Positions 1-64,000 of a DNA stretch of 64,000 nucleotides are shown here, in pieces (the stretch's first letter is position 1; the number at the start of each line of letters is the position of its first letter). The stretch spans positions 24,390 to 88,389 of the forward strand of contig JAJZED010000002.1 in the NCBI GenBank assembly GCA_021805775.1, read 5' to 3'. This stretch comes from a bacterium. Lineage in GTDB: Bacteria > Vulcanimicrobiota > Vulcanimicrobiia > Vulcanimicrobiales > Vulcanimicrobiaceae. The notes under the pieces are model-generated. The model worked only from the letters and a program-made list of their open reading frames with translations. It did not search any database and was not told the DNA's origin. The translations under genes and the position numbers were made by a program.

Positions 1-542
1 CGCAGGCGAACGTGAGCGCACGGCATCGCCTCGATACGAGCGCTTCGCGCTCTACTCGGCGTGACAAAGCCTCCTACTCGGCGTGACAACGCAAGCAACG
101 CAGCACAACCGCGTGCGCGAGCGGAGCATGCGTGCACCCGACGAGCGTCTAGCGAGGAGCGGTGCAGCGCAGGCGAACGTGAGCGCACGGCATCGCCTCG
201 ATACGAGCGCTTCGCGCTCTACTCGGCGTGACAAAGCCTCCTACTCGGCGTGACAACGCAAGCAACGCAGCACAACCGCGTGCGCGAGCGGAGCCTGCGT
301 GCACCCGACGAGCGCTTAAGCGAGCGGCGAGGACCCTGACATTGCTTGTCCGAGCCGCGAGCGTCTAGCGAGGAGCGGTGCAGCGCAGGCGAACGTGAGC
401 GCACGGCATCGCCTCGATACGAGCGCTTCGCGCTCTACTCGGCGTGACAACGCAACCTACTCGGCGTGACAAAGCCTCCTACTCGGCGTGACACCTCAAG
501 CAACGCGGCGTGACGGCGAAGCGACGCAGCGCGGCGATACGA
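1..542. repeat. Intergenic array of long direct repeats
   Basis: No credible gene is present here. A long unit beginning CGCAGGCGAACGTGAGCG occurs at 1, 168 and 384. Units 1 and 2 match almost base for base over 167 bases (one visible substitution near 128/294), and unit 2 carries an extra 49 bases at 315-363. Unit 3 matches only for its first ~67 bases and then degenerates. Short open frames in this stretch are arginine-rich and repeat with the DNA unit, so they are not genes. The array lies downstream of the stop codon of the subtilase gene at 543. Confidence 0.85.
52..492. repeat. Seven copies of a CTACTCGGCGTGAC element
   Basis: The 14-base element CTACTCGGCGTGAC starts at 52, 74, 219, 241, 435, 457 and 479, in pairs or triplets 22 bases apart. 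Copies at 52, 219 and 435 follow a GAGCG-CTTCG-CGCTC hairpin. The design (small hairpin plus TGACA-like tail) looks like a dispersed intergenic palindromic element rather than a CRISPR array: there are no constant-length unique spacers. Confidence 0.8.
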
Positions 543-2882
543 TTACGGCAGCGCGAAACTCGAGGACGTAATCAACGTCGGCGTTAACCCGACGGCACTC
601 GCGCACGGCGCACTCGCGCTGCAGGGACCGGAGGCGGCGAAATAATCCCCGGCATCGATTTTTCCGTCGCCGTTGGCGTCGAACCAGACCGCGATGCGGT
701 AGCTCGGCGCCGTCGCGGGAATATCGGCGATCCGGAACGTGCCGTTCGCTTCAACCGGTACGCCGGCGGTGAAGTTCGCATCGAGGATCGACGGCGCGGC
801 GTTCACGGCGCCGCTGTTGCCGTACGCAAAGGCGACGAACTGCGCCTTCGCCGGCAGCGTCGGAGCGATGCTGGTATCGCTTTCGAGTTGTGCCATCGCG
901 CGATAGACGTCGAGCCGCCCGTGCCCTTGATTGGGATCGTTAATATTATCTGCGGTTCCGTCGATGAGCCCCTCGAGTTGCGCGACCGTGAGATTCGGAT
1001 CGGCCGAGAGTAAGAGCGCGGCCGCGCCGGTTACGTGCGGCGTCGCCATCGAGGTTCCGGCAATCAACGTGTAGCAGGTTGCCGGGGTCGTGCACGGCGG
1101 GCTGCCCGTCGTCGAGTAGAGATTCGCGATCCAATGCAGATCATCGGTATCGTTGCTTCCTCCCGGATCTCCACCCGGCGCAACGACGCCGAGACCGGGG
1201 CCGCTATTGGAGTACGACGCGACGTATTCACCGGGAGCGGGAGTATCGGCGGTCGGCAGCGCCGCGCTACAGGTTGCGGTAACATTCGGCCAGGTTGCGC
1301 CGGCGCAGGCATTGCCGTCGTTGATCGCCGTCGCGCCGACCGACATGACACCGGGGTAGGCGGCGGGATAATCGAGCCCTTGAACGCCTTTATTCCGTTC
1401 GTTGCCGGCCGCGGCGACGACGAGTACGTTGTGCGCTAGTGCGAACTCGACGGCATCTTGCTCGGTGAAATCGGGGCCGCTGTTCGGTTGCGAACCGAGG
1501 CTGAGATTGATGACGCGGTCGCCGTTTGCGACGGCATGATAGATCGCCGTCGCTTCGTCGGCGGTCGAGGCACTCGAATTGGCGCCCGACCCGGAGAATA
1601 TTTTATAGAAATCGAGCGTGACGCCGCCGGCGACGCCGGCGAAGCCCGCGCCGTTGTTGTCGGCGGCGGCGGCGATGCCGGAGACATTGGTTCCGTGACC
1701 ATCGGAATCTTGGACCGCGGGGCAGGAGACGCCGAGCAACGGCGTCGGGCAGGGTGTCGTTACCGTGCCGGTGCCACCGACCGGCGTGACATCTTCTTCA
1801 GCGATACCGATATGCGAGATGAGATCGGCCTGCGCCCAGGTGTTGCTCGGCGAGGTATCGATCCCGGTATCGAGCACCGCGATGCGCATCGTCGGTAATC
1901 CGAAACCGACCGGAACGGGCCAGCCGCTTCCGTAGTTCCATGCGTGCATCATTCCGATCTGGTACATATCCCATTGGTCGAGCGGATCGAACATCGTGTC
2001 GTTCGGAGCCGGCGCGAGTGCCGCGTTGAGCGGATATCGCCGCTGAACCGATTGCACGCTCAGTACGCCTGCGTCGGCACGCAACCGCGCCGCCACCTGC
2101 GCGGCGCTTCCGACGGTAACGCGGATCAAATCGCTGCGGACCGGAGCATCGCTCGGCGTGATCGTGCGAGCGAGGATAGCGCCGCTCCGCGCAGCGAGCG
2201 CGAATGGATGTACGCGCCCCGCCGCGATCGCTACCGGATCGTAGCGCACCTCCAGTAAAGTTGCGTTCTTGGAGATCGGCGTCGCAGGTGCGGCCACGGG
2301 CATGCGGCGCACCGGCATCCGAACGAACGGAAGCGAGGCCGGGCCGCGCGAGACCGAGGCGACCGAGGCAATACTGCCGACCGTATCGGCGTTTTGGTTA
2401 TAGAGAATCGTCGCCGGATTCGCGTTGCTCTGTACGCAGAGCGCGTAGGCTCCATTCGGGCTACTGCCCGCAAACGAAACGGTCATGAGCGTCTGGCTCT
2501 CCGGGAACGGGTTTCCGCCGGCGCTCCCGCCGTACGGCGGCGTCGTCGCCGTCGGCGTCACGCCGATCGTTGCGCCGTTGACGCTCACAGCGATACCGGT
2601 CGGCGCCGAGAGAAACGAGAGCGCAGCCGGGGTCGGCGAGGGGCGCGTGTCGGGAACCGGCGTCGGCCCAGGGGTCGGCGTCGAGGTTCCCACCGGCACG
2701 ATACCGATCCCTGCTGTGCAGAGCCCTGGCGTCGGCGCAACCGTCGGTGTCGGAACCGGTGTCGGCACGGGCGTGGGCACGGGGTTCGACGATCCGCCGC
2801 CGCCGCCGCAGGCAACCAGCAACGCGCAGGTCGCGATCAGCGAGGTTAGAGCCGGGAACGCACGCAAGCTCGATCTCTTCAC
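543..2882 (-). CDS. S8 (subtilisin-like) serine protease, surface lipoprotein
   Basis: This is a secreted peptidase of the subtilase family, 779 residues. A lipoprotein signal ends at LLVAC (Cys25), followed by Gly5 and a Pro-Thr-Val-rich linker (about 34-54). The catalytic triad is visible: Asp338 in AVLDTGID, His396 in DGHGTNVSG and Ser611 in GTSMATPHV, with the oxyanion Asn494 in AAGN. The region before residue 300 may be a propeptide or inhibitor-like domain, and the ~110-residue tail ends in a beta-rich segment with a DANGDGKIDAGD motif that could bind calcium. The start is GTG, supported by AAGGAG five bases upstream. It follows a second subtilase gene by 41 bases. The fold and catalysis are certain; the substrate is unknown. 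Confidence 0.93.
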   Translation of the reverse strand: MKRSSLRAFPALTSLIATCALLVACGGGGGSSNPVPTPVPTPVPTPTVAPTPGLCTAGIGIVPVGTSTPTPGPTPVPDTRPSPTPAALSFLSAPTGIAVSVNGATIGVTPTATTPPYGGSAGGNPFPESQTLMTVSFAGSSPNGAYALCVQSNANPATILYNQNADTVGSIASVASVSRGPASLPFVRMPVRRMPVAAPATPISKNATLLEVRYDPVAIAAGRVHPFALAARSGAILARTITPSDAPVRSDLIRVTVGSAAQVAARLRADAGVLSVQSVQRRYPLNAALAPAPNDTMFDPLDQWDMYQIGMMHAWNYGSGWPVPVGFGLPTMRIAVLDTGIDTSPSNTWAQADLISHIGIAEEDVTPVGGTGTVTTPCPTPLLGVSCPAVQDSDGHGTNVSGIAAAADNNGAGFAGVAGGVTLDFYKIFSGSGANSSASTADEATAIYHAVANGDRVINLSLGSQPNSGPDFTEQDAVEFALAHNVLVVAAAGNERNKGVQGLDYPAAYPGVMSVGATAINDGNACAGATWPNVTATCSAALPTADTPAPGEYVASYSNSGPGLGVVAPGGDPGGSNDTDDLHWIANLYSTTGSPPCTTPATCYTLIAGTSMATPHVTGAAALLLSADPNLTVAQLEGLIDGTADNINDPNQGHGRLDVYRAMAQLESDTSIAPTLPAKAQFVAFAYGNSGAVNAAPSILDANFTAGVPVEANGTFRIADIPATAPSYRIAVWFDANGDGKIDAGDYFAASGPCSASAPCASAVGLTPTLITSSSFALP
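2742..2790. repeat. Low-complexity repeat coding a (VPTP)n linker
   Basis: A GTCGGnnCCGGT/GTCGGCACGGG-type tandem sequence encodes the Val-Pro-Thr-Pro run just after the lipidated Cys-Gly5 of the subtilase. Such tracts can change length by slippage, which would alter the distance between the membrane anchor and the protease. Confidence 0.6.
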
Positions 2883-2887
2883 CGCCG

Positions 2888-2893
2888 CTCCTT
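2888..2893 (-). promoter_or_regulatory. Shine-Dalgarno site for the first subtilase
   Basis: AAGGAG lies five bases before the GTG at 2882 and decides this start. Confidence 0.75.
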
Positions 2894-2923
2894 CGCGCTC
2901 GAGTCGGTCGGCTCTTTGCGAGT

Positions 2924-4696
2924 TTATTGCGCGGTCGGTAAATTCGGGTCGCCGAGTGCGTCGGCCATTGCGCGATAGATATCGAGTCGCCCGCAGCCCT
3001 GCGCCGCCGCGCTCACCGTGGGAAGCACGTAGGCATCGCTACAGAGATAGTTCCGTACCTGCGTCGGCGTGAGGTTCGGCTTCACCGAGAGCAAGAGCGC
3101 GGCTGCACCCGAGACGTGCGGCGTTGCTTGCGAGGTGCCGGCGATAAGAACGCGGCAGTCGCCCTGGGAACCCGCCGGTGCTTCGAAATCGGGCGTACAG
3201 GTCGCACCGCCCATCGCGGTGCTCGAATAGATGTTCTCGATCCAATGCAGATCGTCGACACCGGGACCGAGGTTCGCCGGGTCGCCGCCGGGTGCGACGA
3301 GCCCCCACGTCGTGCTTCCCGCTTGGTAGTTGGAGTACGAGGCAACGTACTCGACCGGAGCGCTCGGAGTTCCCGGCGCGTTGCTGCTATACGTGCCGCT
3401 GGGAAATCCGTCGGAGAGCGCGCTCGCACCGACCGCGATGACGCCCGCATCGCAGGCAGGCGCGTCGAGTGAAGCGCCGCTCGAGTTTCCGGAAGCCGCT
3501 ACGACGACGACGCCGGCGGCGAGGGCGTTAGCGACGGCAGCCGCTTCGAGCGGATCGTCACCGCCGGCACAACTCGCACCGATACTCAAGTTTACGACAT
3601 TCGCTCCGTTGGCTACGGCATCATCGATCCCCGAGGCGATATCGGCTGTCGATGCGCTCGTGCTACAGGCCTGCGGATTGCTACCGAGTTGCGATACGCA
3701 ATTCGAGGGCGGCGACGGAAAGACGCGCTCGACGATCAGCGATACATTTCCGCCGACGCCGACAAAGCCGAGACTGTTATTCGCATCGGCCGCGGCGATC
3801 CCGGCTACGTCGGTACCGTGGCCATCGAGATCGGTAACGTAGTTCGAGCTCGATTGTACGCCCGTGTTGATGTTGGTGATAAAGCAATGCGTATACGCGA
3901 CTTTCGATTGCAGTTCGGGATGGGTAACGTCGGCGCCGGTGTCGACGATCGCGATCCGCACGGCCGAATTCCCCATTGCATCGGGAGCTTGATAACCGAC
4001 GGGGGCGTCGGTGGCGCTCGAATAGGCCCATGCGTGGCCGAGGGAGATCGCGTGCATGTCCCATTGCCCCGGCAGGCTCGTCCCGGGAGAGGGGCTCGGC
4101 GCCGGATTACCGGCTTCGTAATATGGTGCGCTCGAACCCGGAAAACCATGGAAGTACGGATCGTTCGTCGTTATCGGGGCGAGGACGCTCTGCGTGTAAC
4201 GCACGCCCATCGGCACGACCTTCGTGACGCCGGGGAGCGCGCGCAACTGCGCCGCGATTGCCGCGCTCTTCGCGGCATCGACCGCGACGAGATCGACGCT
4301 CGTGCCAAGATGCGAAAAGAGAAAGCGCTGCGTGACGCTGCCGCCGACTCGCGCGATCTGCGTCGAAAGCGTACCGCGCGAACTCGTCGCGCCGACATCG
4401 CTGCGAACGACCTCTAACAGCCCGGGAAACGTGCTTGGCTGCGACTGTGCTTTCGCGGGCGCCCGGCGAATCGCATCGCTACCGAAGAATGCCTCCGAAG
4501 CCGCCATCCGCGCCGTGCTCGTACCGTTCACGCTGCTCGGGCAACTGTATCCGATGTTGGTGCTTCCCGGCGCGCTCGTCGGTGCGGGCGTCGGCACGAG
4601 CCCGCCGATGATGTTGCCGATACCGCCCCCGCCGCCGCAGGCGACGAGAAGCGAACCGGAGAGGAGCGCCGCGAGCGCGGTACGAGCGGTCATCAT
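2924..4696 (-). CDS. S8 (subtilisin-like) serine protease, surface lipoprotein (paralogue)
   Basis: A second subtilase of 590 residues, a tandem paralogue of the downstream gene. The signal ends at LLVAC (Cys20) and is again followed by Gly5. The triad is Asp252 (IVDTGAD), His293 (DGHGTDVAG) and Ser522 (GTSQATPHV), with Asn404 as the oxyanion residue. Residues about 90-170 resemble the propeptide of the paralogue (both share a V/L-x-x-V core before the catalytic domain), and the C-terminal domain of the paralogue is absent. Start choice between two adjacent Met codons is open, and no strong ribosome site is visible. The gene lies 55 bases after cinA on the same strand, so it may be co-transcribed or have its own promoter. 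Confidence 0.92.
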   Translation of the reverse strand: MMTARTALAALLSGSLLVACGGGGGIGNIIGGLVPTPAPTSAPGSTNIGYSCPSSVNGTSTARMAASEAFFGSDAIRRAPAKAQSQPSTFPGLLEVVRSDVGATSSRGTLSTQIARVGGSVTQRFLFSHLGTSVDLVAVDAAKSAAIAAQLRALPGVTKVVPMGVRYTQSVLAPITTNDPYFHGFPGSSAPYYEAGNPAPSPSPGTSLPGQWDMHAISLGHAWAYSSATDAPVGYQAPDAMGNSAVRIAIVDTGADVTHPELQSKVAYTHCFITNINTGVQSSSNYVTDLDGHGTDVAGIAAADANNSLGFVGVGGNVSLIVERVFPSPPSNCVSQLGSNPQACSTSASTADIASGIDDAVANGANVVNLSIGASCAGGDDPLEAAAVANALAAGVVVVAASGNSSGASLDAPACDAGVIAVGASALSDGFPSGTYSSNAPGTPSAPVEYVASYSNYQAGSTTWGLVAPGGDPANLGPGVDDLHWIENIYSSTAMGGATCTPDFEAPAGSQGDCRVLIAGTSQATPHVSGAAALLLSVKPNLTPTQVRNYLCSDAYVLPTVSAAAQGCGRLDIYRAMADALGDPNLPTAQ

Positions 4697-4751
4697 AGTT
4701 CTTAGACGTTACCCTCGTGCGATTCGTTTCACTCCGGTAAGTCGCTCGTCC

Positions 4752-5999
4752 TCACGGAATCTTCACCTCGCGCCAGAGCAAACCGAGGGCGGCAGTTGTG
4801 GCACGGGCTTGAATAGCCGCCCGATCGCCGCGAATACGGAGCGTCCACGCCCGCTCCCCGCGAGCGTCGGCGACCGCCAGGCAGAGCGTCCCGACCGGCT
4901 TCTCAACGCTGCCACCCTCCGGGCCGGCGATCCCGGTCGTCGAAATGCCGATCTTCGCGCCCAGGCGAGCGCGGACGCCGCGCGCCATCGCAAGAGCGCA
5001 CTCTTCACTCACGGCGCCGAAACGTTCGAGTATCTCTTCGGGCACACCAAGTTGAAGCTGCTTGACCGCGTTATCGTAAGCAACGATGCCGCCGAGAAAG
5101 CGCCGCGAAGCGCCGGGGACGCCGGTAATCGCCGCCGCGACACGCCCTCCGGTACAGGATTCGGCGACGGCGAGGCTCTCGCCGCGTTCGTCGAGCGCGG
5201 CGAGAACGGCACCCTCCAGCGTCATCGCGTCGATGCCGAAGACGTGCCCTTGAAGGCGCGAGCGCAACTCTTCTTCCAGCGGAGCGATCGATGCGCGCGC
5301 GCTCGCCGTCGATGCGGCCTTCGCCATAATTTTTACATCGCAGCGATAGTCGTGCGCGAGCACGGCGATCTTCGGATTCTCCGAGCTCGCAAAGAGATCG
5401 GCGATGCGATGGTCGATCTCGGACTCTCCGATATTGACGGTGTGTAGGACGCGCGTGACGATTCCCTCACGAACCGAAAAATGCGAGCGCAGCCACGGAA
5501 GCAATCGCTCCGCCAACATCGGCTTCATTTCGCGCGGAACGCCGGGCATACAGGCTGCGAATTTTCCGTCGGCGCGGAAGGCGATAAACCCCGGCGCGGT
5601 ACCGTGTGGATTTTCCAGCGGATAGCTGCCCGCGGGCAGAAATGCTTGCTTCCGATTATTCTCGCGCATCGTCCGGCCGATCGACGTAAAGAACGCTTCG
5701 ATTTCGGCGAGCGCATTTTCGTCGAGGACGAGGTCGAGCCCAAATGCATCGGCGACCGCCTCCTTCGTGAGGTCGTCGACGGTTGGGCCGAGACCGCCGG
5801 TGGTGACGATTCCGTCGGCACGTTCGAGGATCTCTCGAACGAGTTGGGCGATCCGCTCGCGATTATCGCCGACTGCGTGGCTTGCGTAACAGTCGATGCC
5901 GTTCTCGGCGAGCGCGGCGGCGATATGCGACGTATTCGTGTCGACGAGTTGACCGAGTAATAACTCCGTCCCGACGGCAACGAGTTCGACGCTACTCAT
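4752..5999 (-). CDS. cinA: CinA-family protein: MoCF-like domain plus NMN deamidase (PncC) domain
   Basis: The protein has 415 residues from the start chosen here. The N-terminal half matches the molybdopterin-binding (MoCF/ADP-ribose pyrophosphatase) domain, with VAVGTELLLGQ and GIVTTGGLGPTVDD. The C-terminal half is the PncC-type domain with VAESCTGGRVAAAIT and GISTTGIAGPEGG, known to hydrolyse nicotinamide mononucleotide to nicotinate mononucleotide in pyridine-nucleotide recycling. The frame is open a further 26 residues upstream, but these look like readthrough of the preceding gene, and the family begins at MSSVELVAVG. The gene overlaps the stop of the upstream siroheme-type gene by eight bases. 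NadE and an amidase lie two and three genes upstream, which fits a role in NAD metabolism. Confidence 0.93.
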   Translation of the reverse strand: MSSVELVAVGTELLLGQLVDTNTSHIAAALAENGIDCYASHAVGDNRERIAQLVREILERADGIVTTGGLGPTVDDLTKEAVADAFGLDLVLDENALAEIEAFFTSIGRTMRENNRKQAFLPAGSYPLENPHGTAPGFIAFRADGKFAACMPGVPREMKPMLAERLLPWLRSHFSVREGIVTRVLHTVNIGESEIDHRIADLFASSENPKIAVLAHDYRCDVKIMAKAASTASARASIAPLEEELRSRLQGHVFGIDAMTLEGAVLAALDERGESLAVAESCTGGRVAAAITGVPGASRRFLGGIVAYDNAVKQLQLGVPEEILERFGAVSEECALAMARGVRARLGAKIGISTTGIAGPEGGSVEKPVGTLCLAVADARGERAWTLRIRGDRAAIQARATTAALGLLWREVKIP

Positions 6000-6609
6000 C
6001 TTCGAGGACCTGCGGAGCGAACGAAAGTGCAAGTTCTTCTTCAAACCACTCGGGGTATCGGAAGCGAATCTCGGCATCGAACCCGTCGGCGATGCGAATC
6101 ATCTCTTTTCGGCGAAGCCCACCTTGCTCGGCGGCGCTATAGCGGTGCCGGATGCGCTCCTTCTGGGTCGCCAGACAATCGATGAAGCGCTCGAACGTGC
6201 CGTCCATCGCACGTTGCAATGCTTCCTTGAGATTTTTTCCCAATCGTGGTGCGAGCCCGGTCGTGGAGACCGAGATCCGCACCGGGCCGGCCTTTGCAAT
6301 TGCCGCCATTGCGACGAAACCGAAGCGCGGCTGGTCGATGCAGCAGAGTAAGAAGCGATGGCGGTCGGCATACTCACGCAATCGCGCCGAGAGCCGTTCG
6401 TCTTGCGGGGTGGAGATGACGAAGAAGGCATCGATAAAGTCGCTCTCCACGACCGTCGAGGGATCGGTGACCCAGAGCAAATCGGCTCCGCTCTCTTCCA
6501 GTGCCGCGGCCTTCTCGATCGCCTCGCGGTCGTCGCGCGCACCGACAACGACGCATCGACGCCCTTTCAGGTTCAAGCTCACCGGATAAAACGGCGTGAC
6601 GGGTTTCAT
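5992..6609 (-). CDS. Precorrin-2 dehydrogenase / siroheme-synthase-type protein
   Basis: This 205-residue protein has the layout of the Met8/SirC/CysG N-terminal family, which oxidises precorrin-2 to sirohydrochlorin with NAD+ and in some members inserts iron. It begins FYPVSLNLKGRRCVVVGA, continues with FFVISTPQDE, then LLCCIDQPRFG (position of the family's catalytic Asp), AGPVRISVSTTGLAPRLGK and a helical tail. The dinucleotide loop is unusual: GARDDREAIEK replaces the usual GGGxVAxRK, so NAD binding may be weakened. Its Met overlaps the nadE stop by one base (TAATG). No other siroheme or cobalamin synthesis gene adjoins it. Confidence 0.75.
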   Translation of the reverse strand: MKPVTPFYPVSLNLKGRRCVVVGARDDREAIEKAAALEESGADLLWVTDPSTVVESDFIDAFFVISTPQDERLSARLREYADRHRFLLCCIDQPRFGFVAMAAIAKAGPVRISVSTTGLAPRLGKNLKEALQRAMDGTFERFIDCLATQKERIRHRYSAAEQGGLRRKEMIRIADGFDAEIRFRYPEWFEEELALSFAPQVLEDE

Positions 6610-7460
6610 TAATAATCGACCGGGCGCAGATAGAATTCGTTAATTGCGGTATCGGTCAACATCGCGGTCGTCGGAAGATGGCGCTTCCAATGCGTGCCGT
6701 CGACTCGCCCCCGCACGAGGGTAACTTCGGCGGCGTCGAATCCCCGCGCGACGAGCTGTTCGTGGCGATATCCCAGCAACATCGAGGAGAGAATTGCATC
6801 GGCGCGCGGATAGCGAATACCGAGATCGCCTTCATCGGTTTGATTCGCTTCGAGATCGGCGCTCGGCGCCTTCTCGATAATCGGGGTGGGAACGCCGAGG
6901 TAGCGTGCGAGCTCCCACACCTGCGTTTTTAGGAGATCGCCGAGCGGATTGATCGGCGGCGTATCGTCGGCGTGCCAGGTGAAATACCCGAGTAGACGCT
7001 CGGTTTTATTTCCGGTGCCAATCGGTAATGCGGCGAATTTCACCGATTGGTCGAAGAGCACGAGCATCCGCGTGCGCGCGAGAACGTTTCCGCGTCGACG
7101 CGGATCGGCATCGGGTTCGTACTGCAGATATCCGTCGACGGCAGCACTGATATCGACCGTATGCCCGGCCGCTCCGAGGGCGTCGATAACGAGTTGCGCG
7201 TCCTCGAGGCTCGCGGGGCTCGATAGCCGATACGGCATGCGGATGAGGTGCACGTTCTGCGGCCCCAGGGCACGCGCACAGAGATAGGCCGTTACCGCCG
7301 AGTCCACGCCGCCGGAAAGACCGATGACGGCGTTCTTTATGCCGCGACGTCCGATACACTCGTCGCGAAGAAATGCGACGAGCCAGCGAGCTGCTACCGC
7401 TGCATCGATCTTCGGCGTCGCATACGCATCGCGCTGCGGCGGATCAACAACCGGAAGCAT
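6609..7460 (-). CDS. nadE: NAD+ synthetase (NH3-dependent type)
   Basis: The enzyme makes NAD+ from nicotinate adenine dinucleotide, ATP and ammonia. The N-type ATP-pyrophosphatase loop SGGVDS is at residues 49-54 and the substrate-binding stretch GTGNKTERLLGYFTWHADD follows, with LKTQVWELARYLGVP and the loop PSADLEANQTDEGDLG. At 283 residues it is the short form lacking a fused glutaminase. A separate nitrilase-family gene immediately upstream, overlapping by 17 bases, is the natural candidate to supply ammonia from glutamine. The frame continues another 58 residues upstream with cysteine/arginine-rich nonsense overlapping the amidase, so ATG at 7460 is preferred. Confidence 0.94.
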   Translation of the reverse strand: MLPVVDPPQRDAYATPKIDAAVAARWLVAFLRDECIGRRGIKNAVIGLSGGVDSAVTAYLCARALGPQNVHLIRMPYRLSSPASLEDAQLVIDALGAAGHTVDISAAVDGYLQYEPDADPRRRGNVLARTRMLVLFDQSVKFAALPIGTGNKTERLLGYFTWHADDTPPINPLGDLLKTQVWELARYLGVPTPIIEKAPSADLEANQTDEGDLGIRYPRADAILSSMLLGYRHEQLVARGFDAAEVTLVRGRVDGTHWKRHLPTTAMLTDTAINEFYLRPVDY

Positions 7461-8370
7461 CGTCGCGTCCCCGCAACCGGGGCAACTCCTCGTCGGAGAG
7501 CAGATCGGGCAGGACGGCGCGAAGATCTCCGAGCAACGGAAGATTCGCTCGCGCGATTTCGACATCGTCGAGAAAAATCTCCGCGCGTACGATGCATGCG
7601 TCGTCGGCGTCGGCCTGCACCAGCATCGTCCCATCGGGGCCGATCGCGCACGACGAGCCCGTCATGCCTTTCCCGCCCTCAAAACCGGCGAGCCCTGCAT
7701 AAAGCACGAAGCATCCATGCTCCATCGCGATGCCGCGCAATAATTCGCGCCATCGAGCGACGGAGACGAGCTCGCCCTCTCCATCGATCCCGCGACCGGG
7801 CGCCGCGCTCGGCACGACGATCGAGCGCGCTCCCTTCAGTGCGGCGATCGTCGGAACCATCGAATGCCACACGTCTTCGCAGATCAAGAGCGCCGTCGCC
7901 CCGAGGAGCGGCGACTCGAAGACCTGCACGCGATTCCCCCGCGATAGAAAACGCTCTTCGTCGAAAACCCCGTAGGTCGGGAGAAAGAGTTTGCGGTGAA
8001 CGTGAAGGATGCGCGTCTCTCGCTCGTCGAGCGCCAACCAAATCGCGCTATTATAATACGACCCGTTATCGACTTCGTAGAAGCCGGCGACGATCTCGAC
8101 GGGGCGCTGCCCCGCGACGTCGCGCCAGAGCGACGAGAGTTCGTGCCCAAAACGCTCGGCGCTGCGCGCCGACTCGTAGACCGCTCCTTCAAGAAAATAG
8201 CCGGTGAGCGCAGCTTCGGGCAGAACGAGAAGTTGCGGCGGTGCGTCGAGCGCAGCGAGCTGTGCGAAGACCGCTCGTAACGCGGCGAGATTCTCTACGT
8301 AGGCACCTTTGCGCGGCTTGCTCTGTACGAGCGCTATGCGCGCCGGGGCCGCTTGGCTATCGCTCTGCAC
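7444..8370 (-). CDS. Nitrilase-superfamily carbon-nitrogen hydrolase (possible glutaminase partner of NadE)
   Basis: The Glu-Lys-Cys triad of the C-N hydrolase fold is present: Glu52 in LVLPEAALTGY, Lys127 in HRKLFLPTYGVFDE and Cys164 in LLICEDVWH. The HRKLFLPTYGVFDE segment is like that of the glutaminase domain of glutamine-dependent NAD synthetases, and the gene overlaps nadE, so I infer it releases ammonia from glutamine for NadE as a split enzyme. The length is 308 residues from a GTG at 8370, which overlaps the upstream reductase stop by 14 bases. The frame extends to 8481, but those residues are Arg/Pro-rich and lie inside the upstream gene. No strong ribosome site marks either start. 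Confidence 0.82.
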   Translation of the reverse strand: MQSDSQAAPARIALVQSKPRKGAYVENLAALRAVFAQLAALDAPPQLLVLPEAALTGYFLEGAVYESARSAERFGHELSSLWRDVAGQRPVEIVAGFYEVDNGSYYNSAIWLALDERETRILHVHRKLFLPTYGVFDEERFLSRGNRVQVFESPLLGATALLICEDVWHSMVPTIAALKGARSIVVPSAAPGRGIDGEGELVSVARWRELLRGIAMEHGCFVLYAGLAGFEGGKGMTGSSCAIGPDGTMLVQADADDACIVRAEIFLDDVEIARANLPLLGDLRAVLPDLLSDEELPRLRGRDDASGC

Positions 8371-9760
8371 CGACTGCGCTCGCGCCGATTTTCTCGGCGC
8401 ACTCCTCGGCGGGATAGGTCCAAATCTCGGCGAGCGTCGGATGGAGGTGCGGAATTTTCGCAAATTGCTCGGCCGTTGCATCGAAGTGCATCGCTACGAT
8501 GACTTCGTGAATCAATTCCGACGCCTCGGGGCCGATGCACGCAGCTCCCAGAATGCGACCGTCGGTCGGGTCGGCGAGCATTTTCACGAATCCGTCGGTC
8601 TTCCCGAGGCACATCGACTTACCGTGCTCGGCGAAAGCGTACCGTCCCGCGACATACGGCGTCCCCGCTCGCTGCAGTTCCTTCTCCGAGGCTCCGGCAA
8701 CCGCGATCTGCGGTTCGGTGAAAATGGTGTGAGAGCGCTGCAGCCGATAATCGGCGCGTTCGTCGCCACCGGAGAACGCGTTACGCGCGGCGATCTCTCC
8801 TTGGTAGATCGCCACGTGCACCAACAGAAACTCGCCGGTGACGTCGCCGACGGCGAATATTCGCGGATTGCTGGTGCGCATTGCGGCGTCGACCTCGATG
8901 CCGGTAACGGCATGCGCCGAGACCCCGGCGCGTTCGAGTTCGAGCCCGGCGATATTCGGGACCCGACCGAGGCAATAAAAAATTTCCTCGGCATCGACGT
9001 CGAGGGCGATCCCGTCGCGCTCTAAGCGCACGATCTTCCGGCCGCGTTCCTTACGTACCGACTGCATCCGCGAGCGTACGTGGACGGCGATACCTTCGTT
9101 CCGAAATGCTTCGGTAAGCGTCTCGCCGATATCGGTATCGGCGCCCGAAAGCAGGTGCTCGCCGCGTATCACCACCTGCGTTCGCGCGCCCATGCGCGAG
9201 AGAAACTGTCCGAGTTCGCAGCCCACGTAACCGCCGCCGAGAACGATCGCCGACTCCGGCACGCGTTCCATATCCAGCAGCGCGTCGCTATCCAGAAAGC
9301 CCGTTTCGGCCAGGCCGGGAAGCGCCGGCGGCGCGACGTTACTGCCGGTTGCAATAACGAAGGCGTCCGCCTCGAGCAGTTCCTCCCCGACGGCGAGTTC
9401 GCGTTCGTTGACGAAGCGAGCCAGGCCGCGATGCAGCGGGAAACGCTCGATACCGTCGATACGATCCGCCGCAAATTCGCCGACGAGCGCTCTTTTACGT
9501 GCCGCAATATACGGCATGTCGATGCGTGGTTCTCCGGTGGTGATGCCGAGCGCAACGGCGGTGCGGATCGCCTGAACGCGATCGCTGCTGGCAAGGAAGG
9601 CTTTGCTCGGCATGCACCCACGAAGAATGCAGAGGCCGCCGAGCGGACCACGGTCGACGATACCGACCCGAGCGCCGAGATCGCGCGCCGTGCGCGCCGC
9701 AGCGTACCCGCCGCTTCCCGCGCCGATAACGACGAGATCGTAATGCGTCCGGCGGCTCAT
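8357..9760 (-). CDS. FAD-dependent pyridine nucleotide-disulfide oxidoreductase (class I)
   Basis: The protein has 467 residues. The FAD-binding loop GAGSGG is at 13-18, the redox-active pair is in GGLCILRGCMPSK (Cys44, Cys49), a second nucleotide loop is in VLGGGYVGCELGQF, and ATG-type FAD contacts are at FAVGDVTG. The interface catalytic motif HLHPTLAEIW is near the C-terminus, as in dihydrolipoamide dehydrogenase and mercuric reductase. No partner dehydrogenase-complex gene and no mercury gene adjoin it, so the disulfide substrate is undefined. It starts with an ATGA overlap with the glpX stop. Confidence 0.88.
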   Translation of the reverse strand: MSRRTHYDLVVIGAGSGGYAAARTARDLGARVGIVDRGPLGGLCILRGCMPSKAFLASSDRVQAIRTAVALGITTGEPRIDMPYIAARKRALVGEFAADRIDGIERFPLHRGLARFVNERELAVGEELLEADAFVIATGSNVAPPALPGLAETGFLDSDALLDMERVPESAIVLGGGYVGCELGQFLSRMGARTQVVIRGEHLLSGADTDIGETLTEAFRNEGIAVHVRSRMQSVRKERGRKIVRLERDGIALDVDAEEIFYCLGRVPNIAGLELERAGVSAHAVTGIEVDAAMRTSNPRIFAVGDVTGEFLLVHVAIYQGEIAARNAFSGGDERADYRLQRSHTIFTEPQIAVAGASEKELQRAGTPYVAGRYAFAEHGKSMCLGKTDGFVKMLADPTDGRILGAACIGPEASELIHEVIVAMHFDATAEQFAKIPHLHPTLAEIWTYPAEECAEKIGASAVGAER

Positions 9761-10722
9761 CTCCTACTGCCGAGATGGTGGGTCGTCGAAACGAAACGAA
9801 CGGTTCCACCCGCCTGAACGAGAATCGATCGCGTGCGGGCACGATTTTCGTAGAAACGCACGCCGTGGACGAGGTCGCCGTCGGTAATCCCCGTCGCGCA
9901 GAACAGAACGTCGTCGCTCTTGACGAGATCGCCGATTTCGAGAATGCGGTCGAGGTCGCCGAAGCCCATCGCCTGCGCGCGCGCCGCCTCTTGCGGATTT
10001 CGCGGTTTCAATCGCCCCATGAAATTGCCGCCGAGGCATTTGATCGCCGCCGCAGCGAGCACGCCCTCCGGCGCACCACCGGTACCCATCGCGACGTGGA
10101 CGCCGGTTGTGTCGATCGCGGTTGCGATACACGCGTCGACATCGCCATCGGAGATAAGCTTGATGCGCGCCCCGGCCGATCGAACCTGTTCGATCAAGTC
10201 GCCGTGCCGCGGCCGATCGAGAATGACGACGCAGATGTCACCGATCGGTTTTTCGAGCGCACGGGCGACCGCCGTAAGATTCTCGAGAACCGAGGCGTCG
10301 ATATGCACGTACGGCGCCGCCTTCGGCCCGACGGCAAGCTTCTCCATGTATGAATCGGGAGCGTGCAAGAGCCCACCGCGCGGCGCGATCGCCATCACGG
10401 CGATCGAATTCGGCAAGCCGTTCGCCACGAGATTCGTCCCCTCGACCGGATCGACGGCAATGTCGACCGCGGGGCCGCCGCAGCCGACCTCTTCGCCGAT
10501 AAAAAGCATCGGGGCTTCGTCGCGCTCGCCCTCGCCGATAACGATCCGGCCGGCGATCTCCATCTCGCCTAGCGCTGCGCGCATTGCCTCGACCGCCGCG
10601 CCGTCGGCGATATCGCGTTCGCCGCGACCCATCCAGTGCGAAGCGGCGAGCGCCGCGCGCTCGGTGACGGTAACGAAATCAAGCGAGGGCTTCATACGCT
10701 CGTGCGTGGTAACATCGTTCAT
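9757..10722 (-). CDS. glpX: Class II fructose-1,6-bisphosphatase
   Basis: This 321-residue GlpX-type phosphatase of gluconeogenesis shows the metal and substrate motifs IGEGERDEAPML and DPVEGTNLVANG, then GAPEGVLAAAAIKCLGG and the FCATGITDGDLVHGV segment. It is first in a long minus-strand series reaching the subtilases and overlaps the next gene by four bases. Met at 10722 is taken as start; Met at 10695 (MKPSLDFVTV) is nearly as good. The 50-base gap to the divergent gene must hold promoters for both directions, but I see no convincing hexamers. Confidence 0.94.
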   Translation of the reverse strand: MNDVTTHERMKPSLDFVTVTERAALAASHWMGRGERDIADGAAVEAMRAALGEMEIAGRIVIGEGERDEAPMLFIGEEVGCGGPAVDIAVDPVEGTNLVANGLPNSIAVMAIAPRGGLLHAPDSYMEKLAVGPKAAPYVHIDASVLENLTAVARALEKPIGDICVVILDRPRHGDLIEQVRSAGARIKLISDGDVDACIATAIDTTGVHVAMGTGGAPEGVLAAAAIKCLGGNFMGRLKPRNPQEAARAQAMGFGDLDRILEIGDLVKSDDVLFCATGITDGDLVHGVRFYENRARTRSILVQAGGTVRFVSTTHHLGSRR

Positions 10723-10772
10723 CCGCCTCAGGCTACAAGGGAAGCGGTGCGAATCCTTTAACTTCCCCCGGC

Positions 10773-12287
10773 GTGTCCGAACGTCACGCCAACGCCATGT
10801 CGCCAGCCGGCTCTTCAGCCCATCGCACCCTCGAAGGAGGCATTCCTGCCTTCGTCGTGGTGGCGCTCGCGGGGCTTACCCTCGGCTTCTTCCTCTGGGA
10901 GAGTTGGGCCGCGCCGAGATTGGGCTCGTTTCTCGGTGAGATTGCCTTCATCGCGCTCCCGCTGCTCGGAGCGATCGCCGCGATCGTGCTCTGGCTTAAG
11001 TACGCGCGCTATTTTAGCGCTCGCGCCGGCGTCACATTTGCGAAGTCGCTCCGCCACGACGCCATCACCTGGGTACCGTTCCTCCTCTTATGGTTGACCT
11101 ACGTCGTGCCGCCGAACCTGGCGACCGGTTCGCGGATGCTCGTCCTTGCTACGATGCTCTTCGCGATCCTCAAAGTGCTCATCGCCGCGCGCTTCAATCA
11201 GACCGTGCGCGAAGTGTTGCTCGATTTTGTGGCTACCCGCGCCGCCATCATCGTCATCGCCGAGCTCGCCGCCGTCATCATCGGCCAGCGACCCGGGCAG
11301 CACGTCAGCGAGTCGTCGCAATTACTTCTTGCGGTGTGGGGACGATGGGATGCCGTCCATTACCTCAATATCGCAACGCGCGGCTATCAAGGGACCGAGA
11401 TGGCCTTCTTCCCGCTCTATCCGATGATGATCCGCGCGCTCGGCGTGCTCGTCGGCAATCATCTCGTCGCCGGGCTGCTCATCTCCAATGCCTGTTTTTT
11501 CTTCGCTCTGCTCTTTCTCTATAAATTGCTCGAGCGCGAATTCGACCGCACCGTTGCGCGGCGCGCTATTTTTTACGTCTCGATTTTTCCGTCGGCGATT
11601 TTCTTTTCCGCGGTCTATACCGAGTCGCTCTTCTTCATGCTCACCGTTGCGACGTTCTTCTATCTGCGTCGTCGCCGTTGGCTGATGGCCGGAGCGATCG
11701 GCTTCTTCGCCGCGATGACGCGCGTTGAAGGCATCCTGTTGGTCGTACCCTTTGCTCTGGAGTGGTATGCCGCCTATCGACCGCGTCTCATCGAGAACAT
11801 TCGCTCCCTTCTACCGGCAGCATTGATGGGCTGCGGGCTCGCACTCTACATGGCCTATCTCTGGGTCCTCACCGGCGATCCGCTCTTTTTCTCGCACGTC
11901 CAAGCGCACTGGAACCGGCACCTCGCACCCCCGTGGGTCAGCGTCGCAAACTCTATTTATGCCATCACGCACGCGCACTCCGGCGCGGCGGTCGCGAACC
12001 AAGCGCTCGAACTTAGCTTTACCGCACTCATGGTCGCCGTGTTGGTGTTCGGGTGGAAACGCCTGCGGCCGTCGTACATCGCCTATCTGGGGCTCTCCAT
12101 CCTTATTCCGATGTCTACGTCGAGCCTCATGAGCATGCCGCGTTTCGCACTCGTACTCTTTCCGCTCTTCGCCATCCTCGCTCTCTGGGGCGAGCGCCCC
12201 TGGGTCAACAATCTTATCCTCGCATTCTCGCTCCCGCTCTTAGGGCTTTTCACCGTTCTCTTTGCCGATTGGTATTGGGTTGCATAG
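10773..12287 (+). CDS. PIG-V-like polytopic mannosyltransferase (GT-C fold)
   Basis: A 504-residue membrane protein with about ten to twelve hydrophobic segments. The loop motif WDAVHYLNIATRGYQG at about 192 and the following FFPLYPMMIRAL are hallmarks of the PIG-V/GT76-related family, which transfers mannose from a polyprenyl-phosphate donor on the outer face of the membrane. FFYVSIFPSAIFFSAVYTES-like helices continue the family pattern. A GtrA protein and a second GT-C enzyme follow with overlapping ends, suggesting a glycolipid or glycoprotein modification unit. The start is GTG at 10773, or ATG at 10797. Confidence 0.82.
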   Translation: MSERHANAMSPAGSSAHRTLEGGIPAFVVVALAGLTLGFFLWESWAAPRLGSFLGEIAFIALPLLGAIAAIVLWLKYARYFSARAGVTFAKSLRHDAITWVPFLLLWLTYVVPPNLATGSRMLVLATMLFAILKVLIAARFNQTVREVLLDFVATRAAIIVIAELAAVIIGQRPGQHVSESSQLLLAVWGRWDAVHYLNIATRGYQGTEMAFFPLYPMMIRALGVLVGNHLVAGLLISNACFFFALLFLYKLLEREFDRTVARRAIFYVSIFPSAIFFSAVYTESLFFMLTVATFFYLRRRRWLMAGAIGFFAAMTRVEGILLVVPFALEWYAAYRPRLIENIRSLLPAALMGCGLALYMAYLWVLTGDPLFFSHVQAHWNRHLAPPWVSVANSIYAITHAHSGAAVANQALELSFTALMVAVLVFGWKRLRPSYIAYLGLSILIPMSTSSLMSMPRFALVLFPLFAILALWGERPWVNNLILAFSLPLLGLFTVLFADWYWVA

Positions 12288-12711
12288 TATCGTTCACAAT
12301 GTCGCAAAGCGCCGCGGCGTCCGCCAATTTACGAAATTTGCGATCGTCGGGCTCTCCGGTACGATCCTCAATTTTATCCTCTTTACCGTTCTCCAGCGGC
12401 TCGTGCCCAATCACGACCAAGCCCTGCAGTACGCGATAATTTATTCAATTGCGTTCATGGCGGGCGGCGTCTCGAATTACTATCTCAACCGACGCTGGAC
12501 GTTCCGTTCCGATGCAAACGCCGTGCGCGAAGGCGTACAGTTTCTCACGGTCTCCGCGCTCGCACTGCTCGTCGGGCTCGCCGTCGCTCCGCTCACGAAG
12601 CCGTTCTTCGGCAATCACTACGGGCACCGTACCTGGTTGGTCGGAACGATTGCAGGAATCTTCGTGAACTTCTTCGTTAACAAATATTGGACGTTTCGGC
12701 ACGCCCGGTGA
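12262..12711 (+). CDS. GtrA-family membrane protein
   Basis: A small four-helix membrane protein with the family signature: RQFTKFAIVGLSGTILNF at the start, NYYLNRRWTF in the middle and NFFVNKYWTFRHAR at the end. GtrA proteins are thought to flip or handle undecaprenyl-phosphate-linked sugars for downstream transferases. No ATG is available. The frame opens with TTG at 12262, but TTG at 12280, overlapping the previous stop codon, gives a more typical length of 143 residues. It lies between two GT-C glycosyltransferases and ends in a GTGA overlap with the next gene. Confidence 0.88.
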   Translation: MPIGIGLHSIVHNVAKRRGVRQFTKFAIVGLSGTILNFILFTVLQRLVPNHDQALQYAIIYSIAFMAGGVSNYYLNRRWTFRSDANAVREGVQFLTVSALALLVGLAVAPLTKPFFGNHYGHRTWLVGTIAGIFVNFFVNKYWTFRHAR

Positions 12712-14303
12712 AATCGTTTCGTTTTTTGCTGCTCGCGATCTGCGTGTTCGGCGCAGTTTTACGGCTGCACGGCATTCATAACCCCATCCTCGATCATCCA
12801 AATTGGCGCCAAGGAGACACCGCGAATATCGCGCGGAATTTCTATCGTCTCAACGGAAACATTCTTTATCCGCAGACCAACTACGACGGGCCGCCGCCCC
12901 ACTATGTCGAGCTGGAACTGCAGATCGTCCCCTATCTCGCGGCGGCGCTCTATCACGTGTTCGGGATACACCCGATCTTCGGGCGCCTGCTCTCCCTGGC
13001 ATTTAGCGTTGCAACGATTGCGGTGCTGGGGCTTTTCGGGCGATGGCTCTTCGACGATGCGCTCGGCGGGCTCGTGGCCGCGCTCGCCTTTGCAATTTTT
13101 CCCGGCAGCATTTACTACGGGCGCACGTTCACTCCCGATGCGGCGATGGTCTTCTTCTTAACTGCGGCGCTCTATGCTACATCGCGACTGCTGCTTGAAG
13201 ATCTCGCCGTCGAACCACGCCGGCTCGCACGCGCGGCCGGCCTCTGCACGATGGCCTTGCTCGCAAAACCGGTCGCACTCGCCGGGCTCTTCGCCGCGGT
13301 CGGCCCGCTCGTCGAGCGCTTGCGCGCAAAACATCCGATCCGCCCGACCGCGCTCATCGTTTTGGGCTTCGTCCCGCTCGCGATCCTTGAAATGTACGAT
13401 CATGCCGTGCGCGCACACGCACAATGGCTCTGGGCGAGCGGCATACTTTCGAAACACGTCATTCCGCATCTCATCGCTTCGTTCACCTCGATTCACGCCT
13501 TCGCATGGCAAGTCAAACACGCGCTCTACGGCTTGAATCTCTTCCGCATAACCATGCTCGGAAGCATGGGAACGTTGGTGGCGTTTCTCTCCCTCTTCGC
13601 TCTGCCGCGCGTGAAAACGCGCTCGCCGCTGCTTCTTCCGCTCTGGTTTCTCGGAGGAGCCTTTTATACGTACGCGGTGATCGCAGTCGAACGGGTCGAC
13701 TACTACCTCTTCTTGCTGCTACCGCCTTGCGCGCTGGCAATCGGCGGCGCTGCCGTGTGGGCGCGCGAACGCCTCGGCGGCGATCGTCGCACGAGGGCCG
13801 TGCTCGCCGTCGGCGGAACGATTCTCGGAGCGGCAGTGCTCGTCGGCGGTTTAACGGCTATTGCGCCCTACTATCGCTATAGCAAGGCCGCATATCGGAA
13901 CGCCGTCGCCCTCGATCGCGCATTGCCGCGCAACGCCTTACCCGTTCTCGCCCACTACGGTCCCGATATTTTTTATTACATGGACCGTTTCGGCTGGGAA
14001 GAGGACCCTTATCTTTGGACCCCGTTCGATGAAGAGAGCGCGATCGCCAAAGGGTCTCGCTATTTCATCTCGATCGAAGACGCACGCTTCCGCAAGAACC
14101 TCGAACTCTGCGCTTGGATGTCGCGTTTTCCGCTCGTTCGCTTTCCCGGGGTGAGCTGGCCGGTCTACCACACCTCGTTGCGAGCGATGCTTCCGGGGGC
14201 GCGGCGACGTTGGCGCGCGTTCCGGCGCGCCGAGCGCGCGGGAGAGGGGCGCGCATTCCTCACCGCGCACGGCCTCTGTCTCCTTCGATCAGGGAAGGGG
14301 TAG
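12708..14303 (+). CDS. ArnT/PMT-like integral membrane glycosyltransferase (GT39/83-type)
   Basis: The protein has 531 residues from a GTG that overlaps the gtrA stop (GTGA). It has about eleven hydrophobic helices. The first periplasmic loop contains HPNWRQGDTANIARNFY; the QGDTA acidic motif, with a later YYGRTFTPDAAMVFF, is typical of polyprenyl-phosphate-sugar transferases such as ArnT. A soluble C-terminal part follows residue ~400. It presumably transfers the sugar that the GtrA neighbour presents, but the acceptor is unknown. The 3' end overlaps the convergent lipoprotein gene by 15 bases. Confidence 0.83.
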   Translation: MKSFRFLLLAICVFGAVLRLHGIHNPILDHPNWRQGDTANIARNFYRLNGNILYPQTNYDGPPPHYVELELQIVPYLAAALYHVFGIHPIFGRLLSLAFSVATIAVLGLFGRWLFDDALGGLVAALAFAIFPGSIYYGRTFTPDAAMVFFLTAALYATSRLLLEDLAVEPRRLARAAGLCTMALLAKPVALAGLFAAVGPLVERLRAKHPIRPTALIVLGFVPLAILEMYDHAVRAHAQWLWASGILSKHVIPHLIASFTSIHAFAWQVKHALYGLNLFRITMLGSMGTLVAFLSLFALPRVKTRSPLLLPLWFLGGAFYTYAVIAVERVDYYLFLLLPPCALAIGGAAVWARERLGGDRRTRAVLAVGGTILGAAVLVGGLTAIAPYYRYSKAAYRNAVALDRALPRNALPVLAHYGPDIFYYMDRFGWEEDPYLWTPFDEESAIAKGSRYFISIEDARFRKNLELCAWMSRFPLVRFPGVSWPVYHTSLRAMLPGARRRWRAFRRAERAGEGRAFLTAHGLCLLRSGKG

Positions 14304-14960
14304 CAGCGAGGCTCCGCCGAGGTTCGAGGAACTCGAAGCGGCCGCATTAGGAACGCCGGAACTCACCAATTGTCGATAGGCGATCAAGCGATTGGTATTG
14401 CGCGCGACGTCGAGCTCTAATTCGTACGAAGCTTTAATTGCCGAGGTAAGGTCGGCGGTATCGTAGGTATAGGAAAAACGATGAAGGTTGCGCACGATCG
14501 CCCGGTTCGCGATATCCAACTGCGCGTAGGCTTCCAGAATGCGGCGCGCGGCGCTGCGGTAGGTTGGATAGTTCGAACTCACGATGCTCTGCTTGAGGTT
14601 TGCGCTCTCGATCTCGGCCCGCAACGCCTGCAAGCGAAGATCTTTCGGCGCGATATGCTCGGCCTGCCGAATCGTCCCTAACGCCCCTTGAAGGTCGCCG
14701 AGCGTATATTGTTTGTGCGCGAGGTCGGCGGCGGCGGCGACGTAGCCGGCACGCACCGCTGCGTCGTGCGGGTCGATTTTTAAGGCGAGACGATAAGAGA
14801 GTTCGGCGCCGCGAACGTCGCCGCGTACCAGCGCGAGACGCCCCTGGTGAACGCGCGTTTGGGCGATCCAGGAAGCGACGGAATGCGCGCAACCGCTCAG
14901 CGCGAGCACCGATGTTACGAGCGCGAGCGAGCGAATGCTAGAAGTGAACGTGGACGGCAA
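14289..14960 (-). CDS. TPR-containing lipoprotein
   Basis: The lipobox is LALSGC (Cys24). Residues about 35-120 hold two or three tetratricopeptide-like helical hairpins (GDVRGAELSYRLALKIDP, GDLQGALGTIRQAEHIAP). The rest is helical, possibly coiled. Because no ATG fits, the start is TTG at 14960, overlapping the amj stop by 23 bases. TPR lipoproteins often scaffold envelope complexes. Its position after a lipid II flippase suggests an envelope role, but this is inference. Confidence 0.72.
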   Translation of the reverse strand: MPSTFTSSIRSLALVTSVLALSGCAHSVASWIAQTRVHQGRLALVRGDVRGAELSYRLALKIDPHDAAVRAGYVAAAADLAHKQYTLGDLQGALGTIRQAEHIAPKDLRLQALRAEIESANLKQSIVSSNYPTYRSAARRILEAYAQLDIANRAIVRNLHRFSYTYDTADLTSAIKASYELELDVARNTNRLIAYRQLVSSGVPNAAASSSSNLGGASLLPLP

Positions 14961-15822
14961 GGCGGGCTACCTCCTCGATCAAAAGCGCTGCAGGCACGAA
15001 GAGCAACTGCGAAAGTATCGTACCGAGAATCGCGGTAAGCGACAAGTAGAAGACCATCGAGCGCACCTCCTCGATGCTCCGCTTGCCGTGAATCGCTTGA
15101 TCGGTAATCATCGACGACGTGGGGTCGACGAAGAGCGTGAAGGCGATCGTGCCGATGCCGTTGACGACCCCCGAGAGGCTGATCGCCGTGCGGGAGACCG
15201 CCGGGTCGAGTACCGATGCAAGGAACGCGCCTTGCACCCCGATGGCATAGACGGCCATGACCAGAATATTAAAAATCAGCATGCGGCGCGGCAATTGTCG
15301 CCATTTAAAAGCCCGCAGTTGCGCGAGGGTCGGGAGATGCTCGGCGCGCAAAACTTCGAAGAAGATGCGTGGGCTCAACAGCCTGGCGACGGCATGCGGC
15401 ACCGAGCCGCGCGCTTCGAACGAGGCGACTCCGCGACGGAAGAGATAAGCGAACATCGGTAAAAACAACGCGAAGACGATCATGCCGAAGGTTCCGGCGA
15501 GAACGATCAGGCGGAGTTGCAATTCGAAGGTATGCTGCCAAGTCGCAAGCGTCGCCGGATCGTTATGATAGTGCACGACTGCGTGCCCGGCAGTATCGGA
15601 GAGCGGTCCGATAAAAAACGCCGAGAAAAGATTTGCCAACCGCCCGGTGGTCACGAAGAGATTGAAGAGCGAGATCGAGGTCGCGATGCGCTTCGTCTGC
15701 ACGCCGGCGAGACGAGCGGCATAGGCGCCGATGGTGACGCCCTGCACGATGAAGGTAATAACCATCGCGCCCCAGAGCTTCCCCGAAAAAAGATGGGGAA
15801 CCAGCAACATGCTATGCGCCAT
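14938..15822 (-). CDS. amj: Lipid II flippase of the Amj family (DUF2837)
   Basis: A 294-residue protein with about seven or eight hydrophobic segments. The order of conserved pieces fits Amj (B. subtilis YdaH), the alternate lipid II flippase to MurJ: AARLAGVQTKRIATSISLFN, then VTTGRLANLFSAFFIGPL near the N-terminus, and TLFVDPTSSMITDQAI then VFYLSLTAILGTILSQLL near the C-terminus. It would move lipid II from the cytoplasmic to the outer leaflet for peptidoglycan synthesis. It overlaps the M16 gene upstream by 11 bases. The family is named from memory of its conserved blocks, so a profile search is needed. Confidence 0.72.
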   Translation of the reverse strand: MAHSMLLVPHLFSGKLWGAMVITFIVQGVTIGAYAARLAGVQTKRIATSISLFNLFVTTGRLANLFSAFFIGPLSDTAGHAVVHYHNDPATLATWQHTFELQLRLIVLAGTFGMIVFALFLPMFAYLFRRGVASFEARGSVPHAVARLLSPRIFFEVLRAEHLPTLAQLRAFKWRQLPRRMLIFNILVMAVYAIGVQGAFLASVLDPAVSRTAISLSGVVNGIGTIAFTLFVDPTSSMITDQAIHGKRSIEEVRSMVFYLSLTAILGTILSQLLFVPAALLIEEVARLAVHVHF

Positions 15823-17068
15823 GCGCTCCCCACCCGATCTCGGCGGCAGCGGTCGGCCCCACGAACGCCAGCGCTCGTCGCTGCGGGGTAAATGCCAGCC
15901 GTGCGATTTCGAGCACTCGCTCCGTGCTCACCGCATCGATGCCGGCCTCGATCTCTTCTTGCGGGATCTCGCGGCCATGCACGAGCTCCTGGCGACCGAG
16001 ACGCATCATGCGGCTCGACGTACTCTCTAGGCCGAGCATCATGCTGCCCTTCAGGTGTTCTTTGGCCTGGCGCAACTCTTCATCTCCAACCGGATCGCTT
16101 GCAAGCCGATCGACTTCATCGAGGATCGTGTCGATGCAGGGTTGGGCGTTCTTGAGCGAGGTTCCGGCGTAGACGGCGAGGCTACCGGCTTCGCGATACG
16201 TGCTTCCGTATGCGGTAATCGTATACACGAGCCCGCGTTTTTCGCGCACTTCCTGAAAGAGCCGGCTCGACATGCCTCCGCCGAGAATCGTCTGCGCTAC
16301 CGAGAGCGCGTAACGCCGATCGTCCCGCGCACTGACGCATGCTCCGCCAAGGACGAGATGCACCTGTTCGATATCCTTACTCCGCCGCACGAGCGAGGTC
16401 TTAACGGCCGGCGCGGTTGCGGCCGGGAGCGTCGCGACGCCGCTCTGCCGCCCGAGTGCCGCGCGCGTTAATGCGACGATCTCGTCATGATCGACGTTTC
16501 CGGCGGCGCAGAGAACCACGGCATTCGGTGCGTAATGCGAGGCCAAGTGCGCGCGCAGGTCGCTCGATTCCAGAGCGGCAACGGTCTCGGGGAAACCGAT
16601 AGTGGGCGCACCGAGATCGGAGCCTTCCCAAAGTTGCTGCGAAAAAATCTCGTGCACGAGGTCGTCGGGAGCGTCTTCGTACATTTTGATTTCTTCGAGA
16701 ACGACGTTTCGCTCCTTGCGCAACTCCTCGGGATCGAAGAGCGAATTGGCGAGCATATCGGCGAGCACGTCGATCGCCAGCGGGACGTGCCGATCGATGA
16801 CCTTCGCGTAATAACAGGTCGTCTCTTTATCGGTGAACGCGTTGAGGTCGCCGCCGACGGAATCGAGGGCTTCGGCGATCTCGCGCGCGCTTCGGCGCTG
16901 CGTTCCTTTGAACAACATGTGCTCGACCATGTGCGAGATCCCACGAAGCTCCGGGCGCTCTGCACTGGAGCCGACGTCGACCCAGAGCCCGATACTCGCC
17001 GACCGCACCGAGGACATCTCTTCGGTTATGACGCGAATTCCATTCTCCAAAACGCTCTTCTTACGCAC
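15812..17068 (-). CDS. M16-family zinc peptidase (processing-peptidase-like)
   Basis: The protein has 418 residues. The inverted zinc site is HMVEHMLFKGT (HxxEH at about 46-50), with the downstream Glu in the VVLEEIKMYEDAPDD helix. A second, inactive M16 domain contains GGGMSSRLFQEVREKRGLVY, the substrate-binding Arg-Tyr signature. This is the PqqL/YmxG-like single-chain bacterial form, related to mitochondrial processing peptidase. The start is GTG at 17068, five bases after AAGGAG. It overlaps the secreted hypothetical gene upstream by eight bases. Confidence 0.92.
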   Translation of the reverse strand: MRKKSVLENGIRVITEEMSSVRSASIGLWVDVGSSAERPELRGISHMVEHMLFKGTQRRSAREIAEALDSVGGDLNAFTDKETTCYYAKVIDRHVPLAIDVLADMLANSLFDPEELRKERNVVLEEIKMYEDAPDDLVHEIFSQQLWEGSDLGAPTIGFPETVAALESSDLRAHLASHYAPNAVVLCAAGNVDHDEIVALTRAALGRQSGVATLPAATAPAVKTSLVRRSKDIEQVHLVLGGACVSARDDRRYALSVAQTILGGGMSSRLFQEVREKRGLVYTITAYGSTYREAGSLAVYAGTSLKNAQPCIDTILDEVDRLASDPVGDEELRQAKEHLKGSMMLGLESTSSRMMRLGRQELVHGREIPQEEIEAGIDAVSTERVLEIARLAFTPQRRALAFVGPTAAAEIGWGAHGA

Positions 17069-17633
17069 GCTCGCTCCTTCGCGCGAGCGCCCGTGCGATC
17101 CAACGCGGATCGGCGACCACGCCGATTCCCGATTGCAAGCGATGGGCGAGCGCCGCCGCGCTCTCGCCTCGCCGCACGCTTACCGTCAGCACGTCGCGCT
17201 CGGTCGGCATCGCTTTGTCACCGGAGACCACCGTACCCGGCGCAACCGGAATCGGCACCACGATCCAACAATCGACCTCACGGACCTGCGGCGAGATCGC
17301 GAACGAGGTTTCCACCGCATCGACGAGTTCGCGGTCGAGCGAGGCTTTGCCGACCGGGCCATGAAATTTCTCACCGGAAAATCGAAGCCCGACGTACGCC
17401 CGGTTCCGCAACCCCGAGGCGCGGATCTCGAGGAGTTGAACGGGCAACACGCGTGAAAAAAGCCGTTCGCCGATCGCCACGGCGAGCGCGCGCCGATTAC
17501 CGCGAGCGCGGGCCCCGGCATCGATCTGCGCGATCGACGGATGGAGCCGCTCTGCGGCGTGCGCGAGAATCGGCGTCGCGAGCGTGAATGCGACGGCGAG
17601 CGCCGCGCCGACGACCCTAATACGATGCAGCAA
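17061..17633 (-). CDS. Secreted protein of unknown function
   Basis: Not recognised. From TTG at 17633 the product has 190 residues and begins with a clear signal peptide, IRVVGAALAVAFTLATPILAHA. The mature part alternates strands and helices; the segments ALAVAIGERLFSRVLPVQLL and VETSFAISPQVREVDCWIVV hint at a small alpha/beta domain of the GerM type, but this is weak. It has a single Cys. A longer ATG form from 17690 would overlap proS by 74 bases and push the signal peptide inward, so TTG is preferred. Its place between proS and an M16 protease suggests co-transcription only. Confidence 0.6.
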   Translation of the reverse strand: MLHRIRVVGAALAVAFTLATPILAHAAERLHPSIAQIDAGARARGNRRALAVAIGERLFSRVLPVQLLEIRASGLRNRAYVGLRFSGEKFHGPVGKASLDRELVDAVETSFAISPQVREVDCWIVVPIPVAPGTVVSGDKAMPTERDVLTVSVRRGESAAALAHRLQSGIGVVADPRWIARALARRSERA

Positions 17634-19074
17634 CGTAGGCTCGTACTTTCGCCGGCTCGCCGCAAGCCACGCAGATTTTCTCGTCACCATCGAGCGGACG
17701 AAGAACGCGAGTTGTTGCCGAGCACTCGGCCTTGATATGCGCCTCGCACTCGGGCCGGTCGCACCATGCGATATCGATCATCCCGACTCGCTCGCGCGCC
17801 GCCGTGAAAAAAGCCTCACGTTCGACGATGCGTACGATCCGTGCGTCGAGCGCCGCTTTGGCCTGCGCGTAGAGCGATTCTTGCACGAGTTCGAGCGACC
17901 GACGCAATTCTTCCTCGAGCGCGCCGACCGCGATACTCCGCGAACGGTCGGGCATGCCTTTCTCGAGATCGCGCCGGACGAGCACGACGCTGCCGGCATC
18001 GACATCGCGCGGGCCGATCTCGATCCGAACCGGAACGCCGCGCATCTCCCACTCCGCATACTTCCATCCCGGTGACTGGTCGCGGTCGTCGACGCGTACC
18101 CGCATCGCCGAACGTTTGAGCGTCGCCGCTAATTCATGCGCCCGATCGATTGCACGCCGATCCTCACCGCGAACGATCGGAATAAAGACCGCTTCGATCG
18201 GCGCGAGTTTCGGCGGAACGCGCAGGCCGCGGTCATCGCCGTGCGCCATAATCACCGCACCGAGCATCCGCCACGAGACGCCCCACGAGGTCGTATATGC
18301 GAACTTCACGGCTCCGTCGATATCGGTAAATGTAATATCGAAGGCTCGCGAAAAATTCTGCCCGAGGTCGTGCGAGGTTCCCGACTGAAGCGCTTTGCCG
18401 TCGGGCATCAACGCTTCGATGCTATAGGTTTCGACCGCGCCGGGGAAACGCTCGCTCGCGCTCTTTGGTCCGGAGAGCACCGGCAGTGCCGCGACGTTGC
18501 GCGCGAACTCTTCGTAGACCCCGAGCATTTTCAAGGTCTCCTCGCGCGCCTCTTCCGCACCGGCATGCGCGGTGTGCCCCTCCTGCCAGAGAAACTCCAT
18601 CGTTCGCAGGAATGGGCGCGTCGCTTTCTCCCAGCGCACGACATTCGCCCATTGATTGATCAAGATCGGCAGGTCGCGATAGGATTCCACCCACTGCGAA
18701 TACATCGTGCCGATCGTGACCTCGGAGGTTGGCCGAATCGCGAGCCGTTCGGTGAGTTTTTCACCGCCGCCATGCGTTACCCACGCAACCTCGGGCGCGA
18801 AGCCTTCGACGTGTTCGGCCTCTTTGGTCAGCAGACTCTCCGGGATCAACAGCGGGAAATAGGCGTTCTCATGCCCGGTCGCTTTGAAGCGCGCGTCGAG
18901 TTCGCGTTGGAGATTCTCCCACAGCCCGTACCCGTAGGGGCGTAAGACGACACAACCGCGCACCGGCGCGTACGAAATCAGTTCGGCCTTCAGGCAGACG
19001 GCGGTATACCACGCCGAGAGATCCTCGGATTTCGGCGGGATCGATTTGGGGAGCGCAACGGGAGCTTCGGACAT
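17617..19074 (-). CDS. proS: Prolyl-tRNA synthetase, archaeal/eukaryotic type
   Basis: A class II synthetase charging tRNA-Pro, 485 residues. Motif 2 is in NQWANVVRWEKATRPFLRTM and the FLWQEGHTAHA loop follows, then HGDDRGLRVPPKLAP and the anticodon-binding domain. The C-terminal zinc-binding domain has Cys pairs (WCDRPEC, ICVACGEP) and ends in the Tyr typical of the archaeal-type enzyme. The bacterial-type editing insertion is absent. ATG at 19074 (MSEAPVALPK) is preferred over the upstream open frame, which would run into the divergent gene. Confidence 0.95.
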   Translation of the reverse strand: MSEAPVALPKSIPPKSEDLSAWYTAVCLKAELISYAPVRGCVVLRPYGYGLWENLQRELDARFKATGHENAYFPLLIPESLLTKEAEHVEGFAPEVAWVTHGGGEKLTERLAIRPTSEVTIGTMYSQWVESYRDLPILINQWANVVRWEKATRPFLRTMEFLWQEGHTAHAGAEEAREETLKMLGVYEEFARNVAALPVLSGPKSASERFPGAVETYSIEALMPDGKALQSGTSHDLGQNFSRAFDITFTDIDGAVKFAYTTSWGVSWRMLGAVIMAHGDDRGLRVPPKLAPIEAVFIPIVRGEDRRAIDRAHELAATLKRSAMRVRVDDRDQSPGWKYAEWEMRGVPVRIEIGPRDVDAGSVVLVRRDLEKGMPDRSRSIAVGALEEELRRSLELVQESLYAQAKAALDARIVRIVEREAFFTAARERVGMIDIAWCDRPECEAHIKAECSATTRVLRPLDGDEKICVACGEPAKVRAYVAASY

Positions 19075-19138
19075 AAGCGCACCGGGTTCGCGCGATTTAG
19101 CGGGGCCGCCTGCGCGTGGACGCGAACCCGAGCCGTCG

Positions 19139-19741
19139 ATGCCCAAACTCACCCGCATCTACACGCGCACTGGCGATGACGGCAGCACCGGCCTCGTCGG
19201 CGGCCAGCGAATCGCGAAGAACAGCCTGCGCATCGAGACCTACGGGACGGTCGACGAACTCTCGAGCGCCGTCGGGCTCGCCCGTACCGCGCTCCGGCCG
19301 CTTCTCGCCGCCTACGTGCGCGCGCAACGCCTCGATGCCTGGCTCAACTGGGTGCAGGATGCCCTCTTTAACCTCGGCAGCGATCTCGCCACGTTACCAG
19401 CCAACCGATGGGAAGGCATGCCGCTCACCTCGGCGGAGGATGTGCTCGCGCTCGAACGGGCGATCGACGAAGCGCAGCGCGATCTCGAACCGCTTGCGAA
19501 TTTCATTCATCCCGGCGGCGCACCGGCCGGCGCATTTCTCCACCTCGCGCGCACGATCTGTCGGCGTGCGGAGCGCTTCCTTGTCACCCTACGCGAAGAG
19601 GAGGATGGGCTCTCGCTCGAGACCCTCCATTTTCTCAACCGCCTCTCCGATGCGCTCTTTGTCTGGTCGCGCTGGATCAACGACGAGTTGCACGAGCCCG
19701 AATATCTTTGGAACCCGAAAGGCTCCCCGCCGCCTTCCTGA
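19139..19741 (+). CDS. Cob(I)alamin adenosyltransferase, PduO type
   Basis: It transfers adenosyl from ATP to cob(I)alamin. The 200-residue helical bundle shows IYTRTGDDGSTGLVGG (ATP phosphate binding), RIETYGTVDELSSAVGLAR and, near residue 130, FIHPGGAPAGAFLHLARTICRRAER. Met at 19139 is the family start; upstream in-frame residues overlap the divergent proS promoter region. No B12-dependent enzyme lies in this window, so its client is elsewhere. Confidence 0.93.
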   Translation: MPKLTRIYTRTGDDGSTGLVGGQRIAKNSLRIETYGTVDELSSAVGLARTALRPLLAAYVRAQRLDAWLNWVQDALFNLGSDLATLPANRWEGMPLTSAEDVLALERAIDEAQRDLEPLANFIHPGGAPAGAFLHLARTICRRAERFLVTLREEEDGLSLETLHFLNRLSDALFVWSRWINDELHEPEYLWNPKGSPPPS

Positions 19742-19790
19742 CGCTCGCCTAGGGGGACGCCGCGACCAGGCCTGCGAAAGAGCGCGGCCG

Positions 19791-21314
19791 ATGGCATTTT
19801 TTCAACGGCTGTTCGCTACAACGAACGTCGAGCGGCTGCGCGCGCTCGCACAACGAAAAATTCTCAAACGCGCTCTCTCGGCGAAAGATCTCGTTGCCAT
19901 AGGGCTGGGCACGATGATCGGCGGCGGCATCTTCACCACCATCGGTACCGGCGTCAAGGGAGCCGGCCCGGCCGTTATCATCAGCTACCTCCTTGCCGGT
20001 ATCACGTCGTTCTTCGCCGCTCTCTGCTACGCCGAGCTCGGAGCGATGGTTCCGATCGCGGGAAGCGCGTATACCTATGCGTACGCGACGATGGGCAAAC
20101 TTTTCGCTTGGATTATCGGGTTTGCGCTCATTTTTGAGTACGGCATCAGCGCCGCACCGGTCGCGCAGCAATTTTCAGCTGCTTTCCAAGATGTGTTGAA
20201 ATCGATCGGCCTCGTTCTTCCCGCATGGGCGCAGCAATCGAATCTCGTCATTCACGGGCAATGGTGGCAGCTCAACACCTGGGATCTCGCGCACTCACAG
20301 GTCGACATCGTCGGCGCGCTCTTCGTCCTGGCGCTCTCGGCCTTACTCTCGATCGGTATTCGCGAGACGGCGACGACCAATAACGTCTTTGTGGTTCTGA
20401 AGATCTCGGCGTTGATGGTCTTTATCGTCGCCGGTCTCTTCCTCTTCCACCCGGCGAACCTGCACGATTTCAATCCATTCGGATGGGGAAAGCTTTCCCC
20501 GTTCGGGGGGTCGGCGGATTATAACTCCACCGTCCAACCCTACGGCATCGTGGCGATCGCAGCGTACGTGTTCTTTAGCTACATCGGTTTCGATACGGCG
20601 ACGACCACCGCCGAAGAATGCAAGAACCCTAAACGCGACGTCCCGCTCGGAGTCCTCGGCGCGTTGGGAATCGGCACGCTCATCTACTGTGCGACGGCGA
20701 TCGTCCTCGTCGGTGCGATGCCGTGGTCGACGGTTCCCATCAAAGATCCGCTCGTCATCGCGCTCGCACCGCTGCATTTGCCGTTCGTTAGCGCGATCAT
20801 CGTGGTCGGCGTGCTCGCCGGTACGACGAGCGTTGCCTTGAGCTCGCTCCTCGGCCAATCGCGCATATTCTACGTCATGGCGCGCGACAAAATGCTGCCG
20901 CCGATCGTCGCTAAGGTACATCCGAAATTCAAAACCCCGGTAAATACTACGATGTTCACGGGAGTCGCCGTCGCGATTCTGACGCTGGTGGTGCCGCTCA
21001 ACCAACTCTTAAACCTGGTCAACATCGGCACGCTGATCGCATTTACCGTGGTCTGTGCCGGCGTTCTCTACCTCCGCAAGCGCAAGCCCGATATGCCGCG
21101 CAGCTTCCGCGTGCCGTTCGTACCGCTCTTCCCCATTTTGGGAATCGTGTCGTCGCTCTTCCTCGCCATTTTCGGGCTTTCGCGGGCGACCTGGGAGTGG
21201 TTCGCCGGCGCGCTCGTCATCGGCCTCATCTTCTTCTTTAGCTACGGATTCTGGCGCTCGAACCCCGAGCAAATCGTACCCGTCGACGAACCCGAAGGTC
21301 TTAGCGAGGTTTAG
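19791..21314 (+). CDS. APC-superfamily amino acid permease (cationic amino acid transporter type)
   Basis: The protein has 507 residues with about 12-13 membrane helices. The first helix carries the substrate/Na-site signature AIGLGTMIGGGIFTTIG, followed by ISYLLAGITSFFAALCYAEL and the YVFFSYIGFDTATTTAEECK segment typical of CAT/YfnA-like permeases. It starts 49 bases after the adenosyltransferase. The same frame stays open upstream through that gene, giving a spurious long frame from 19116, but ATG at 19791 (MAFFQRLFATT) is the family start. The 3' end overlaps the convergent stalk-domain gene by 14 bases. Confidence 0.92.
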   Translation: MAFFQRLFATTNVERLRALAQRKILKRALSAKDLVAIGLGTMIGGGIFTTIGTGVKGAGPAVIISYLLAGITSFFAALCYAELGAMVPIAGSAYTYAYATMGKLFAWIIGFALIFEYGISAAPVAQQFSAAFQDVLKSIGLVLPAWAQQSNLVIHGQWWQLNTWDLAHSQVDIVGALFVLALSALLSIGIRETATTNNVFVVLKISALMVFIVAGLFLFHPANLHDFNPFGWGKLSPFGGSADYNSTVQPYGIVAIAAYVFFSYIGFDTATTTAEECKNPKRDVPLGVLGALGIGTLIYCATAIVLVGAMPWSTVPIKDPLVIALAPLHLPFVSAIIVVGVLAGTTSVALSSLLGQSRIFYVMARDKMLPPIVAKVHPKFKTPVNTTMFTGVAVAILTLVVPLNQLLNLVNIGTLIAFTVVCAGVLYLRKRKPDMPRSFRVPFVPLFPILGIVSSLFLAIFGLSRATWEWFAGALVIGLIFFFSYGFWRSNPEQIVPVDEPEGLSEV

Positions 21315-21771
21315 CGACGCTCTGGAAGTTGAGTCCGGGCGTGAGTATATCGACGCGATTTCGCGCCTTTTCGTAGGCAACGTGAACGGCAAATGCGCGC
21401 GAGATGATCGCGGCATCGACCATCGTCCTACCATGCAGGACGAAAGGCGCACGGCTTAATTTTATCGCCCGCCCATCGAGATTCGCATAGCGATCCCCGA
21501 TACGAAAGCGGACGACGGTGCGCCCGCGTATCAGAATGATCTCGCGCTTTGCCGGAATCAGTTCGATCCGTCCGCCGACGCGCCGCGCGATGCCACGCAC
21601 CGGAAGAAAGAGATGTTCGTCGGCCGTCACGAACGGCGCAACGCGCGGGTTGACCACTCGCCCGTTCACGCGCAACTCCGGCCGCTGCGCGAGCGCGAGC
21701 CAGAGTGCGGTAAATCCGGCGAGCGCGCAGGTCAACAGCACCGTGCGAGCGCGCGGAACGGCGTAGATCAT
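21301..21771 (-). CDS. Copper amine oxidase N-terminal-like (stalk) domain protein
   Basis: The protein has 156 residues. A signal or membrane anchor at 7-28 (ARTVLLTCALAGFTALWLAL) is followed by one stalk domain: VNGRVVNPRVAPFVTADEHL, FLPVRGIARRVGG, then the strands ending RNRVDIL. Such domains occur in secreted wall-associated proteins and carry no copper site of their own. It overlaps ispG by four bases (ATGA), so it is the last gene of the housekeeping operon. Its function is unknown. Confidence 0.8.
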   Translation of the reverse strand: MIYAVPRARTVLLTCALAGFTALWLALAQRPELRVNGRVVNPRVAPFVTADEHLFLPVRGIARRVGGRIELIPAKREIILIRGRTVVRFRIGDRYANLDGRAIKLSRAPFVLHGRTMVDAAIISRAFAVHVAYEKARNRVDILTPGLNFQSVAKPR

Positions 21772-22910
21772 GAGACGAGCGTCACCTCGTGCCGATAGGA
21801 CGGATATTTTTCTAAAATCACGCGCTCGATCTCCACGCGTAACGCCCCGAGTAATTCCTCTTCGGGGTAGGTGCCGATCAGCGCGCCGGCGCGATAGATC
21901 GCTCCCTTACCCTTGCCGCCGGCGACACCGACGTCGGCCATTTTCGATTCGCCGGGCCCGTTGACGACGCAACCCATCACCGCAACCTTGACCGGGGCGG
22001 TGTAGAGCTTGGCGATCGCCTCGACGCTGCGCCCGAGTTCGAGCACCGAGATCTCGGCGCGGCCGCAACTCGGGCAGGCGGTGATATCGAATCCTTTTTC
22101 GCGCAATCCCAACGACTTAAGAATACCCCAGCAGACCGGAACTTCTTCGATCGGATCGGCAGCAAGCGAAACGCGGATCGTGTCGCCGATTCCCTCGAAT
22201 AACAAGATCCCCAGCCCGATCGATGATTTGATCGTTCCGTCGCGCAGCAGCCCCGCTTCGGTAATGCCGAGATGCAACGGATACGGCGTTCCGCGATCGC
22301 GGAGTCGCGCATCCATCAAGCGATAGGCGTGGACGGTGGTGAGAACGTCGTGCGCCTTCAACGAAACGGCGATATCGTTCTGTCCGTGCTCTTCAAGCAT
22401 CGCGATGTGACGCAGCGCCGATTCGACCATCGCCTCGGCACTGTGGCCGAGCCGCTCTTCCAGATCCGGCGCCAGCGACCCCATATTGACCCCGACGCGA
22501 ATGGGGATTCCGCGCGCGCGCGCGGCCTGTACGACCTCGGCGACTTTCTTCGGGTCGCGAATATTCCCGGGATTCAGTCGCAGTTTCGCCACGCCGGCTT
22601 CAATCGCGGCGAGCGCCATGCGATGATCGAAATGGATGTCGGCGACGATCGGCACCGGCGAGCGATGGACGATCGCCGAGAGCCCTGCGGCATCGGGCGG
22701 ATCCTTCACCGTCACGCGAACGACTTCGCAGCCCTCCATCGCCAAGCCGTAGATCTGTTCGAGGGTCGCATCGGCATCCGCGGTGTCGGTCGTCGTCATC
22801 GATTGAACGACGACGGGATGATCGCCCCCCATCCAAACGCGTTTGACGTCCTCTTTATCGGTTTTATTGAAGAGCTCGATCGCGTTGCTCTTTCGACGGA
22901 GACGGAGCAT
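21768..22910 (-). CDS. ispG: 4-hydroxy-3-methylbut-2-en-1-yl diphosphate synthase
   Basis: This is the penultimate step of the MEP pathway. The protein has 380 residues with a TIM-barrel half containing VQSMTTTDTADADATL and AKLRLNPGNIRDPKK. The C-terminal 4Fe-4S half has Cys279 and Cys282 (ACPSCGR), Cys314 (GCVVNGPGE) and the ligand Glu321. It is the usual two-domain bacterial length. It overlaps rseP by one base and shares the operon with dxr, another step of the same pathway. Confidence 0.97.
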   Translation of the reverse strand: MLRLRRKSNAIELFNKTDKEDVKRVWMGGDHPVVVQSMTTTDTADADATLEQIYGLAMEGCEVVRVTVKDPPDAAGLSAIVHRSPVPIVADIHFDHRMALAAIEAGVAKLRLNPGNIRDPKKVAEVVQAARARGIPIRVGVNMGSLAPDLEERLGHSAEAMVESALRHIAMLEEHGQNDIAVSLKAHDVLTTVHAYRLMDARLRDRGTPYPLHLGITEAGLLRDGTIKSSIGLGILLFEGIGDTIRVSLAADPIEEVPVCWGILKSLGLREKGFDITACPSCGRAEISVLELGRSVEAIAKLYTAPVKVAVMGCVVNGPGESKMADVGVAGGKGKGAIYRAGALIGTYPEEELLGALRVEIERVILEKYPSYRHEVTLVS

Positions 22911-24040
22911 TAGTTGAGCGCCCCCTTACCGGCTATGATATTGCCGATATCGTGAACGGCGATGATCGCAAAGAGCGCAAGAACGACGGCAAAGCCCGCG
23001 AAATGAACCATCGCTTCGCGTTCGGGATCGACCGGTTTACCGCGTATCAATTCGGCGATGATGAACGCGGCTCGGCCGCCGTCGAGCGCCGGAATCGGTA
23101 AGAGGTTGAAGAGCCCAAGCGCGAATGAGATCGTCGCCGCGAGCGCAAAGTACGGCCCCCATCCCAGATCCTGAATGGCGATCGCCGCGCGACCGATGCC
23201 GATCGGCCCGCTCACCTGCCCCGCATATTTCGTAAAATGGGTGACGAGTTTTTCGATGCTGCCGACGCTCTGCGCCGCGATGAGACCGTACGTGTAGCCC
23301 GCATCGATAAAGGCATCTTTGAGACCGACGCGCTCGTAGGGCACGCTCGCCGCGATGCCGATGCAGCCGTCCCGCGCATGGCCCGGACAGGGAGCGGGAA
23401 CGGCGGTGCGCACGAGCGTCTTCCCGGCGTGCAGGAACGCAATGCGCAACGTTTTCCCAAGCGATCCGTGCAACTTCCGCACCAACGCCGTTCCGCTGGT
23501 GAACGGCATGCCGTCGATGGAGAGAATTTTGTCACCGGGGGCGATGCCGGCGCGCTGCGCCGGCGAACCGTTCTCCACCATCGCCACGACGGTGTCGGGC
23601 CGCGAAGAGGCGACGCCGAATGCTGCAATACCGACGAAGAGAATCACGTAAGCGAGAATGAAATTGACGATCGGCCCGGCGAGCACGATCGCCAGCCGCG
23701 CGAGCGGTCCTTTGCTTTGAAAGTCTCCGTCCTCGGCCTGCCCCGCCCCGCGAAATTCCCGCTGCTGCTCGGCCTGCGTTCGCGTTCCATCCTCACCGAG
23801 CATCGCGCAATATCCGCCGATCGGCAACGCGCGGACCGAGTAGAGCGTGCCGCTCCGCGGGCTGGTAAATCCGAAGAGTTTCGGCCCCATTCCCAATGCA
23901 AACTCATTCACGCGCACGCCGTTGCGACGAGCTAGAACGAAATGACCGAGCTCGTGGAGCACCACGAGAATCGAGAGCATGATGAGAAACGTCAGGATCT
24001 TTCCGAACATCGCGAACGGAATTAGCGACAAAAGGTGCAT
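22910..24040 (-). CDS. rseP: RIP metalloprotease, site-2 protease family
   Basis: An intramembrane zinc protease of 376 residues. The HExxH site is HELGH at 29-33 in the first membrane helix, a PDZ domain spans about 145-215 (VVAMVENGSPAQRAGIAPGD), and the third zinc ligand lies in NLLPIPALDGG at 312-322. It would cleave anti-sigma factors or signal-peptide remnants. The start abuts the dxr stop directly; a second Met at 24010 is possible. Gene order dxr-rseP-ispG is common in bacteria. Confidence 0.96.
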   Translation of the reverse strand: MHLLSLIPFAMFGKILTFLIMLSILVVLHELGHFVLARRNGVRVNEFALGMGPKLFGFTSPRSGTLYSVRALPIGGYCAMLGEDGTRTQAEQQREFRGAGQAEDGDFQSKGPLARLAIVLAGPIVNFILAYVILFVGIAAFGVASSRPDTVVAMVENGSPAQRAGIAPGDKILSIDGMPFTSGTALVRKLHGSLGKTLRIAFLHAGKTLVRTAVPAPCPGHARDGCIGIAASVPYERVGLKDAFIDAGYTYGLIAAQSVGSIEKLVTHFTKYAGQVSGPIGIGRAAIAIQDLGWGPYFALAATISFALGLFNLLPIPALDGGRAAFIIAELIRGKPVDPEREAMVHFAGFAVVLALFAIIAVHDIGNIIAGKGALN

Positions 24041-25195
24041 TTAGACTCCGGTGGAGAGGGTGGGGCGCTCGGCGAGGCGAGCGTGCACGAACGTGCGAGC
24101 CGCCGCATCGGCGGTGCGGAGGCCGACGAGTGTAAGGTCGTACGGCGGAACCCCCGCCAGCGCTTCACCGACGAGCAGGGGGATATCGCAAAATCCGATG
24201 CTCCCGCCGACGAAGGCCTCGACGGCGATCTCATTGGCAGCGGAGAGCACGGCAGGCGCGCAGCCGCCGCGCCGTAGGGCGTCGTAAGCGAGGGCCAAGC
24301 TGGGAAACCGCTGCATATCGACACGTTCGTAATCATAACGCAGGAGGCTGGAATTCGGTTGTGCCCCGAGGAGTTCGAGAGGGTCGGATGGCGTCGCCGA
24401 CGGGGCTCGCTCGAGGCGAGCGGGGTAGGCGAGGGCATAGCCGATGGGGACCCGCATATCGGGGGCGCAGAGCTGGGCTTTGACGCTACCGTCGCTGAAG
24501 AGCACGGCGCCGTGGAGGAGCGACTGCGGATGAACGACGACGAGCACGCGCTCCGCCGGCATCGAGAAGAGTCGCGCCGCCTCGATCGCTTCGAGCCCCT
24601 TGTTCATCAGCGTCGCGGAATCGATCGTATTCTTCGTACCCATGCGCCACGTCGGGTGATTCAACGCCTGCTCGAGCGTCGCCGATGCAAGCGTCTCGGC
24701 CGATGCAGATCGAAACGGCCCGCCCGAAGCGGTGATCAGCAGCGCCTCAACGCGAGTACGATCCTCCCCGACGAGGCATTGAAAGAGCGCGCTGTGTTCG
24801 GAATCAACGGGAAGCAATCGTCCGCCGCCGCGAGCGACGGCATCGACCAGCAACTCGCCGGCGGCGACGATCGCTTCTTTATTCGCAACTGCGAGATCGA
24901 TGCCGCGCTCTGCGGCGGCGAAAATTGCATCGAGCGCGACCGCCCCGGTGGTTGCCGCGAGAACGATCTCTGCGCCGCTGCCGGTCGCCGCACGGAGGAG
25001 CCCTTCGGCACCCGCTCGTGCATCGACGACGACTCCGGGTTGAAAGATGCGCGCCTGCTGCTCTAAAAGCGATCGGTTCGTGCCCGCGGCGAGCGCGACG
25101 ACCTCGAAGCGCTCTCGATTTGCAGCGATGACGTCGAGCGCCTGCGTGCCGATCGAGCCCGTCGAACCGAGAATCGCAACTTTTCTTCGCGCCAT
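24041..25195 (-). CDS. dxr: 1-deoxy-D-xylulose 5-phosphate reductoisomerase
   Basis: The first committed enzyme of the MEP pathway. It has 384 residues with the NADPH loop GSTGSIG at 10-16, ANKEA at 104-108 and the metal/substrate motif VDSEHSA at 130-136, then TLMNKGLEAIEAARLF. A one-base gap separates it from the cdsA stop and it abuts rseP. Confidence 0.97.
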   Translation of the reverse strand: MARRKVAILGSTGSIGTQALDVIAANRERFEVVALAAGTNRSLLEQQARIFQPGVVVDARAGAEGLLRAATGSGAEIVLAATTGAVALDAIFAAAERGIDLAVANKEAIVAAGELLVDAVARGGGRLLPVDSEHSALFQCLVGEDRTRVEALLITASGGPFRSASAETLASATLEQALNHPTWRMGTKNTIDSATLMNKGLEAIEAARLFSMPAERVLVVVHPQSLLHGAVLFSDGSVKAQLCAPDMRVPIGYALAYPARLERAPSATPSDPLELLGAQPNSSLLRYDYERVDMQRFPSLALAYDALRRGGCAPAVLSAANEIAVEAFVGGSIGFCDIPLLVGEALAGVPPYDLTLVGLRTADAAARTFVHARLAERPTLSTGV

Positions 25196-25196
25196 G

Positions 25197-26057
25197 CTAG
25201 CGAACGCTCAACAGGCCGAGGATGTGTAAGGCGGCAAAAAAGACGGTTCCGCCAAAGAGATAGGAATCGAAGCGGTCGAGAAAACCGCCGTGCCCAACGA
25301 TCGCCGTCCCGGTATCCTTCACTCCGACATCGCGTTTGAGCGCCGACTCCACCAAGTCGCCGGCCTGCGCGCCGATATTGGTTGCCGCCGCCAACGCCAC
25401 CGCCTGCCAGAGCGTCAACCCAAGGGGAGCGTACAAGCTCGCCGCTGCGGCAAACGCCGAAACGCAAATCAGTGCTCCGAGCGACCCTTCAACCGTTTTC
25501 TTCGGCGATATGCGCGTGAGTTGTCGGCGCCCGAAACGGTTACCGATTATCATCCCGAATATATCGGTAAACGCGATACACAATAACGCGAACACCGTCC
25601 AATAGGCACCGACGCCGGGGAGATTGCGCAGAAAGACGAGATAGGTGAGTAATTTTCCGATATACAGAACGGCAAGCAACGTATATGCCGTGCGCGCGAA
25701 GTAGCCGCGCTGGTCGCCGTACATACCGATCGAAAAAGCGGCAATGGTAACCCCGGCGAGCAAGACGCCTTCCCACTTTTGCAGGCGCCCGAGACTTGCG
25801 AGGACGATGTAGGCGAATACGCCGAGCACCGCAATGGGATATTCGAGCTCTTGGCCTTTAATTTCACAGAGCGCGTTGAGTTCGTAGAGGCAAGCGAGGC
25901 CGATGGCCAAGACGAGGAGATCGAACGCGGGTGCCCATACGATCGAAGGTAACCCGATCGCGGCGATGAGCAGCCCAACGGCAATGCGACGTTTCGTAAC
26001 TCGCGGACGCCCCGACATCACGGCGGTCGCCGAGTTCGACGCGACCGACTCGCTCAT
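25197..26057 (-). CDS. cdsA: Phosphatidate cytidylyltransferase
   Basis: It makes CDP-diacylglycerol from phosphatidate and CTP. The 286-residue protein has about eight membrane helices, and the CTP-transferase signature is near the C-terminus: SALKRDVGVKDTGTAIVGHG followed by GFLDRFDS. The ISPKKTVEGSLG block precedes it, as in the family. It overlaps uppS by four bases (ATGA). Confidence 0.95.
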   Translation of the reverse strand: MSESVASNSATAVMSGRPRVTKRRIAVGLLIAAIGLPSIVWAPAFDLLVLAIGLACLYELNALCEIKGQELEYPIAVLGVFAYIVLASLGRLQKWEGVLLAGVTIAAFSIGMYGDQRGYFARTAYTLLAVLYIGKLLTYLVFLRNLPGVGAYWTVFALLCIAFTDIFGMIIGNRFGRRQLTRISPKKTVEGSLGALICVSAFAAAASLYAPLGLTLWQAVALAAATNIGAQAGDLVESALKRDVGVKDTGTAIVGHGGFLDRFDSYLFGGTVFFAALHILGLLSVR

Positions 26058-26788
26058 GCGCCCCAGCGCCGAGCGCGCCGGCCGAATTCTTCGATCGCCT
26101 CGGTAAAATCCGAGCGCGAAAAATCCGGCCAGAAGATGTCGCTCATGACCAATTCCGCGTAGGCGGCCTGATAGAGTAAAAAGTTCGACAGTCGCCGCTC
26201 TCCGCCGGGGCGAATGACAAGATCGGGATCGGGAAGATTCGCGGTCTCCAGGTGCGCCGAGAGCGTCTCCTCGCTAATTTGATCCGGCGCTAACGTTCCG
26301 GCGGCGACTTCCCGCGCCAGCGCGCGCATCGCATCGAGCAGTTCGGCGCGCGAACTATAGTTGACCGCGAGGTTCAGCAGAAGGCCGGAATTTCCGGCGG
26401 TATCGCGCGCCAGCGATTCGAGCGCCTCGCGCGAGCGCGCCGGCAACGCTTCCCAGTCGCCGATGATCCGAACGCGAACGTTGTTCTTGTTGAGTTCGGC
26501 GAGTTCGGTGCGAGCAAAAAAGACGCAAAGATCGAAAAGAAACGAAATTTCGCTCGGCTCGCGCCGCCAGTTCTCGGTCGAAAAACCGTAGACGGTGAGA
26601 ACCTCTACGCCGATGTCGCTCGCGGCACGCGTAATTTCCCTCAGCGCAAGAATTCCTCGACGGTGCCCTTCAACGGCCGGTAAACCGCGCTGCCTCGCCC
26701 AGCGGCGGTTACCGTCCATAATAATCGCGATATGCCGCGGTATCGTCTCGTTCGCGCCGGAGTTCGGTGCGGCGACCGGGGCCTTCAC
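26054..26788 (-). CDS. uppS: Isoprenyl (undecaprenyl) diphosphate synthase
   Basis: A cis-prenyltransferase making the C55 carrier for wall and surface glycans. It has 244 residues. HIAIIMDGNRRWA at 19-31 contains the catalytic Asp25; YGFSTENWRRE follows. The C-terminal diphosphate-binding segment reads RPGGERRLSNFLLYQAAYAE, where most relatives have RTSGEQRLSNFLLWQ, so two positions are atypical. It overlaps a 66-codon gene upstream by four bases and cdsA downstream by four. Confidence 0.96.
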   Translation of the reverse strand: MKAPVAAPNSGANETIPRHIAIIMDGNRRWARQRGLPAVEGHRRGILALREITRAASDIGVEVLTVYGFSTENWRREPSEISFLFDLCVFFARTELAELNKNNVRVRIIGDWEALPARSREALESLARDTAGNSGLLLNLAVNYSSRAELLDAMRALAREVAAGTLAPDQISEETLSAHLETANLPDPDLVIRPGGERRLSNFLLYQAAYAELVMSDIFWPDFSRSDFTEAIEEFGRRARRWGA

Positions 26789-26985
26789 GCCGCCTCTCCG
26801 CGATCGTACCGTTCGTAGCCGACGAGCAATTCCAGCCCGCTATCGATCGCGCGCACGGCGATTACGCGTAGCGTTCCGACGCCCACCCAGCCCCCGTAGG
26901 GTCGCACGACATGCATCCGCAGACACCGATCGCCAAGCAATCGGCGAGCATGAACCTCGGGCATCAACGCCAATTGCGGGTCCAC
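26785..26985 (-). CDS. Small conserved-looking protein between frr and uppS
   Basis: Not recognised. A 66-residue frame fills the 208-base gap between frr and uppS, starting at GTG 11 bases after the frr stop and ending in an ATGA overlap with uppS. That tight fit on both sides argues it is real. The protein is basic, without a signal peptide; VRPYGGWVGVGTLRVIAVRA and ELLVGYERYDRGE suggest a small beta-rich fold. No clear ribosome site is seen, so translational coupling to frr is likely. Confidence 0.55.
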   Translation of the reverse strand: MDPQLALMPEVHARRLLGDRCLRMHVVRPYGGWVGVGTLRVIAVRAIDSGLELLVGYERYDRGEAA

Positions 26986-26996
26986 GAAACTCTGCG

Positions 26997-27554
26997 TCAG
27001 ACCTCCATCACTTCTTTTTCTTTCGAAACGACCAGCACGTCGATATCTTTGCTGTACCGATCGGTCAATTTTTGCAGATGCTCCTGCATCCGTTTGCTTT
27101 CGTCTTCGGTAATCGTCGAGCTCTTGAGTTGCCCTTTGATATCGTCGTGCGCCTTATGCCGCACGTTGCGAAGCGCAATTTTCCCATCTTCCGACTTCTT
27201 CTTTATGACCTTCACGAGATCGCGGCGACGCTCTTCGTTCAACGGCGGTACGCTCATGCGGATAGTCGTTCCATCGACGTTCGGGCTCATGCCGAGATCG
27301 CTTTTTTCAATCGCTTTGCGAATTTCACCGACGACGCCCTTATCGTAGGCGGTAATAACGAGCGTCCGAGCGTCTGGGGTGGCGATACCGGCGACTTGCT
27401 TGAGCGGCACGCTCTGCCCATAGGCATCGACGTGCAGACGGTCGAGCAACGCCGGCGTGGCGCGACCGGTGCGGATCGCGGCGAACTCGGCGCGGGTCGC
27501 ATCGACGCATTTCTGCATCTTGCTCTCGACGTCCTTAAAAAATAAATCGTTCAT
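26997..27554 (-). CDS. frr: Ribosome recycling factor
   Basis: It splits post-termination ribosomes with EF-G. The 185-residue protein shows the family layout: [17 protein letters not shown] near the start, the [19 protein letters not shown] strand region, [20 protein letters not shown] and the long C-terminal helix with KAHDDIKG. It overlaps pyrH by four bases, the usual order pyrH-frr. Confidence 0.97.
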
Positions 27555-28303
27555 TCAGCTCCTCCGGCGATCACCGTCGCCTCATTTTTACCAACGTAGG
27601 TTCCGATCGCTTCGCCGTCAATGGCGCGCCGAATATTCCCCGAGACCCCCATGTCGAAGACGAGGATCGGCAGGCGATTGTCCATGCAGAGCGCCATCGC
27701 CGTCGTATCCATAACTTCCAGACCGCGGTTGAGGGCGTCCATGTAATCGATGCGCTCGAAGCGCCGCGCATCGGGATCCTTCTTCGGATCGGAGGTATAG
27801 ATGCCGTCGACCTTGGTCGCTTTGAGGATCGCCTGCGCCCCGACCTCGACGGCTCGCAACGCCGCCGCCGTATCGGTCGTGAAATACGGGTTTCCGGTTC
27901 CCGCTGCGAAAATAACCACGCGCCCTTTTTCAAGATGTCGGATCGCGCGACGGCGGATATACGGCTCGGCGATTTGGTGCATGGCAATCGCCGTCTGCAC
28001 GCGCGACGGAACCCCGATCCGTTCGAGCGCGTCTTGCAGGGCCAGTGCGTTAATGGTCGTAGCGAGCATCCCCATGTAATCTGCGGTCGCGCGCTCCATG
28101 CCCGCAGCCTCATGTTCTTTTCCGCGCCAGATATTGCCGCCGCCGACGACGACGGCAATGCTTATGCCGCTGCGGGCGACATCGGCGATCTCGCGCGCCA
28201 TCGTCTCGGTCGTTCGCACGTCTACTCCGTTGGCGCTCGAAGCGAACGCCTCACCGGAGAGTTTTATGAGAACGCGGGAAAAGCGCGCGGTGCTTGCCTC
28301 CAC
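27551..28303 (-). CDS. pyrH: Uridylate kinase
   Basis: It phosphorylates UMP to UDP. The 250-residue amino-acid-kinase fold shows [21 protein letters not shown], the [20 protein letters not shown] helix and [20 protein letters not shown] with [12 protein letters not shown] for nucleotide binding. It lies six bases after tsf and overlaps frr. Confidence 0.97.
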
Positions 28304-28309
28304 GTATGC

Positions 28310-28915
28310 CTACTCGCCTAGCGCGAACTTCACGAAACGTCGAACGCGAATATTTTCGCCGAGCGCTCCGACGGCGGCATTGACGAGATCTCCGACCGTG
28401 ATCGAATCATCTTTTACGAACGACTGATCGAGTAAACAGTGCTCTTCGTACCATTTATTGAGTTTGCCCTCGACGATTTTCGCGGCGACCTCCGGGGGCT
28501 TACCCGCCGGCACCGACTCTTCGAGTTCCTTGCGCGCCTGCGCAACGATCTCTTCGGGAACCGAAGCGCGGTCGAGGTAGGCGGGAGACATCGCCGCGAC
28601 ATGCATCGCGACGTCGCGCACGAGCTCGCTGAATTTCGGGTTCCGCGCGACAAAATCGGTCTCCGAGTTCACCTCGACGAGAACGCCGATCTTTCCGCCG
28701 GCGTGAATGTAGCTGCCGACCAACCCCTCGTTCGCAGCTCGTTCCGATTTTTTCTGCGCTTGCGCCGCACCGCGTTCGAGGAGCAACGCCTTCGCTCGCT
28801 CGCGATCGCCGGCGGCTTCTACCAGTGCTTTTCTGCAATCCATCATCGGGGCGCTGGTCTCGTCGCGTAGGGCCTTGATCTCGTCGGCCTTCGGTTGGTA
28901 GGTCATAGTACTCAC
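28310..28915 (-). CDS. tsf: Elongation factor Ts
   Basis: The GDP-exchange factor for EF-Tu. At 201 residues it is the short, single core-domain form: N-terminal UBA-like domain (IKALRDETSAPMMDCRKAL) and the core with VEVNSETDFVARN. GTG at 28915 is preferred to ATG at 28906 because AAGGAG lies seven bases before the GTG. It follows rpsB by 93 bases containing a hairpin. Confidence 0.96.
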   Translation of the reverse strand: MSTMTYQPKADEIKALRDETSAPMMDCRKALVEAAGDRERAKALLLERGAAQAQKKSERAANEGLVGSYIHAGGKIGVLVEVNSETDFVARNPKFSELVRDVAMHVAAMSPAYLDRASVPEEIVAQARKELEESVPAGKPPEVAAKIVEGKLNKWYEEHCLLDQSFVKDDSITVGDLVNAAVGALGENIRVRRFVKFALGE

Positions 28916-28922
28916 AGATTCT

Positions 28923-28928
28923 CTCCTT
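28923..28928 (-). promoter_or_regulatory. Shine-Dalgarno site deciding the tsf start
   Basis: AAGGAG is seven bases before GTG 28915 but sixteen before the ATG at 28906, so the GTG is the better start. Confidence 0.8.
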
Positions 28929-28958
28929 GGCTTGCGTTTGCTTTCATGCGCGCGAAGA

Positions 28959-28976
28959 GAGGCCGACGACGGCCTC
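28959..28976 (-). terminator. Hairpin between rpsB and tsf
   Basis: GAGGCCG and CGGCCTC form a seven-base-pair perfect stem around a four-base loop. On the mRNA strand no U run follows, so it is more likely a processing, attenuation or stability element than a full terminator. Confidence 0.5.
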
Positions 28977-29008
28977 CCTTGCGACGGGTCTCTTCACGGT
29001 CGCGACGA

Positions 29009-29779
29009 CTAGCCGGCGACGGCCTCAGTTGCCTCGAAGGCGCCTGCTTCATTGACGGGGGCTTGGGCGTAAACCGCGCCGTCGAAGGAGCTCTCCGCCT
29101 CGGTCCGGCCCTCGATGATCGCGTCGGCCATCTTGCCGACCATCAGCTTCACGGCGCGAATCGCGTCGTCGTTCCCGGGGATCGGGTAGTCGATCTCGTC
29201 GGGGTCGCAGTTGGTATCGATCACCGCGATCGTCGGGATGCCGAGCTTGCGCGCTTCGAGGACCGCGATGCGCTCTTTCTTCGGATCGACGATGAAGATC
29301 GCGTCGGGGAGGCGATGCATCTCTTTGATGCCGCCGAGGAAGCGCTCGAGCTTGTTGAGCTCGTCTTGAAGTTTGGCAACCTCTTTCTTGGGCAAGCGGT
29401 CGAAGTCGCCTTGGAGGCGCATCTCTTCGAGCTCGCGGAGGCGGGAGATGCGTTTCTGAATCGTCGAGAAGTTCGTCAGCGTTCCACCCAACCAGCGCTG
29501 GTTGATGTAGAAGGTTCCGGCGCGCTCCGCCTCATCTTTCACGACCTCTTGGGCCTGTTTTTTCGTTCCGACGAAAAGAATGACGCGCCCCTCGCGCGAC
29601 ATCTGCTTGACGACCTCGTAGGTGTCGCGGACGCGCTGGAGCGTGATGGCGAGATCGATAATGTAAATTCCGTTGCGTTCCTGGAAGATGTACGGTTTCA
29701 TCTTCGGATTCCAACGGCGGGTCTGGTGACCGAAATGCACGCCTGCTTCAAGAAGCTCGCGCATAGAGATAACGGACAT
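29009..29779 (-). CDS. rpsB: 30S ribosomal protein S2
   Basis: The protein has 256 residues from ATG 29779: [20 protein letters not shown], then [20 protein letters not shown], the FINQRW-equivalent [14 protein letters not shown] and [20 protein letters not shown], all standard S2 blocks. An AGGA-type ribosome site is nine bases upstream. The frame is open a further 84 codons, but these lie in the leader and divergent promoter. It leads the rpsB-tsf-pyrH-frr operon. Confidence 0.97.
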
Positions 29780-29854
29780 GAAGGGGTTCCTTTCAGCTGG
29801 CCCCCGACCGCGGTGCTCTCCGAGCGGTGCGAACGTTTCTTTGGGGCCATCGCA

Positions 29855-29874
29855 GCCCGGCCTCCGTGCCGGGC
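29855..29874 (-). promoter_or_regulatory. Hairpin in the rpsB leader
   Basis: GCCCGGC and GCCGGGC pair over seven base pairs around a six-base loop, starting about ten bases after the predicted transcription start and ~75 bases before the rpsB ATG. Several bacteria autoregulate rpsB through S2 binding its leader; whether this hairpin is such a site is inference. Confidence 0.4.
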
Positions 29875-29891
29875 GAGTTGACAACCCTCGG

Positions 29892-29922
29892 AGTATAGCA
29901 CGGGCGGAGGGAGGTTGTGCAA
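29892..29922 (-). promoter_or_regulatory. Predicted rpsB operon promoter
   Basis: On the minus strand TATACT (29892-29897) is preceded directly by TGC, an extended -10. TTGCAC (29917-29922) is a fair -35, although its 19-base spacing is long. Transcription would start near 29885, giving a leader of about 105 bases. Confidence 0.55.
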
Positions 29923-29927
29923 GCGCG

Positions 29928-29933
29928 AAGGAG
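29928..29933 (+). promoter_or_regulatory. Shine-Dalgarno site for rfbB
   Basis: AAGGAG is six bases before ATG 29940 and fixes that start against an open frame running 54 codons further upstream. Confidence 0.8.
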
Positions 29934-29939
29934 CGACCG

Positions 29940-30944
29940 ATGCGATATCTCGTTACCGGCGGTCTCGGCTTCATCGGCTCGGCCTTCATCCGCCTGCTTG
30001 CCGCCGAACGCCCCGAGATCGAGATCGTCAATCTCGACGCGATGACCTACGCCGCAAATCCAGCGAACCTCGCGCAGCTGCCCGCCGGGGCGCGCTACCG
30101 ATTCGTGAAGGGCGATATCACCGACCCGAGCGCGGTTGCCGAAGGGATCGGCGACGGGGTCGATGCGATCGTGAACTTCGCCGCCGAGACCCACGTCGAC
30201 CGCTCGATCCTCGATCCGGAGGCCTTTCTGCGCACCGATATCCTCGGAACGCATACCCTGCTCGAGGCGGTCCGCGAGCGAGGCATCGCCCGCTACCTCC
30301 AGGTCTCTACCGACGAGGTCTACGGGGATGTCGAGAGCGGTGAATCCGTCGAAAGCTCCCCCCTGCGCCCGCGCAGCCCCTATAGCGCGAGCAAGGCCGG
30401 TGGCGACCTCCAGGTGCTCGCCTACCGCGCCACCTATAGCCTCCCGGTGCTCATCACCCGCGGCAGCAATACCTACGGGCCCTACCAGTACCCCGAGAAG
30501 CTCATTCCCCTCTTCGTGACCAATCTAATCGACGACCAGAGCGTCCCGCTCTACGGTGACGGTCTCCAGGTCCGCGACTGGCTCCACGTCGAGGATCACG
30601 CCCGCGGCATCCTGAGCGTCCTCGAGCGGGGCGAGCTCGGCGAGGTCTACAACATCGGCGGCGGCAATCCACGGACCAACATCGAGATCACCCGGCGTCT
30701 TCTCGCCGGATGCGGACGTGCGTTCGAGAGCCACGTCCGGCACGTCGCCGACCGCGAAGGGCACGACCGCCGCTACGCCATCACCAGCGCAAAAGCTCAT
30801 GCGCTCGGCTGGCGCCCGCAGATAGAATTCGAACGAGGGCTCGAAGAGAGCATCGACTGGTACCGGAAGCATGAATCGTGGTGGCGCCCGCTCAAGTCGG
30901 GTGAATTCCTCGCTTACTACCAGCGCCAGTACGCGCACCGATAA
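29940..30944 (+). CDS. rfbB: dTDP-glucose 4,6-dehydratase
   Basis: An SDR-superfamily enzyme of 334 residues that turns dTDP-glucose into dTDP-4-keto-6-deoxyglucose. The NAD loop TGGLGFIGS is at 6-14; [12 protein letters not shown], the catalytic [11 protein letters not shown] and the YxxxK pair in PYSASKAG follow, then [14 protein letters not shown] and [13 protein letters not shown]. It is divergent from rpsB and followed after 15 bases by the matching nucleotidyltransferase, supplying activated deoxysugar for the surface-glycan genes beyond. Confidence 0.94.
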
Positions 30945-30959
30945 GGAGATCGCTCGCCC

Positions 30960-31697
30960 ATGAAAGGCATCATCCTCGCTGGTGGCCTCGGGAGCCGCTT
31001 GCGCCCGCTCACGAAGGTCACGAACAAGCATCTCTTGCCGATCTACGACAAGCCGATGATCTACTATCCGATCGAAACGCTGGTTCGTGCCGGCATCAAA
31101 GATATTATGATCGTTACCGGTGGAAATTCGGCGGGCGATTTTCTTCGGCTGCTCGGGAACGGCTCCGAGTTCGGCCTGAAGGATATCTATTACACCTACC
31201 AAGAGGGCGAAGGCGGGATCGCCGACGCGCTCAAACTCTGCGAGCACTTCGCCGAAGGGAACCGCGTCGTCGTTATTCTCGGCGATAACATCGTACAGGA
31301 CGATATTTCGCCGTACGTGCGACGCTTCGAGCAACAGGATTCAGGCGCGCGCATTCTTCTGAAATCCGTTCCGGACCCCGAGCGCTTCGGCGTGCCCGAA
31401 CTCGACGGCGAGCGCATCGTGCGGATCGAAGAGAAGCCCGCGCAGCCGAAGAGCGGGTATGCGGTAACCGGGATCTATATGTACGACCGTCGCGTCTTCG
31501 ATTTTATCCGCCGCATCAAGCCGTCGCACCGCGGAGAACTCGAAATCACCGACGTGAACAACCACTACATTCGCGAAGGCGACCTTCACTACGACGTTCT
31601 CGACGGCTGGTGGACCGATGCCGGCCAATTCGAATCGCTCTTCAATGCGACCCAGCTGATCGCACGCGAACGGATGGAATCGGGCGAAAGCTCGTGA
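30960..31697 (+). CDS. Glucose-1-phosphate thymidylyltransferase-type nucleotidyltransferase
   Basis: The product has 245 residues. The sugar-nucleotidyltransferase signature is IILAGGLGSRLRPLTKVTNK followed by HLLPIYDKPMIYYPIETL; the ILGDNI and GWWTDAG motifs match RmlA-like enzymes. It is shorter than E. coli RmlA (about 290), matching the short forms that lack the C-terminal oligomerisation helices. It follows rfbB and presumably provides dTDP-glucose for it. Confidence 0.88.
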   Translation: MKGIILAGGLGSRLRPLTKVTNKHLLPIYDKPMIYYPIETLVRAGIKDIMIVTGGNSAGDFLRLLGNGSEFGLKDIYYTYQEGEGGIADALKLCEHFAEGNRVVVILGDNIVQDDISPYVRRFEQQDSGARILLKSVPDPERFGVPELDGERIVRIEEKPAQPKSGYAVTGIYMYDRRVFDFIRRIKPSHRGELEITDVNNHYIREGDLHYDVLDGWWTDAGQFESLFNATQLIARERMESGESS

Positions 31698-31715
31698 TGA
31701 GGGCGAGGTAGCCAA

Positions 31716-32426
31716 ATGCCGTTTTGTTCCGTCTGCGATACGGAGGTCGCGGCCTGGCTGCCGCATCCTAACGCCGCTGACCGCAGTCCGCTCATGTCCA
31801 TGATGGGGACCGTTGGCTCCGACCTGCAAAATTATCTCTGCCCGAACTGCGGCTGTAACGATCGCGACCGTCACCTCTGGCTTTACCTCACCATCTCCGG
31901 GCTCGCAGATCGCATCACCGGCGCGCGCGTCCTCCACATCGCCCCGGAAGCGAAAATTTCACCGCTTATAGCAGCCCGTCGGCCCAGCCGTTACGTCCGC
32001 GGTGACCTATTCCCAACCTCGCCGGATTTCGTTCGTGTCGATTGCGAGCGAATGGAATTTCCCGACGCCAGCTTCGATCTTATTCTTTGCAACCACGTCC
32101 TGGAGCACGTTACCGACCCCGAGGCTGCATCGCGCGAGTTTTATCGCACCCTCACATCCGACGGATATCTCGTCGCGCAGACGCCATACGTCCCAACGCT
32201 TCGCTATCGAATGGAATTCACCGAGAAGCTTTCACCGGAACGAGCACGTTTCTTCTATGGCCAAGAAGACCACGTTCGGCTCTTCGGCCGAGACGTTGTT
32301 GACTGCATTCGTAGCTCCGGGCTCGAAGGCGACCTCTTCCCGCACGGACGCGTACTTCCGCAGCACGACGCAACTCGGTATGGTTGCAACCCGCTCGAGC
32401 CGTTTTTTTTATTCACGAAAAAATAG
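31716..32426 (+). CDS. SAM-dependent class I methyltransferase with N-terminal zinc ribbon
   Basis: The product has 236 residues. Cysteines at 4, 7, 42 and 45 (FCSVC and LCPNC) form a likely zinc ribbon. The methyltransferase part follows with ARVLHIAPEAKIS as motif I, a degenerate form of the Gly-rich loop, and FDLILCNHVLEHVTDPE as motif IV/post-II. It is typical of methyltransferases in glycan clusters. It follows the dTDP-sugar genes and its 3' end overlaps the convergent WbqC gene by 14 bases. Confidence 0.8.
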   Translation: MPFCSVCDTEVAAWLPHPNAADRSPLMSMMGTVGSDLQNYLCPNCGCNDRDRHLWLYLTISGLADRITGARVLHIAPEAKISPLIAARRPSRYVRGDLFPTSPDFVRVDCERMEFPDASFDLILCNHVLEHVTDPEAASREFYRTLTSDGYLVAQTPYVPTLRYRMEFTEKLSPERARFFYGQEDHVRLFGRDVVDCIRSSGLEGDLFPHGRVLPQHDATRYGCNPLEPFFLFTKK

Positions 32427-33135
32427 CCGGAACAATCCTCGCCTCTTCAAAATATGCGCGTATCGCCGACGGCTCGTTCCACATCATAACATCGAGAATG
32501 GAGAGGCCCGGTTCATAGGTAAACGTCCCGGTTTGGTAGACGAAGTCAGCGGTCTCGAGAAAAGAGAGCGTGACGCCGCGCGATGAGAAATCGAGCGGAT
32601 TAAAAAGTTCTCGCCCTCCGATAGGATTGACATATTCATCGGCCCCCACTGCACCGGCGATCCGTGGCGCCCAGCCTCCGGCACCGGCCTGCTCGGGGAG
32701 ATCGAGGCCCATGTCCGAGCAAATTTCGTACCGAAATGGAACGCCGAGGTAGGAGCAGACAAGCTCGAGAGCCCGAACGTTAACTGCGACTAACGACTCA
32801 TCATTTCGCGAAAATGTTTCGCGGACAATATCTTCCACTACTTTAGAAAATGGTGCCCGCTTACGATAATGACTTAGCGCACCGAGGACTCGCCTCGACG
32901 CAGCATCGTTATCGCCAACACAAACCTCGCGAATGCGCTGCGATCGAGAAGCATTTTGAATCGGCAGTTGAATATACGCCCACCCTCCATCGCGTTTCAG
33001 TACGCGATTTCGCGTGATCCACGATTTTGGCGTGTATTGCGTTATATCAAAAACAATCCAGCGATCGGTACGAGCAATCAGGGCAAAGTGACCCGCATTC
33101 GGGAAAAAATACGGCTGCATGATTGCCAAGCGCAT
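32413..33135 (-). CDS. WbqC-family protein
   Basis: A 240-residue member of the WbqC-like family found in O-antigen and similar clusters: it opens MRLAIMQPYFFPNAGHFALI, then WIVFDITQYTPKSWITRNRV. The biochemical role is thought to be in acyl-amino or glycyl modification of sugars, but I would not assign it more exactly. It is the last gene of the minus-strand run from 35553 and lies four bases after a DegT aminotransferase. Confidence 0.88.
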   Translation of the reverse strand: MRLAIMQPYFFPNAGHFALIARTDRWIVFDITQYTPKSWITRNRVLKRDGGWAYIQLPIQNASRSQRIREVCVGDNDAASRRVLGALSHYRKRAPFSKVVEDIVRETFSRNDESLVAVNVRALELVCSYLGVPFRYEICSDMGLDLPEQAGAGGWAPRIAGAVGADEYVNPIGGRELFNPLDFSSRGVTLSFLETADFVYQTGTFTYEPGLSILDVMMWNEPSAIRAYFEEARIVPAIFS

Positions 33136-33139
33136 GAAT

Positions 33140-34342
33140 TTACGTCAAAAATTCCTGCAAGGCTTTCGCATTTAGAGACGCGTCCCGAATGATACCGACA
33201 ATATTATCAACATCCTCATCAGTCACGAGAGCTCCGATCGGCAGCTGGATCAGTTTCGAACAAAGGCTGTCGGTAGTCTTGAGACGCTCGACATATTGCG
33301 GATACTGCGTTGCATAAGGGACGCTTCGGTGCACTCCCGGGGAAAAATACTTCCGGGCGTAGATATTTTCGGCTTTCAGGAGACGGGCAAGCTGATCGCG
33401 TGAAAGTCCGAACAGGTTGGCATCGACGGCACAAACCAGATACTGCCTGTTCGAAAAATCAACTCCCGAGGGCTCGCAAATTTCCATTCCCGGAATATCG
33501 GCAAGGCCCGCGGCATAACGAGCGGCGAGGCTTTGATTTCGCGCGATATGTTCGTCGAGATCGTCAAGGCTCATGAGCGCGATGGCCGCTTGCGCCTCCG
33601 ACATTCGTCCGTTTGTCGTTACCGGGACCTCAACGATACGTCCCATTCCGTATCCGCAGCGCATGTTACGGAGAAGCGCTGCAAGGTCGTCATCGTTCGT
33701 GCAGATGCAACCGCCCTCTGTCGATCCCAACACCTTCGTGGCGTGAAACGAAAAGACCTCAGCTAGCCCGAAACCACCTAAACGGCGATCCCCGACTCTC
33801 GATCCGATACCGTGTGCCGAGTCATAAAATACCGGTACGCCTTTCGATTCGGCGAAGCGCGCGATCGATGGAAAATCTACCGCACCGCCCCACAAGTTTA
33901 CCGCAAGAATGGCGCGCACGTCGGCCTCGAAGGCTTCCTCCAGCAACTCTGGCGTCAGATGATGCGTCGACGCATCAACGTCGCAGAAAACCGGATCCAA
34001 GCCGGCGAATGACACCGCCTGCGCGGTTCCAACAAAAGTAAATCCCGGCACGACGATCTTACCGTCTCGAAAGAGCGCCTTGGCGATCATGATAAGCCCA
34101 ATCGTCGCGTTGGTAACGGCAATCGCGTGGCGTACTCCGAAAAATTCCTCTAACCGCGCTTCCAATCGCTCCAACAGCGGCCCATGATTGGTGTAATATC
34201 TCCGGTGAAAGATATCGCGCATCGCCGACTCATAGCGCTCCCAAGAGGGAAAGTACAGCTGGCCAACCGGGATGACGTTGGAAAACTTCGGTTCCCCACC
34301 GGCAATGGCAAATTCGGCAGCCGAACGCTTCACTGCCATCAC
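33140..34342 (-). CDS. DegT/DnrJ/EryC1/StrS-family PLP aminotransferase (first copy)
   Basis: The product has 400 residues. The PLP lysine lies in FSFHATKVLGSTEGG, preceded by VPVFYDSAHGIGS (Asp pairs with the pyridine N) and AIAVTNATIGLIM near residue 75. These enzymes add an amino group to nucleotide-linked ketosugars. A GTG at 34342 overlaps the upstream stop (GTGA), with ATG at 34339 equally possible; AAGGGAGG stands just upstream. It is paired with a second, divergent family member upstream. Confidence 0.92.
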   Translation of the reverse strand: MMAVKRSAAEFAIAGGEPKFSNVIPVGQLYFPSWERYESAMRDIFHRRYYTNHGPLLERLEARLEEFFGVRHAIAVTNATIGLIMIAKALFRDGKIVVPGFTFVGTAQAVSFAGLDPVFCDVDASTHHLTPELLEEAFEADVRAILAVNLWGGAVDFPSIARFAESKGVPVFYDSAHGIGSRVGDRRLGGFGLAEVFSFHATKVLGSTEGGCICTNDDDLAALLRNMRCGYGMGRIVEVPVTTNGRMSEAQAAIALMSLDDLDEHIARNQSLAARYAAGLADIPGMEICEPSGVDFSNRQYLVCAVDANLFGLSRDQLARLLKAENIYARKYFSPGVHRSVPYATQYPQYVERLKTTDSLCSKLIQLPIGALVTDEDVDNIVGIIRDASLNAKALQEFLT

Positions 34343-35553
34343 AGCGCCCCTCCCTTAAATTCGGTACGAATCTCCGCCGCATGCGCTTTCATGAATACCA
34401 GTAGGCCGACAACCTCCCGTATATCCTCTTCGCTCACGTGTTCGCCACAAGGCAGGAGCAGAAATCTCTCGGCAAGGCGCTCCGTTTCACGCAAGTCTTC
34501 GCAGATTGTAGAATAGGCCATCTTCTTCAAATGCTGGGGCGGCGAGTAATACGGCCTTACCAGGGCCCCTTCGGCATGCAAAAGGTCGATCGTTTCCCGC
34601 CGAGAGAGCGGCCAAGTATCGAGTAACTCTACCACTATCGTTTTAAAACAACGTTGCTCGTTTTCGTCAAACTCCAGTAATCGAATTTCAGGAATGTTCT
34701 CAAGTAACGATCGGTAGAGGTGATACCGCCCCCTGTTTCTTTCTATCTGATCGGGAAGGTCGTCGATCGCCGCATGCGCCATCGCGGCATGGACTTCGTT
34801 GAGCTTGGCATTAAGGCCGAGTGCGACGACCTTGTCTTCGTTTGCAAAGCCAAAACCGCGAACATAAGATAATTGCTCGGCCAGCTCCGCGTCGTCGGTC
34901 GTAACGTACCCGCCCTCGAAACCGTTGAGCAATTTACTGGAATGCATCGAAAAACACTCGGCTCGCCCGAAGCCCCCGATCATCCTGCCGCGATAACTTT
35001 CCATAGCCGACTCAACCGAATCAAAAACCAGCGGAATACCCGTCTCTTTCGAGAGCGCTTCCATGCCGGCCACATCACAATTGTTGACGATAGGGTGGGG
35101 GGCCAATAATAGCGCCGTTTGTTCGTTTATGGCTTTTATTGCAAATTCAGGATCCATCGCCAGTGTTTTCGAGTTTATCTCGCAGAAATGCGGAGTGAGC
35201 CCGGTCCAAGATACGATATCAGCGAGGCGTCGATATGTCAGTGAAGGCATGACTAATTCGGTGCGCCCGTCCAGCGCAAGCGACTTAATGGTAGTAACGA
35301 TGGCCCAAAAAGCGTTAGAGAAAGCTACGCAATATTTCACTCCGTGAAGTCGAGCCAATCGGGCTTCAAGTTTGCGAACGAGCGGCCCGCCATTAGTATA
35401 TCGCCGCGCTTCAAAGAATTCACGAGAATAGGTCAAAAATTGTTCGATGTCCGGGCGCACCAAGTTTGGGGTTCCGCGCACAAATTCGAATGTTTTCGCT
35501 CCGCCAAAACGAGCGAGGTCCCCGGTCCGATGTTTCTGATTAACCGTCGACAT
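34339..35553 (-). CDS. DegT/DnrJ/EryC1/StrS-family PLP aminotransferase (second copy)
   Basis: The protein has 404 residues. The PLP lysine is in CFSMHSSKLLNGFEGGYV, with IPLFDSVESAMESY-type residues (GIPLVFDSVESAMES) before it. It is clearly related to the neighbouring copy but well diverged, so they probably act on different sugars or form a heteromer. ATG at 35553 is preferred to the one at 35580 because AAGGAAAG stands eight bases upstream of it. Confidence 0.9.
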   Translation of the reverse strand: MSTVNQKHRTGDLARFGGAKTFEFVRGTPNLVRPDIEQFLTYSREFFEARRYTNGGPLVRKLEARLARLHGVKYCVAFSNAFWAIVTTIKSLALDGRTELVMPSLTYRRLADIVSWTGLTPHFCEINSKTLAMDPEFAIKAINEQTALLLAPHPIVNNCDVAGMEALSKETGIPLVFDSVESAMESYRGRMIGGFGRAECFSMHSSKLLNGFEGGYVTTDDAELAEQLSYVRGFGFANEDKVVALGLNAKLNEVHAAMAHAAIDDLPDQIERNRGRYHLYRSLLENIPEIRLLEFDENEQRCFKTIVVELLDTWPLSRRETIDLLHAEGALVRPYYSPPQHLKKMAYSTICEDLRETERLAERFLLLPCGEHVSEEDIREVVGLLVFMKAHAAEIRTEFKGGAL

Positions 35554-35561
35554 TAGGTTGA

Positions 35562-35569
35562 CTTTCCTT
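35562..35569 (-). promoter_or_regulatory. Shine-Dalgarno site for the second DegT gene
   Basis: AAGGAAAG ends eight bases before ATG 35553; no comparable site precedes the Met at 35580. Confidence 0.6.
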
Positions 35570-35580
35570 CGATCCATCAA

Positions 35581-35796
35581 GGGAACCTGCAGGCCGAACC
35601 TTATCGGAAAAACGCGTTCCCGGCCCTTCCGTCTTGCCCGAGAGATTCGGCTGAATCACTTTGGGCATCGCAGTTTCGCGCCTAAAGTTTACAATCACAA
35701 AATACCTTCCGGAAGGCACGTCGGCGGGCGGGGGGCGACGGCCCGATTGCCGGTAAGGTAATCGCTCCCCGCCGAACGAATAACCACCACGACCCT
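35581..35796. other. Divergent intergenic region with a CCTTCCGGAAGG palindrome
   Basis: This 216-base gap separates the DegT gene (minus) from the spermidine-synthase-like gene (plus) and should hold both promoters. A perfect 12-base palindrome, CCTTCCGGAAGG, lies at 35705-35716 and could be an operator. I could not assign confident -10/-35 pairs on either strand. Confidence 0.4.
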
Positions 35797-36549
35797 ATGA
35801 ACATTATCTACCAGTCTTCGAACATCCGAGTCGCCGAGTTTCTTGATGCCGATGGCGACATGCAGAGGCAGCTCTTTTTCGGACCCGATTTTTTAAGTTG
35901 CCAAGGAGCCCTTAAAACATCACGGCCCCTCTATCAACTCCACGAATTCACACGCCACTTAACTTACGCCGCATTCACACCGGCGGTTCCTTTAGTCCGC
36001 ATACTCTTTCTAGGCCTCGGCGCAGGAATCGCCATTCATGCAACAGAGAAGTTTTTTCCAAGTGCGCACGTGGACATTGTAGATTATAACCGGGAGCTCT
36101 TTGAAATTTCGCACAAATATTTTTTCGACCTCGAACAGCCAGGGTTCTCACTGATTTCCGATGACGCGGCCACATTTATCTTACAATCGACATCCACCTA
36201 CGATCTAATATGCTGCGACATCTGGGGTCCATCACTCGAGACGCCGACTTTTCTACGAAACGCCGACTTTTACGATGCGGTTCGGGCACGCTTACGCGAA
36301 GGTGGATCGTTCGCTATTAATATCTCAGCAAACGAACATAAACGGGTATCGGAAATGCTCGCGCACCGCTTTCTGTCGACGATCTCATTACGAGGAAACA
36401 ACGCCTTCTTCATAAGTTCGGATCAGCCACGCATCGAACCACACATGGCCCCGCCCAAAGACACCCTAGCAACCTACAATATCGACGTCGAAGCGATTAC
36501 TAACGCCTCGATCTCGATTCGTTCGCGAGAACCGAGCTCGTTCGACTAG
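35797..36549 (+). CDS. Spermidine-synthase-like methyltransferase-fold protein
   Basis: The product has 250 residues. The Rossmann-like core reads RILFLGLGAGIAIHATEKFF, then VDIVDYNRELFEISHKYF and YDLICCDIW, as in the polyamine-synthase (PF01564-type) family. The family's usual catalytic Asp/Tyr pair is not clearly kept, and it lacks the N-terminal domain of true spermidine synthases, so a different small-molecule transfer is likely. Base composition is visibly AT-richer than the window average. It is convergent with the FemAB-like gene four bases away. Confidence 0.65.
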   Translation: MNIIYQSSNIRVAEFLDADGDMQRQLFFGPDFLSCQGALKTSRPLYQLHEFTRHLTYAAFTPAVPLVRILFLGLGAGIAIHATEKFFPSAHVDIVDYNRELFEISHKYFFDLEQPGFSLISDDAATFILQSTSTYDLICCDIWGPSLETPTFLRNADFYDAVRARLREGGSFAINISANEHKRVSEMLAHRFLSTISLRGNNAFFISSDQPRIEPHMAPPKDTLATYNIDVEAITNASISIRSREPSSFD

Positions 36550-36553
36550 CATT

Positions 36554-37939
36554 TTAAATTGCATCCGTTGGAATTTGGTGAACGTATCGACTTTCCACAT
36601 TATCTGAGAAGCCGTGCTTAAAAAACGTTAAATCTATTTCTCTTTTTGAAGCCTTTCTTGTGCCGTAGCCGTCGATCGAAATTGGAGCGCCGAATAAGCG
36701 TCCTAAATGAAATTCTTGATTCCCTCTTAGCTTCGCACGTTGTATCGCATTAAAAACATTCCAGTGAGACGGGCTACGATTTTCCCACACCAAAGTGGAG
36801 CCGCCCAGCGCGTAATAGGATTTCCCCCCCGCGTCACTGGTGATAACGACGCCACAGGCTTCGCCGTCGCGAAGATAGGATATAGACACCTCGCCATCCC
36901 CATTCTTGCACATATGAACGGCCTCGTCGAACAATTGCCGGTTAAAGGCATCACCATATCGTGTATATGTGTGTTCCTGAGCTTTTCGGAGCGCAGACAA
37001 AACCTCAGCGACTCGGGCGTCGTCAAGTTGTGAACCGCTCAAATAGCGCATTTGCAAATTATCCCGTCCCCAATTAATCGACGACTTATAACTCTTGCGA
37101 ACGTTTCTATAAATGGCATCAACGCCACGTGTAAGGTCGACGACAGGCCTATCCCAGACTTCCAAAGCGTAATGCAAATGACTCCCAAGGCTTCGAGAAA
37201 GCGCAGGGAAGCTCGCCGCGTCTTCCTGAATGCTATAAATGCGTATGCCGTAGGATCGAGACATCAACTTTAAATACGGACCTAAAAATTTATAAACCAA
37301 ACGTCTATCGCTCGGCGCCCTGCAAAACACCTCAGCCGGCATTCCCGGCATGCCTTCAACCCATTTTATCCACGACGCAACGTGATCTGGATAGACGAGC
37401 ATCGGAACGACAGCCGCCACGCGCCCGTCTACCACAATTAGAAATGAGACGTTGTCAACTTCCGGTCTTTCCGGGCGACCATCAAAGCCTTCAATTCCAA
37501 CCAAACCGGCATACGGCAAACCGGGATGGTAGATATTGCTTCCGATCCCTTTCAGATTCAAAAGTCGCAGAAATTTCAGCGGCTCGGACGCGTAGGAGAC
37601 TACCTCCACCTTGTCATTCGAAGCTGCGTTTGGCCCCGCTTTAGCAACAATTCCTGCGATCGATTCTCCAATCGATCGAACCGATCCAGCAGTCATCCGC
37701 CTCGCCATTCGAAGAGCACCCAATGCATGGTCTGAGCGGTCGCTTTCTCGGCATATTGCTGCGACGACAATAAGAGTTCCGATCAAGCGAATGGTTTCCG
37801 CAGGATGACCTATAAGTTTGCGTACCGGTTCGCACCAGGCCACACCATTGATATCAATATCTTCGAAAGATATCTCTACCTCGACCTTCGTAGGCGTGCC
37901 GTTAACATTCAGAATCGTTGACCCCGATGCTCCGCTCAC
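36554..37939 (-). CDS. FemAB/GNAT-type acyl- or aminoacyltransferase
   Basis: The product has 461 residues. The C-terminal half resembles the FemAB-related GNAT domain of exopolysaccharide and peptidoglycan-bridge systems: VDAIYRNVRKSYKSSINWGR, then SYLRDGEACGVVITSDAGGK and SYYALGGS, ending in HLGRLFGAPISIDGYG. The first ~130 residues are not recognised. It starts with GTG directly after the TAG of the methyltransferase gene. Composition is AT-rich. Attachment of an acyl or aminoacyl group to a surface sugar is the likely role. Confidence 0.6.
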   Translation of the reverse strand: MSGASGSTILNVNGTPTKVEVEISFEDIDINGVAWCEPVRKLIGHPAETIRLIGTLIVVAAICRESDRSDHALGALRMARRMTAGSVRSIGESIAGIVAKAGPNAASNDKVEVVSYASEPLKFLRLLNLKGIGSNIYHPGLPYAGLVGIEGFDGRPERPEVDNVSFLIVVDGRVAAVVPMLVYPDHVASWIKWVEGMPGMPAEVFCRAPSDRRLVYKFLGPYLKLMSRSYGIRIYSIQEDAASFPALSRSLGSHLHYALEVWDRPVVDLTRGVDAIYRNVRKSYKSSINWGRDNLQMRYLSGSQLDDARVAEVLSALRKAQEHTYTRYGDAFNRQLFDEAVHMCKNGDGEVSISYLRDGEACGVVITSDAGGKSYYALGGSTLVWENRSPSHWNVFNAIQRAKLRGNQEFHLGRLFGAPISIDGYGTRKASKREIDLTFFKHGFSDNVESRYVHQIPTDAI

Positions 37940-38665
37940 CTATAAAGTCCTATGAATACGACGAAGAATCGCGTCAAACCGATAGTGGGATGCGTAAAAC
38001 TCTTTAGGCATAAGACGAACTTCGCACGTCCATCCGGTGCGATAAGCAAGATCGATAAACTCAGGCCGTGACCGCCAGCGGCCAATCTGCGAGCGGTGAG
38101 TTTTTAAAAGCGATCGCTCCACCGAGTCATTTTGATAAAATAAATGCGCTCGTTCCAAGTCCGGGTTATTTCCTATATACAACACTTCAATATTCGGGCA
38201 ACAGGTTGACAACTGACCGAGCAAATGTTCGCCGTCATCTTCACTAAAATACGAAAAACTGCCATAACAAAGCGCTTTATTTAGTCTAGGGTATTGCGAC
38301 TGTGAAGAAATAAACGAACGCACGTCGCTTTTGTCAAACTCAAAATTCGGAGGATCGGCAAAATGAGTTTTTGCGACTTCTATGAGATATTCCGACGAAT
38401 CGATGCCGCGAAAATGGGAAATGTCACCGAAGAACTCTTTTGAAAGGGCCCCGTTGCCACACGCGATATCCAAGAGGCCGTCGCTTGAACGAAAGGCAAG
38501 GCCATCGCGAACAGCGTCGACAATCATTTTTATCTGCTCTGTTCCGATTGCTTTGCCATTTACCGTTCGCCTTACCTGGCCCCAAAAATCGTCCGAAGGA
38601 AGGGTTTTTGGATATTCATCATAGTCGTATTTCGGATAGACTCGATCGTCGGCGGGATCCGCCAT
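37940..38665 (-). CDS. SAM-dependent class I methyltransferase
   Basis: The product has 241 residues from ATG 38665. Motif I is GLLDIACGNGALSKEFFG with the next acidic residue in HFRGIDSSEYLIEVAK, then CYGSFSYFSEDDGEHLL. The C-terminal part is not recognised. ATG at 38665 sits one base after the TAA of the glycosyltransferase gene, while the longer open frame would overlap it by 65 bases. Confidence 0.78.
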   Translation of the reverse strand: MADPADDRVYPKYDYDEYPKTLPSDDFWGQVRRTVNGKAIGTEQIKMIVDAVRDGLAFRSSDGLLDIACGNGALSKEFFGDISHFRGIDSSEYLIEVAKTHFADPPNFEFDKSDVRSFISSQSQYPRLNKALCYGSFSYFSEDDGEHLLGQLSTCCPNIEVLYIGNNPDLERAHLFYQNDSVERSLLKTHRSQIGRWRSRPEFIDLAYRTGWTCEVRLMPKEFYASHYRFDAILRRIHRTL

Positions 38666-38666
38666 T

Positions 38667-40076
38667 TTATTTTCCCGTCCGATCGATCCGCGAGCGCCGA
38701 ACGCGTGCATCGATCGTCTGATGAGCGGCATCTAAGATGCTTAAGTACTCATTCGTTAGGTACTTTCCGCCGCTCCCGCGGCCCGCCAGTTCAATAAACA
38801 TATCCAATTCCGGATAATCCGCGCGATTTGGACGATAGAGCTCAACGAAAAGGCGTGCCATTGCTTGCAAATAGCCGTCGTCTTTTACCCATCCGCGATC
38901 TGCGGCCCACCTAAGAATAAATTCCCATTCGAATATGCCAGCCGCGTAAATTGGGCCCTTCGTTTTAGAATTTTGAGCGGCATGCCGACGAAATGCACTG
39001 CCGAGATTCCCAACGAGCGCCACCCGAAGACCGGCGTCGAACAAATTGCAATATAATGCTACGTCGGTCAAAAAGCGCATTCTACGGCCATGGAGCATGA
39101 ACGGGTTGTCCAGTTGAAGAAGGGCGTCTTTCGAAACGAGAATATTACTCGGCTCGCCGATCACGTTTTCGGAACGCGCAATTACTCGATCGGCAAATTC
39201 TTTTTCGTCGATCGTTCGTGGTTCCTGAAAGCCAAAAGGAATAGTCGCAGCGTCGATTCGGCCACGATCGTCGACTTCATACCGCGAATGGAAGGCCATG
39301 TCCGCTTCATAACGTTGGGCGATATCCACCAATGTAGAAAGCGAATTCGGCAATAAATAATCGTCGTCAAATATGAATTTGAGATAAGTTCCGCGCGACT
39401 TCTCTATGAGATAATCGCGATTTGCGCCTGGTTCCTGGCGGCGGGGATTGCTGAGATATCGAATTCGGGTATCTTGCCATTTCGAAACGACAGATTGTAC
39501 TGCGTCGCCGATCGAGTCGTCACTGATAAGTATCTCGAAATCCTGGTACGTTTGAGCGAGGGCGCTTAAAATGCAGGTATCAAGAAAATCCGGCCTAAAA
39601 GCAGGGATGAGGATCGATACAGATGGCGCCTCGCTAGGTTCGCTAGCGGAGATCCCGGCTCCGTAGGGAGCGCGGCACTCTTCTCGCCCGAATCTCAGAT
39701 AGTGGTAGAACGGCTCTAGGCCTGCCGCGGCGACATCGGCGTTACATTCAAGATACTTTTTCGGATCGAAGCCGGGCCTTGGGAACCGTCCTTCCTTCCA
39801 GCCATAATTTACGTAATGGCTGACGGGGTCAATACCGGAGCGTGCCACATCGGCGTTCGATGACCGATAGTAGGGACTGTCAAATTCAACTCGGACCACG
39901 CGCGATATGGAATCGTCCGGGCGATGGACGTCTTGCTGCATCATTCTCCAAGAAGGCTCGGTCGCGATGACGGTCGTCGTAATAGCTCGGTGCGGGGTGC
40001 CGTTTTCAGGGGAAGCCGCGGCCGGAACACTCCCAAGATGATTCTTCGCCCATAGCGCCAATAACCTCCGTTGCAT
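38667..40076 (-). CDS. GT2-family glycosyltransferase with N-terminal surface-glycan repeats
   Basis: The product has up to 469 residues. Residues about 65-135 hold two copies of a motif of the form FDxxYYxxxNADVAxxGxxP-HYxxxGxxEGR ([40 protein letters not shown]), common in GT2 enzymes of glycan clusters. The GT-A domain follows: VSILIPAFRPDFLDTCILSA, then FEILISDDSIGDA and the DxD region FIFDDDYLLP. The annotated ATG at 40076 overlaps the divergent ATG at 40075 in the same CATG. ATG 39944 or 39941, after GGAG, would be a plausible shorter start. Confidence 0.82.
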   Translation of the reverse strand: MQRRLLALWAKNHLGSVPAAASPENGTPHRAITTTVIATEPSWRMMQQDVHRPDDSISRVVRVEFDSPYYRSSNADVARSGIDPVSHYVNYGWKEGRFPRPGFDPKKYLECNADVAAAGLEPFYHYLRFGREECRAPYGAGISASEPSEAPSVSILIPAFRPDFLDTCILSALAQTYQDFEILISDDSIGDAVQSVVSKWQDTRIRYLSNPRRQEPGANRDYLIEKSRGTYLKFIFDDDYLLPNSLSTLVDIAQRYEADMAFHSRYEVDDRGRIDAATIPFGFQEPRTIDEKEFADRVIARSENVIGEPSNILVSKDALLQLDNPFMLHGRRMRFLTDVALYCNLFDAGLRVALVGNLGSAFRRHAAQNSKTKGPIYAAGIFEWEFILRWAADRGWVKDDGYLQAMARLFVELYRPNRADYPELDMFIELAGRGSGGKYLTNEYLSILDAAHQTIDARVRRSRIDRTGK

Positions 40077-40989
40077 GGCGCGCTATCATCGGCACTTCGG
40101 GCTCGAGCGGGACCCTTTTCTGGACACCGCGGATCCGTTTTTTTATTGCGAACTCGGCGCATTGGCGAAAGCCCGAACGCGGCTCACCGCTTCGGTCGAT
40201 GCCTCGCGCGGCATGACGGTCGTGCTGGGCGAACCGGGCACCGGGAAGACGAGCCTCTGTGCGGCACTCGAACAAGAACTGCTCTCCGACGACGCGATCG
40301 TCCTGGGAAAGATCCTCGATCCCACCTTCGCCAGCGACACCGAGTTTTTGGTGGCGGTCGGCAAGGTCTTCGGGCTCGCGCTTCCTCCGCGTTCCAGCGC
40401 GGCGCTCAAGAACGCGCTGAAGAACTTTCTCTTTGAATCGGCGATCCTCGAGAAGCGGACACTGGTCCTCATTATCGATGAAGCCCAGAACCTGAGCGAT
40501 GCGAATCTCGAGGCGTTACGCATGTTGCTCAATTTCCAAGTCCCGGCGAAAAAGCTCCTCAATATTCTGCTCTTCGGCCAAAGCGAACTCGCCCTGCGCA
40601 TCGAGGCGCGCGGGAATCTCGCCGACCGAGTGGACGGCTGGTTGCGGCTCGATCGCCTCGATGATGGAATGGCTTCGGCGCTGCTCGACTACCGGCTGAC
40701 CCGCGCCGGGTTGCCGCCCGGCCGAGCGATCTTCTCCCCCGAAGCACGTGAAGTGCTCATCCGCGCCGCCGCCGGGCTTCCGCGCCGTCTTACGATGCTC
40801 GCCCACCTCGCCATGGAAGAGGCGGCGGATCGGAGCGCCCCGCTCGTTCTCGAAGATCACGTTCGCAGTGCGCTTTTCGCTCGGGGCATCGAGATGCCGA
40901 CGACGCCTCCCGCACCTGCAGCCGCGCACCGCTCTTCGCCGCATGAATCGTTCTTCGCGCGGCTCTTTCGGCGATTCGCCACGAAGTAG
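40075..40989 (+). CDS. ExeA/MshM-like AAA ATPase
   Basis: The product has 304 residues and opens with the family pattern HRHFGLERDPF. Walker A GEPGTGKT is at 52-59 and Walker B LVLIIDEAQNLSD at about 129-141, with a sensor-type NILLFGQSEL after it. ExeA-like ATPases help place secretion or pilus complexes, often with a peptidoglycan-binding C-terminus; here the C-terminus is a short basic tail instead. It is followed after six bases by a Pro/Ala-linker protein that may be its partner. Confidence 0.82.
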   Translation: MARYHRHFGLERDPFLDTADPFFYCELGALAKARTRLTASVDASRGMTVVLGEPGTGKTSLCAALEQELLSDDAIVLGKILDPTFASDTEFLVAVGKVFGLALPPRSSAALKNALKNFLFESAILEKRTLVLIIDEAQNLSDANLEALRMLLNFQVPAKKLLNILLFGQSELALRIEARGNLADRVDGWLRLDRLDDGMASALLDYRLTRAGLPPGRAIFSPEAREVLIRAAAGLPRRLTMLAHLAMEEAADRSAPLVLEDHVRSALFARGIEMPTTPPAPAAAHRSSPHESFFARLFRRFATK

Positions 40990-40995
40990 CCGACG

Positions 40996-42453
40996 ATGGC
41001 GAAGCGCCCCGACTTCGAAGCGAGCGCCGATATGCGGCTGCTCGAACTCCAGCGTCAGGCCGCCGGGGCGCCCATCCGCGAGACTCGGTGGGAGCCGAGC
41101 TCCGCGGATCTCGACGACCTCGAAGATGCGCCACGGGTCGACGACGCGCCGATCGCCCCGTCGACTGGGGCGATCCTCCATCTCGCGCTCGCGGCCGGGC
41201 CGGAGCGCGGGCTCATTCCCGGCGCCCTGGTCAGCGTCACGCTGGCGCTCACCAACGACGGCGGACTCGCGGCCGAGGATATTCGGCTCTCGCTTCCGCT
41301 CCCGGCTGCCTCGCGCTATCGGTCGGGAACGCTCCAACGCGACGGTCGCCCGCTCGACGACGAGCGCGCCGACGAACTCCTCGGCGAGGGCCTGAGCATC
41401 GGGACGCTCGCCCCCGGAGAGCGCTGCACGATCTCCTATCGCATCGAAGTCGGCGCCGGCGTGACGCCGCTCCTCCTCCTTCCGCACGCGCGCTCGCGGA
41501 ACGCTGCGGTGATCGGCGCACGGCCGCTGAGGCTTGCCCGCGGCAGCAGCGGGACGGCATTCACCGCCGCAGTTCGGAGCGAGCTCGCCGACACGAACCC
41601 GGTGCCCGCCGAGCGGGTCGAGGAGCTACCGATCTACGAACTCGACGAGGAAGAGCAACTCGAATACGAAGCGACCGCAGCCGCGCTGTCGAGCGCTGCG
41701 CCCCCGGTCGCCAAGCCTGCGGAACGAGAGCTCCCCGAAGCGAGTGCGCCCACGCCCTCCGCACCCGAACCGACGCCTGCGCCTGCCCCTGCGCCTGCGC
41801 CTATGCCTACGCCTGCGCGGGCCCTACCCTCGTCCCCATCTTTGCATCGCCGCCTCGATCGGCCATCCGTTGCGTTCTTCGAGCGCTCCTTTGCAGCGGG
41901 TCGGGGCGCGACGCTCGTCACGCACGCGCTCTTCGCATCGTCGCTGGCCTGCGTCGACGGGGAGTCATCTCCGCTGCTCGCCCACTTCGATCGCCAGGCG
42001 GCGCTGCTCCATCGCATTACGCTGCATGCAAAGCTTGGCCGCGCCGAGAAGCTCGCGGCCTACGCAGGCGAGTCGTTCGAACCAACGATTGCCGTCGATC
42101 TGCCGCCACCGGCACCGGCAAAAGACGAAGTGGTGCTGACGCTCGAAGTCACCGGTGAAGTTCGCGAACGCGTTGCCGCTGCCATCGGCGGCGACCGCCC
42201 GTGGGATTTCCATCGCGCCCGCCGGATCGAACTCGCGCTCATGGCCGACGCGATCGTCAGTGCATCGCCGAACGAGCGCGAATCGAGCCTCGATCGTGAA
42301 GCACTCGCCGAGTATCGATCGCTCTGGCAGGCAGCGCTGCAAAGGCTTTTCGTGCGCGCACGTCTGGAACCGAGTATCGCCGTCGTTCAGAGCAGCGATG
42401 CGACGCTCGATACGGCGGCACGTCGAGTGATCGATCGGATGAAACGCAGCTAA
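40996..42453 (+). CDS. Two-domain protein with DUF11-like segment and Pro/Ala linker
   Basis: Function not recognised. The 485-residue protein has an N-terminal region (about 55-185) reminiscent of DUF11/conserved-repeat beta domains (GALVSVTLALTNDGGLAAED, APGERCTISYRIEVGAGV), then an acidic patch ELDEEEQLEYEA, a Pro-Ala-Thr linker (about 250-285) and a helical C-terminal domain. There is no signal peptide. Its close pairing with the ExeA-like ATPase suggests a joint cytoplasmic or regulatory function near the flagellar genes. Confidence 0.65.
   Translation: MAKRPDFEASADMRLLELQRQAAGAPIRETRWEPSSADLDDLEDAPRVDDAPIAPSTGAILHLALAAGPERGLIPGALVSVTLALTNDGGLAAEDIRLSLPLPAASRYRSGTLQRDGRPLDDERADELLGEGLSIGTLAPGERCTISYRIEVGAGVTPLLLLPHARSRNAAVIGARPLRLARGSSGTAFTAAVRSELADTNPVPAERVEELPIYELDEEEQLEYEATAAALSSAAPPVAKPAERELPEASAPTPSAPEPTPAPAPAPAPMPTPARALPSSPSLHRRLDRPSVAFFERSFAAGRGATLVTHALFASSLACVDGESSPLLAHFDRQAALLHRITLHAKLGRAEKLAAYAGESFEPTIAVDLPPPAPAKDEVVLTLEVTGEVRERVAAAIGGDRPWDFHRARRIELALMADAIVSASPNERESSLDREALAEYRSLWQAALQRLFVRARLEPSIAVVQSSDATLDTAARRVIDRMKRS
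41770..41818. repeat. Low-complexity CCTGCG repeat coding a Pro-Ala linker
   Basis: Successive CCTGCG-type hexamers encode PAPAPAPAPMPTPA in the linker of the protein at 40996-42453. The variation within the hexamers suggests an old, diverging tract. Confidence 0.6.
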
Positions 42454-42475
42454 GCCGCCCGCGCGGCCGCCTCTT

Positions 42476-42898
42476 CTACTGCTGAGAATCGAGCCCGGCG
42501 CGGCGCGGCGGGATCGTGTTCGCACCTATCGACCGCGCGTAGGCCTTAAATTTCACGAAGGTCTTCAACCGTTCGCCGAGCTCTTCGTGGTAAGCGCTCA
42601 AACGAACGATCTGTCGTTCGCGGATGGCATGAATGCGTTCGAGCCGCTCGCGCACCAAGGTATCGAATGCATCGTCCCGATCGAGATCCTCGCGCTCGAG
42701 TTCCTTTTCCAACGAATGGGTAATGCGGCGCGCGGCCCCGATCGCCGCATCGAGTCGCTCCCAGTCGTGCTCCTGCAGCGCCGCTTCGAGATCCGCGCAC
42801 GAACGTTCGAGCGCACCGATCTCGGCGAGTGCCGCCGAGCGCGCCAAGCTATCCGACGGCGGCAAAGCCGCTGCTCGTACGAGAAGTGCCCTCGTCAT
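42476..42898 (-). CDS. Small helical protein after fliS, possibly FliT-like chaperone
   Basis: From ATG 42898 the product has 140 residues, almost all helical, with heptad-like stretches (EIGALERSCADLEAALQEHD, THSLEKELEREDLDRDDAFD). Position directly after fliS, overlapping it by 50 bases, and size suggest a FliT/FlgN-type flagellar export chaperone; sequence alone does not prove it. A TTG at 42847, one base past the fliS stop, is an alternative start that would avoid the overlap. The gene ends convergently with the Pro/Ala-linker protein gene. Confidence 0.5.
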   Translation of the reverse strand: MTRALLVRAAALPPSDSLARSAALAEIGALERSCADLEAALQEHDWERLDAAIGAARRITHSLEKELEREDLDRDDAFDTLVRERLERIHAIRERQIVRLSAYHEELGERLKTFVKFKAYARSIGANTIPPRRAGLDSQQ

Positions 42899-43295
42899 CA
42901 TCCGAACGCTGCATCGCCTTCCATTGCGACACGGCCTCGGCCCAGGTCTTGCGATAATCGACGAAATCCGGGAGCAAGCGTTCGACGCGGCCGACATCTT
43001 TTTGCATGTTGGCCATCACCAATTCATGGTGCCAAAATTCATAGACGCGGAAAAGATTCACCGAGAGCTCCCCGCCGATCTCCATATCGAGGGCTCCCAT
43101 CAGCACTGCAAGCGCGCGTTGTGCGCGAAGAAGCGCGCGATGGATTCCTTCGATATCGCCGACGTCAGCATGCATTTTTTCAATCGCTTGCTGCGCGGCC
43201 ACGACCAAGATATCGAAGACGCGAACGATGAGGTCTTCTTTCGAAGCCGTCAAGATCGCCGTTTCGACGTATTTGTCGTTTGCCGAACGCGTCAC
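42849..43295 (-). CDS. fliS: Flagellar export chaperone FliS
   Basis: FliS holds flagellin monomers for export. The 148-residue helical protein has the family start YVETAILTASKEDLIVRVFD and AAQQAIEKM. The start is GTG 43295, just after fliD. It is in the flaG-fliD-fliS order usual for many bacteria and would be expressed from the sigma-28-like promoter at 45855-45882. Confidence 0.88.
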   Translation of the reverse strand: MTRSANDKYVETAILTASKEDLIVRVFDILVVAAQQAIEKMHADVGDIEGIHRALLRAQRALAVLMGALDMEIGGELSVNLFRVYEFWHHELVMANMQKDVGRVERLLPDFVDYRKTWAEAVSQWKAMQRSDDDEGTSRTSSGFAAVG

Positions 43296-43310
43296 GTGGT
43301 TGCTGTATCC

Positions 43311-45326
43311 CTAGCTTCCCGAACTCGAGCCGTTAAAGAAGCCCGAAAGTTGCGACTGGAGCGACTGGTATTGCGCGAGCGTCGCTTCGGTCTGCACGAA
43401 CTCTTGACGAAGCGTATTCGCCTGCTGATTGGCGTTGTCTTGAATCTGCGCCACCTGCGACTGCAGCTGCGTGATCTGATTGGTATTCTGATTTTGGAAG
43501 GTCTGCAAGAGCGAAACGGAGGGCACCGTCCCGACGATGCCGTTATTTAGCAGCGTCGGCAGCCCGGTGGCATAGGTGAGGTACGAACCGAGCTGATTGG
43601 TGAGCCCCTGCGCGCCGTTGAGGAGATCCTGGACCGCATTGGGATTCGCGGCTAACGCGGCATCGAATTGCGTGACGTTCAGCGGCTGCAACGTCCCGTC
43701 GGTCCCTTGGAAGGTCGTCGTATTGACCGCCTGTTGGCCGGATGATCCCGGTTGTGTCGCCTGACTGTTATACGAGAGCTGCGAGAACGAGCTGCTGGTC
43801 TGTAGCCCGATCTGCGAGAGCGCATTATAGCCGCCGAAGGCGCCGCTTCCTAGGAAGCCGCTCACGATATTCGTCAATTGGTTCTTCAGATTCGTCACGC
43901 TGTCGACGCCGAAGAGTACGCCGCCGCCGACGGCAGGCGCAACCTGTCCCGGCAACGCGCTTCCCTGCGCGGCCTGCAACACGATCGGAGCTTGCGTCGC
44001 ACTATTGATTTCGGTGACCGCCGAATTATATGCCGAGACGAAGGTGTTGATCGCATTGACGAGTTGTGAATTATCTTGCGCGACCGTCACGGTAAACGGA
44101 GACGTGGTATTTCCCGTGAGTTGTAGGGAGACTCCCGGAATCGCCGTCGTCACTGTGTTGCTGTTGCTGTAGTACGTCGTCGAGCCGCCCGAGGGGTTCG
44201 CAACGACCACCTGCGACTGTTGACCGACCGTCGTCGTCGCTCCCGCCGCCGATGTAAGGCCGACCGCCGTCAGGAAATTGCTCGTATCGCCGGAGGAGCC
44301 GACGACGATCGATTGCGCCCCGCTGCTCTTATTCGTCAACGAAATCGCACCGGTCTGCGCGTTGTAGGTCGCGACGACGCCGGCATTACTGGCGTTGATC
44401 TTTGCGAGCACCGAGGCGAGATTATCGCCGGAGGCCGAGACGCTGATCGAAACGCCGTTAATCGTGAAGTTTCCGCTCGTCACCGGAGTGACGAAACCGG
44501 CATTCGTGCCGGTGGAATCGAACGAGACCGCCTGGTTGATGCCGCCGACGCCCGCCGTACCGGTAACGCCGGTTGTCGGACCCGTATTGTTAATCTGCGC
44601 TCCCGAAAGCCGCAGCACGTCGAGCAGATTCCCTTGGTCGTTCGCGCTCCCGAGCGTGATCGGTTTGCTGCCGCTGAGCACGACCGCTCCCGCTGCATTG
44701 AGCGTCGCCGTAAACGACGGATCGTACGCCTGCACCGCGGTTTGAATGTTTGCCAAAATCGTATTGAGCGACTGCGTGTTGACGTCGTAGCTGACCGAGA
44801 CGCCGTCGATCGTTACCGATCCGGTCGTGCCGCTACCGTTGCTCGGCGTAACCGCCGCATAGGAATCGGCGAGCGGGACGGTGTTCGAAGCCTGGTTGGC
44901 GTAGATTCCCGCAGTCGCCGGGAGAAGGTCGGTAATGTTATGTCCGGCTGCCGTATTGCTGAGGATCGAGGTCGGAGTCGCGGTCTGCACCGAATCGATC
45001 GTATAAACCCCCGGGACCGCATTCCCCCCGGCGATACCGGTCGCGACGATCGCGGCGAGGTTCGTGCTGGTCGCCGAAACCGCATCGTAGATATTCGGCT
45101 GCGAGATCGCGCCGAGCGCACTCTGCACCGAGGAGAGCAGATTGTTGATCTTGATCAGTTCGAGATTGGCGGCGTTGAGCGTCGCGATCTGCTGGTTGAT
45201 CTGCGTCGTCGGCGCCAGCGTCAGCGCGGTCAATTTCTGAATGATCGAATTGTAATCGATACCCGACACGATGCCGGGGAAAGAGATCGGGGGAACGTTC
45301 GTCCCGGGGATCTGGCTGCTGGACAT
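43311..45326 (-). CDS. fliD: Flagellar filament cap protein FliD
   Basis: The 671-residue HAP2 caps the growing filament. The N-terminal domain has FPGIVSGIDYNSIIQKLTAL and QINQQIATLNAANLELIKIN coiled segments; the C-terminal domain has the closing coil IDDNANQQ-type helices (QIQDNANQQANTLRQEFVQ). The central part is longer than the 450-500 residues of common FliD proteins and is full of Ser/Thr/Gly/Asn, so extra surface domains are likely. An AAAGGA site precedes the ATG by a few bases. Confidence 0.93.
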   Translation of the reverse strand: MSSSQIPGTNVPPISFPGIVSGIDYNSIIQKLTALTLAPTTQINQQIATLNAANLELIKINNLLSSVQSALGAISQPNIYDAVSATSTNLAAIVATGIAGGNAVPGVYTIDSVQTATPTSILSNTAAGHNITDLLPATAGIYANQASNTVPLADSYAAVTPSNGSGTTGSVTIDGVSVSYDVNTQSLNTILANIQTAVQAYDPSFTATLNAAGAVVLSGSKPITLGSANDQGNLLDVLRLSGAQINNTGPTTGVTGTAGVGGINQAVSFDSTGTNAGFVTPVTSGNFTINGVSISVSASGDNLASVLAKINASNAGVVATYNAQTGAISLTNKSSGAQSIVVGSSGDTSNFLTAVGLTSAAGATTTVGQQSQVVVANPSGGSTTYYSNSNTVTTAIPGVSLQLTGNTTSPFTVTVAQDNSQLVNAINTFVSAYNSAVTEINSATQAPIVLQAAQGSALPGQVAPAVGGGVLFGVDSVTNLKNQLTNIVSGFLGSGAFGGYNALSQIGLQTSSSFSQLSYNSQATQPGSSGQQAVNTTTFQGTDGTLQPLNVTQFDAALAANPNAVQDLLNGAQGLTNQLGSYLTYATGLPTLLNNGIVGTVPSVSLLQTFQNQNTNQITQLQSQVAQIQDNANQQANTLRQEFVQTEATLAQYQSLQSQLSGFFNGSSSGS

Positions 45327-45362
45327 GGATTCCTTTCCTAACTGCGCCCATGCGGCAACGCG

Positions 45363-45824
45363 CTACGCGTTGCTGTCGAGCGTCACTCCTTGGTGCTGGT
45401 CGAAAAACTCGGCGATCCCAATAAGAATCTCCGGCGGGAATTGCGCGACTTCCTGATTCGTTCGCGGATCGGAGAAAACGGTCACGATTTCATTGGGATG
45501 ATGCAAGACGCGGTACGAAACGTTGAGCGTCACCGGCTGGGGATTCGAGGGGGGCCCAAAGAAGCGCGCGACTGACGAAACAACTTTTCCGTCGCCGCTT
45601 ACGGGTGCCGGACCGAAACCCACCGAGGGTGGAGCGCCCGAAGAATTCGGCGTACCGATCGGGCCGGGTGGGGCCGGCGGAACGCTCGCTACGGTTGGGG
45701 TCGCTCCTTCGAGCGGAGCGCCTTCGCCGGATCCTTGAGCCGGAAGGCCGCTCGCCCCGGAGACGCCGACGCTACCGGCGGCGATCGGTGGCGGCGCAAC
45801 TGCCGCTGCAGACGTGACATCCAT
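45363..45824 (-). CDS. flaG: FlaG-like flagellar protein
   Basis: The product has 153 residues: a Pro/Gly/Ala-rich N-terminal 95 residues and a C-terminal domain of FlaG type, with LNVSYRVLHHPNEIVTVFSD and TNQEVAQFPPEILIGIAEFF. FlaG influences filament length. It is the first gene after the sigma-28-like promoter at 45855-45882 and is followed by fliD after 36 bases. A G-rich ribosome site (AAGGGGG) is seven bases before the ATG. Confidence 0.78.
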   Translation of the reverse strand: MDVTSAAAVAPPPIAAGSVGVSGASGLPAQGSGEGAPLEGATPTVASVPPAPPGPIGTPNSSGAPPSVGFGPAPVSGDGKVVSSVARFFGPPSNPQPVTLNVSYRVLHHPNEIVTVFSDPRTNQEVAQFPPEILIGIAEFFDQHQGVTLDSNA

Positions 45825-45854
45825 GTGAAATCCCCCTTGAGTGCTCTCTCTCTA

Positions 45855-45882
45855 TCATCGGCGCCGCACGAAGGGCAGTTTA
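45855..45882 (-). promoter_or_regulatory. Sigma-28-type promoter before flaG-fliD-fliS
   Basis: On the minus strand TAAA (45879-45882) is followed after exactly 16 bases by GCCGATGA (45855-45862), close to the FliA/SigD-type consensus. TAAA also contains the TAA stop codon of the glycosyltransferase gene upstream. Transcription would begin near 45848, ~24 bases before the flaG ATG. Confidence 0.8.
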
Positions 45883-47886
45883 GCCCGCCGCGACGCGGCT
45901 CCGGGCCCGGTCGCCGGCGAGCTGATAGGCGGTGACGCAGGCGATAAAAGCGGAGGTCTGGTCGAAGGCGACCCGGACGTGCGAACGGAGACTCTCGCGC
46001 TCGGCGGGCGAGCGCTCCCAGGCGCGCGCGAGCCCGGCTTCGATTGCGGCATGCTCCCCGGGGTCGACGACTTCGGCGAGCGGCCCGAAGAGCTCGCGAC
46101 CGTACCCGGCGGCGGAGAGCAACGGGAAGGCGCCGGTCGCCGCCGCGGCGACGACCTGATGCGCTCCCCGGCCCGTCCACGAGCAATCCGCGACGACGCG
46201 CGCGCGGGCACGCAGCCAGGCGCGGTTGCCGAGGTTCAGGTGCCTCTGCGGAATCCAGAGCGCCCGAACGCCGATTACCTCGATCAGGCCTTGGAACCAC
46301 TGATGGTCGAGGACCGGGCCGGTAAAGACCACGGGAATATCGAGCTTCTTCGCCGCGAGGGCAAGGGCGATCTGGTTCGAGCGCGCTTCGACCGGGAGAT
46401 CGCAGAGGACGAACTCCCCCTCTCCCGCGAGAACTCCGGCATCTTCGCAGCGTGGCGCACCCTCGGCGAGCGCGGGAACGACGATCGTGCTCCCCGACCA
46501 CCCGAAACGGCTCCTCAGCAGCTCCTCTTCCGCCGCGCAGGAGAGCAGCGCTACGTCGCAGCGGCCGAGCAGCGCTCGCACGGCGAGCTCCGCGGCGGGG
46601 CGCGGATCGAACTCTCGCTCCGGGGCGGCGTTCTCGATCGAGAGCGCGCGCGCCCCAAGCGCGGCGAGATAGAGATCGAGCATCCCCGCGTCGTTCACGT
46701 TCCCATAGACCGCCTTCGTCGCCTTCGGCCCGAGGAAGCTCTCGCCGCGAGGATCGTCGACGGAGAGCGAGGCAACCAACGGCATCGCCGGTAGCCCTTC
46801 GAGCAGGGCAAGTGCGGCGGGGGCGACCTCGCTGCCCCACGCATGCACGAGATCGTACGACGAGAGATCGACACGCACACCGACCGGAAAGACGACGACT
46901 TCGAAACCCTCGCGCTCGAGCCGCCGCGCGAGTACCTGCATCGCCGAGATATCCGCATCGGGGTTCGCAAGCGCATCCTCGCGAACGAGCATCGCGATGC
47001 GCCCCGAAGAACCGCCCTGCGCTGCCGGTTCGTGCAAAACGCTCGGACGGGCGGCAACGGCATCGCCGACGATGACCGTGCCGAGCGTACTAGCCGTCGG
47101 GCCGTCGTCGGGATCGAACGAGACGGTGATCGCAGGCGGTAGCGAGAGGACGACCGGCACCGCGATATCGCCGCTATCCCCGCCATCGCGAAGCACCCGC
47201 ACGCGTGCCGCGGGGAGCTCGCCGGAGCGGTTTGCAATCGCAACATCGTACAGACGCTGGGGATCGAGTTGCGTCGGCGCGATATCGAGCCAGCGCGACG
47301 CAAATGCGATTGCATCACCGTCGCCCAGATCGAGAGCGACCTCTGCCCCGGCGCGCTCAAACGAAAGCGCTCCGACCGCACCGCGCGGATCGACGATCGC
47401 GGCACACGTGCCGGTGCGAATGTGACGCGCGGCATAGACGTAGGGTGCGAGATCTTCAAAGAGGTCGGTGTAGTTGACAACCCCGAGCAGACGCGATTCT
47501 CGTGCGTGCAGAATATCGCTACGCCGCCCGGGCTGAAAAATCTCCAAACTCTCCTCGCGCGCCCTCCGATTGAGAAACTGGACGCGCAGCCAAGGAAAGA
47601 TCGCGCGTTCGACGCCCTCGGCACACCGTTCGTCGAGCGCGCGAAAATCGAGTGGCCAGAGGAGGACACTGCTCTCTCGCTCCAGCAGCCCGGCGACATC
47701 CACCTCGCAGCCGAACGCGATCGACCAGCGGTCGCCACGGTAAAAACCAAGGTCGATCGCGCAGCGTTGCGTAAGCGACCAGCCCGGTTCGAGCCGCGCA
47801 AAGGCCAACATCGAGGAATCGATGCTCGCGAGAGCCTCGGGCCGAGGAGCGAGCGCGAAGCGTCGGTGCCGATCGTGAAACCTCAC
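45880..47886 (-). CDS. Glycosyltransferase with GT-B-like C-terminal region
   Basis: The product has 668 residues. The N-terminal ~290 residues are not recognised and look beta-rich. From about 300 there is a GT-B (GT4-type) layout: GRIAMLVREDALANPDADIS, then YDLVHAWGSEVAP, CDLPVEARSNQIALALAAKK and VVADCSWTGRGAHQVVAAAA with the donor-site Gly-rich turn. The start is GTG with a GTGA overlap with the preceding two-domain glycosyltransferase. Lying between flagellin and flaG-fliD, it likely decorates the filament. Confidence 0.72.
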   Translation of the reverse strand: MRFHDRHRRFALAPRPEALASIDSSMLAFARLEPGWSLTQRCAIDLGFYRGDRWSIAFGCEVDVAGLLERESSVLLWPLDFRALDERCAEGVERAIFPWLRVQFLNRRAREESLEIFQPGRRSDILHARESRLLGVVNYTDLFEDLAPYVYAARHIRTGTCAAIVDPRGAVGALSFERAGAEVALDLGDGDAIAFASRWLDIAPTQLDPQRLYDVAIANRSGELPAARVRVLRDGGDSGDIAVPVVLSLPPAITVSFDPDDGPTASTLGTVIVGDAVAARPSVLHEPAAQGGSSGRIAMLVREDALANPDADISAMQVLARRLEREGFEVVVFPVGVRVDLSSYDLVHAWGSEVAPAALALLEGLPAMPLVASLSVDDPRGESFLGPKATKAVYGNVNDAGMLDLYLAALGARALSIENAAPEREFDPRPAAELAVRALLGRCDVALLSCAAEEELLRSRFGWSGSTIVVPALAEGAPRCEDAGVLAGEGEFVLCDLPVEARSNQIALALAAKKLDIPVVFTGPVLDHQWFQGLIEVIGVRALWIPQRHLNLGNRAWLRARARVVADCSWTGRGAHQVVAAAATGAFPLLSAAGYGRELFGPLAEVVDPGEHAAIEAGLARAWERSPAERESLRSHVRVAFDQTSAFIACVTAYQLAGDRARSRVAAG

Positions 47887-50501
47887 GGTTGCTCCTTTTC
47901 AATCATCCGACGGAGCGCACTCGGGCTCAGGTTCGGAAGTTCGGTAATGCGAACGGTGCGTTCGACTACATCGAGTTCGTCATCGGCGTCGACAACTTCG
48001 ATATCGGCACAGAGATCCGATGAGAGGTCCACCGATGCAAGAAGCCGTTCGATTCGGCGCCCGATCGTCGCCGCATCGCATCCCTCTCCCAAACGCAACG
48101 TTAGCAGCACCGTGTCCTCGGCGCGAAACGCTCGTAGATAGCGGCGCACGAACCGCCCGATGGGTTCCCACGCCGTCTCACCCGCGGCGACGTCGGCGAG
48201 AAATCGCACGCTTGCCGCCGTGGGCGTACCCACATCGTCGGTGCGAGTCGCGCTCTCGGAGATTGCAGGCGAGCGTAACGCGGCAAAATGGCGGCCGCGA
48301 TCGAAACCGTTGAAGTAACCGGGGCGCGGGTCGTATCCCTGCTCGGGATATGCCGACGGATAGCCCCATTTCGCGGCGAAGTAGGCCCAATTCGTACGCA
48401 TCGTCGCGGCGTAATCGACGTTGTTTGCCACGAAACTTCGGCTGCCGAAGTGATGGATAAAAGCATCCTCGCAAACGAAAATCTTGTAACCTGCAGCGCG
48501 CGCGCGCATGCAGAAATCGTCATCTTCAAAATTACCGACGCCGAATCGTTCGTCGAAGCCGCCGATCTCGTCAACGAGCATTTTCGGCACGCAGAGACAG
48601 AACCCGACCGCCCGATCTGTATAATAGCCGCGCCCGGTTAATCGGCGGGCCCGCTCGAGGGCGAATGCCAGCATCGCTGCCTCGTCATCGTACCGTGCGT
48701 TGGGGATCTGCTGGTGCCCCGAGACGCTGTTGCTCCGCGGCGCCGTTATTCCAACGGAACGCATGCTCCGGAAGGGCCGCAGCAACGCTTCGAGCCAGCC
48801 GTCGGCGACCAGCACATCGTTATTGAGGATAACGATAAAGTCGCCTTTCGCAGCGGCGATGCCGATGTTGTTTCCGGCACCGAAGCCGAGGTTCTTTTCG
48901 TTATAGATGACGCGCACGTGCGGGTCGTCGATCGACCGGAGATAGGCGAGCGTTTCGGCGCCCGAGCCGTTGTCGACGATGATAATTTCAAATGGTTCTC
49001 GCGTACGCGCGAGCAGCGATCGCACGGCGAGTTTCGTGTATTCGGGGGCGTTCCAACTCAGAGTAACGATCGAGACCAACCCCGGTGGCGGCGCCTCGCC
49101 GACCGCGAGCCGGCTCTTGAGAAACTCGTCGTCGCGGCCGAGCAGGGAGGCGATGCTGCGTTGATAGGTACGTTCGAAGAGATCGTCGCGCGCGGGCTCG
49201 GGGTATTCGGTCAGAACGGGTTCATCCATACCGACGACGCCGAGGCCGAGTTCGAGTGCGCGCACGCAGAGGTCGGCCAGCGAACCCGCGATGCTCGGAA
49301 AGGGAGCGAGCCGATAATGTTGCGGCAGGCGCCAGAGCGCCAGCAGCAGCAGGCGCGCATCCCCGCACGCCGGCGAGGCATCGAAGCCCAGCATCGACTC
49401 CGGCGCCCCGGTCGCCGCGAGCGCGTCGTAGCGGATCTCCAGGCGCCGCGAAAGATGCTCGAACCAAAGAGGGGCGAGGATGACGCGCGCGTCGACGAAG
49501 AGTGCATAGCGGTTGCCGCGCAGTTCCATCGCCGCTCGCGCCGCGGCTACATCCTCTGAGGAGACCCACGCGATCGAAGTGACTTGTACCGGGGCGGAGC
49601 GAATATCGCGTTCGATCCGCGCGCGATGCTCCTGCGAAAGCTCACCATGGACGACGACGTGTATCGACGGCATCGGCAAGAGCTGCGCCGAGACCACCGC
49701 GTTCGGCATGACGACGCTGCGCTTGACGAGGCCGCGTTCGTAGCCCCAAAGGCCCGCGTCGATCTGCGGAAAATCTCGCCACCTTTGCTCTAAGCGTGCG
49801 ATATTCGGCATGACGCGACGAAAGCGTTGCGAACCGGACTGCGACTCGTAATGATAGAGCACGGCTTTGGGTTCGTAGACGATTCGTAGGCCGGCATGCC
49901 GAATCTTCAAACAATAATCGACATCTTCGTAGCCGTTCCAAAAGCCTTCGTCAAGCCCGCCGAGCCGAATGTAGAGTTCGCGCGGCGTTGCAAGGCACGC
50001 TCCCGTAACCGCCTGGACGTCGCGCCGCTTCATAACCGTCGGTTCCTCGCTCGGTCCGAGGAAACCGAAATGCGTCGGTGCTATCGTGTTTGCACCGACG
50101 AGGACTTCGTTAAAGATCACCCCGGCGTGCTGGACCAAACCGTCGCCGAAAAGTAGCCGCGCGCCGACCGCGCCCACATCATCGCTCTCGAGCTGCGCGA
50201 GCATCGCTTCGAGCCAACCGGGCAACGCTTTCGTATCGTTATTGAGGAGGATGAGAAAGCGGCCCGATGCGACCGCCGCGCCTTGATTGTTCGCCACGGC
50301 GAAGCCGAGGTTCCGTTCGTTCACGATCGTCTTCACCCACGGGAACTCGGCAAGCACCGTCGCGGTATCGTCGTTCGAACCGTTATCGACGACGATGACC
50401 TCGCCCATCTCTTCGCGCGGCAAAGTTTCGGCGAGTGCCTGCAAACAGACGCGCGTGAGCGCGGCCTTATTGAAGACGGGGATAACGATCGAATAGAGCA
50501 A
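47883..50501 (-). CDS. Two-domain GT2 glycosyltransferase
   Basis: The product has 872 residues. Two GT-A domains sit in one chain: domain 1 at about 1-250 (LYSIVIPVFNKAALTRVCLQ, VIVVDNGSNDDTATVL, ILLNNDTKALPGW, NGYEDVDYCLKIR) and domain 2 at about 470-720 (VSIVTLSWNAPEYTKLAVRS, IIIVDNGSGAET, VILNNDVLVADGW, FGVGNFEDDDFCMRARAAG). The region between them and the C-terminal ~150 residues are unassigned. Such fused enzymes may add two sugars in turn. It overlaps the next gene by four bases. Confidence 0.9.
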   Translation of the reverse strand: MLYSIVIPVFNKAALTRVCLQALAETLPREEMGEVIVVDNGSNDDTATVLAEFPWVKTIVNERNLGFAVANNQGAAVASGRFLILLNNDTKALPGWLEAMLAQLESDDVGAVGARLLFGDGLVQHAGVIFNEVLVGANTIAPTHFGFLGPSEEPTVMKRRDVQAVTGACLATPRELYIRLGGLDEGFWNGYEDVDYCLKIRHAGLRIVYEPKAVLYHYESQSGSQRFRRVMPNIARLEQRWRDFPQIDAGLWGYERGLVKRSVVMPNAVVSAQLLPMPSIHVVVHGELSQEHRARIERDIRSAPVQVTSIAWVSSEDVAAARAAMELRGNRYALFVDARVILAPLWFEHLSRRLEIRYDALAATGAPESMLGFDASPACGDARLLLLALWRLPQHYRLAPFPSIAGSLADLCVRALELGLGVVGMDEPVLTEYPEPARDDLFERTYQRSIASLLGRDDEFLKSRLAVGEAPPPGLVSIVTLSWNAPEYTKLAVRSLLARTREPFEIIIVDNGSGAETLAYLRSIDDPHVRVIYNEKNLGFGAGNNIGIAAAKGDFIVILNNDVLVADGWLEALLRPFRSMRSVGITAPRSNSVSGHQQIPNARYDDEAAMLAFALERARRLTGRGYYTDRAVGFCLCVPKMLVDEIGGFDERFGVGNFEDDDFCMRARAAGYKIFVCEDAFIHHFGSRSFVANNVDYAATMRTNWAYFAAKWGYPSAYPEQGYDPRPGYFNGFDRGRHFAALRSPAISESATRTDDVGTPTAASVRFLADVAAGETAWEPIGRFVRRYLRAFRAEDTVLLTLRLGEGCDAATIGRRIERLLASVDLSSDLCADIEVVDADDELDVVERTVRITELPNLSPSALRRMIEKEQP

Positions 50502-50509
50502 CGTCGGCG

Positions 50510-52606
50510 CTATCGAACGAGCGCGGCGTCGGCGATACGGCGCGCGTCCTCAAAACGCTCCTGCCGGAGATAGAGCATCGAGAGTTCGACCGCGATGCGC
50601 TGCGGGTCGAGGCGAAGTGCCGCCAGGAGCATCTGCTCGCTCTCGGTATCCCGAGCGACTTGTTGCAGCAGAGTCGCACGCAATATGACGGCTTCGATGT
50701 TCTGCGGCGTCTGCGCCAGCACGGACTCGGTTGCGGCGATCGCCTCGCCGAACTCCCCGCGGCCACGCGCGTCGAGGGCTAACAGCATCTGGGCGCGTAG
50801 GTAGTGCTCGCCGCTCCGAGCGGGAATTTTTCGCGCCCACGCTCGCGCGCTCTCCGCATCGCCCATCGCCGAACATGCTAGCGCGGCGCTCAGTAAGAGC
50901 GGAGCATCGGCAGCGTCGCACTCCAATCCACGCTCGGCGATCGCGCGCGATTCCGAGAAGCGCCCCTGGGCGAGGAGGCGATTCGCGCGTCGACGGAAAT
51001 CGGCGAGTTCGAGCGGTTCCGTTGCTTCTTCGGCGGCGTAGAGTCGTTCCACCTCGGCAAGATCGCCGCGAGCGCGAAAGATCGCCTCGAGCGGATCGAG
51101 CGCGAGCGCCGCCCCCGGCATACGTTCGGCCGCATTGCGTAAAAATTGCTCCTGCTCCGGCCAACCATTCCGTTCGCAGGCCGCAGCGCCGGCCATGAGC
51201 ACCGGAAACTGCGCGGTCGGCGATATCTGCGGGATCGCCGCGCGGATTGCATCGAGCGCTTCGCGGTCGCGGTGGGCGCGCAGGAGAAAGTTGACGTAAT
51301 CGACCGCACTCTGGTCCGACGGCAAATCGCGAAATGCCGCTGCGAACGTCACCGCCGCTTCGTCGATTCGTTTCAGACGTTCGTACGCGCGCGCGATGTT
51401 CAGACGCAACGGCAAGGCCGATGGGCGATTTTTCAAGCCTTTTTCGAACCACTCGACGGCCGCTTCATCGTTCCCTTCGGCGACGTAGGTCGCGCCGATC
51501 TCGCTATAGGCCTTCCATTTCGAGACTTCGTCGTCGACGACGAACTGCAAATGATTGTAATCGCCGTCGGCGATCGCAGCCTGGAATGCTTCGCGGGCGT
51601 CGGCGAGCCGCTTCTGTGCGACGAGCGCCTTTCCAAGAGCGAAGTGACCGTTCGCGTAGTGCGGTGAAAATTTCAAGCAGAGTCGCGCCGCCTCTTCGCC
51701 CTTCACCGGGTCGTTCATCTTTTCCGTATAGACGTCGGCGAGAGCGGATAATCCGTTTGAAAAGAACCCGCGCGGCTGCTCTTGATTGACCTCGATCATC
51801 TTCTCAAGCGCGCTACGCGCCGTCTCGTAATCGCCGATGAGAAAAGCGGTCGTTCCGAGGTTGAACCAATGGAACGCTTCTTCGGGCTCGCGCTCGACTG
51901 CAGCTTTGACGATTGCAAGGTTGCGCGCGCCCTTGTCGCGCTCGGTGACGATCTCTTTGAGGTAACCGCTGTGTTTGATCGCGATCGGCGAAGCCGATGC
52001 CTTCAGCCCTAACTGCGATTGGTCGAGGGTGATAAATTCATGAATGAGGCCGCGGTAGCGGATGCGTGGGTGATTCGGGAAGATGCGAATGAGTAGGTGC
52101 GACATCTGCCCGGTCCCTTGATAGTCGTTTGACTCATTATAACAGCGCACCCAGATCCCGGTATCGAAGGCGGGGACGTTTTTGAGTTGCGCGAGCAGCG
52201 ACTCGCTGCCGGGAAGATACTCTTCATCGGCATCGAGCATGAATATCCAGCGGTAGGACGCCATCGCGATCGCTTCGTTGCGCGCCCAAGCAAAATCGTT
52301 GCGCCATTCGCGCAGCTCGATCTTCGCACCGAACTCGCGTGCGATCTCGACGGTACGATCGGTCGAACCCGTATCGACGACGCAAATTTCGTCGACGTAG
52401 GGAGCGATGCTCTCGAGACATTTCGCGAGGAATCGCTCCTCGTTCTTCACGATCATGCAGAGACTCAAACCGGCGGGAAGTTGCGGCGCATCGGCGGGCG
52501 GGCGCGGCAAAGCGATCGTCTGAGCGATCGTTGCGGGTGGCGTCGGCGGCGGCGAGACGCTCGGCGGCGCTACCGCCTGTTTTTTTGATTTTATCCGAAC
52601 CGGCAT
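50510..52606 (-). CDS. GT2 glycosyltransferase with C-terminal TPR repeats
   Basis: The product has 698 residues. A Pro-rich N-terminal stretch is followed by a GT-A domain at about 48-230 (LSLCMIVKNEERFLAKCLES, ICVVDTGSTDRTVEIAREFG, WIFMLDADEEYLP). About ten tetratricopeptide helical pairs fill the rest. The combination resembles SunS/O-GlcNAc-transferase-like protein glycosyltransferases, in which TPRs bind the polypeptide acceptor, so it is the best candidate for modifying flagellin directly. It lacks a clear ribosome site, and a possible promoter ends only ten bases upstream. Confidence 0.88.
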   Translation of the reverse strand: MPVRIKSKKQAVAPPSVSPPPTPPATIAQTIALPRPPADAPQLPAGLSLCMIVKNEERFLAKCLESIAPYVDEICVVDTGSTDRTVEIAREFGAKIELREWRNDFAWARNEAIAMASYRWIFMLDADEEYLPGSESLLAQLKNVPAFDTGIWVRCYNESNDYQGTGQMSHLLIRIFPNHPRIRYRGLIHEFITLDQSQLGLKASASPIAIKHSGYLKEIVTERDKGARNLAIVKAAVEREPEEAFHWFNLGTTAFLIGDYETARSALEKMIEVNQEQPRGFFSNGLSALADVYTEKMNDPVKGEEAARLCLKFSPHYANGHFALGKALVAQKRLADAREAFQAAIADGDYNHLQFVVDDEVSKWKAYSEIGATYVAEGNDEAAVEWFEKGLKNRPSALPLRLNIARAYERLKRIDEAAVTFAAAFRDLPSDQSAVDYVNFLLRAHRDREALDAIRAAIPQISPTAQFPVLMAGAAACERNGWPEQEQFLRNAAERMPGAALALDPLEAIFRARGDLAEVERLYAAEEATEPLELADFRRRANRLLAQGRFSESRAIAERGLECDAADAPLLLSAALACSAMGDAESARAWARKIPARSGEHYLRAQMLLALDARGRGEFGEAIAATESVLAQTPQNIEAVILRATLLQQVARDTESEQMLLAALRLDPQRIAVELSMLYLRQERFEDARRIADAALVR

Positions 52607-52616
52607 GCTCTCTTCT

Positions 52617-52644
52617 TCTTCGGCATCTCGAACCGGAGCTCTTA
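52617..52644 (-). promoter_or_regulatory. Sigma-28-like promoter before the glycosyltransferase genes
   Basis: TAAG (52641-52644), a 16-base spacer and GCCGAAGA (52617-52624) match the flagellar promoters here in spacing, with one -35 and two -10 mismatches. Transcription would start about four bases before the ATG, making the mRNA nearly leaderless. Confidence 0.45.
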
Positions 52645-52664
52645 CTCAATAGGTCGATACGCAC

Positions 52665-52697
52665 AAAAAATCGGGGCCCGCGTGCGCGAGCCCCGAT
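52665..52697 (-). terminator. Flagellin gene terminator
   Basis: On the minus strand ATCGGGGC pairs with GCCCCGAT around a 12-base loop, followed directly by six T. It lies 29 bases after the flagellin stop and separates flagellin from the glycosyltransferase genes. Confidence 0.88.
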
Positions 52698-52725
52698 CCC
52701 AGGTTGGTTACCCGAGGATTCCGCC

Positions 52726-54003
52726 TTAGCGGAAGAGTCCGAGAACCGACTGAGCGTTCGTGTTGGATTGCGCCAACACCGAGGTGCCGACCTGTACCAG
52801 CACTTGCAGCTTCGTGAACTGCGTCGTTGCCTGACCGACGTTGAGGTCGCGGATCGACGATTCCGAGGCCTGCAAGTTGACGGCCGCGATGTTGGCGTTG
52901 GTCGAATCTTCGTTGAGACGGACAACGACTGCACCGAGGAGTGCCTGCTGGTTGAGAATCGTGTTCAGCGCCTGGTCGATCTGACCGATCGCGTCTTCCG
53001 AACCGATCGACGGGTTGTTCGCCGCCGAGAGCGCCAGGTTGATGTTCGAGATGCGCAGCGTCTGCGTATTCGTCGCCTGGATGCCGATTTGGATGACGTC
53101 GCCCTCGTTCGCTCCCGATTGGAAGTTGAACGCGGGGTTGTTCGGGTTGGTCAGCGCAGCGACGTTTTGCGTCACTTTGACGTACGAGGTCACGCCGACA
53201 TCGAGCGAGCTGATCGACCCGATGGTGACGTTGACGTTGTCGAACGCGCCGGCGATGCCCGTGGCACCGTAGAGCGTGCTCGAGACGCAGACCTGCCCCG
53301 TTGCGCTGGCAACGAAGGTTTCCTGAACGGCGATCGAGACGCCGGTGTTGACCACCTGGAGTTCGATCGTGCCGTCGAGCGTCGAGCCGGCCGCACCCGA
53401 GAGACCGGCCGCGGGGCCGGCTGCCGTGGTGAAGAAGTTCGCGCTGCTGGCGACCGCCGAAGCGGCGAGGAAGCCGTAGTTGAAGCCCGAGACTTGGAGC
53501 GCTCCATTGGTGGAGAGCGCCGAGTTCGAGGTGACATTCAACGCAGCTTGCACCTGCGGCTGGAAGCCGGCGTGGCTACCGTCGAGGAGCGGCTGACCGT
53601 TGAAGTTGACGCTCTGCGAGATGCTGTTGACTTCGAGCAGCAACTGGCTCACTTCAGCCTGAAGGTTGACGCGATCCTGATTGCTGTTGAGGGAGGACGA
53701 AGCCTCGACCGCGAGGCTGCGGATACGCTGCAGAATGTCGGTCGTCGTCGAAAGCGCACCGAGCGCGACTTGCGCCGCGTTGTTCGCGTTCTGGACGTTC
53801 TGAACGGCGGTATTGAAGCCATCGACCTGCGTTTGCAGGTTCGTTGCGATGGCGAGACCGGACGGATCGTCCGCCGCGGAGTTGATGCGCAAACCAGAAG
53901 AGAGCTGAGTAACAATGTTCTTCAGCGCGCTCTGGTTATTATTGAGGTTGAACTGAACGCTATTGGCCAACAGGTTGTTGGCGATGCTCAGACCTTGAGC
54001 CAT
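52726..54003 (-). CDS. fliC: Flagellin
   Basis: The filament subunit, 425 residues. The D0/D1 N-terminal part has SSGLRINSAADDPSGLAIAT (the Toll-like/FliS-facing conserved region) and LQRIRSLAVEASSSLNSNQD; the C-terminal helix has VRLNEDSTNANIAAVNLQAS and ends LFR. The variable middle is rich in Ser/Thr and contains one Cys, offering O-glycosylation sites. ATG 54003 is fixed by AAGGAGG seven bases upstream; the frame also opens 12 codons earlier. It has a sigma-28-type promoter, a CsrA-like leader and its own terminator. Confidence 0.96.
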   Translation of the reverse strand: MAQGLSIANNLLANSVQFNLNNNQSALKNIVTQLSSGLRINSAADDPSGLAIATNLQTQVDGFNTAVQNVQNANNAAQVALGALSTTTDILQRIRSLAVEASSSLNSNQDRVNLQAEVSQLLLEVNSISQSVNFNGQPLLDGSHAGFQPQVQAALNVTSNSALSTNGALQVSGFNYGFLAASAVASSANFFTTAAGPAAGLSGAAGSTLDGTIELQVVNTGVSIAVQETFVASATGQVCVSSTLYGATGIAGAFDNVNVTIGSISSLDVGVTSYVKVTQNVAALTNPNNPAFNFQSGANEGDVIQIGIQATNTQTLRISNINLALSAANNPSIGSEDAIGQIDQALNTILNQQALLGAVVVRLNEDSTNANIAAVNLQASESSIRDLNVGQATTQFTKLQVLVQVGTSVLAQSNTNAQSVLGLFR

Positions 54004-54010
54004 TTGATTT

Positions 54011-54017
54011 CCTCCTT
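54011..54017 (-). promoter_or_regulatory. Flagellin Shine-Dalgarno site overlapping a GGA (CsrA-type) motif
   Basis: AAGGAGG is seven bases before ATG 54003. It contains GGA, so CsrA bound here would block ribosome access, as established for the B. subtilis hag leader. Confidence 0.75.
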
Positions 54018-54062
54018 GATTGTTGCGCGCGGAGCGCACAGGTAGAGACTAGTCATCTGCGA

Positions 54063-54079
54063 GGAAGCGTCCTGCTCCC
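54063..54079 (-). promoter_or_regulatory. Flagellin leader hairpin with GGA loop (candidate CsrA site)
   Basis: In the mRNA GGGAGC and GCUUCC pair over six base pairs, with one G-U pair, and enclose the loop AGGAC. GGA in a short hairpin loop is the preferred CsrA target. It lies shortly after the predicted transcription start and ~50 bases before the ribosome site. Confidence 0.65.
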
Positions 54080-54088
54080 TCCCCTAGG

Positions 54089-54116
54089 ATATCGGAAGGC
54101 GGCGGCCCCGACTTTA
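54089..54116 (-). promoter_or_regulatory. Sigma-28-type promoter of flagellin
   Basis: TAAA (54113-54116), 16-base spacer, TCCGATAT (54089-54096): a near-perfect match to the TAAA-N15/16-GCCGATAT form known for SigD/FliA. Transcription would start near 54082. Confidence 0.85.
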
Positions 54117-54118
54117 GG

Positions 54119-54128
54119 CCCCCCCCCC
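54119..54128. repeat. Ten-base homopolymer (C10/G10) beside the flagellin promoter
   Basis: Ten consecutive C on the plus strand (G on the flagellin strand) end two bases before the TAAA -35 element. Runs of this length slip during replication. Confidence 0.9.
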
Positions 54129-54133
54129 GTAAT

Positions 54134-54400
54134 TTAGCGTTTTTTTACCGGAATATGGGGGCGGAGCGCGGCGACCCCGGTCCTGCCGGCGGCGGGCGGC
54201 TCCCCTGGAGCGGCCGCTTCGGCGGCGGCGCGCTGGTTGCTCCGTTGGATCTCCTCGTAGACCTCCGAGCGGTGGACGGGGATATCGCGCGGAGCGTCGA
54301 TGCCGATCTTGACCTGGTCGTGATCGAGCGAGACGACCACCAAACGAATATCATCGCCGATCATGATCGACTGATTCGCTTTCCTGCTGAGCACAAGCAT
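54134..54400 (-). CDS. csrA: Carbon storage regulator CsrA
   Basis: The product has 88 residues: the standard core ([34 protein letters not shown]) with RNA-binding Leu4, Arg6 and Arg44 kept. An Ala/Pro-rich tail of about 30 residues ends in basic VKKR. E. coli CsrA has 61 residues; longer C-termini are typical of CsrA proteins that are antagonised by FliW, which is encoded just upstream. GGAGG lies eight bases before the ATG, and its GGA could allow self-control. Confidence 0.95.
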
Positions 54401-54463
54401 CGGGCTGCCCTCCGTGGCTGCTGCAAGCCGCAGATGGGCTCGCTTCGCGGAGGAATTTCGCGG

Positions 54464-54483
54464 GCAGGGGAGTCCCCCCCTGC
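54464..54483 (-). promoter_or_regulatory. Hairpin with GGA loop between fliW and csrA (candidate CsrA site)
   Basis: In the mRNA GCAGGGG and CCCCUGC form a seven-base-pair stem with loop GGGACU, exposing GGA. It is 64 bases before the csrA ATG, whose ribosome site also contains GGA. There is no U run, so it is not a terminator. Confidence 0.5.
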
Positions 54484-54495
54484 GCTCTGGAGCGG

Positions 54496-55002
54496 CTAGG
54501 CGCCGTGAGGGGCGGTCGGCGCGGCGGCGTTCGCCTTCCTCGGCAACGGCATCCGGACCGGGTAGGAACTTCCGTCGAGCGGCACTTGGCGACCGCGGTG
54601 ATTATTGAGATTGAGCAATATCGGCGCGAAGAGGTTCATCGAGATCTCCTCGGCGTTCTGCGAGACGATGACCACGCAGAGCGTCGCGAAATCGGTCGGC
54701 TCGGCGATCGCCAGCGACGCGATAGCGTAGGCGGGAATGCGCGGAGCGTAGTCGTCGAAGAGCGCATACGGATCGGCGGTGGGAATCGCGACGTTGAGAT
54801 CGTCGAGGCTCTGAAGCCAGACGAAATTCGGTTGCGTATCGAGCGTGAGAGCGACCCAGCGATGGAGGTTGGGGAAACCAGGCAACCCCCAGGTGAATTC
54901 GAAGACGTCGCTCGGCGAAAACGTGAACGTTCCGAAACGCGGGAAATCCATCGTCGTGCTCTCCGGTATGCTTTGCACCGAGATATCATTCATCGTTAAC
55001 AC
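54496..55002 (-). CDS. fliW: Flagellar assembly factor FliW
   Basis: FliW binds flagellin and, when free, CsrA, coupling flagellin translation to export. The product has 168 residues with the family pattern: [20 protein letters not shown] near the start and [20 protein letters not shown] then GRQVPL near the end. The start is GTG 55002 (GAGAGG seven bases upstream) or ATG 54993. It is followed by csrA after 95 bases, the usual fliW-csrA order. Confidence 0.93.
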
Positions 55003-55024
55003 CGTAAAGCCTCTCTAAAGCCCC

Positions 55025-56326
55025 TTATGAGATGTAGTCGAAGAGGCTCTTCTGCTCTAATTGAGCGGTCGTACTATATGCCGCCTGCAGCGCGGTCTGC
55101 GTGAGAGAGAACTGCGACGTCACTTTAGCAATATCGGTATCCTCGATATTCGACTGTACCTGGGTATCGTTAAGAACTTGTGCATTCACGGAGCTCCCGG
55201 CGGCTTGAATCGATTGGATATTCGCCCCGAGAAACGCGCGTGCGTTCGATACTCCCTGAATCACCCGGTCGATGTTGCCGAGTTGCGTGCTGAGCTGTTG
55301 CACCGTATTCGCCTGCGTTTGCAGGTTGAACACCGAGGTGAAGTTCGCCGCGGTCGTCGTTCCCGCGCTCGGCACGTTGTTGACCTGAAAAGCGCCGGCA
55401 ACATCGCTAAGAATTAATCGCTCTGCACCCTGTTGCGGAATCGTCCCAGGAATAAATTGCGCGGTAACTCCCGTTCCCGATCCATCGATCGCCGCGACGA
55501 CCGCACCGATCGTAGCGGTCGAGGCGAAGGTCAGCGTCACGCCCGAGGGCACCGAAGCGTTGGAGATGTTGATCGAGATCTGACCGCTGCCGTCAGGCGC
55601 GATCGAGGTGAGAAAGCCGGCCGCGTTGAGTTGCGTCCCGAGCGTAATGTAATAACCGCCCTGATTGACCGCAACGCTGCTTTCGTCGACGACCGTCGAA
55701 CTCGTGAGTGCGAGTTGCAGATTCTTCATCACCTGGAAGACATCGGGCGAGCCGTCGGGGGAGTTATAATTAAATGCCTGCTGAAACGTCACCGACGAAT
55801 CGATGATCTGCCCGTTGGGCAGCCGTTGCGTCTGCGACTGAAGATTGCCGCTAAACGTAATGCCGTTGGGGGCCGTCCCGACCGCTTGCACCAGCGTACC
55901 CGCCGGGTTCGCCGTTCCGGCAAAGACGTACTGGCCGGCGAATTGGGTATTTGCCAGGCCGACGCTCTCCTGAAAGAGTTGATTGACCTGGGTCGCGATC
56001 GCCTGGCGCTGCGAAGCGGTCACGGTGTCGCTCGCCCCCTGAATAGCCAGCGAACGGACCTGCTGCAAGACGCTCGTCAGCGAGCCCAAGGCGCCGTCGA
56101 CGGTCGTGAGCTGATTCGAGAGATTCGTCAGGTTCGATGAGGTTTGCGTTCCCAGCGCACCATCGGTACGGATCGCGAGATCTTCTGCGATCAACGACGG
56201 ATTATCGGAGGGCTGGTTGAGCGACTTGCCGGTCGAGAGCTGCTGCCCTTCGATCGCCTGTTGCACGACGAGGTTGTCGATGGCGTTGGTCTGCTGTTCG
56301 TAGAGTGACGATGTGGCGATGCGCAT
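55025..56326 (-). CDS. flgL: Flagellar hook-filament junction protein FlgL
   Basis: HAP3, 433 residues. The flagellin-like N-terminus (MRIATSSLYEQQTNAIDNLV, LSTGKSLNQPSDNPSLIAED) and C-terminus (NIEDTDIAKVTSQFSLTQTA, LFDYIS) are conserved. The middle carries a Ser/Thr-rich insert making it longer than E. coli FlgL (317). It lies 17 bases after flgK and 22 before fliW, the usual late-gene order. Confidence 0.93.
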   Translation of the reverse strand: MRIATSSLYEQQTNAIDNLVVQQAIEGQQLSTGKSLNQPSDNPSLIAEDLAIRTDGALGTQTSSNLTNLSNQLTTVDGALGSLTSVLQQVRSLAIQGASDTVTASQRQAIATQVNQLFQESVGLANTQFAGQYVFAGTANPAGTLVQAVGTAPNGITFSGNLQSQTQRLPNGQIIDSSVTFQQAFNYNSPDGSPDVFQVMKNLQLALTSSTVVDESSVAVNQGGYYITLGTQLNAAGFLTSIAPDGSGQISINISNASVPSGVTLTFASTATIGAVVAAIDGSGTGVTAQFIPGTIPQQGAERLILSDVAGAFQVNNVPSAGTTTAANFTSVFNLQTQANTVQQLSTQLGNIDRVIQGVSNARAFLGANIQSIQAAGSSVNAQVLNDTQVQSNIEDTDIAKVTSQFSLTQTALQAAYSTTAQLEQKSLFDYIS

Positions 56327-56343
56327 GTTCGAACTCCCTATCC

Positions 56344-58503
56344 TTAGGACCCGACTCCGAGATTGTTAATGAGCGTTTGCATCATTTGGTTGATGACGTT
56401 GATCGTTCGCGCGGCGGCGGAGTAGGCATTCTGATACTGAACGAGATTCTGCGTCTCTTCGTTGATGTTGATGCCGCTGATGCTCTGTCGAACTTGGTTG
56501 ATGTTGTTCGCCAGCGTCGTTTGCGTCTGGTTCCCCGAAATCGCGGCCTGGCCATCGAGCCCGACCCGCGTGACGAAGTTGCCGTAAAACTGGCCGAGCG
56601 TCTGCGTCTGCGCGCTCTGTACCGAATAGCCGACGGCATGCGCGAGACTCGGTGTAAAGGTCACCGATTCGATCCCCGTCGTCGGGTTAACCGAGATCGC
56701 CGAGACCACGACGTTCTCTTGCGGTGCGCCGCCGCCGGAGGTTGCGTCGATCGTCAGCACCTGGCCGACCGAGATATTATTGACGCCGGAGGGCAACGCT
56801 ACCGTCGTCGGCGATCCCGCCGTCGCCGCCGTCGCCGAGGTGGTCAAGAGCGCCGGGACGCCGACATTCGCCGAAAAGACGGAGAGCAGTGCGTTCGCAC
56901 CGGAGTTGTCTTGCGCACCGAAAGCATTGCCGGCGTTCTGCGCGACGCCGTCGATAGCGCCGGCGCCTAAGACGCCGAGCAGATACTGATTGGCCGGCGT
57001 CGTGCCGGGAACGGCATCGAGAGAGTCGGAGATCGTGAATCCCGGCTGTTGCGGAGCCCCGCCTTGAGCCGCCCGGCTCGCGGGATCGACGTTGGTCGGG
57101 TCTTGAGCGAAGATAATGCGCTGCGAATTGGGATCGAACGACGCGGTAACGCCGAGGTGCGCGCTATTAAAGTGGGTGACGAAGGCGTTCACGCTGCCGT
57201 CGGTCGTGCCGGTGTTGTAGTTGAAGGTCTGCGGAATCCCGTTGATCGTCACGGTTAACGTCCCGACCAGCGGCGCGGTCGGCGGATTCGCCAGCGATGC
57301 ATAGTTCGTCAGCGGCGCCGATGTGTCGATGCTATTATTCCCGGAGTTCATCGGAATCACGAGGCTGCCCGCAGCGGTCGATGCAAAGGCGATCGGCAGC
57401 TGCGCCGGATCGGTTATGCCGGCTTTGATATTCCCCGCCGAGATCGGGAGATTCCCGACGATCGGCTGGAAGAGTGCGGCGCCGGGCTGCCCGTTTTGGT
57501 CGTACGCGGATTGCGTAATGCGATTGACTTCATTTGCGAGCGAGCTCGCGAATTGATCGAGCTGATGTCCGTAAACGGTCAATTTATTATTGTAGAGATC
57601 TTGCAGCGCCGCGAGTTGCCCGCTTCCGAGCGGAACGCCCGGTGCGCTCGACGAGGCCGGGGGTGTGCTCTGGAAATTGATCTTGAACGTCGAGGTGCCG
57701 TTACTCGCCGTACCGACCGTCGGGGCCGCGAGGTGGTAGACCACCGTATCGTTGACGAGCGCCTGGCCGTTCACGCTGACTAAGACCGATCCGTCGGACT
57801 GAATCGAGGTCTGCGTCGAAAGATACTGCGAGAGCTGGTCGATGAGATAGTTGCGCTGATCCTTATAGGTATTCGGGCTGTCGCCGGCCGCCGTCGAAGC
57901 GCGAATCTGTCCGTTGAGCGCACCGATCTGATCGAGGATGCCGTTCGCCGTCGTTACCAACGTCGTCGCCTGCGAGAGCGCCGAGTTTTGCTGCGTGACG
58001 ATCGCGCTCGATGCATTATTGAGTGCCGTCGAGAGCGCTTGCGCCTGGGCGATCACGCTTGCGCGCACCGAGGTGCTCTGCGCGCCGCTCCCCTGAGCGA
58101 CGAGCTGATTGATCGCGGTCTGGAACGCCGTGTACTGCGCGCCGATCCCCGAATTCGGGTCGCCAAGGGTCGATTGCAATGCATTGAGCGTATTTTGCTC
58201 GGTGCTGTAAAAATTCTGCGACGACGATGCGCCTCGAAAGAGTTGATCGTAATTATCGGCGTGAATGCGCAGGATCTGCTGCACCAACACGCCGTCGCCG
58301 ACCGTCCCCTGCGAATGTGTCGGCGAAAAAGGCGACCCTGCGATCGGCGGAGCCTCGTTGAGAATGACGACCTGGCGCGATGCGCCGGGCGTATTCACGT
58401 TCGCGATATTATTCGAGGTGACGCTTTCGGCATATTGGAAGGCATTGAGCGCGCCTCCCATCATGCTCAGATCGAAAAAGGTGCCCTGGGGAATAAAGCT
58501 CAT
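56344..58503 (-). CDS. flgK: Flagellar hook-associated protein FlgK
   Basis: HAP1, 719 residues. The rod-type N-terminal block FQYAESVTSNNIANVNTPGA and the C-terminal block SISGININEETQNLVQYQNA then INQMMQTLINNL are both conserved. The DQRNYLIDQLSQYL helix is typical for FlgK. A central Ser/Thr/Gly-rich region accounts for the above-average length. It overlaps the FlgN-like gene by four bases (ATGA). Confidence 0.94.
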   Translation of the reverse strand: MSFIPQGTFFDLSMMGGALNAFQYAESVTSNNIANVNTPGASRQVVILNEAPPIAGSPFSPTHSQGTVGDGVLVQQILRIHADNYDQLFRGASSSQNFYSTEQNTLNALQSTLGDPNSGIGAQYTAFQTAINQLVAQGSGAQSTSVRASVIAQAQALSTALNNASSAIVTQQNSALSQATTLVTTANGILDQIGALNGQIRASTAAGDSPNTYKDQRNYLIDQLSQYLSTQTSIQSDGSVLVSVNGQALVNDTVVYHLAAPTVGTASNGTSTFKINFQSTPPASSSAPGVPLGSGQLAALQDLYNNKLTVYGHQLDQFASSLANEVNRITQSAYDQNGQPGAALFQPIVGNLPISAGNIKAGITDPAQLPIAFASTAAGSLVIPMNSGNNSIDTSAPLTNYASLANPPTAPLVGTLTVTINGIPQTFNYNTGTTDGSVNAFVTHFNSAHLGVTASFDPNSQRIIFAQDPTNVDPASRAAQGGAPQQPGFTISDSLDAVPGTTPANQYLLGVLGAGAIDGVAQNAGNAFGAQDNSGANALLSVFSANVGVPALLTTSATAATAGSPTTVALPSGVNNISVGQVLTIDATSGGGAPQENVVVSAISVNPTTGIESVTFTPSLAHAVGYSVQSAQTQTLGQFYGNFVTRVGLDGQAAISGNQTQTTLANNINQVRQSISGININEETQNLVQYQNAYSAAARTINVINQMMQTLINNLGVGS

Positions 58504-58976
58504 GCTTTGCTGCTCACTAAGACGCTGTTGCTCGGCGGTGCCACGAAGCCGCGCCGACGATAGGTGCCCGGCTCGCTCGCGGCACGTTGCATCGCCAAGG
58601 TCGTCTTGACCAGGCGATCCATGCCGCCGGCGATTAGGGCTTTATTATTGTTATTGGTAATCGTCACGCCGATCGAGGTCGTCATCAATTCCGCGAGGCG
58701 CTGGTTCATCTCCCACGCCAAAGCGCGGGGTGCATAACTGCAGACCTGTCGCAACGTCATCGTACCGAAACCGCGAACCTGCATGGCTCGTCGTTCCGAT
58801 GCCGCCCGCGAAAAGCTCTCGCGTGCTTCATCGAGACTCTGCTGGGCAACCGAGATTTGCTCCGCATCGAGATGAACCAACGCCTTGGAGAGCGCCTGCG
58901 CCCTCTCTCCGAGGACGCGCAGCGCCTCCGACTCCGCCCCAAGAGCCTTTGCAAAAAGTTCCCACGAATCGCTCAC
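58500..58976 (-). CDS. FlgN-like flagellar chaperone
   Basis: The product has 158 residues, nearly all helical. Position directly before flgK and flgL, whose chaperone is FlgN, together with size and helical heptads (ERAQALSKALVHLDAEQISV, QQSLDEARESFSRAA), support the call. An Asn run (ITNNNNKALIAGGMD) in the C-terminal part is unusual. ATGA overlaps join it to both neighbours. Confidence 0.68.
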   Translation of the reverse strand: MSDSWELFAKALGAESEALRVLGERAQALSKALVHLDAEQISVAQQSLDEARESFSRAASERRAMQVRGFGTMTLRQVCSYAPRALAWEMNQRLAELMTTSIGVTITNNNNKALIAGGMDRLVKTTLAMQRAASEPGTYRRRGFVAPPSNSVLVSSKA

Positions 58977-59314
58977 GGTCCGCTACTCCTCTTGACGTTG
59001 ACCTTCGCTTCCTGCGATGCATCGGCGAGTACGCTCGCCTTGAGTTGCTCTTCCAACATCTTCGCGATGCCGATGCTTCCGGTTTTAGCCATCTCTTCGG
59101 CACGCTGCTGGTCGAGCATCGACTGAAATATCCGTTCGCCGTTGCTCTGCTTGCCGAAAATCGATTCGTGCGAGACGGTTTTATCCATCGCGCCCATGAC
59201 GAGTTGCAAAAAGACGCCTTCGAGCTGCGTCGCCGCTTGATCGAGACGCTTCATCGCTTGCTGCTGGACGGGGCTTAACGGCGGAGTCGCCGCGGTTTTT
59301 CCGATCTCGCTCAT
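58973..59314 (-). CDS. flgJ: FlgJ N-terminal-type rod-binding protein
   Basis: The product has 113 residues, matching only the rod-assembly domain of FlgJ: ATQLEGVFLQLVMGAMDKTV then GERIFQSMLDQQRAEEMAKT and GSIGIAKMLEEQL. The peptidoglycan-hydrolase domain of enteric FlgJ is absent, as in many phyla, so a separate muramidase elsewhere must open the wall. It overlaps flgI by one base. Confidence 0.88.
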   Translation of the reverse strand: MSEIGKTAATPPLSPVQQQAMKRLDQAATQLEGVFLQLVMGAMDKTVSHESIFGKQSNGERIFQSMLDQQRAEEMAKTGSIGIAKMLEEQLKASVLADASQEAKVNVKRSSGP

Positions 59315-60462
59315 TACTGTAAGACGACCTCCGCCTGTAACGAGCCCGCCCGACGGAGCGCTTGGACGATCGCGATCAGGTCGCGCGGCGCAACGCCGAG
59401 CGTATTGAGCGCGCGCACGACCGACGCGAGGGTCGCGGCTCCGGCGATAAACTCCAGTCGCTTGCCTTTGTTGGTCGCGGTGACCGTCGTATTACTTTGC
59501 GTTCCCGGCGATGCGGTGGTAAAGGGTTGCTGCACGACCTTATTCCGGGTCGAGATCGTAATCGTGAGGTTGCCGTGGGCGATCGCACAGGGTGCGAGTT
59601 TGATATCGCCTCCGAAGACGATCGTTCCGGTTCGTTCGTTCATCACGACCATCGCCGGCTCGTCCTGCTGCACCCCGAGATCCGAGGCATCGGCAAGAAA
59701 TTGAACGACGTTCCCGGCGTAGGCTCGCGGCAGCGTCACGTGGATGGTTTCGGCGTCGAGTGCGCGAGCCGTTCCATATCCAAAGTGCCCGTTGAGCGTG
59801 TATGCGAGGTCCGCTGCGGTCTTGAAATCCGGAGTCGTTAAGACGTAATTGAAACCGCTACCGTTCCCGGTCGTAATCGGCGTCTTCATGCTGCGCGCGA
59901 CGATGCCGCCGCGCGGCACCATCCCGACGGCGGTATAATTCTGCGTGACGCTATTGCCGGCGGCGGGCCCGGCGACGAATCCGCCGACCGAGATCGCTCC
60001 TTGAGCGGTCGCATAGACGAGATTGTTTGCCGCGTGCAACTCGGTGAGCACCAGGGTGCCCCCCTGCAACGTCGACGCGTCGCCCATCGCCGAAACGGTG
60101 ACGTCGATCTTGTCTCCTTGGTGTGCGAACGGCGGCAACGAAGCCGTCACGATCACTGCAGCGACGTCGCGCGTACGCACCGCCTGACTGCTCACCGTCA
60201 GTCCGAAGGACTGAAGAATGTTCTGGATCGTCTGACTCGTGAAGAGCACCGAGGTCGAATCGCCGGTCCCCTGAAGGCCGACGACGACGCCGTACCCGAC
60301 GAGTTGGTTGGAGGTGACGCCCTGAACGCGCGCGATGTTTTTGACGAGTACGCGCTCGAAAAACGCCGCCATCGTCGCCCGCGGCGCCGCGAGCGTTGCA
60401 ACGAAAGCGATTGCCGCAACGAGTGCGGAGATTCGGCGGAGCGTCTTCATACGAACGTTCAT
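59314..60462 (-). CDS. flgI: Flagellar P-ring protein FlgI
   Basis: The product has 382 residues with a signal peptide in the first ~32. FlgI blocks seen are ARVQGVTSNQLVGYGVVVGL, QGTGDSTSVLF, SQTIQNILQSFGLTV and the C-terminal TLASVVRALNTLGVAPRDLI. It forms the periplasmic bushing around the rod, so the cell has an outer membrane and a peptidoglycan layer. Start choice between Met1 and Met5 is open. Confidence 0.95.
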   Translation of the reverse strand: MNVRMKTLRRISALVAAIAFVATLAAPRATMAAFFERVLVKNIARVQGVTSNQLVGYGVVVGLQGTGDSTSVLFTSQTIQNILQSFGLTVSSQAVRTRDVAAVIVTASLPPFAHQGDKIDVTVSAMGDASTLQGGTLVLTELHAANNLVYATAQGAISVGGFVAGPAAGNSVTQNYTAVGMVPRGGIVARSMKTPITTGNGSGFNYVLTTPDFKTAADLAYTLNGHFGYGTARALDAETIHVTLPRAYAGNVVQFLADASDLGVQQDEPAMVVMNERTGTIVFGGDIKLAPCAIAHGNLTITISTRNKVVQQPFTTASPGTQSNTTVTATNKGKRLEFIAGAATLASVVRALNTLGVAPRDLIAIVQALRRAGSLQAEVVLQ

Positions 60463-60464
60463 GG

Positions 60465-61070
60465 CTAAAACAAGAAATCCAATATCTTGCGAATGATTCC
60501 CTTATGCCCCTCTTGGAAATTCCCCGAGAAGGTCGCCTGAACGTCGGCGATGCGCGAGCTCAACACTTGGTCGGTCGAATCGATATCTTCGGGCCGAACG
60601 TACCCGATCACGTGCAACACCTGAGCGCTGCCGTTGACCGTGAGCCCTTGGTTACCTTCGATCTGCAGCACGCCGCTCGGAAGGACGTTGGTTACGGTTG
60701 CCATCATCGCCGAGACGAAACTGTTCTGCCCGGTGTGTTGCGTCTGCGACTGAACCTGCGAGGAGCCCCCGATCGAGGTGGGGATGCGCAGGAAGGCCAG
60801 CGCGAGATTTCCGGTCGCACCGGGATAGCCAAGGCTCGCAGTCTTACTGTTATTGACGATGTTCGAACTATTGCTGGCAACGCTAAAATCGTAGACGACA
60901 TAGACGAGATCGCCGATCTGCGATGCGCGATGGTCGGGTCCCAACTGCAACGGGTGTCCCGGACCCGCCGGCGCGGGTGCCGGCACGTAGAGCGAGCCGG
61001 CGAGTGCCGACGCCGGGGCGAGCGCGAGACAGAGCCCGATTACGGCGATCGTGCGTATCATGCTGTTCAT
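60465..61070 (-). CDS. flgH: Flagellar L-ring protein FlgH (no lipobox)
   Basis: The product has 201 residues. The family core is QIGDLVYVVYDFSVASNSSN, then TATVTNVLPSGVLQIEGNQG-like (VTNVLPSGVLQIEGNQGL) and IGYVRPEDIDSTDQVLSSRI with the closing DVQATFSGNFQEGHKGII. E. coli FlgH is a lipoprotein, but here the signal ends ASALAGSLY with no Cys, so it would be cleaved by signal peptidase I. It overlaps flgA by four bases. Confidence 0.93.
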   Translation of the reverse strand: MNSMIRTIAVIGLCLALAPASALAGSLYVPAPAPAGPGHPLQLGPDHRASQIGDLVYVVYDFSVASNSSNIVNNSKTASLGYPGATGNLALAFLRIPTSIGGSSQVQSQTQHTGQNSFVSAMMATVTNVLPSGVLQIEGNQGLTVNGSAQVLHVIGYVRPEDIDSTDQVLSSRIADVQATFSGNFQEGHKGIIRKILDFLF

Positions 61071-61783
61071 CGTCCATCTCCTCCGGAGAGATCGAGTTCG
61101 ACGCGGTCCGGCCCGACTACCGTGCCGGAGAGTAATTTATTGGTTTGCGGATTATAGAGCGAGACCTGATCGCCGAGCCCTCCGCTACTGCGAGCCACGA
61201 CGTCTGCGACGAGCGAGACTCCATGGTCGCGGATGACGAGCACGCAACTCATGCCCGCCCGCACGATTTCGTTGACGAGCGTCTGCTCGATGGCAATCGG
61301 CTGCCCGGCGCGTACCGGAGCGATGATTTGCCGACCGACGAGCACCTTCGTACCGTTGAGCGGAAGACCGGTAAGCGGCACCATCGCCATCTTTAGATCG
61401 CTCGCCGAAAGAACGGTACCCGGCGCAAGATCGTGCGCCGCCGTCGCCGCCAGTACGTAATGCTGGATGCGGTATCCGACGAATACCGTGCGCAGAAAAT
61501 GTCCGTTGAGGTCGATGGCGACCGGGACGTTGACGTACGCCGAGGTGACCAGCGGCGATCTGAGGTGCAGCGAGACTCGGCCGCGATCGACGAACTGATC
61601 GGAGAGCGCCGAGACCGGCAGATAGGCGATATTCGCGCCGTGGGGCATCCGCGCGATGGCGGAGCGAGCGAGCGTCATAATTTCCGCGGCCGGAATCCGT
61701 TGCGCGTGGGAATATGCTGCCGCTGCCGGTCGCGCATGGAGGACCGACAGTAGCAGCATACACCCAACGAGCATGGTGCGCAT
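61067..61783 (-). CDS. flgA: Flagellar basal body P-ring formation protein FlgA
   Basis: The product has 238 residues and a signal peptide of about 22. The SAF-type domain is recognisable: ATAAHDLAPGTVLSASDLKM then LVGRQIIAPVRAGQPIAIEQ and the closing VSLYNPQTNKLLSGTVVGPD. It chaperones FlgI assembly in the periplasm. It lies five bases after flgG. Confidence 0.92.
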   Translation of the reverse strand: MRTMLVGCMLLLSVLHARPAAAAYSHAQRIPAAEIMTLARSAIARMPHGANIAYLPVSALSDQFVDRGRVSLHLRSPLVTSAYVNVPVAIDLNGHFLRTVFVGYRIQHYVLAATAAHDLAPGTVLSASDLKMAMVPLTGLPLNGTKVLVGRQIIAPVRAGQPIAIEQTLVNEIVRAGMSCVLVIRDHGVSLVADVVARSSGGLGDQVSLYNPQTNKLLSGTVVGPDRVELDLSGGDGR

Positions 61784-61788
61784 TTTTG

Positions 61789-62577
61789 TTACTGCACCAA
61801 ATTATTCGCCGTCTGGAGCATCTGATCCGAGGCGGTGATCGCCTTGGAGTTGGCTTCAAACGCGCGTTGCGAAACGATCATATTGACGATCTCATTGACG
61901 ACCTGGACGTTCGAGTTCTCGAGGTAGCCGCTCTGAAGCGAGCCCGCACCGTTGAGTTCGGGCTGGGTCACGACGGGCGGACCGCTCGCCGCGGTCTGCG
62001 TGTAAATATTCTGTCCGCCGATCGGCGAGAGCCCGGCGTTGTTGACGAATCGCGCCAGCGTGAGCTGCCCGAGCTGCTGCGGAATCGCGCTGCCCGGCAC
62101 GAGTGCGGTCACGGTGCCGTCCTGGCCGATTTGCACCGACGTGGCGTTCGCGGGAATCGTAATCTGCGGCTGGACGAAGTAGCCATCCGCGGTCACCACG
62201 GCGCCGTTGGCGTCGACCTTAAACGAGCCGTCGCGCGTGTAGCCGGTCGTTCCGTCGGGAAGCGTGACCTGGAAGAAACCGTCGCCTTCGATCGCGACAT
62301 CGAGCGGATTGCCGGTCTGCTGGAGGGAGCCTTGCGTGAAGACCTTTTCCGAGGAACCGACTTTCACGCCGAGCCCAACCTGCTGGCCGACGGGAACGAT
62401 CGAGGCGCCGATCGGCGCACCCGGTGCTTGGATTTGCTGGTAGACCAGATCCTGAAAATGCGCGACGTTGCGGCGAAAACCCGTCGTATCGACGTTCGCT
62501 AAATTATTGGAGATCGTATCCATGTTGTACTGTTGGGCGATCATCCCGCTGGCGGCCGTATAGAGTGCTCGCATCAT
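61789..62577 (-). CDS. flgG: Flagellar distal rod protein FlgG
   Basis: The product has 262 residues, the standard length. The start LYTAASGMIAQQYNMDTISN then NLANVDTTGFRRN and the C-terminal EIVNMIVSQRAFEANSKAIT and MLQTANNLVQ are classic FlgG. Two adjacent Met codons could serve as start. It follows flgF by 21 bases. Confidence 0.96.
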   Translation of the reverse strand: MMRALYTAASGMIAQQYNMDTISNNLANVDTTGFRRNVAHFQDLVYQQIQAPGAPIGASIVPVGQQVGLGVKVGSSEKVFTQGSLQQTGNPLDVAIEGDGFFQVTLPDGTTGYTRDGSFKVDANGAVVTADGYFVQPQITIPANATSVQIGQDGTVTALVPGSAIPQQLGQLTLARFVNNAGLSPIGGQNIYTQTAASGPPVVTQPELNGAGSLQSGYLENSNVQVVNEIVNMIVSQRAFEANSKAITASDQMLQTANNLVQ

Positions 62578-62598
62578 GGTGGTAGTGTCCTCTCTCCG

Positions 62599-63396
62599 TT
62601 ATGCCGTGGTGCCGACGTCTTGGATCGCCAGCTGAGTAGCTTGATCTTGCATTTTTACCGATTTGGAGTTCGAATCGAACCAGCGTTCGGCGACGATAAG
62701 ATCGACCATCGAGCGAACGACGTTGGAGTTGCTTTTCTCAAGCGAACCCTGAATGACCGTCGCACCGGTCGTCGGCTGCGGTTGCGCGTTGCCGGTGTCG
62801 ACGAAAAGATTGTTCCCCTGCTTGCGCAGATCGACGAGATTGTTGAAGCGCGTGAGCGCGAGGCGATCGATCGTGATACCGTTCTGCGATACCGTTCCGT
62901 CGGGTCCGACGCTCACCGCGCCCTGCTGCTGCTGCACCTGAATCGGGCCGTTCTGGCCGAGGACGTAGTTGCCGTCCGCCGTCACCAAATTGCCGTTCGG
63001 ATTGACGGTGAATTGTCCGTCGCGCGTGTAGCGTACGCCCTGCGGCGTCTGCACGTTGAAGAACGCGTTCGTCCCGCCGAGTGCGAGGTCGTACGGATTG
63101 CCGGTCGCCTGAAGCGGGCCTTGCGCGAAGGTCTCCGGCGTATCGTAGATCCAGGCGCCGGTACCGAGCTGCCCGACCGGTGCGGCGACCGGAACGCCGG
63201 GAAGCGCCTTCCCAGACTCCCGCGGACCGGGGTCGGTCTGCAAACGATAGATGTCGAGCGTCGGGGCGGATTGAATCTCCAGCAACGTCTGCTTGAAGCC
63301 GTTGGTGTTGACGTTGGCGAGGTTATTCGCCACCGTGTTGGCTAGTTGCTGGGCGACGAGCATCCCGCTCGCAGCTGTATAAAGACCGCGTACCAA
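62599..63396 (-). CDS. flgF: Flagellar basal-body rod protein FlgF
   Basis: The product has 265 residues. It shares the rod-protein N-terminus (VRGLYTAASGMLVAQQLANT, NNLANVNTNGFKQ) and C-terminus (MVDLIVAERWFDSNSKSVKM) with FlgG. No ATG fits; TTG at 63396 is chosen because GGAGGG ends eight bases upstream. First gene of the long flagellar operon, with a sigma-28-type promoter ~120 bases upstream. Confidence 0.9.
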   Translation of the reverse strand: MVRGLYTAASGMLVAQQLANTVANNLANVNTNGFKQTLLEIQSAPTLDIYRLQTDPGPRESGKALPGVPVAAPVGQLGTGAWIYDTPETFAQGPLQATGNPYDLALGGTNAFFNVQTPQGVRYTRDGQFTVNPNGNLVTADGNYVLGQNGPIQVQQQQGAVSVGPDGTVSQNGITIDRLALTRFNNLVDLRKQGNNLFVDTGNAQPQPTTGATVIQGSLEKSNSNVVRSMVDLIVAERWFDSNSKSVKMQDQATQLAIQDVGTTA

Positions 63397-63404
63397 TACA
63401 AAGA

Positions 63405-63410
63405 CCCTCC
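63405..63410 (-). promoter_or_regulatory. Shine-Dalgarno site deciding the flgF TTG start
   Basis: GGAGGG lies eight bases before TTG 63396; the upstream in-frame codons overlap this site. Confidence 0.75.
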
Positions 63411-63512
63411 GCACGGATTCGGTGTTCTCTATGGTGGTCGAACCATCAATCGGTCAGGTTCGGCCCGCGGCCCCGCCCCGTGCGAGAGGTCGTCCAGCCG
63501 CGCTCCCTTCTT

Positions 63513-63540
63513 CTATCGGCGAAAAAGAGGCGGCATTTTA
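63513..63540 (-). promoter_or_regulatory. Sigma-28-type promoter of the flgF operon
   Basis: TAAA (63537-63540), 16-base spacer, GCCGATAG (63513-63520). The -35 lies in the loop of the fliE-side terminator hairpin and the spacer forms one arm of it. Confidence 0.75.
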
Positions 63541-63551
63541 GCCGCCTCTTT
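63524..63551. terminator. Bidirectional terminator between fliE and flgF
   Basis: AAAGAGGCGGC and GCCGCCTCTTT form an 11-base-pair perfect stem with a six-base loop. It is followed by a T run on either strand (seven T on plus, five on minus), so it can stop transcripts coming from fliE. Confidence 0.88.
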
Positions 63552-63609
63552 TTTTCATTCATCGCTGCGATCTCGGCGCGACGCCTTCGCGCGAGCAGTT
63601 CCGTGCAGG

Positions 63610-63951
63610 TTAAACCTGCATCTGCTGGATCTCTTGGTACGCACTCAAGAGCTTGTTCCGCACCGCGAGCGTAAACTGAAAGGCGAGATTCGCTTCCTCA
63701 ACCGAGGTAATCACCTTCCCGCTATTATGGATCTCTCCGGCGGCGAGCTGTGTCGTCAGATGATCGGAGGTCGCCATCTTTTCGTTGACGCCGCCGAGAA
63801 ACGACTTCACGGCGTCCTTAAACGAACCGCCGACGACCGGCGCGACCTCAGGGCTCGCGCTCGGCGCGCCGCCGCTTCCCGGCTTCACATCCGGAACGAA
63901 GGTCCCCGGGAGCACCTTACTCACGGCATCGGCATAGCTCTTGATATCCAT
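63610..63951 (-). CDS. fliE: Flagellar hook-basal body protein FliE
   Basis: FliE joins the MS ring to the proximal rod. The product has 113 residues: a short N-terminal helix, a Gly/Pro/Ser linker (about 20-42), then the conserved part SFKDAVKSFLGGVNEKMATS and ANLAFQFTLAVRNKLLSAYQ ending EIQQMQV. ATG 63951 is preferred to TTG 63957 because AAGGAG lies eight bases before it. A gene upstream runs off the window edge. Confidence 0.93.
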   Translation of the reverse strand: MDIKSYADAVSKVLPGTFVPDVKPGSGGAPSASPEVAPVVGGSFKDAVKSFLGGVNEKMATSDHLTTQLAAGEIHNSGKVITSVEEANLAFQFTLAVRNKLLSAYQEIQQMQV

Positions 63952-63959
63952 TGGCAAAG

Positions 63960-63965
63960 CTCCTT
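63960..63965 (-). promoter_or_regulatory. Shine-Dalgarno site for fliE
   Basis: AAGGAG lies eight bases before ATG 63951 and decides against the TTG two codons upstream. Confidence 0.75.
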
Positions 63966-64000
63966 ACGAACCGCTAGCTGAGGAGGCCGATTTCGGCGCT
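63964..64000 (-). other. Window edge: probable 3' end of a gene upstream of fliE
   Basis: Two minus-strand frames close here, one at TAG (63974-63976) and one at TAA (63964-63966, inside the fliE ribosome site). Too little sequence remains to tell which is real. In many genomes flgC precedes fliE, but nothing here proves that. Confidence 0.3.

Follow-up and report, generated by a model that had tools for sequence, protein, structure and literature searches.

In a Candidatus Eremiobacterota genome (96% complete), a set of three genes lying between fliC, which encodes flagellin, and flaG-fliD-fliS very probably equips the flagellum with a predicted coat of sugars. The product of the third is a GT-B-fold protein that has lost the usual GT4 donor-site residues. 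We call the three products TPRGT (a GT2-TPR protein), dGT2 (a double GT2) and GTB (the GT-B-fold protein). "Window" denotes the whole 64,000-nucleotide stretch of DNA analysed.

Gene order and flagellar context

The gene order is fliC, TPRGT, dGT2, GTB and flaG-fliD-fliS, all on the minus strand (Table 1). Gene calls, Pfam and the fold search bear out the placement given in a preliminary description of this DNA. That description had called the three genes overlapping, which holds for dGT2 and GTB, by 4 nt only, but not for TPRGT and dGT2, which are separated by 8 nt. The dGT2-GTB overlap is exactly 4 nt in 19 of 25 tabulated loci (12 genera). A scan for sigma-70-type promoters and terminators gave matches not above chance. 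As the preliminary description had held, there is no Maf-type gene: a genome-wide search for the MAF domain (PF01973), even at E 1, found none.

The genome has four flagellin genes, that of the window FliC included, and also encodes FlgL. The true start of FliC is MAQGLS; the start in the ORF list, 54039, makes the protein 12 residues too long. An ORF at 42476-42997 was rejected as FliS, since it matches no family and FliS is encoded at the position in Table 1. Long Ser/Thr-rich centres had been claimed for FliC, FlgL, FlgK and FliD. All four are indeed rich in these residues overall (18-24% S+T, versus a window median of 11%), but their centres are barely or not above their ends (FliC, 21.7 versus 17.3%; FlgL, 21.3 versus 21.6%; FlgK, 21.1 versus 18.9%; FliD, 26.9 versus 21.1%). 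With a contrast that is little or nil, we set the centres aside as evidence of glycosylation.

Table 1. Features of the glycosylation locus, the adjoining flagellar genes and the dTDP-sugar cassette (window coordinates)
Feature	Position	Strand	Basis or remark
RmlB, dTDP-glucose 4,6-dehydratase	29778..30944	+	TIGR01181, 428 bits (cut-off 365)
RmlA-like glucose-1-phosphate thymidylyltransferase, short form	30960..31697	+	TIGR01207, E 1.1e-76, below cut-off
Two DegT/DesI-like sugar aminotransferases, dTDP-4-amino-6-deoxysugar type	33140..35580	-	TIGR04427, E 2e-102 and 2e-84, below cut-off
FemAB-like acyltransferase (Acetyltransf_6)	36554..37939	-	Pfam, E 4e-10
Cassette methyltransferase	37940-38731	-	Family search
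Cassette GT2	38667-40076	-	Family search
FliS, flagellin chaperone	42849..43295	-	Pfam FliS, E 6.5e-23
FliD, filament cap	43311..45326	-	Pfam
FlaG-like protein	45363..45824	-	Adjoins fliD in relatives; Pfam FlaG E 0.11, C-terminus only
GTB, whole gene	45880-47886	-	Own sequence without Pfam or NCBIfam match
GTB, GT4-type GT-B half, residues 296-668	45883..47001	-	Fold search, motif tabulation, tree
GTB, N-terminal domain, residues 1-290	47017..47886	-	Mixed alpha/beta, confidently modelled
dGT2-GTB stop/start overlap, 4 nt	47883..47886	-	Translational coupling
dGT2, whole gene	47883-50501	-	Two GT2 stretches
dGT2, second GT2 domain, residues 474-700	48402..49082	-	NND(V), GNFEDDDFC motifs
dGT2, middle region, residues 226-470	49092..49826	-	Weak likeness to GT-A domain without DxD
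dGT2, first GT2 domain, residues 1-225	49827..50501	-	NND(T), YEDVDYC motifs
TPRGT, whole gene	50510-52606	-	Pfam GT2 at residues 48-175, E 2.4e-24, then TPR families to C-terminus
TPRGT, TPR region, residues 237-698	50513..51898	-	Pfam TPR families
TPRGT, GT2 catalytic domain, residues 44-236	51899..52477	-	Pfam; GmaR match
FliC, flagellin, presumed acceptor	52726..54003	-	Pfam Flagellin_N/C; start by alignment

The locus is conserved and travels with flagella

Related loci were gathered by a search with an alignment of the double GT2. About 20 genera belonging to the family keep the order fliC-TPRGT-dGT2-GTB-flaG-fliD, strong support for the synteny that the preliminary description had proposed to look for. 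Because the same order recurs so often, the arrangement is not due to chance. GT2 and GT4 genes are abundant, with 15 GT2 matches in this genome, and unrelated polysaccharide genes might have settled in the flagellar cluster by accident; yet the conserved order, the coupling and the co-occurrence described below contradict this scarcely credible alternative, which the synteny in effect refutes.

Across 150 genomes of the phylum, GTB and fliD were both found in 37, GTB only in 4, fliD only in 17 and neither in 92 (Fisher p 1e-17, among genomes that are related and so not independent). In three of the four GTB-only genomes (G034, G105 and probably G082, through locus L151) fliD lies next to GTB, and the fourth (G005) has flagellins. 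Hence fliD or flagellin accompanies GTB in every one of the 41 carriers, G082 by way of L151, which is probably on the same contig. Occurrence of the genes without flagella in relatives had been named as the outcome that would count against the proposal; full-length GTB was not found in non-flagellates. Apparent GTB matches in four of these (G017, G021, G039 and G046) were rejected: they span the GT4 half only and belong to canonical GT4 paralogues. TPRGT has a single non-flagellate carrier (G069), of a distant homologue.

Natural variants of the locus exist. In one genome (G043), TPRGT is the sole gene separating fliC from flaG-fliD, the loci of one family (f2) have TPRGT and a single GT2, and most loci have all three genes. 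This series suggests an order of action.

TPRGT resembles flagellin and peptide glycosyltransferases

The closest solved relatives of TPRGT are Listeria GmaR and SunS, which supports the earlier proposal that it glycosylates protein directly and makes TPRGT the likely initiator and dGT2 the likely extender. Its GT2 domain matches the GmaR GT domain (22ao) at E 1.2e-30 with the single sequence and 6.5e-52 with the profile; against the SunS family TIGR04195 it scores 89.7 bits, below the cut-off of 350. The DxD-like motif is LDADEE (residues 124-129), in which D125, D127 and E128 are invariant. The TPR region is likely flagellin-binding. Residues 180-411 match PDB 7x9r at E 2.2e-29, a 503-residue chain titled 'Glycosyl transferase family 2' that is probably the TPR part of GmaR.

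GmaR transfers GlcNAc to flagellin and, through its C-terminal part, also binds MogR, a repressor (PMC9638930). By that precedent TPRGT might be mainly an anti-repressor with an incidental GT domain, a very unlikely role given that the GT domain has all its motifs and is the best-conserved part across genera (63%, against 57% for residues 237-420 and 39% for the last TPRs, 421-698). It is also unlikely, if less so, that the enzymes act on other components of the flagellum (FliD, FlgK, FlgL or the hook) or on an envelope glycan in place of flagellin. GTB does adjoin flaG-fliD, no other flagellar protein here is as rich in Ser/Thr as FliD (24%), and EPS-type GT2s are common. However, TPRGT directly follows fliC even where the other two glycosyltransferases are missing (G043), and flagellin is the substrate of its closest solved relative.

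dGT2 carries two intact GT2 domains

Both GT2 domains ascribed to the second gene are present with motifs intact, and those of the first are invariant or nearly so. The two domains are homologous (hhalign 99.95%). The first has a fold match to chondroitin polymerase K4CP, and structures of the bifunctional K4CP and heparosan synthase are among the best fold matches of dGT2. dGT2 has the feature by which we would recognise a K4CP-like protein, a pair of intact GT2 domains within a single chain. When the region between them is aligned with the second GT2 domain by hhalign, the resemblance is weak (probability 55%, E 1e-4), and strands and helices alternate in the model of this region; we infer that it may be a GT-A-like domain without DxD.

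A variable dTDP-sugar cassette adjoins a near-constant flagellin

Beside the flagellar cluster, at 29.8-40.1 kb, is a dTDP-sugar cassette whose contents differ between genera; neither it nor the erased donor site of GTB (below) figures in the preliminary description. In addition to rmlA, rmlB, the aminotransferases and the FemAB-like gene it holds methyltransferases. RmlA was rejected as a flagellum-specific marker; non-flagellate relatives carry close homologues, so that the cassette is tied to flagella by position only. NeuB-family genes elsewhere in the genome make other sugars possible. Within the organism's own genus, fragments excepted, identity is 97-98% for FliC, 94-98% for FliD, about 90% for TPRGT (one fragment has 83%), 79-93% for dGT2 and 73-93% for GTB. 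The pairing of a variable cassette with a near-constant flagellin points to sugars, and not protein sequence, as the means of surface change.

GTB is a GT4-derived protein without the canonical donor site

The preliminary description gave GTB about 290 unassigned residues followed by a GT-B-like part, and this is what we find. The fold is GT4-type GT-B (AlphaFold2 pLDDT 89; match to 6kih at E 7.4e-12), and the whole-chain search gave solely GT-B matches among the 50 listed. For the N-terminal domain, no Pfam family was found in 21 homologues and no PDB sequence match.

GT4 enzymes are recognised by EX7E and phosphate-binding Arg and Lys. In PglH, R191 and K196 touch the pyrophosphate and loss of either Glu costs about 300-fold (PMC5792488). 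GTB lacks this set: the equivalents of R498, K503, E572 and E580 are kept in none of 36 full-length homologues. Its nearest GT4 paralogues mostly retain the set: among 29 canonical ones, Arg is present in 26, Lys in 29, E572 in 15 and E580 in 22. EX7E is not absolute, because some canonical paralogues also lack E572, which Ser replaces in 13 of the 29. In the tree, the GTBs all fall to one side of a branch with 100/100 support. Conserved residues do persist in the GT4 half, namely H348 (invariant), W570, G574 and D608, and a different active site may be built from them.

GTB has one of two roles: that of a non-catalytic partner, or that of a transferase whose donor site is unusual. We tentatively favour, at just short of an even chance, a non-catalytic glycosyltransferase relative in an obligate complex with dGT2 that would hold or measure the growing flagellin glycan; its ancestor would be an active GT4 that lost the whole donor site and acquired the N-terminal domain. 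To our knowledge, no flagellar glycosylation system has a donor-less subunit. It is quite possible, if rather doubtful, that GTB instead acts as the terminal transferase through a rebuilt donor site, using for example a dTDP-amino sugar from the cassette, and that its fast divergence tracks the changing sugar. GTB is the least conserved of the three within its own genus, adjoins the variable cassette, keeps H348 throughout and is third in line, like C. difficile GT3 (PMC5207246); moreover, the second Glu of EX7E holds ribose hydroxyls (PMC5792488), which dTDP has in part only. Against it, the phosphate-binding Arg and Lys are also gone, in 36 of 36, and a possible substitute, R502, is not kept in members of g9, g20 and g6.

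A predicted cytoplasmic pathway for flagellin O-glycosylation

We consider it probable that TPRGT, dGT2 and GTB O-glycosylate flagellin in the cytoplasm, with the cassette tailoring the outer sugar. The three would use nucleotide sugars directly and act before export. The TPR arm of TPRGT, as a GmaR-type enzyme, would grip flagellin while the GT2 domain attaches what is likely an N-acetylhexosamine to Ser/Thr in the surface domain as the first sugar. dGT2 would append two more residues, probably dTDP-derived 6-deoxyhexoses. GTB, translated in coupling with dGT2, would associate with it as a partner of GT4 descent whose donor site is erased, and would bind the acceptor or set chain specificity or end without a standard donor. 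Tailoring by the cassette would let glycans vary by genus on a nearly constant flagellin. In this scheme the gene order, co-occurrence, protein families, folds and loss of motifs are observed, and the substrate, the sugars, the sequence of steps and the non-catalytic role of GTB are predictions.

Eremiobacterota are a soil phylum, uncultured or barely cultured, and the first cultured species, V. alpinus, is without flagella (PMC9758169). A few targeted literature searches found no report of flagellin glycosylation in the phylum. The locus is compact and has natural one-, two- and three-gene versions, and so offers a means of reading the order of glycan assembly from genomes and rebuilding the pathway in E. 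coli. GTB poses the question of whether a glycosyltransferase fold lacking a donor site can work in protein glycosylation.

Comparison with known systems

The GT domain of Caulobacter FlmG is of GT-B type and lies at the opposite end from that of TPRGT. Like TPRGT, FlmG is a cytoplasmic TPR and GT protein, acting on flagellins (PMC7591256). The likeness is one of domain description. In GtfA-GtfB, GtfB has a non-catalytic role. This system O-glycosylates serine-rich repeat adhesins in the cytoplasm and requires both GT-type proteins (PMC7948813); its families and substrate differ from those here, and it serves as analogy only. SunS (TIGR04195, PDB 7msn) has a GT2 domain homologous to that of TPRGT (E 1.7e-25, 90 bits), but it is a peptide S-glycosyltransferase with another substrate, and TPRGT falls far below the family cut-off of 350 bits. 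GmaR (PMC9638930, PDB 22ao) shares with TPRGT an N-terminal GT2 domain and a TPR arm; the likeness covers these parts, GmaR being additionally an anti-repressor, and here, unlike there, three glycosyltransferase-type genes follow fliC.

The preliminary description supposed an undescribed system, which does not stand: the plan, with an initiator, a two-sugar extender and a third gene after fliC and with dTDP-sugar genes as well, is known from C. difficile type B (PMC5207246), and the locus resembles that of P. syringae (PMC3927599). In P. syringae and P. aeruginosa (fgt1, fgt2 and the viosamine island), glycosyltransferase genes also lie beside fliC, the outer sugar is a dTDP-4-amino-4,6-dideoxyhexose, and a variable island encodes an aminotransferase, a methyltransferase and an acyltransferase (PMC3927599). 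However, Fgt1 and Fgt2 are encoded upstream of fliC, and neither a GmaR-type initiator nor a donor-less GT-B protein is described in that report; the likeness is of gene arrangement by description. C. difficile type B (CDR20291_0241-0247) has, as here, three glycosyltransferase genes downstream of fliC, with a FemAB-like protein, an FdtB-like dTDP-sugar aminotransferase and rml genes nearby; its GT1 adds GlcNAc and its GT2 two rhamnoses (PMC5207246). This likeness lies in gene plan and described functions. Each of the three C. difficile enzymes carries Pfam GT2 (PF00535), with a methyltransferase domain besides in the protein named GT2. In contrast, the third gene here encodes a GT-B protein of GT4 descent, in which the donor site is erased and the N-terminal domain is new. 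The overall plan is already known, and GTB is the new element.

Gene order of the flagellin locus

The window (C7:24390-88389 of a 2.59-Mb genome, 96% complete) carries a flagellar cluster in which three glycosyltransferase-like genes separate flagellin from flaG-fliD-fliS (see table). Every feature named in the preliminary description is present where it had been placed. Pfam confirms the GT2 domain and TPRs of the first protein (TPRGT) and the two GT2 domains of the second (dGT2), and no Maf-type gene was found anywhere in the genome, in agreement with the preliminary description. The three genes had been described as overlapping; this holds for dGT2 and the gene of the third, GT-B-fold protein (GTB), which share 4 nt, but TPRGT and dGT2 are separated by 8 nt. 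The filament proteins are rich in Ser and Thr by the standard of the window, but there is no telling concentration in their centers. Identification of these genes as a flagellin glycosylation locus with one unusual component, GTB, is well supported.

Features of the window and their positions
Feature	Position	Strand	Content or context
Tandem proteases	543-4696		Pair of subtilase-family proteases
Sugar cassette	29778-40076		Between rpsB-tsf-pyrH and the flagellar cluster, which reaches to the ATPase gene at 40075
ATPase and second protein	40075-42453		ATPase (TIGR03015-like, under cut-off) and 485-residue protein without a family, adjoining the flagellar cluster
ORF after fliS	42476-42997		No Pfam family matched
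GTB	45880-47886	-	GT-B-fold protein
dGT2	47883-50501	-	Double-GT2 protein
TPRGT	50510-52606	-	GT2 plus TPR protein
fliC	52726-54003	-	Flagellin
Flagellar gene order		-	FlgI, FlgJ-like, FlgN, FlgK, FlgL, FliW, CsrA, FliC, TPRGT, dGT2, GTB, FlaG-like, FliD, FliS

The ORF directly after fliS keeps its position at 31-99% identity and is perhaps a FliT-like chaperone. In most members of the window's family, and in family f2 as well, the ATPase and the 485-residue protein stand beside the flagellar cluster; inside the genus the ATPase is 96-99% identical. Three more flagellins are encoded on other contigs of the genome (L079, L080 and L081, on C22, C6 and C9), one a near copy of FliC with a central insert and another of 635 residues; the genome as a whole yielded a single TPR-GT2.

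Conservation and co-occurrence with flagella

Comparison of flagellar loci from some 40 genomes showed synteny with flagellin: about 20 genera of the window's family share the arrangement FliC-TPRGT-dGT2-GTB-FlaG-FliD. Shorter versions also occur. TPRGT is the sole gene between FliC and FlaG-FliD in G043, and in family f2 it is followed by one GT2, matching the second half of dGT2. GTB is present at full-length strength in 41 of 150 genomes of the phylum (the window's and 149 others), and all 41 show fliD or flagellins: 37 have a fliD domain match; in G034, G105 and probably G082 (L151) the contig is cut but carries fliD adjoining GTB; and flagellins are present in G005. Neither gene is found in 92 genomes (Fisher p 1e-17, which overstates independence because the genomes are related). 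Weak GTB matches in non-flagellates cover the GT4 half alone and are canonical GT4 paralogues. In L022 (G036) the GTB frame is split by TGA, and in genus g21 (G029, G103) matches run across TAG; each is an assembly error or a decaying gene.

Within the genus, fragments excluded, FliC is 97-98% identical and FlgK, FlgL and FliD 91-98%, with TPRGT at about 90%, dGT2 at 79-93% and GTB at 73-93%. The glycosylation genes diverge faster than their presumed target, GTB most of all.

TPRGT and dGT2 as candidate initiation and extension enzymes

Among solved relatives, GmaR (22ao; E 6.5e-52 by profile, 1.2e-30 by single sequence) and SunS (7msn) are the best informative matches to TPRGT; SunS family membership fails, at 90 bits against a cut-off of 350. 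GmaR modifies flagellin with GlcNAc, and flagellin binding is proposed for its TPR domain (PMC9638930). TPRGT residues 180-411 are matched by the 503-residue chain 7x9r, apparently GmaR's TPR part. Because TPRGT is related to GmaR and its GT domain is better conserved across genera (63% identity) than its last TPRs (39%), it is the likely initiator, and we hold this mechanism of initiation with considerable confidence. G069 has two TPR-GT2 genes on C405 (E 1e-105 and 1e-75) and no detected flagellin or FliD, so the enzyme type may also serve other targets.

The GT2 domains of dGT2 are mutually homologous (hhalign 99.95%), carry NND and ED(V/D)D motifs and are 64-67% identical across genera; the stretch separating them could be a degenerate third GT-A domain. 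The best fold matches to the whole model are chondroitin polymerase K4CP and, lower in the list, heparosan synthase, both bifunctional. In Clostridium difficile type B, a single enzyme that follows the initiator attaches two rhamnoses (PMC5207246). By analogy, a two-sugar step would be the natural reading of dGT2, and we judge two-step extension reasonably probable. Since rmlC is present elsewhere in the genome, dTDP-rhamnose is a possible donor.

GTB lacks the canonical donor residues

GTB alone matches nothing in Pfam or NCBIfam, but 5 of 21 homologues match Glyco_transf_4, weakly. Its AlphaFold2 model (pLDDT 89, pTM 0.89) agrees with the two-part layout first described: residues 1-290, for which a search found no sequence relatives, form a mixed alpha/beta domain, and from residue ~296 onward the fold is that of GT4-type GT-B enzymes (6kih, E 7.4e-12). 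Alignment to solved GT4 enzymes places the canonical R, K and two E donor residues at positions 498, 503, 572 and 580 of the window's protein. Each is kept in 0 of 36 distinct full-length homologues; position 498 is P, S, A or G, 503 is S, C, A, Q, G, W or H, 572 is mostly G or S, and 580 mostly R or A. Among 29 paralogous GT4 proteins, a count that omits three divergent GTB relatives and one GTB fragment, the R is found in 26, the K in 29, and the two E residues in 15 and 22, respectively. In a tree, a branch supported at 100/100 sets apart the GTBs, the three divergent relatives and one stop-codon-split GTB; together with the residue count, this makes donor-site loss the defining feature of the group.

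In PglH, changing either E to A costs about 300-fold (PMC5792488). The exact 4-nt dGT2/GTB overlap recurs in 19 of 25 tabulated loci, from 12 genera. Taking the evidence together we tentatively favor, at roughly even odds, a non-catalytic partner subunit; somewhat less likely is that GTB is a transferase whose donor site has been rebuilt. In some genomes of genus g9 (L158, L233, L239, L241), the sugar cassette includes a dGT2 homologue followed by a divergent GTB-like protein that is likewise devoid of donor residues.

Sugar cassette and comparison with known systems

The cassette contains rmlB (above its cut-off), rmlA, two DesI-like aminotransferases, a FemAB-like protein, methyltransferases and a GT2. 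Most relatives whose flanks were fetched retain rmlA and rmlB, at 72-98% identity, and the intervening stretch is exchanged, differing from genus to genus; in G035 it encodes a nucleotidyltransferase, a C-methyltransferase, an rmlC-type epimerase and a GT2-GT4 fusion. Non-flagellates, too, have close homologues of rmlA, so the cassette would be linked to flagellin by position and analogy only. The variable cassette resembles both the viosamine island (PMC3927599) and the genes for FemAB-like and FdtB-like proteins in C. difficile type B.

Genes for double-GT2 and TPR-GT2 proteins are found close to flagellar genes in other groups too, in loci titled Bacillota (L162, L203; rmlA and rmlB homologues sit among the flagellar genes of L162), Verrucomicrobia (L175, L185, L192) and Neomarinimicrobiota (L209), so the class is widespread. 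Very long frames, measuring about 2360 residues from stop to stop, occur in two Verrucomicrobia flagellar loci (L175:7976-13642, L186:4676-10513); they combine several GT2 parts with a GT4 part that retains the K and both E residues. Among the sequences examined, donor-less GTB was seen in this phylum only. The locus is a variant of an already known type of system.
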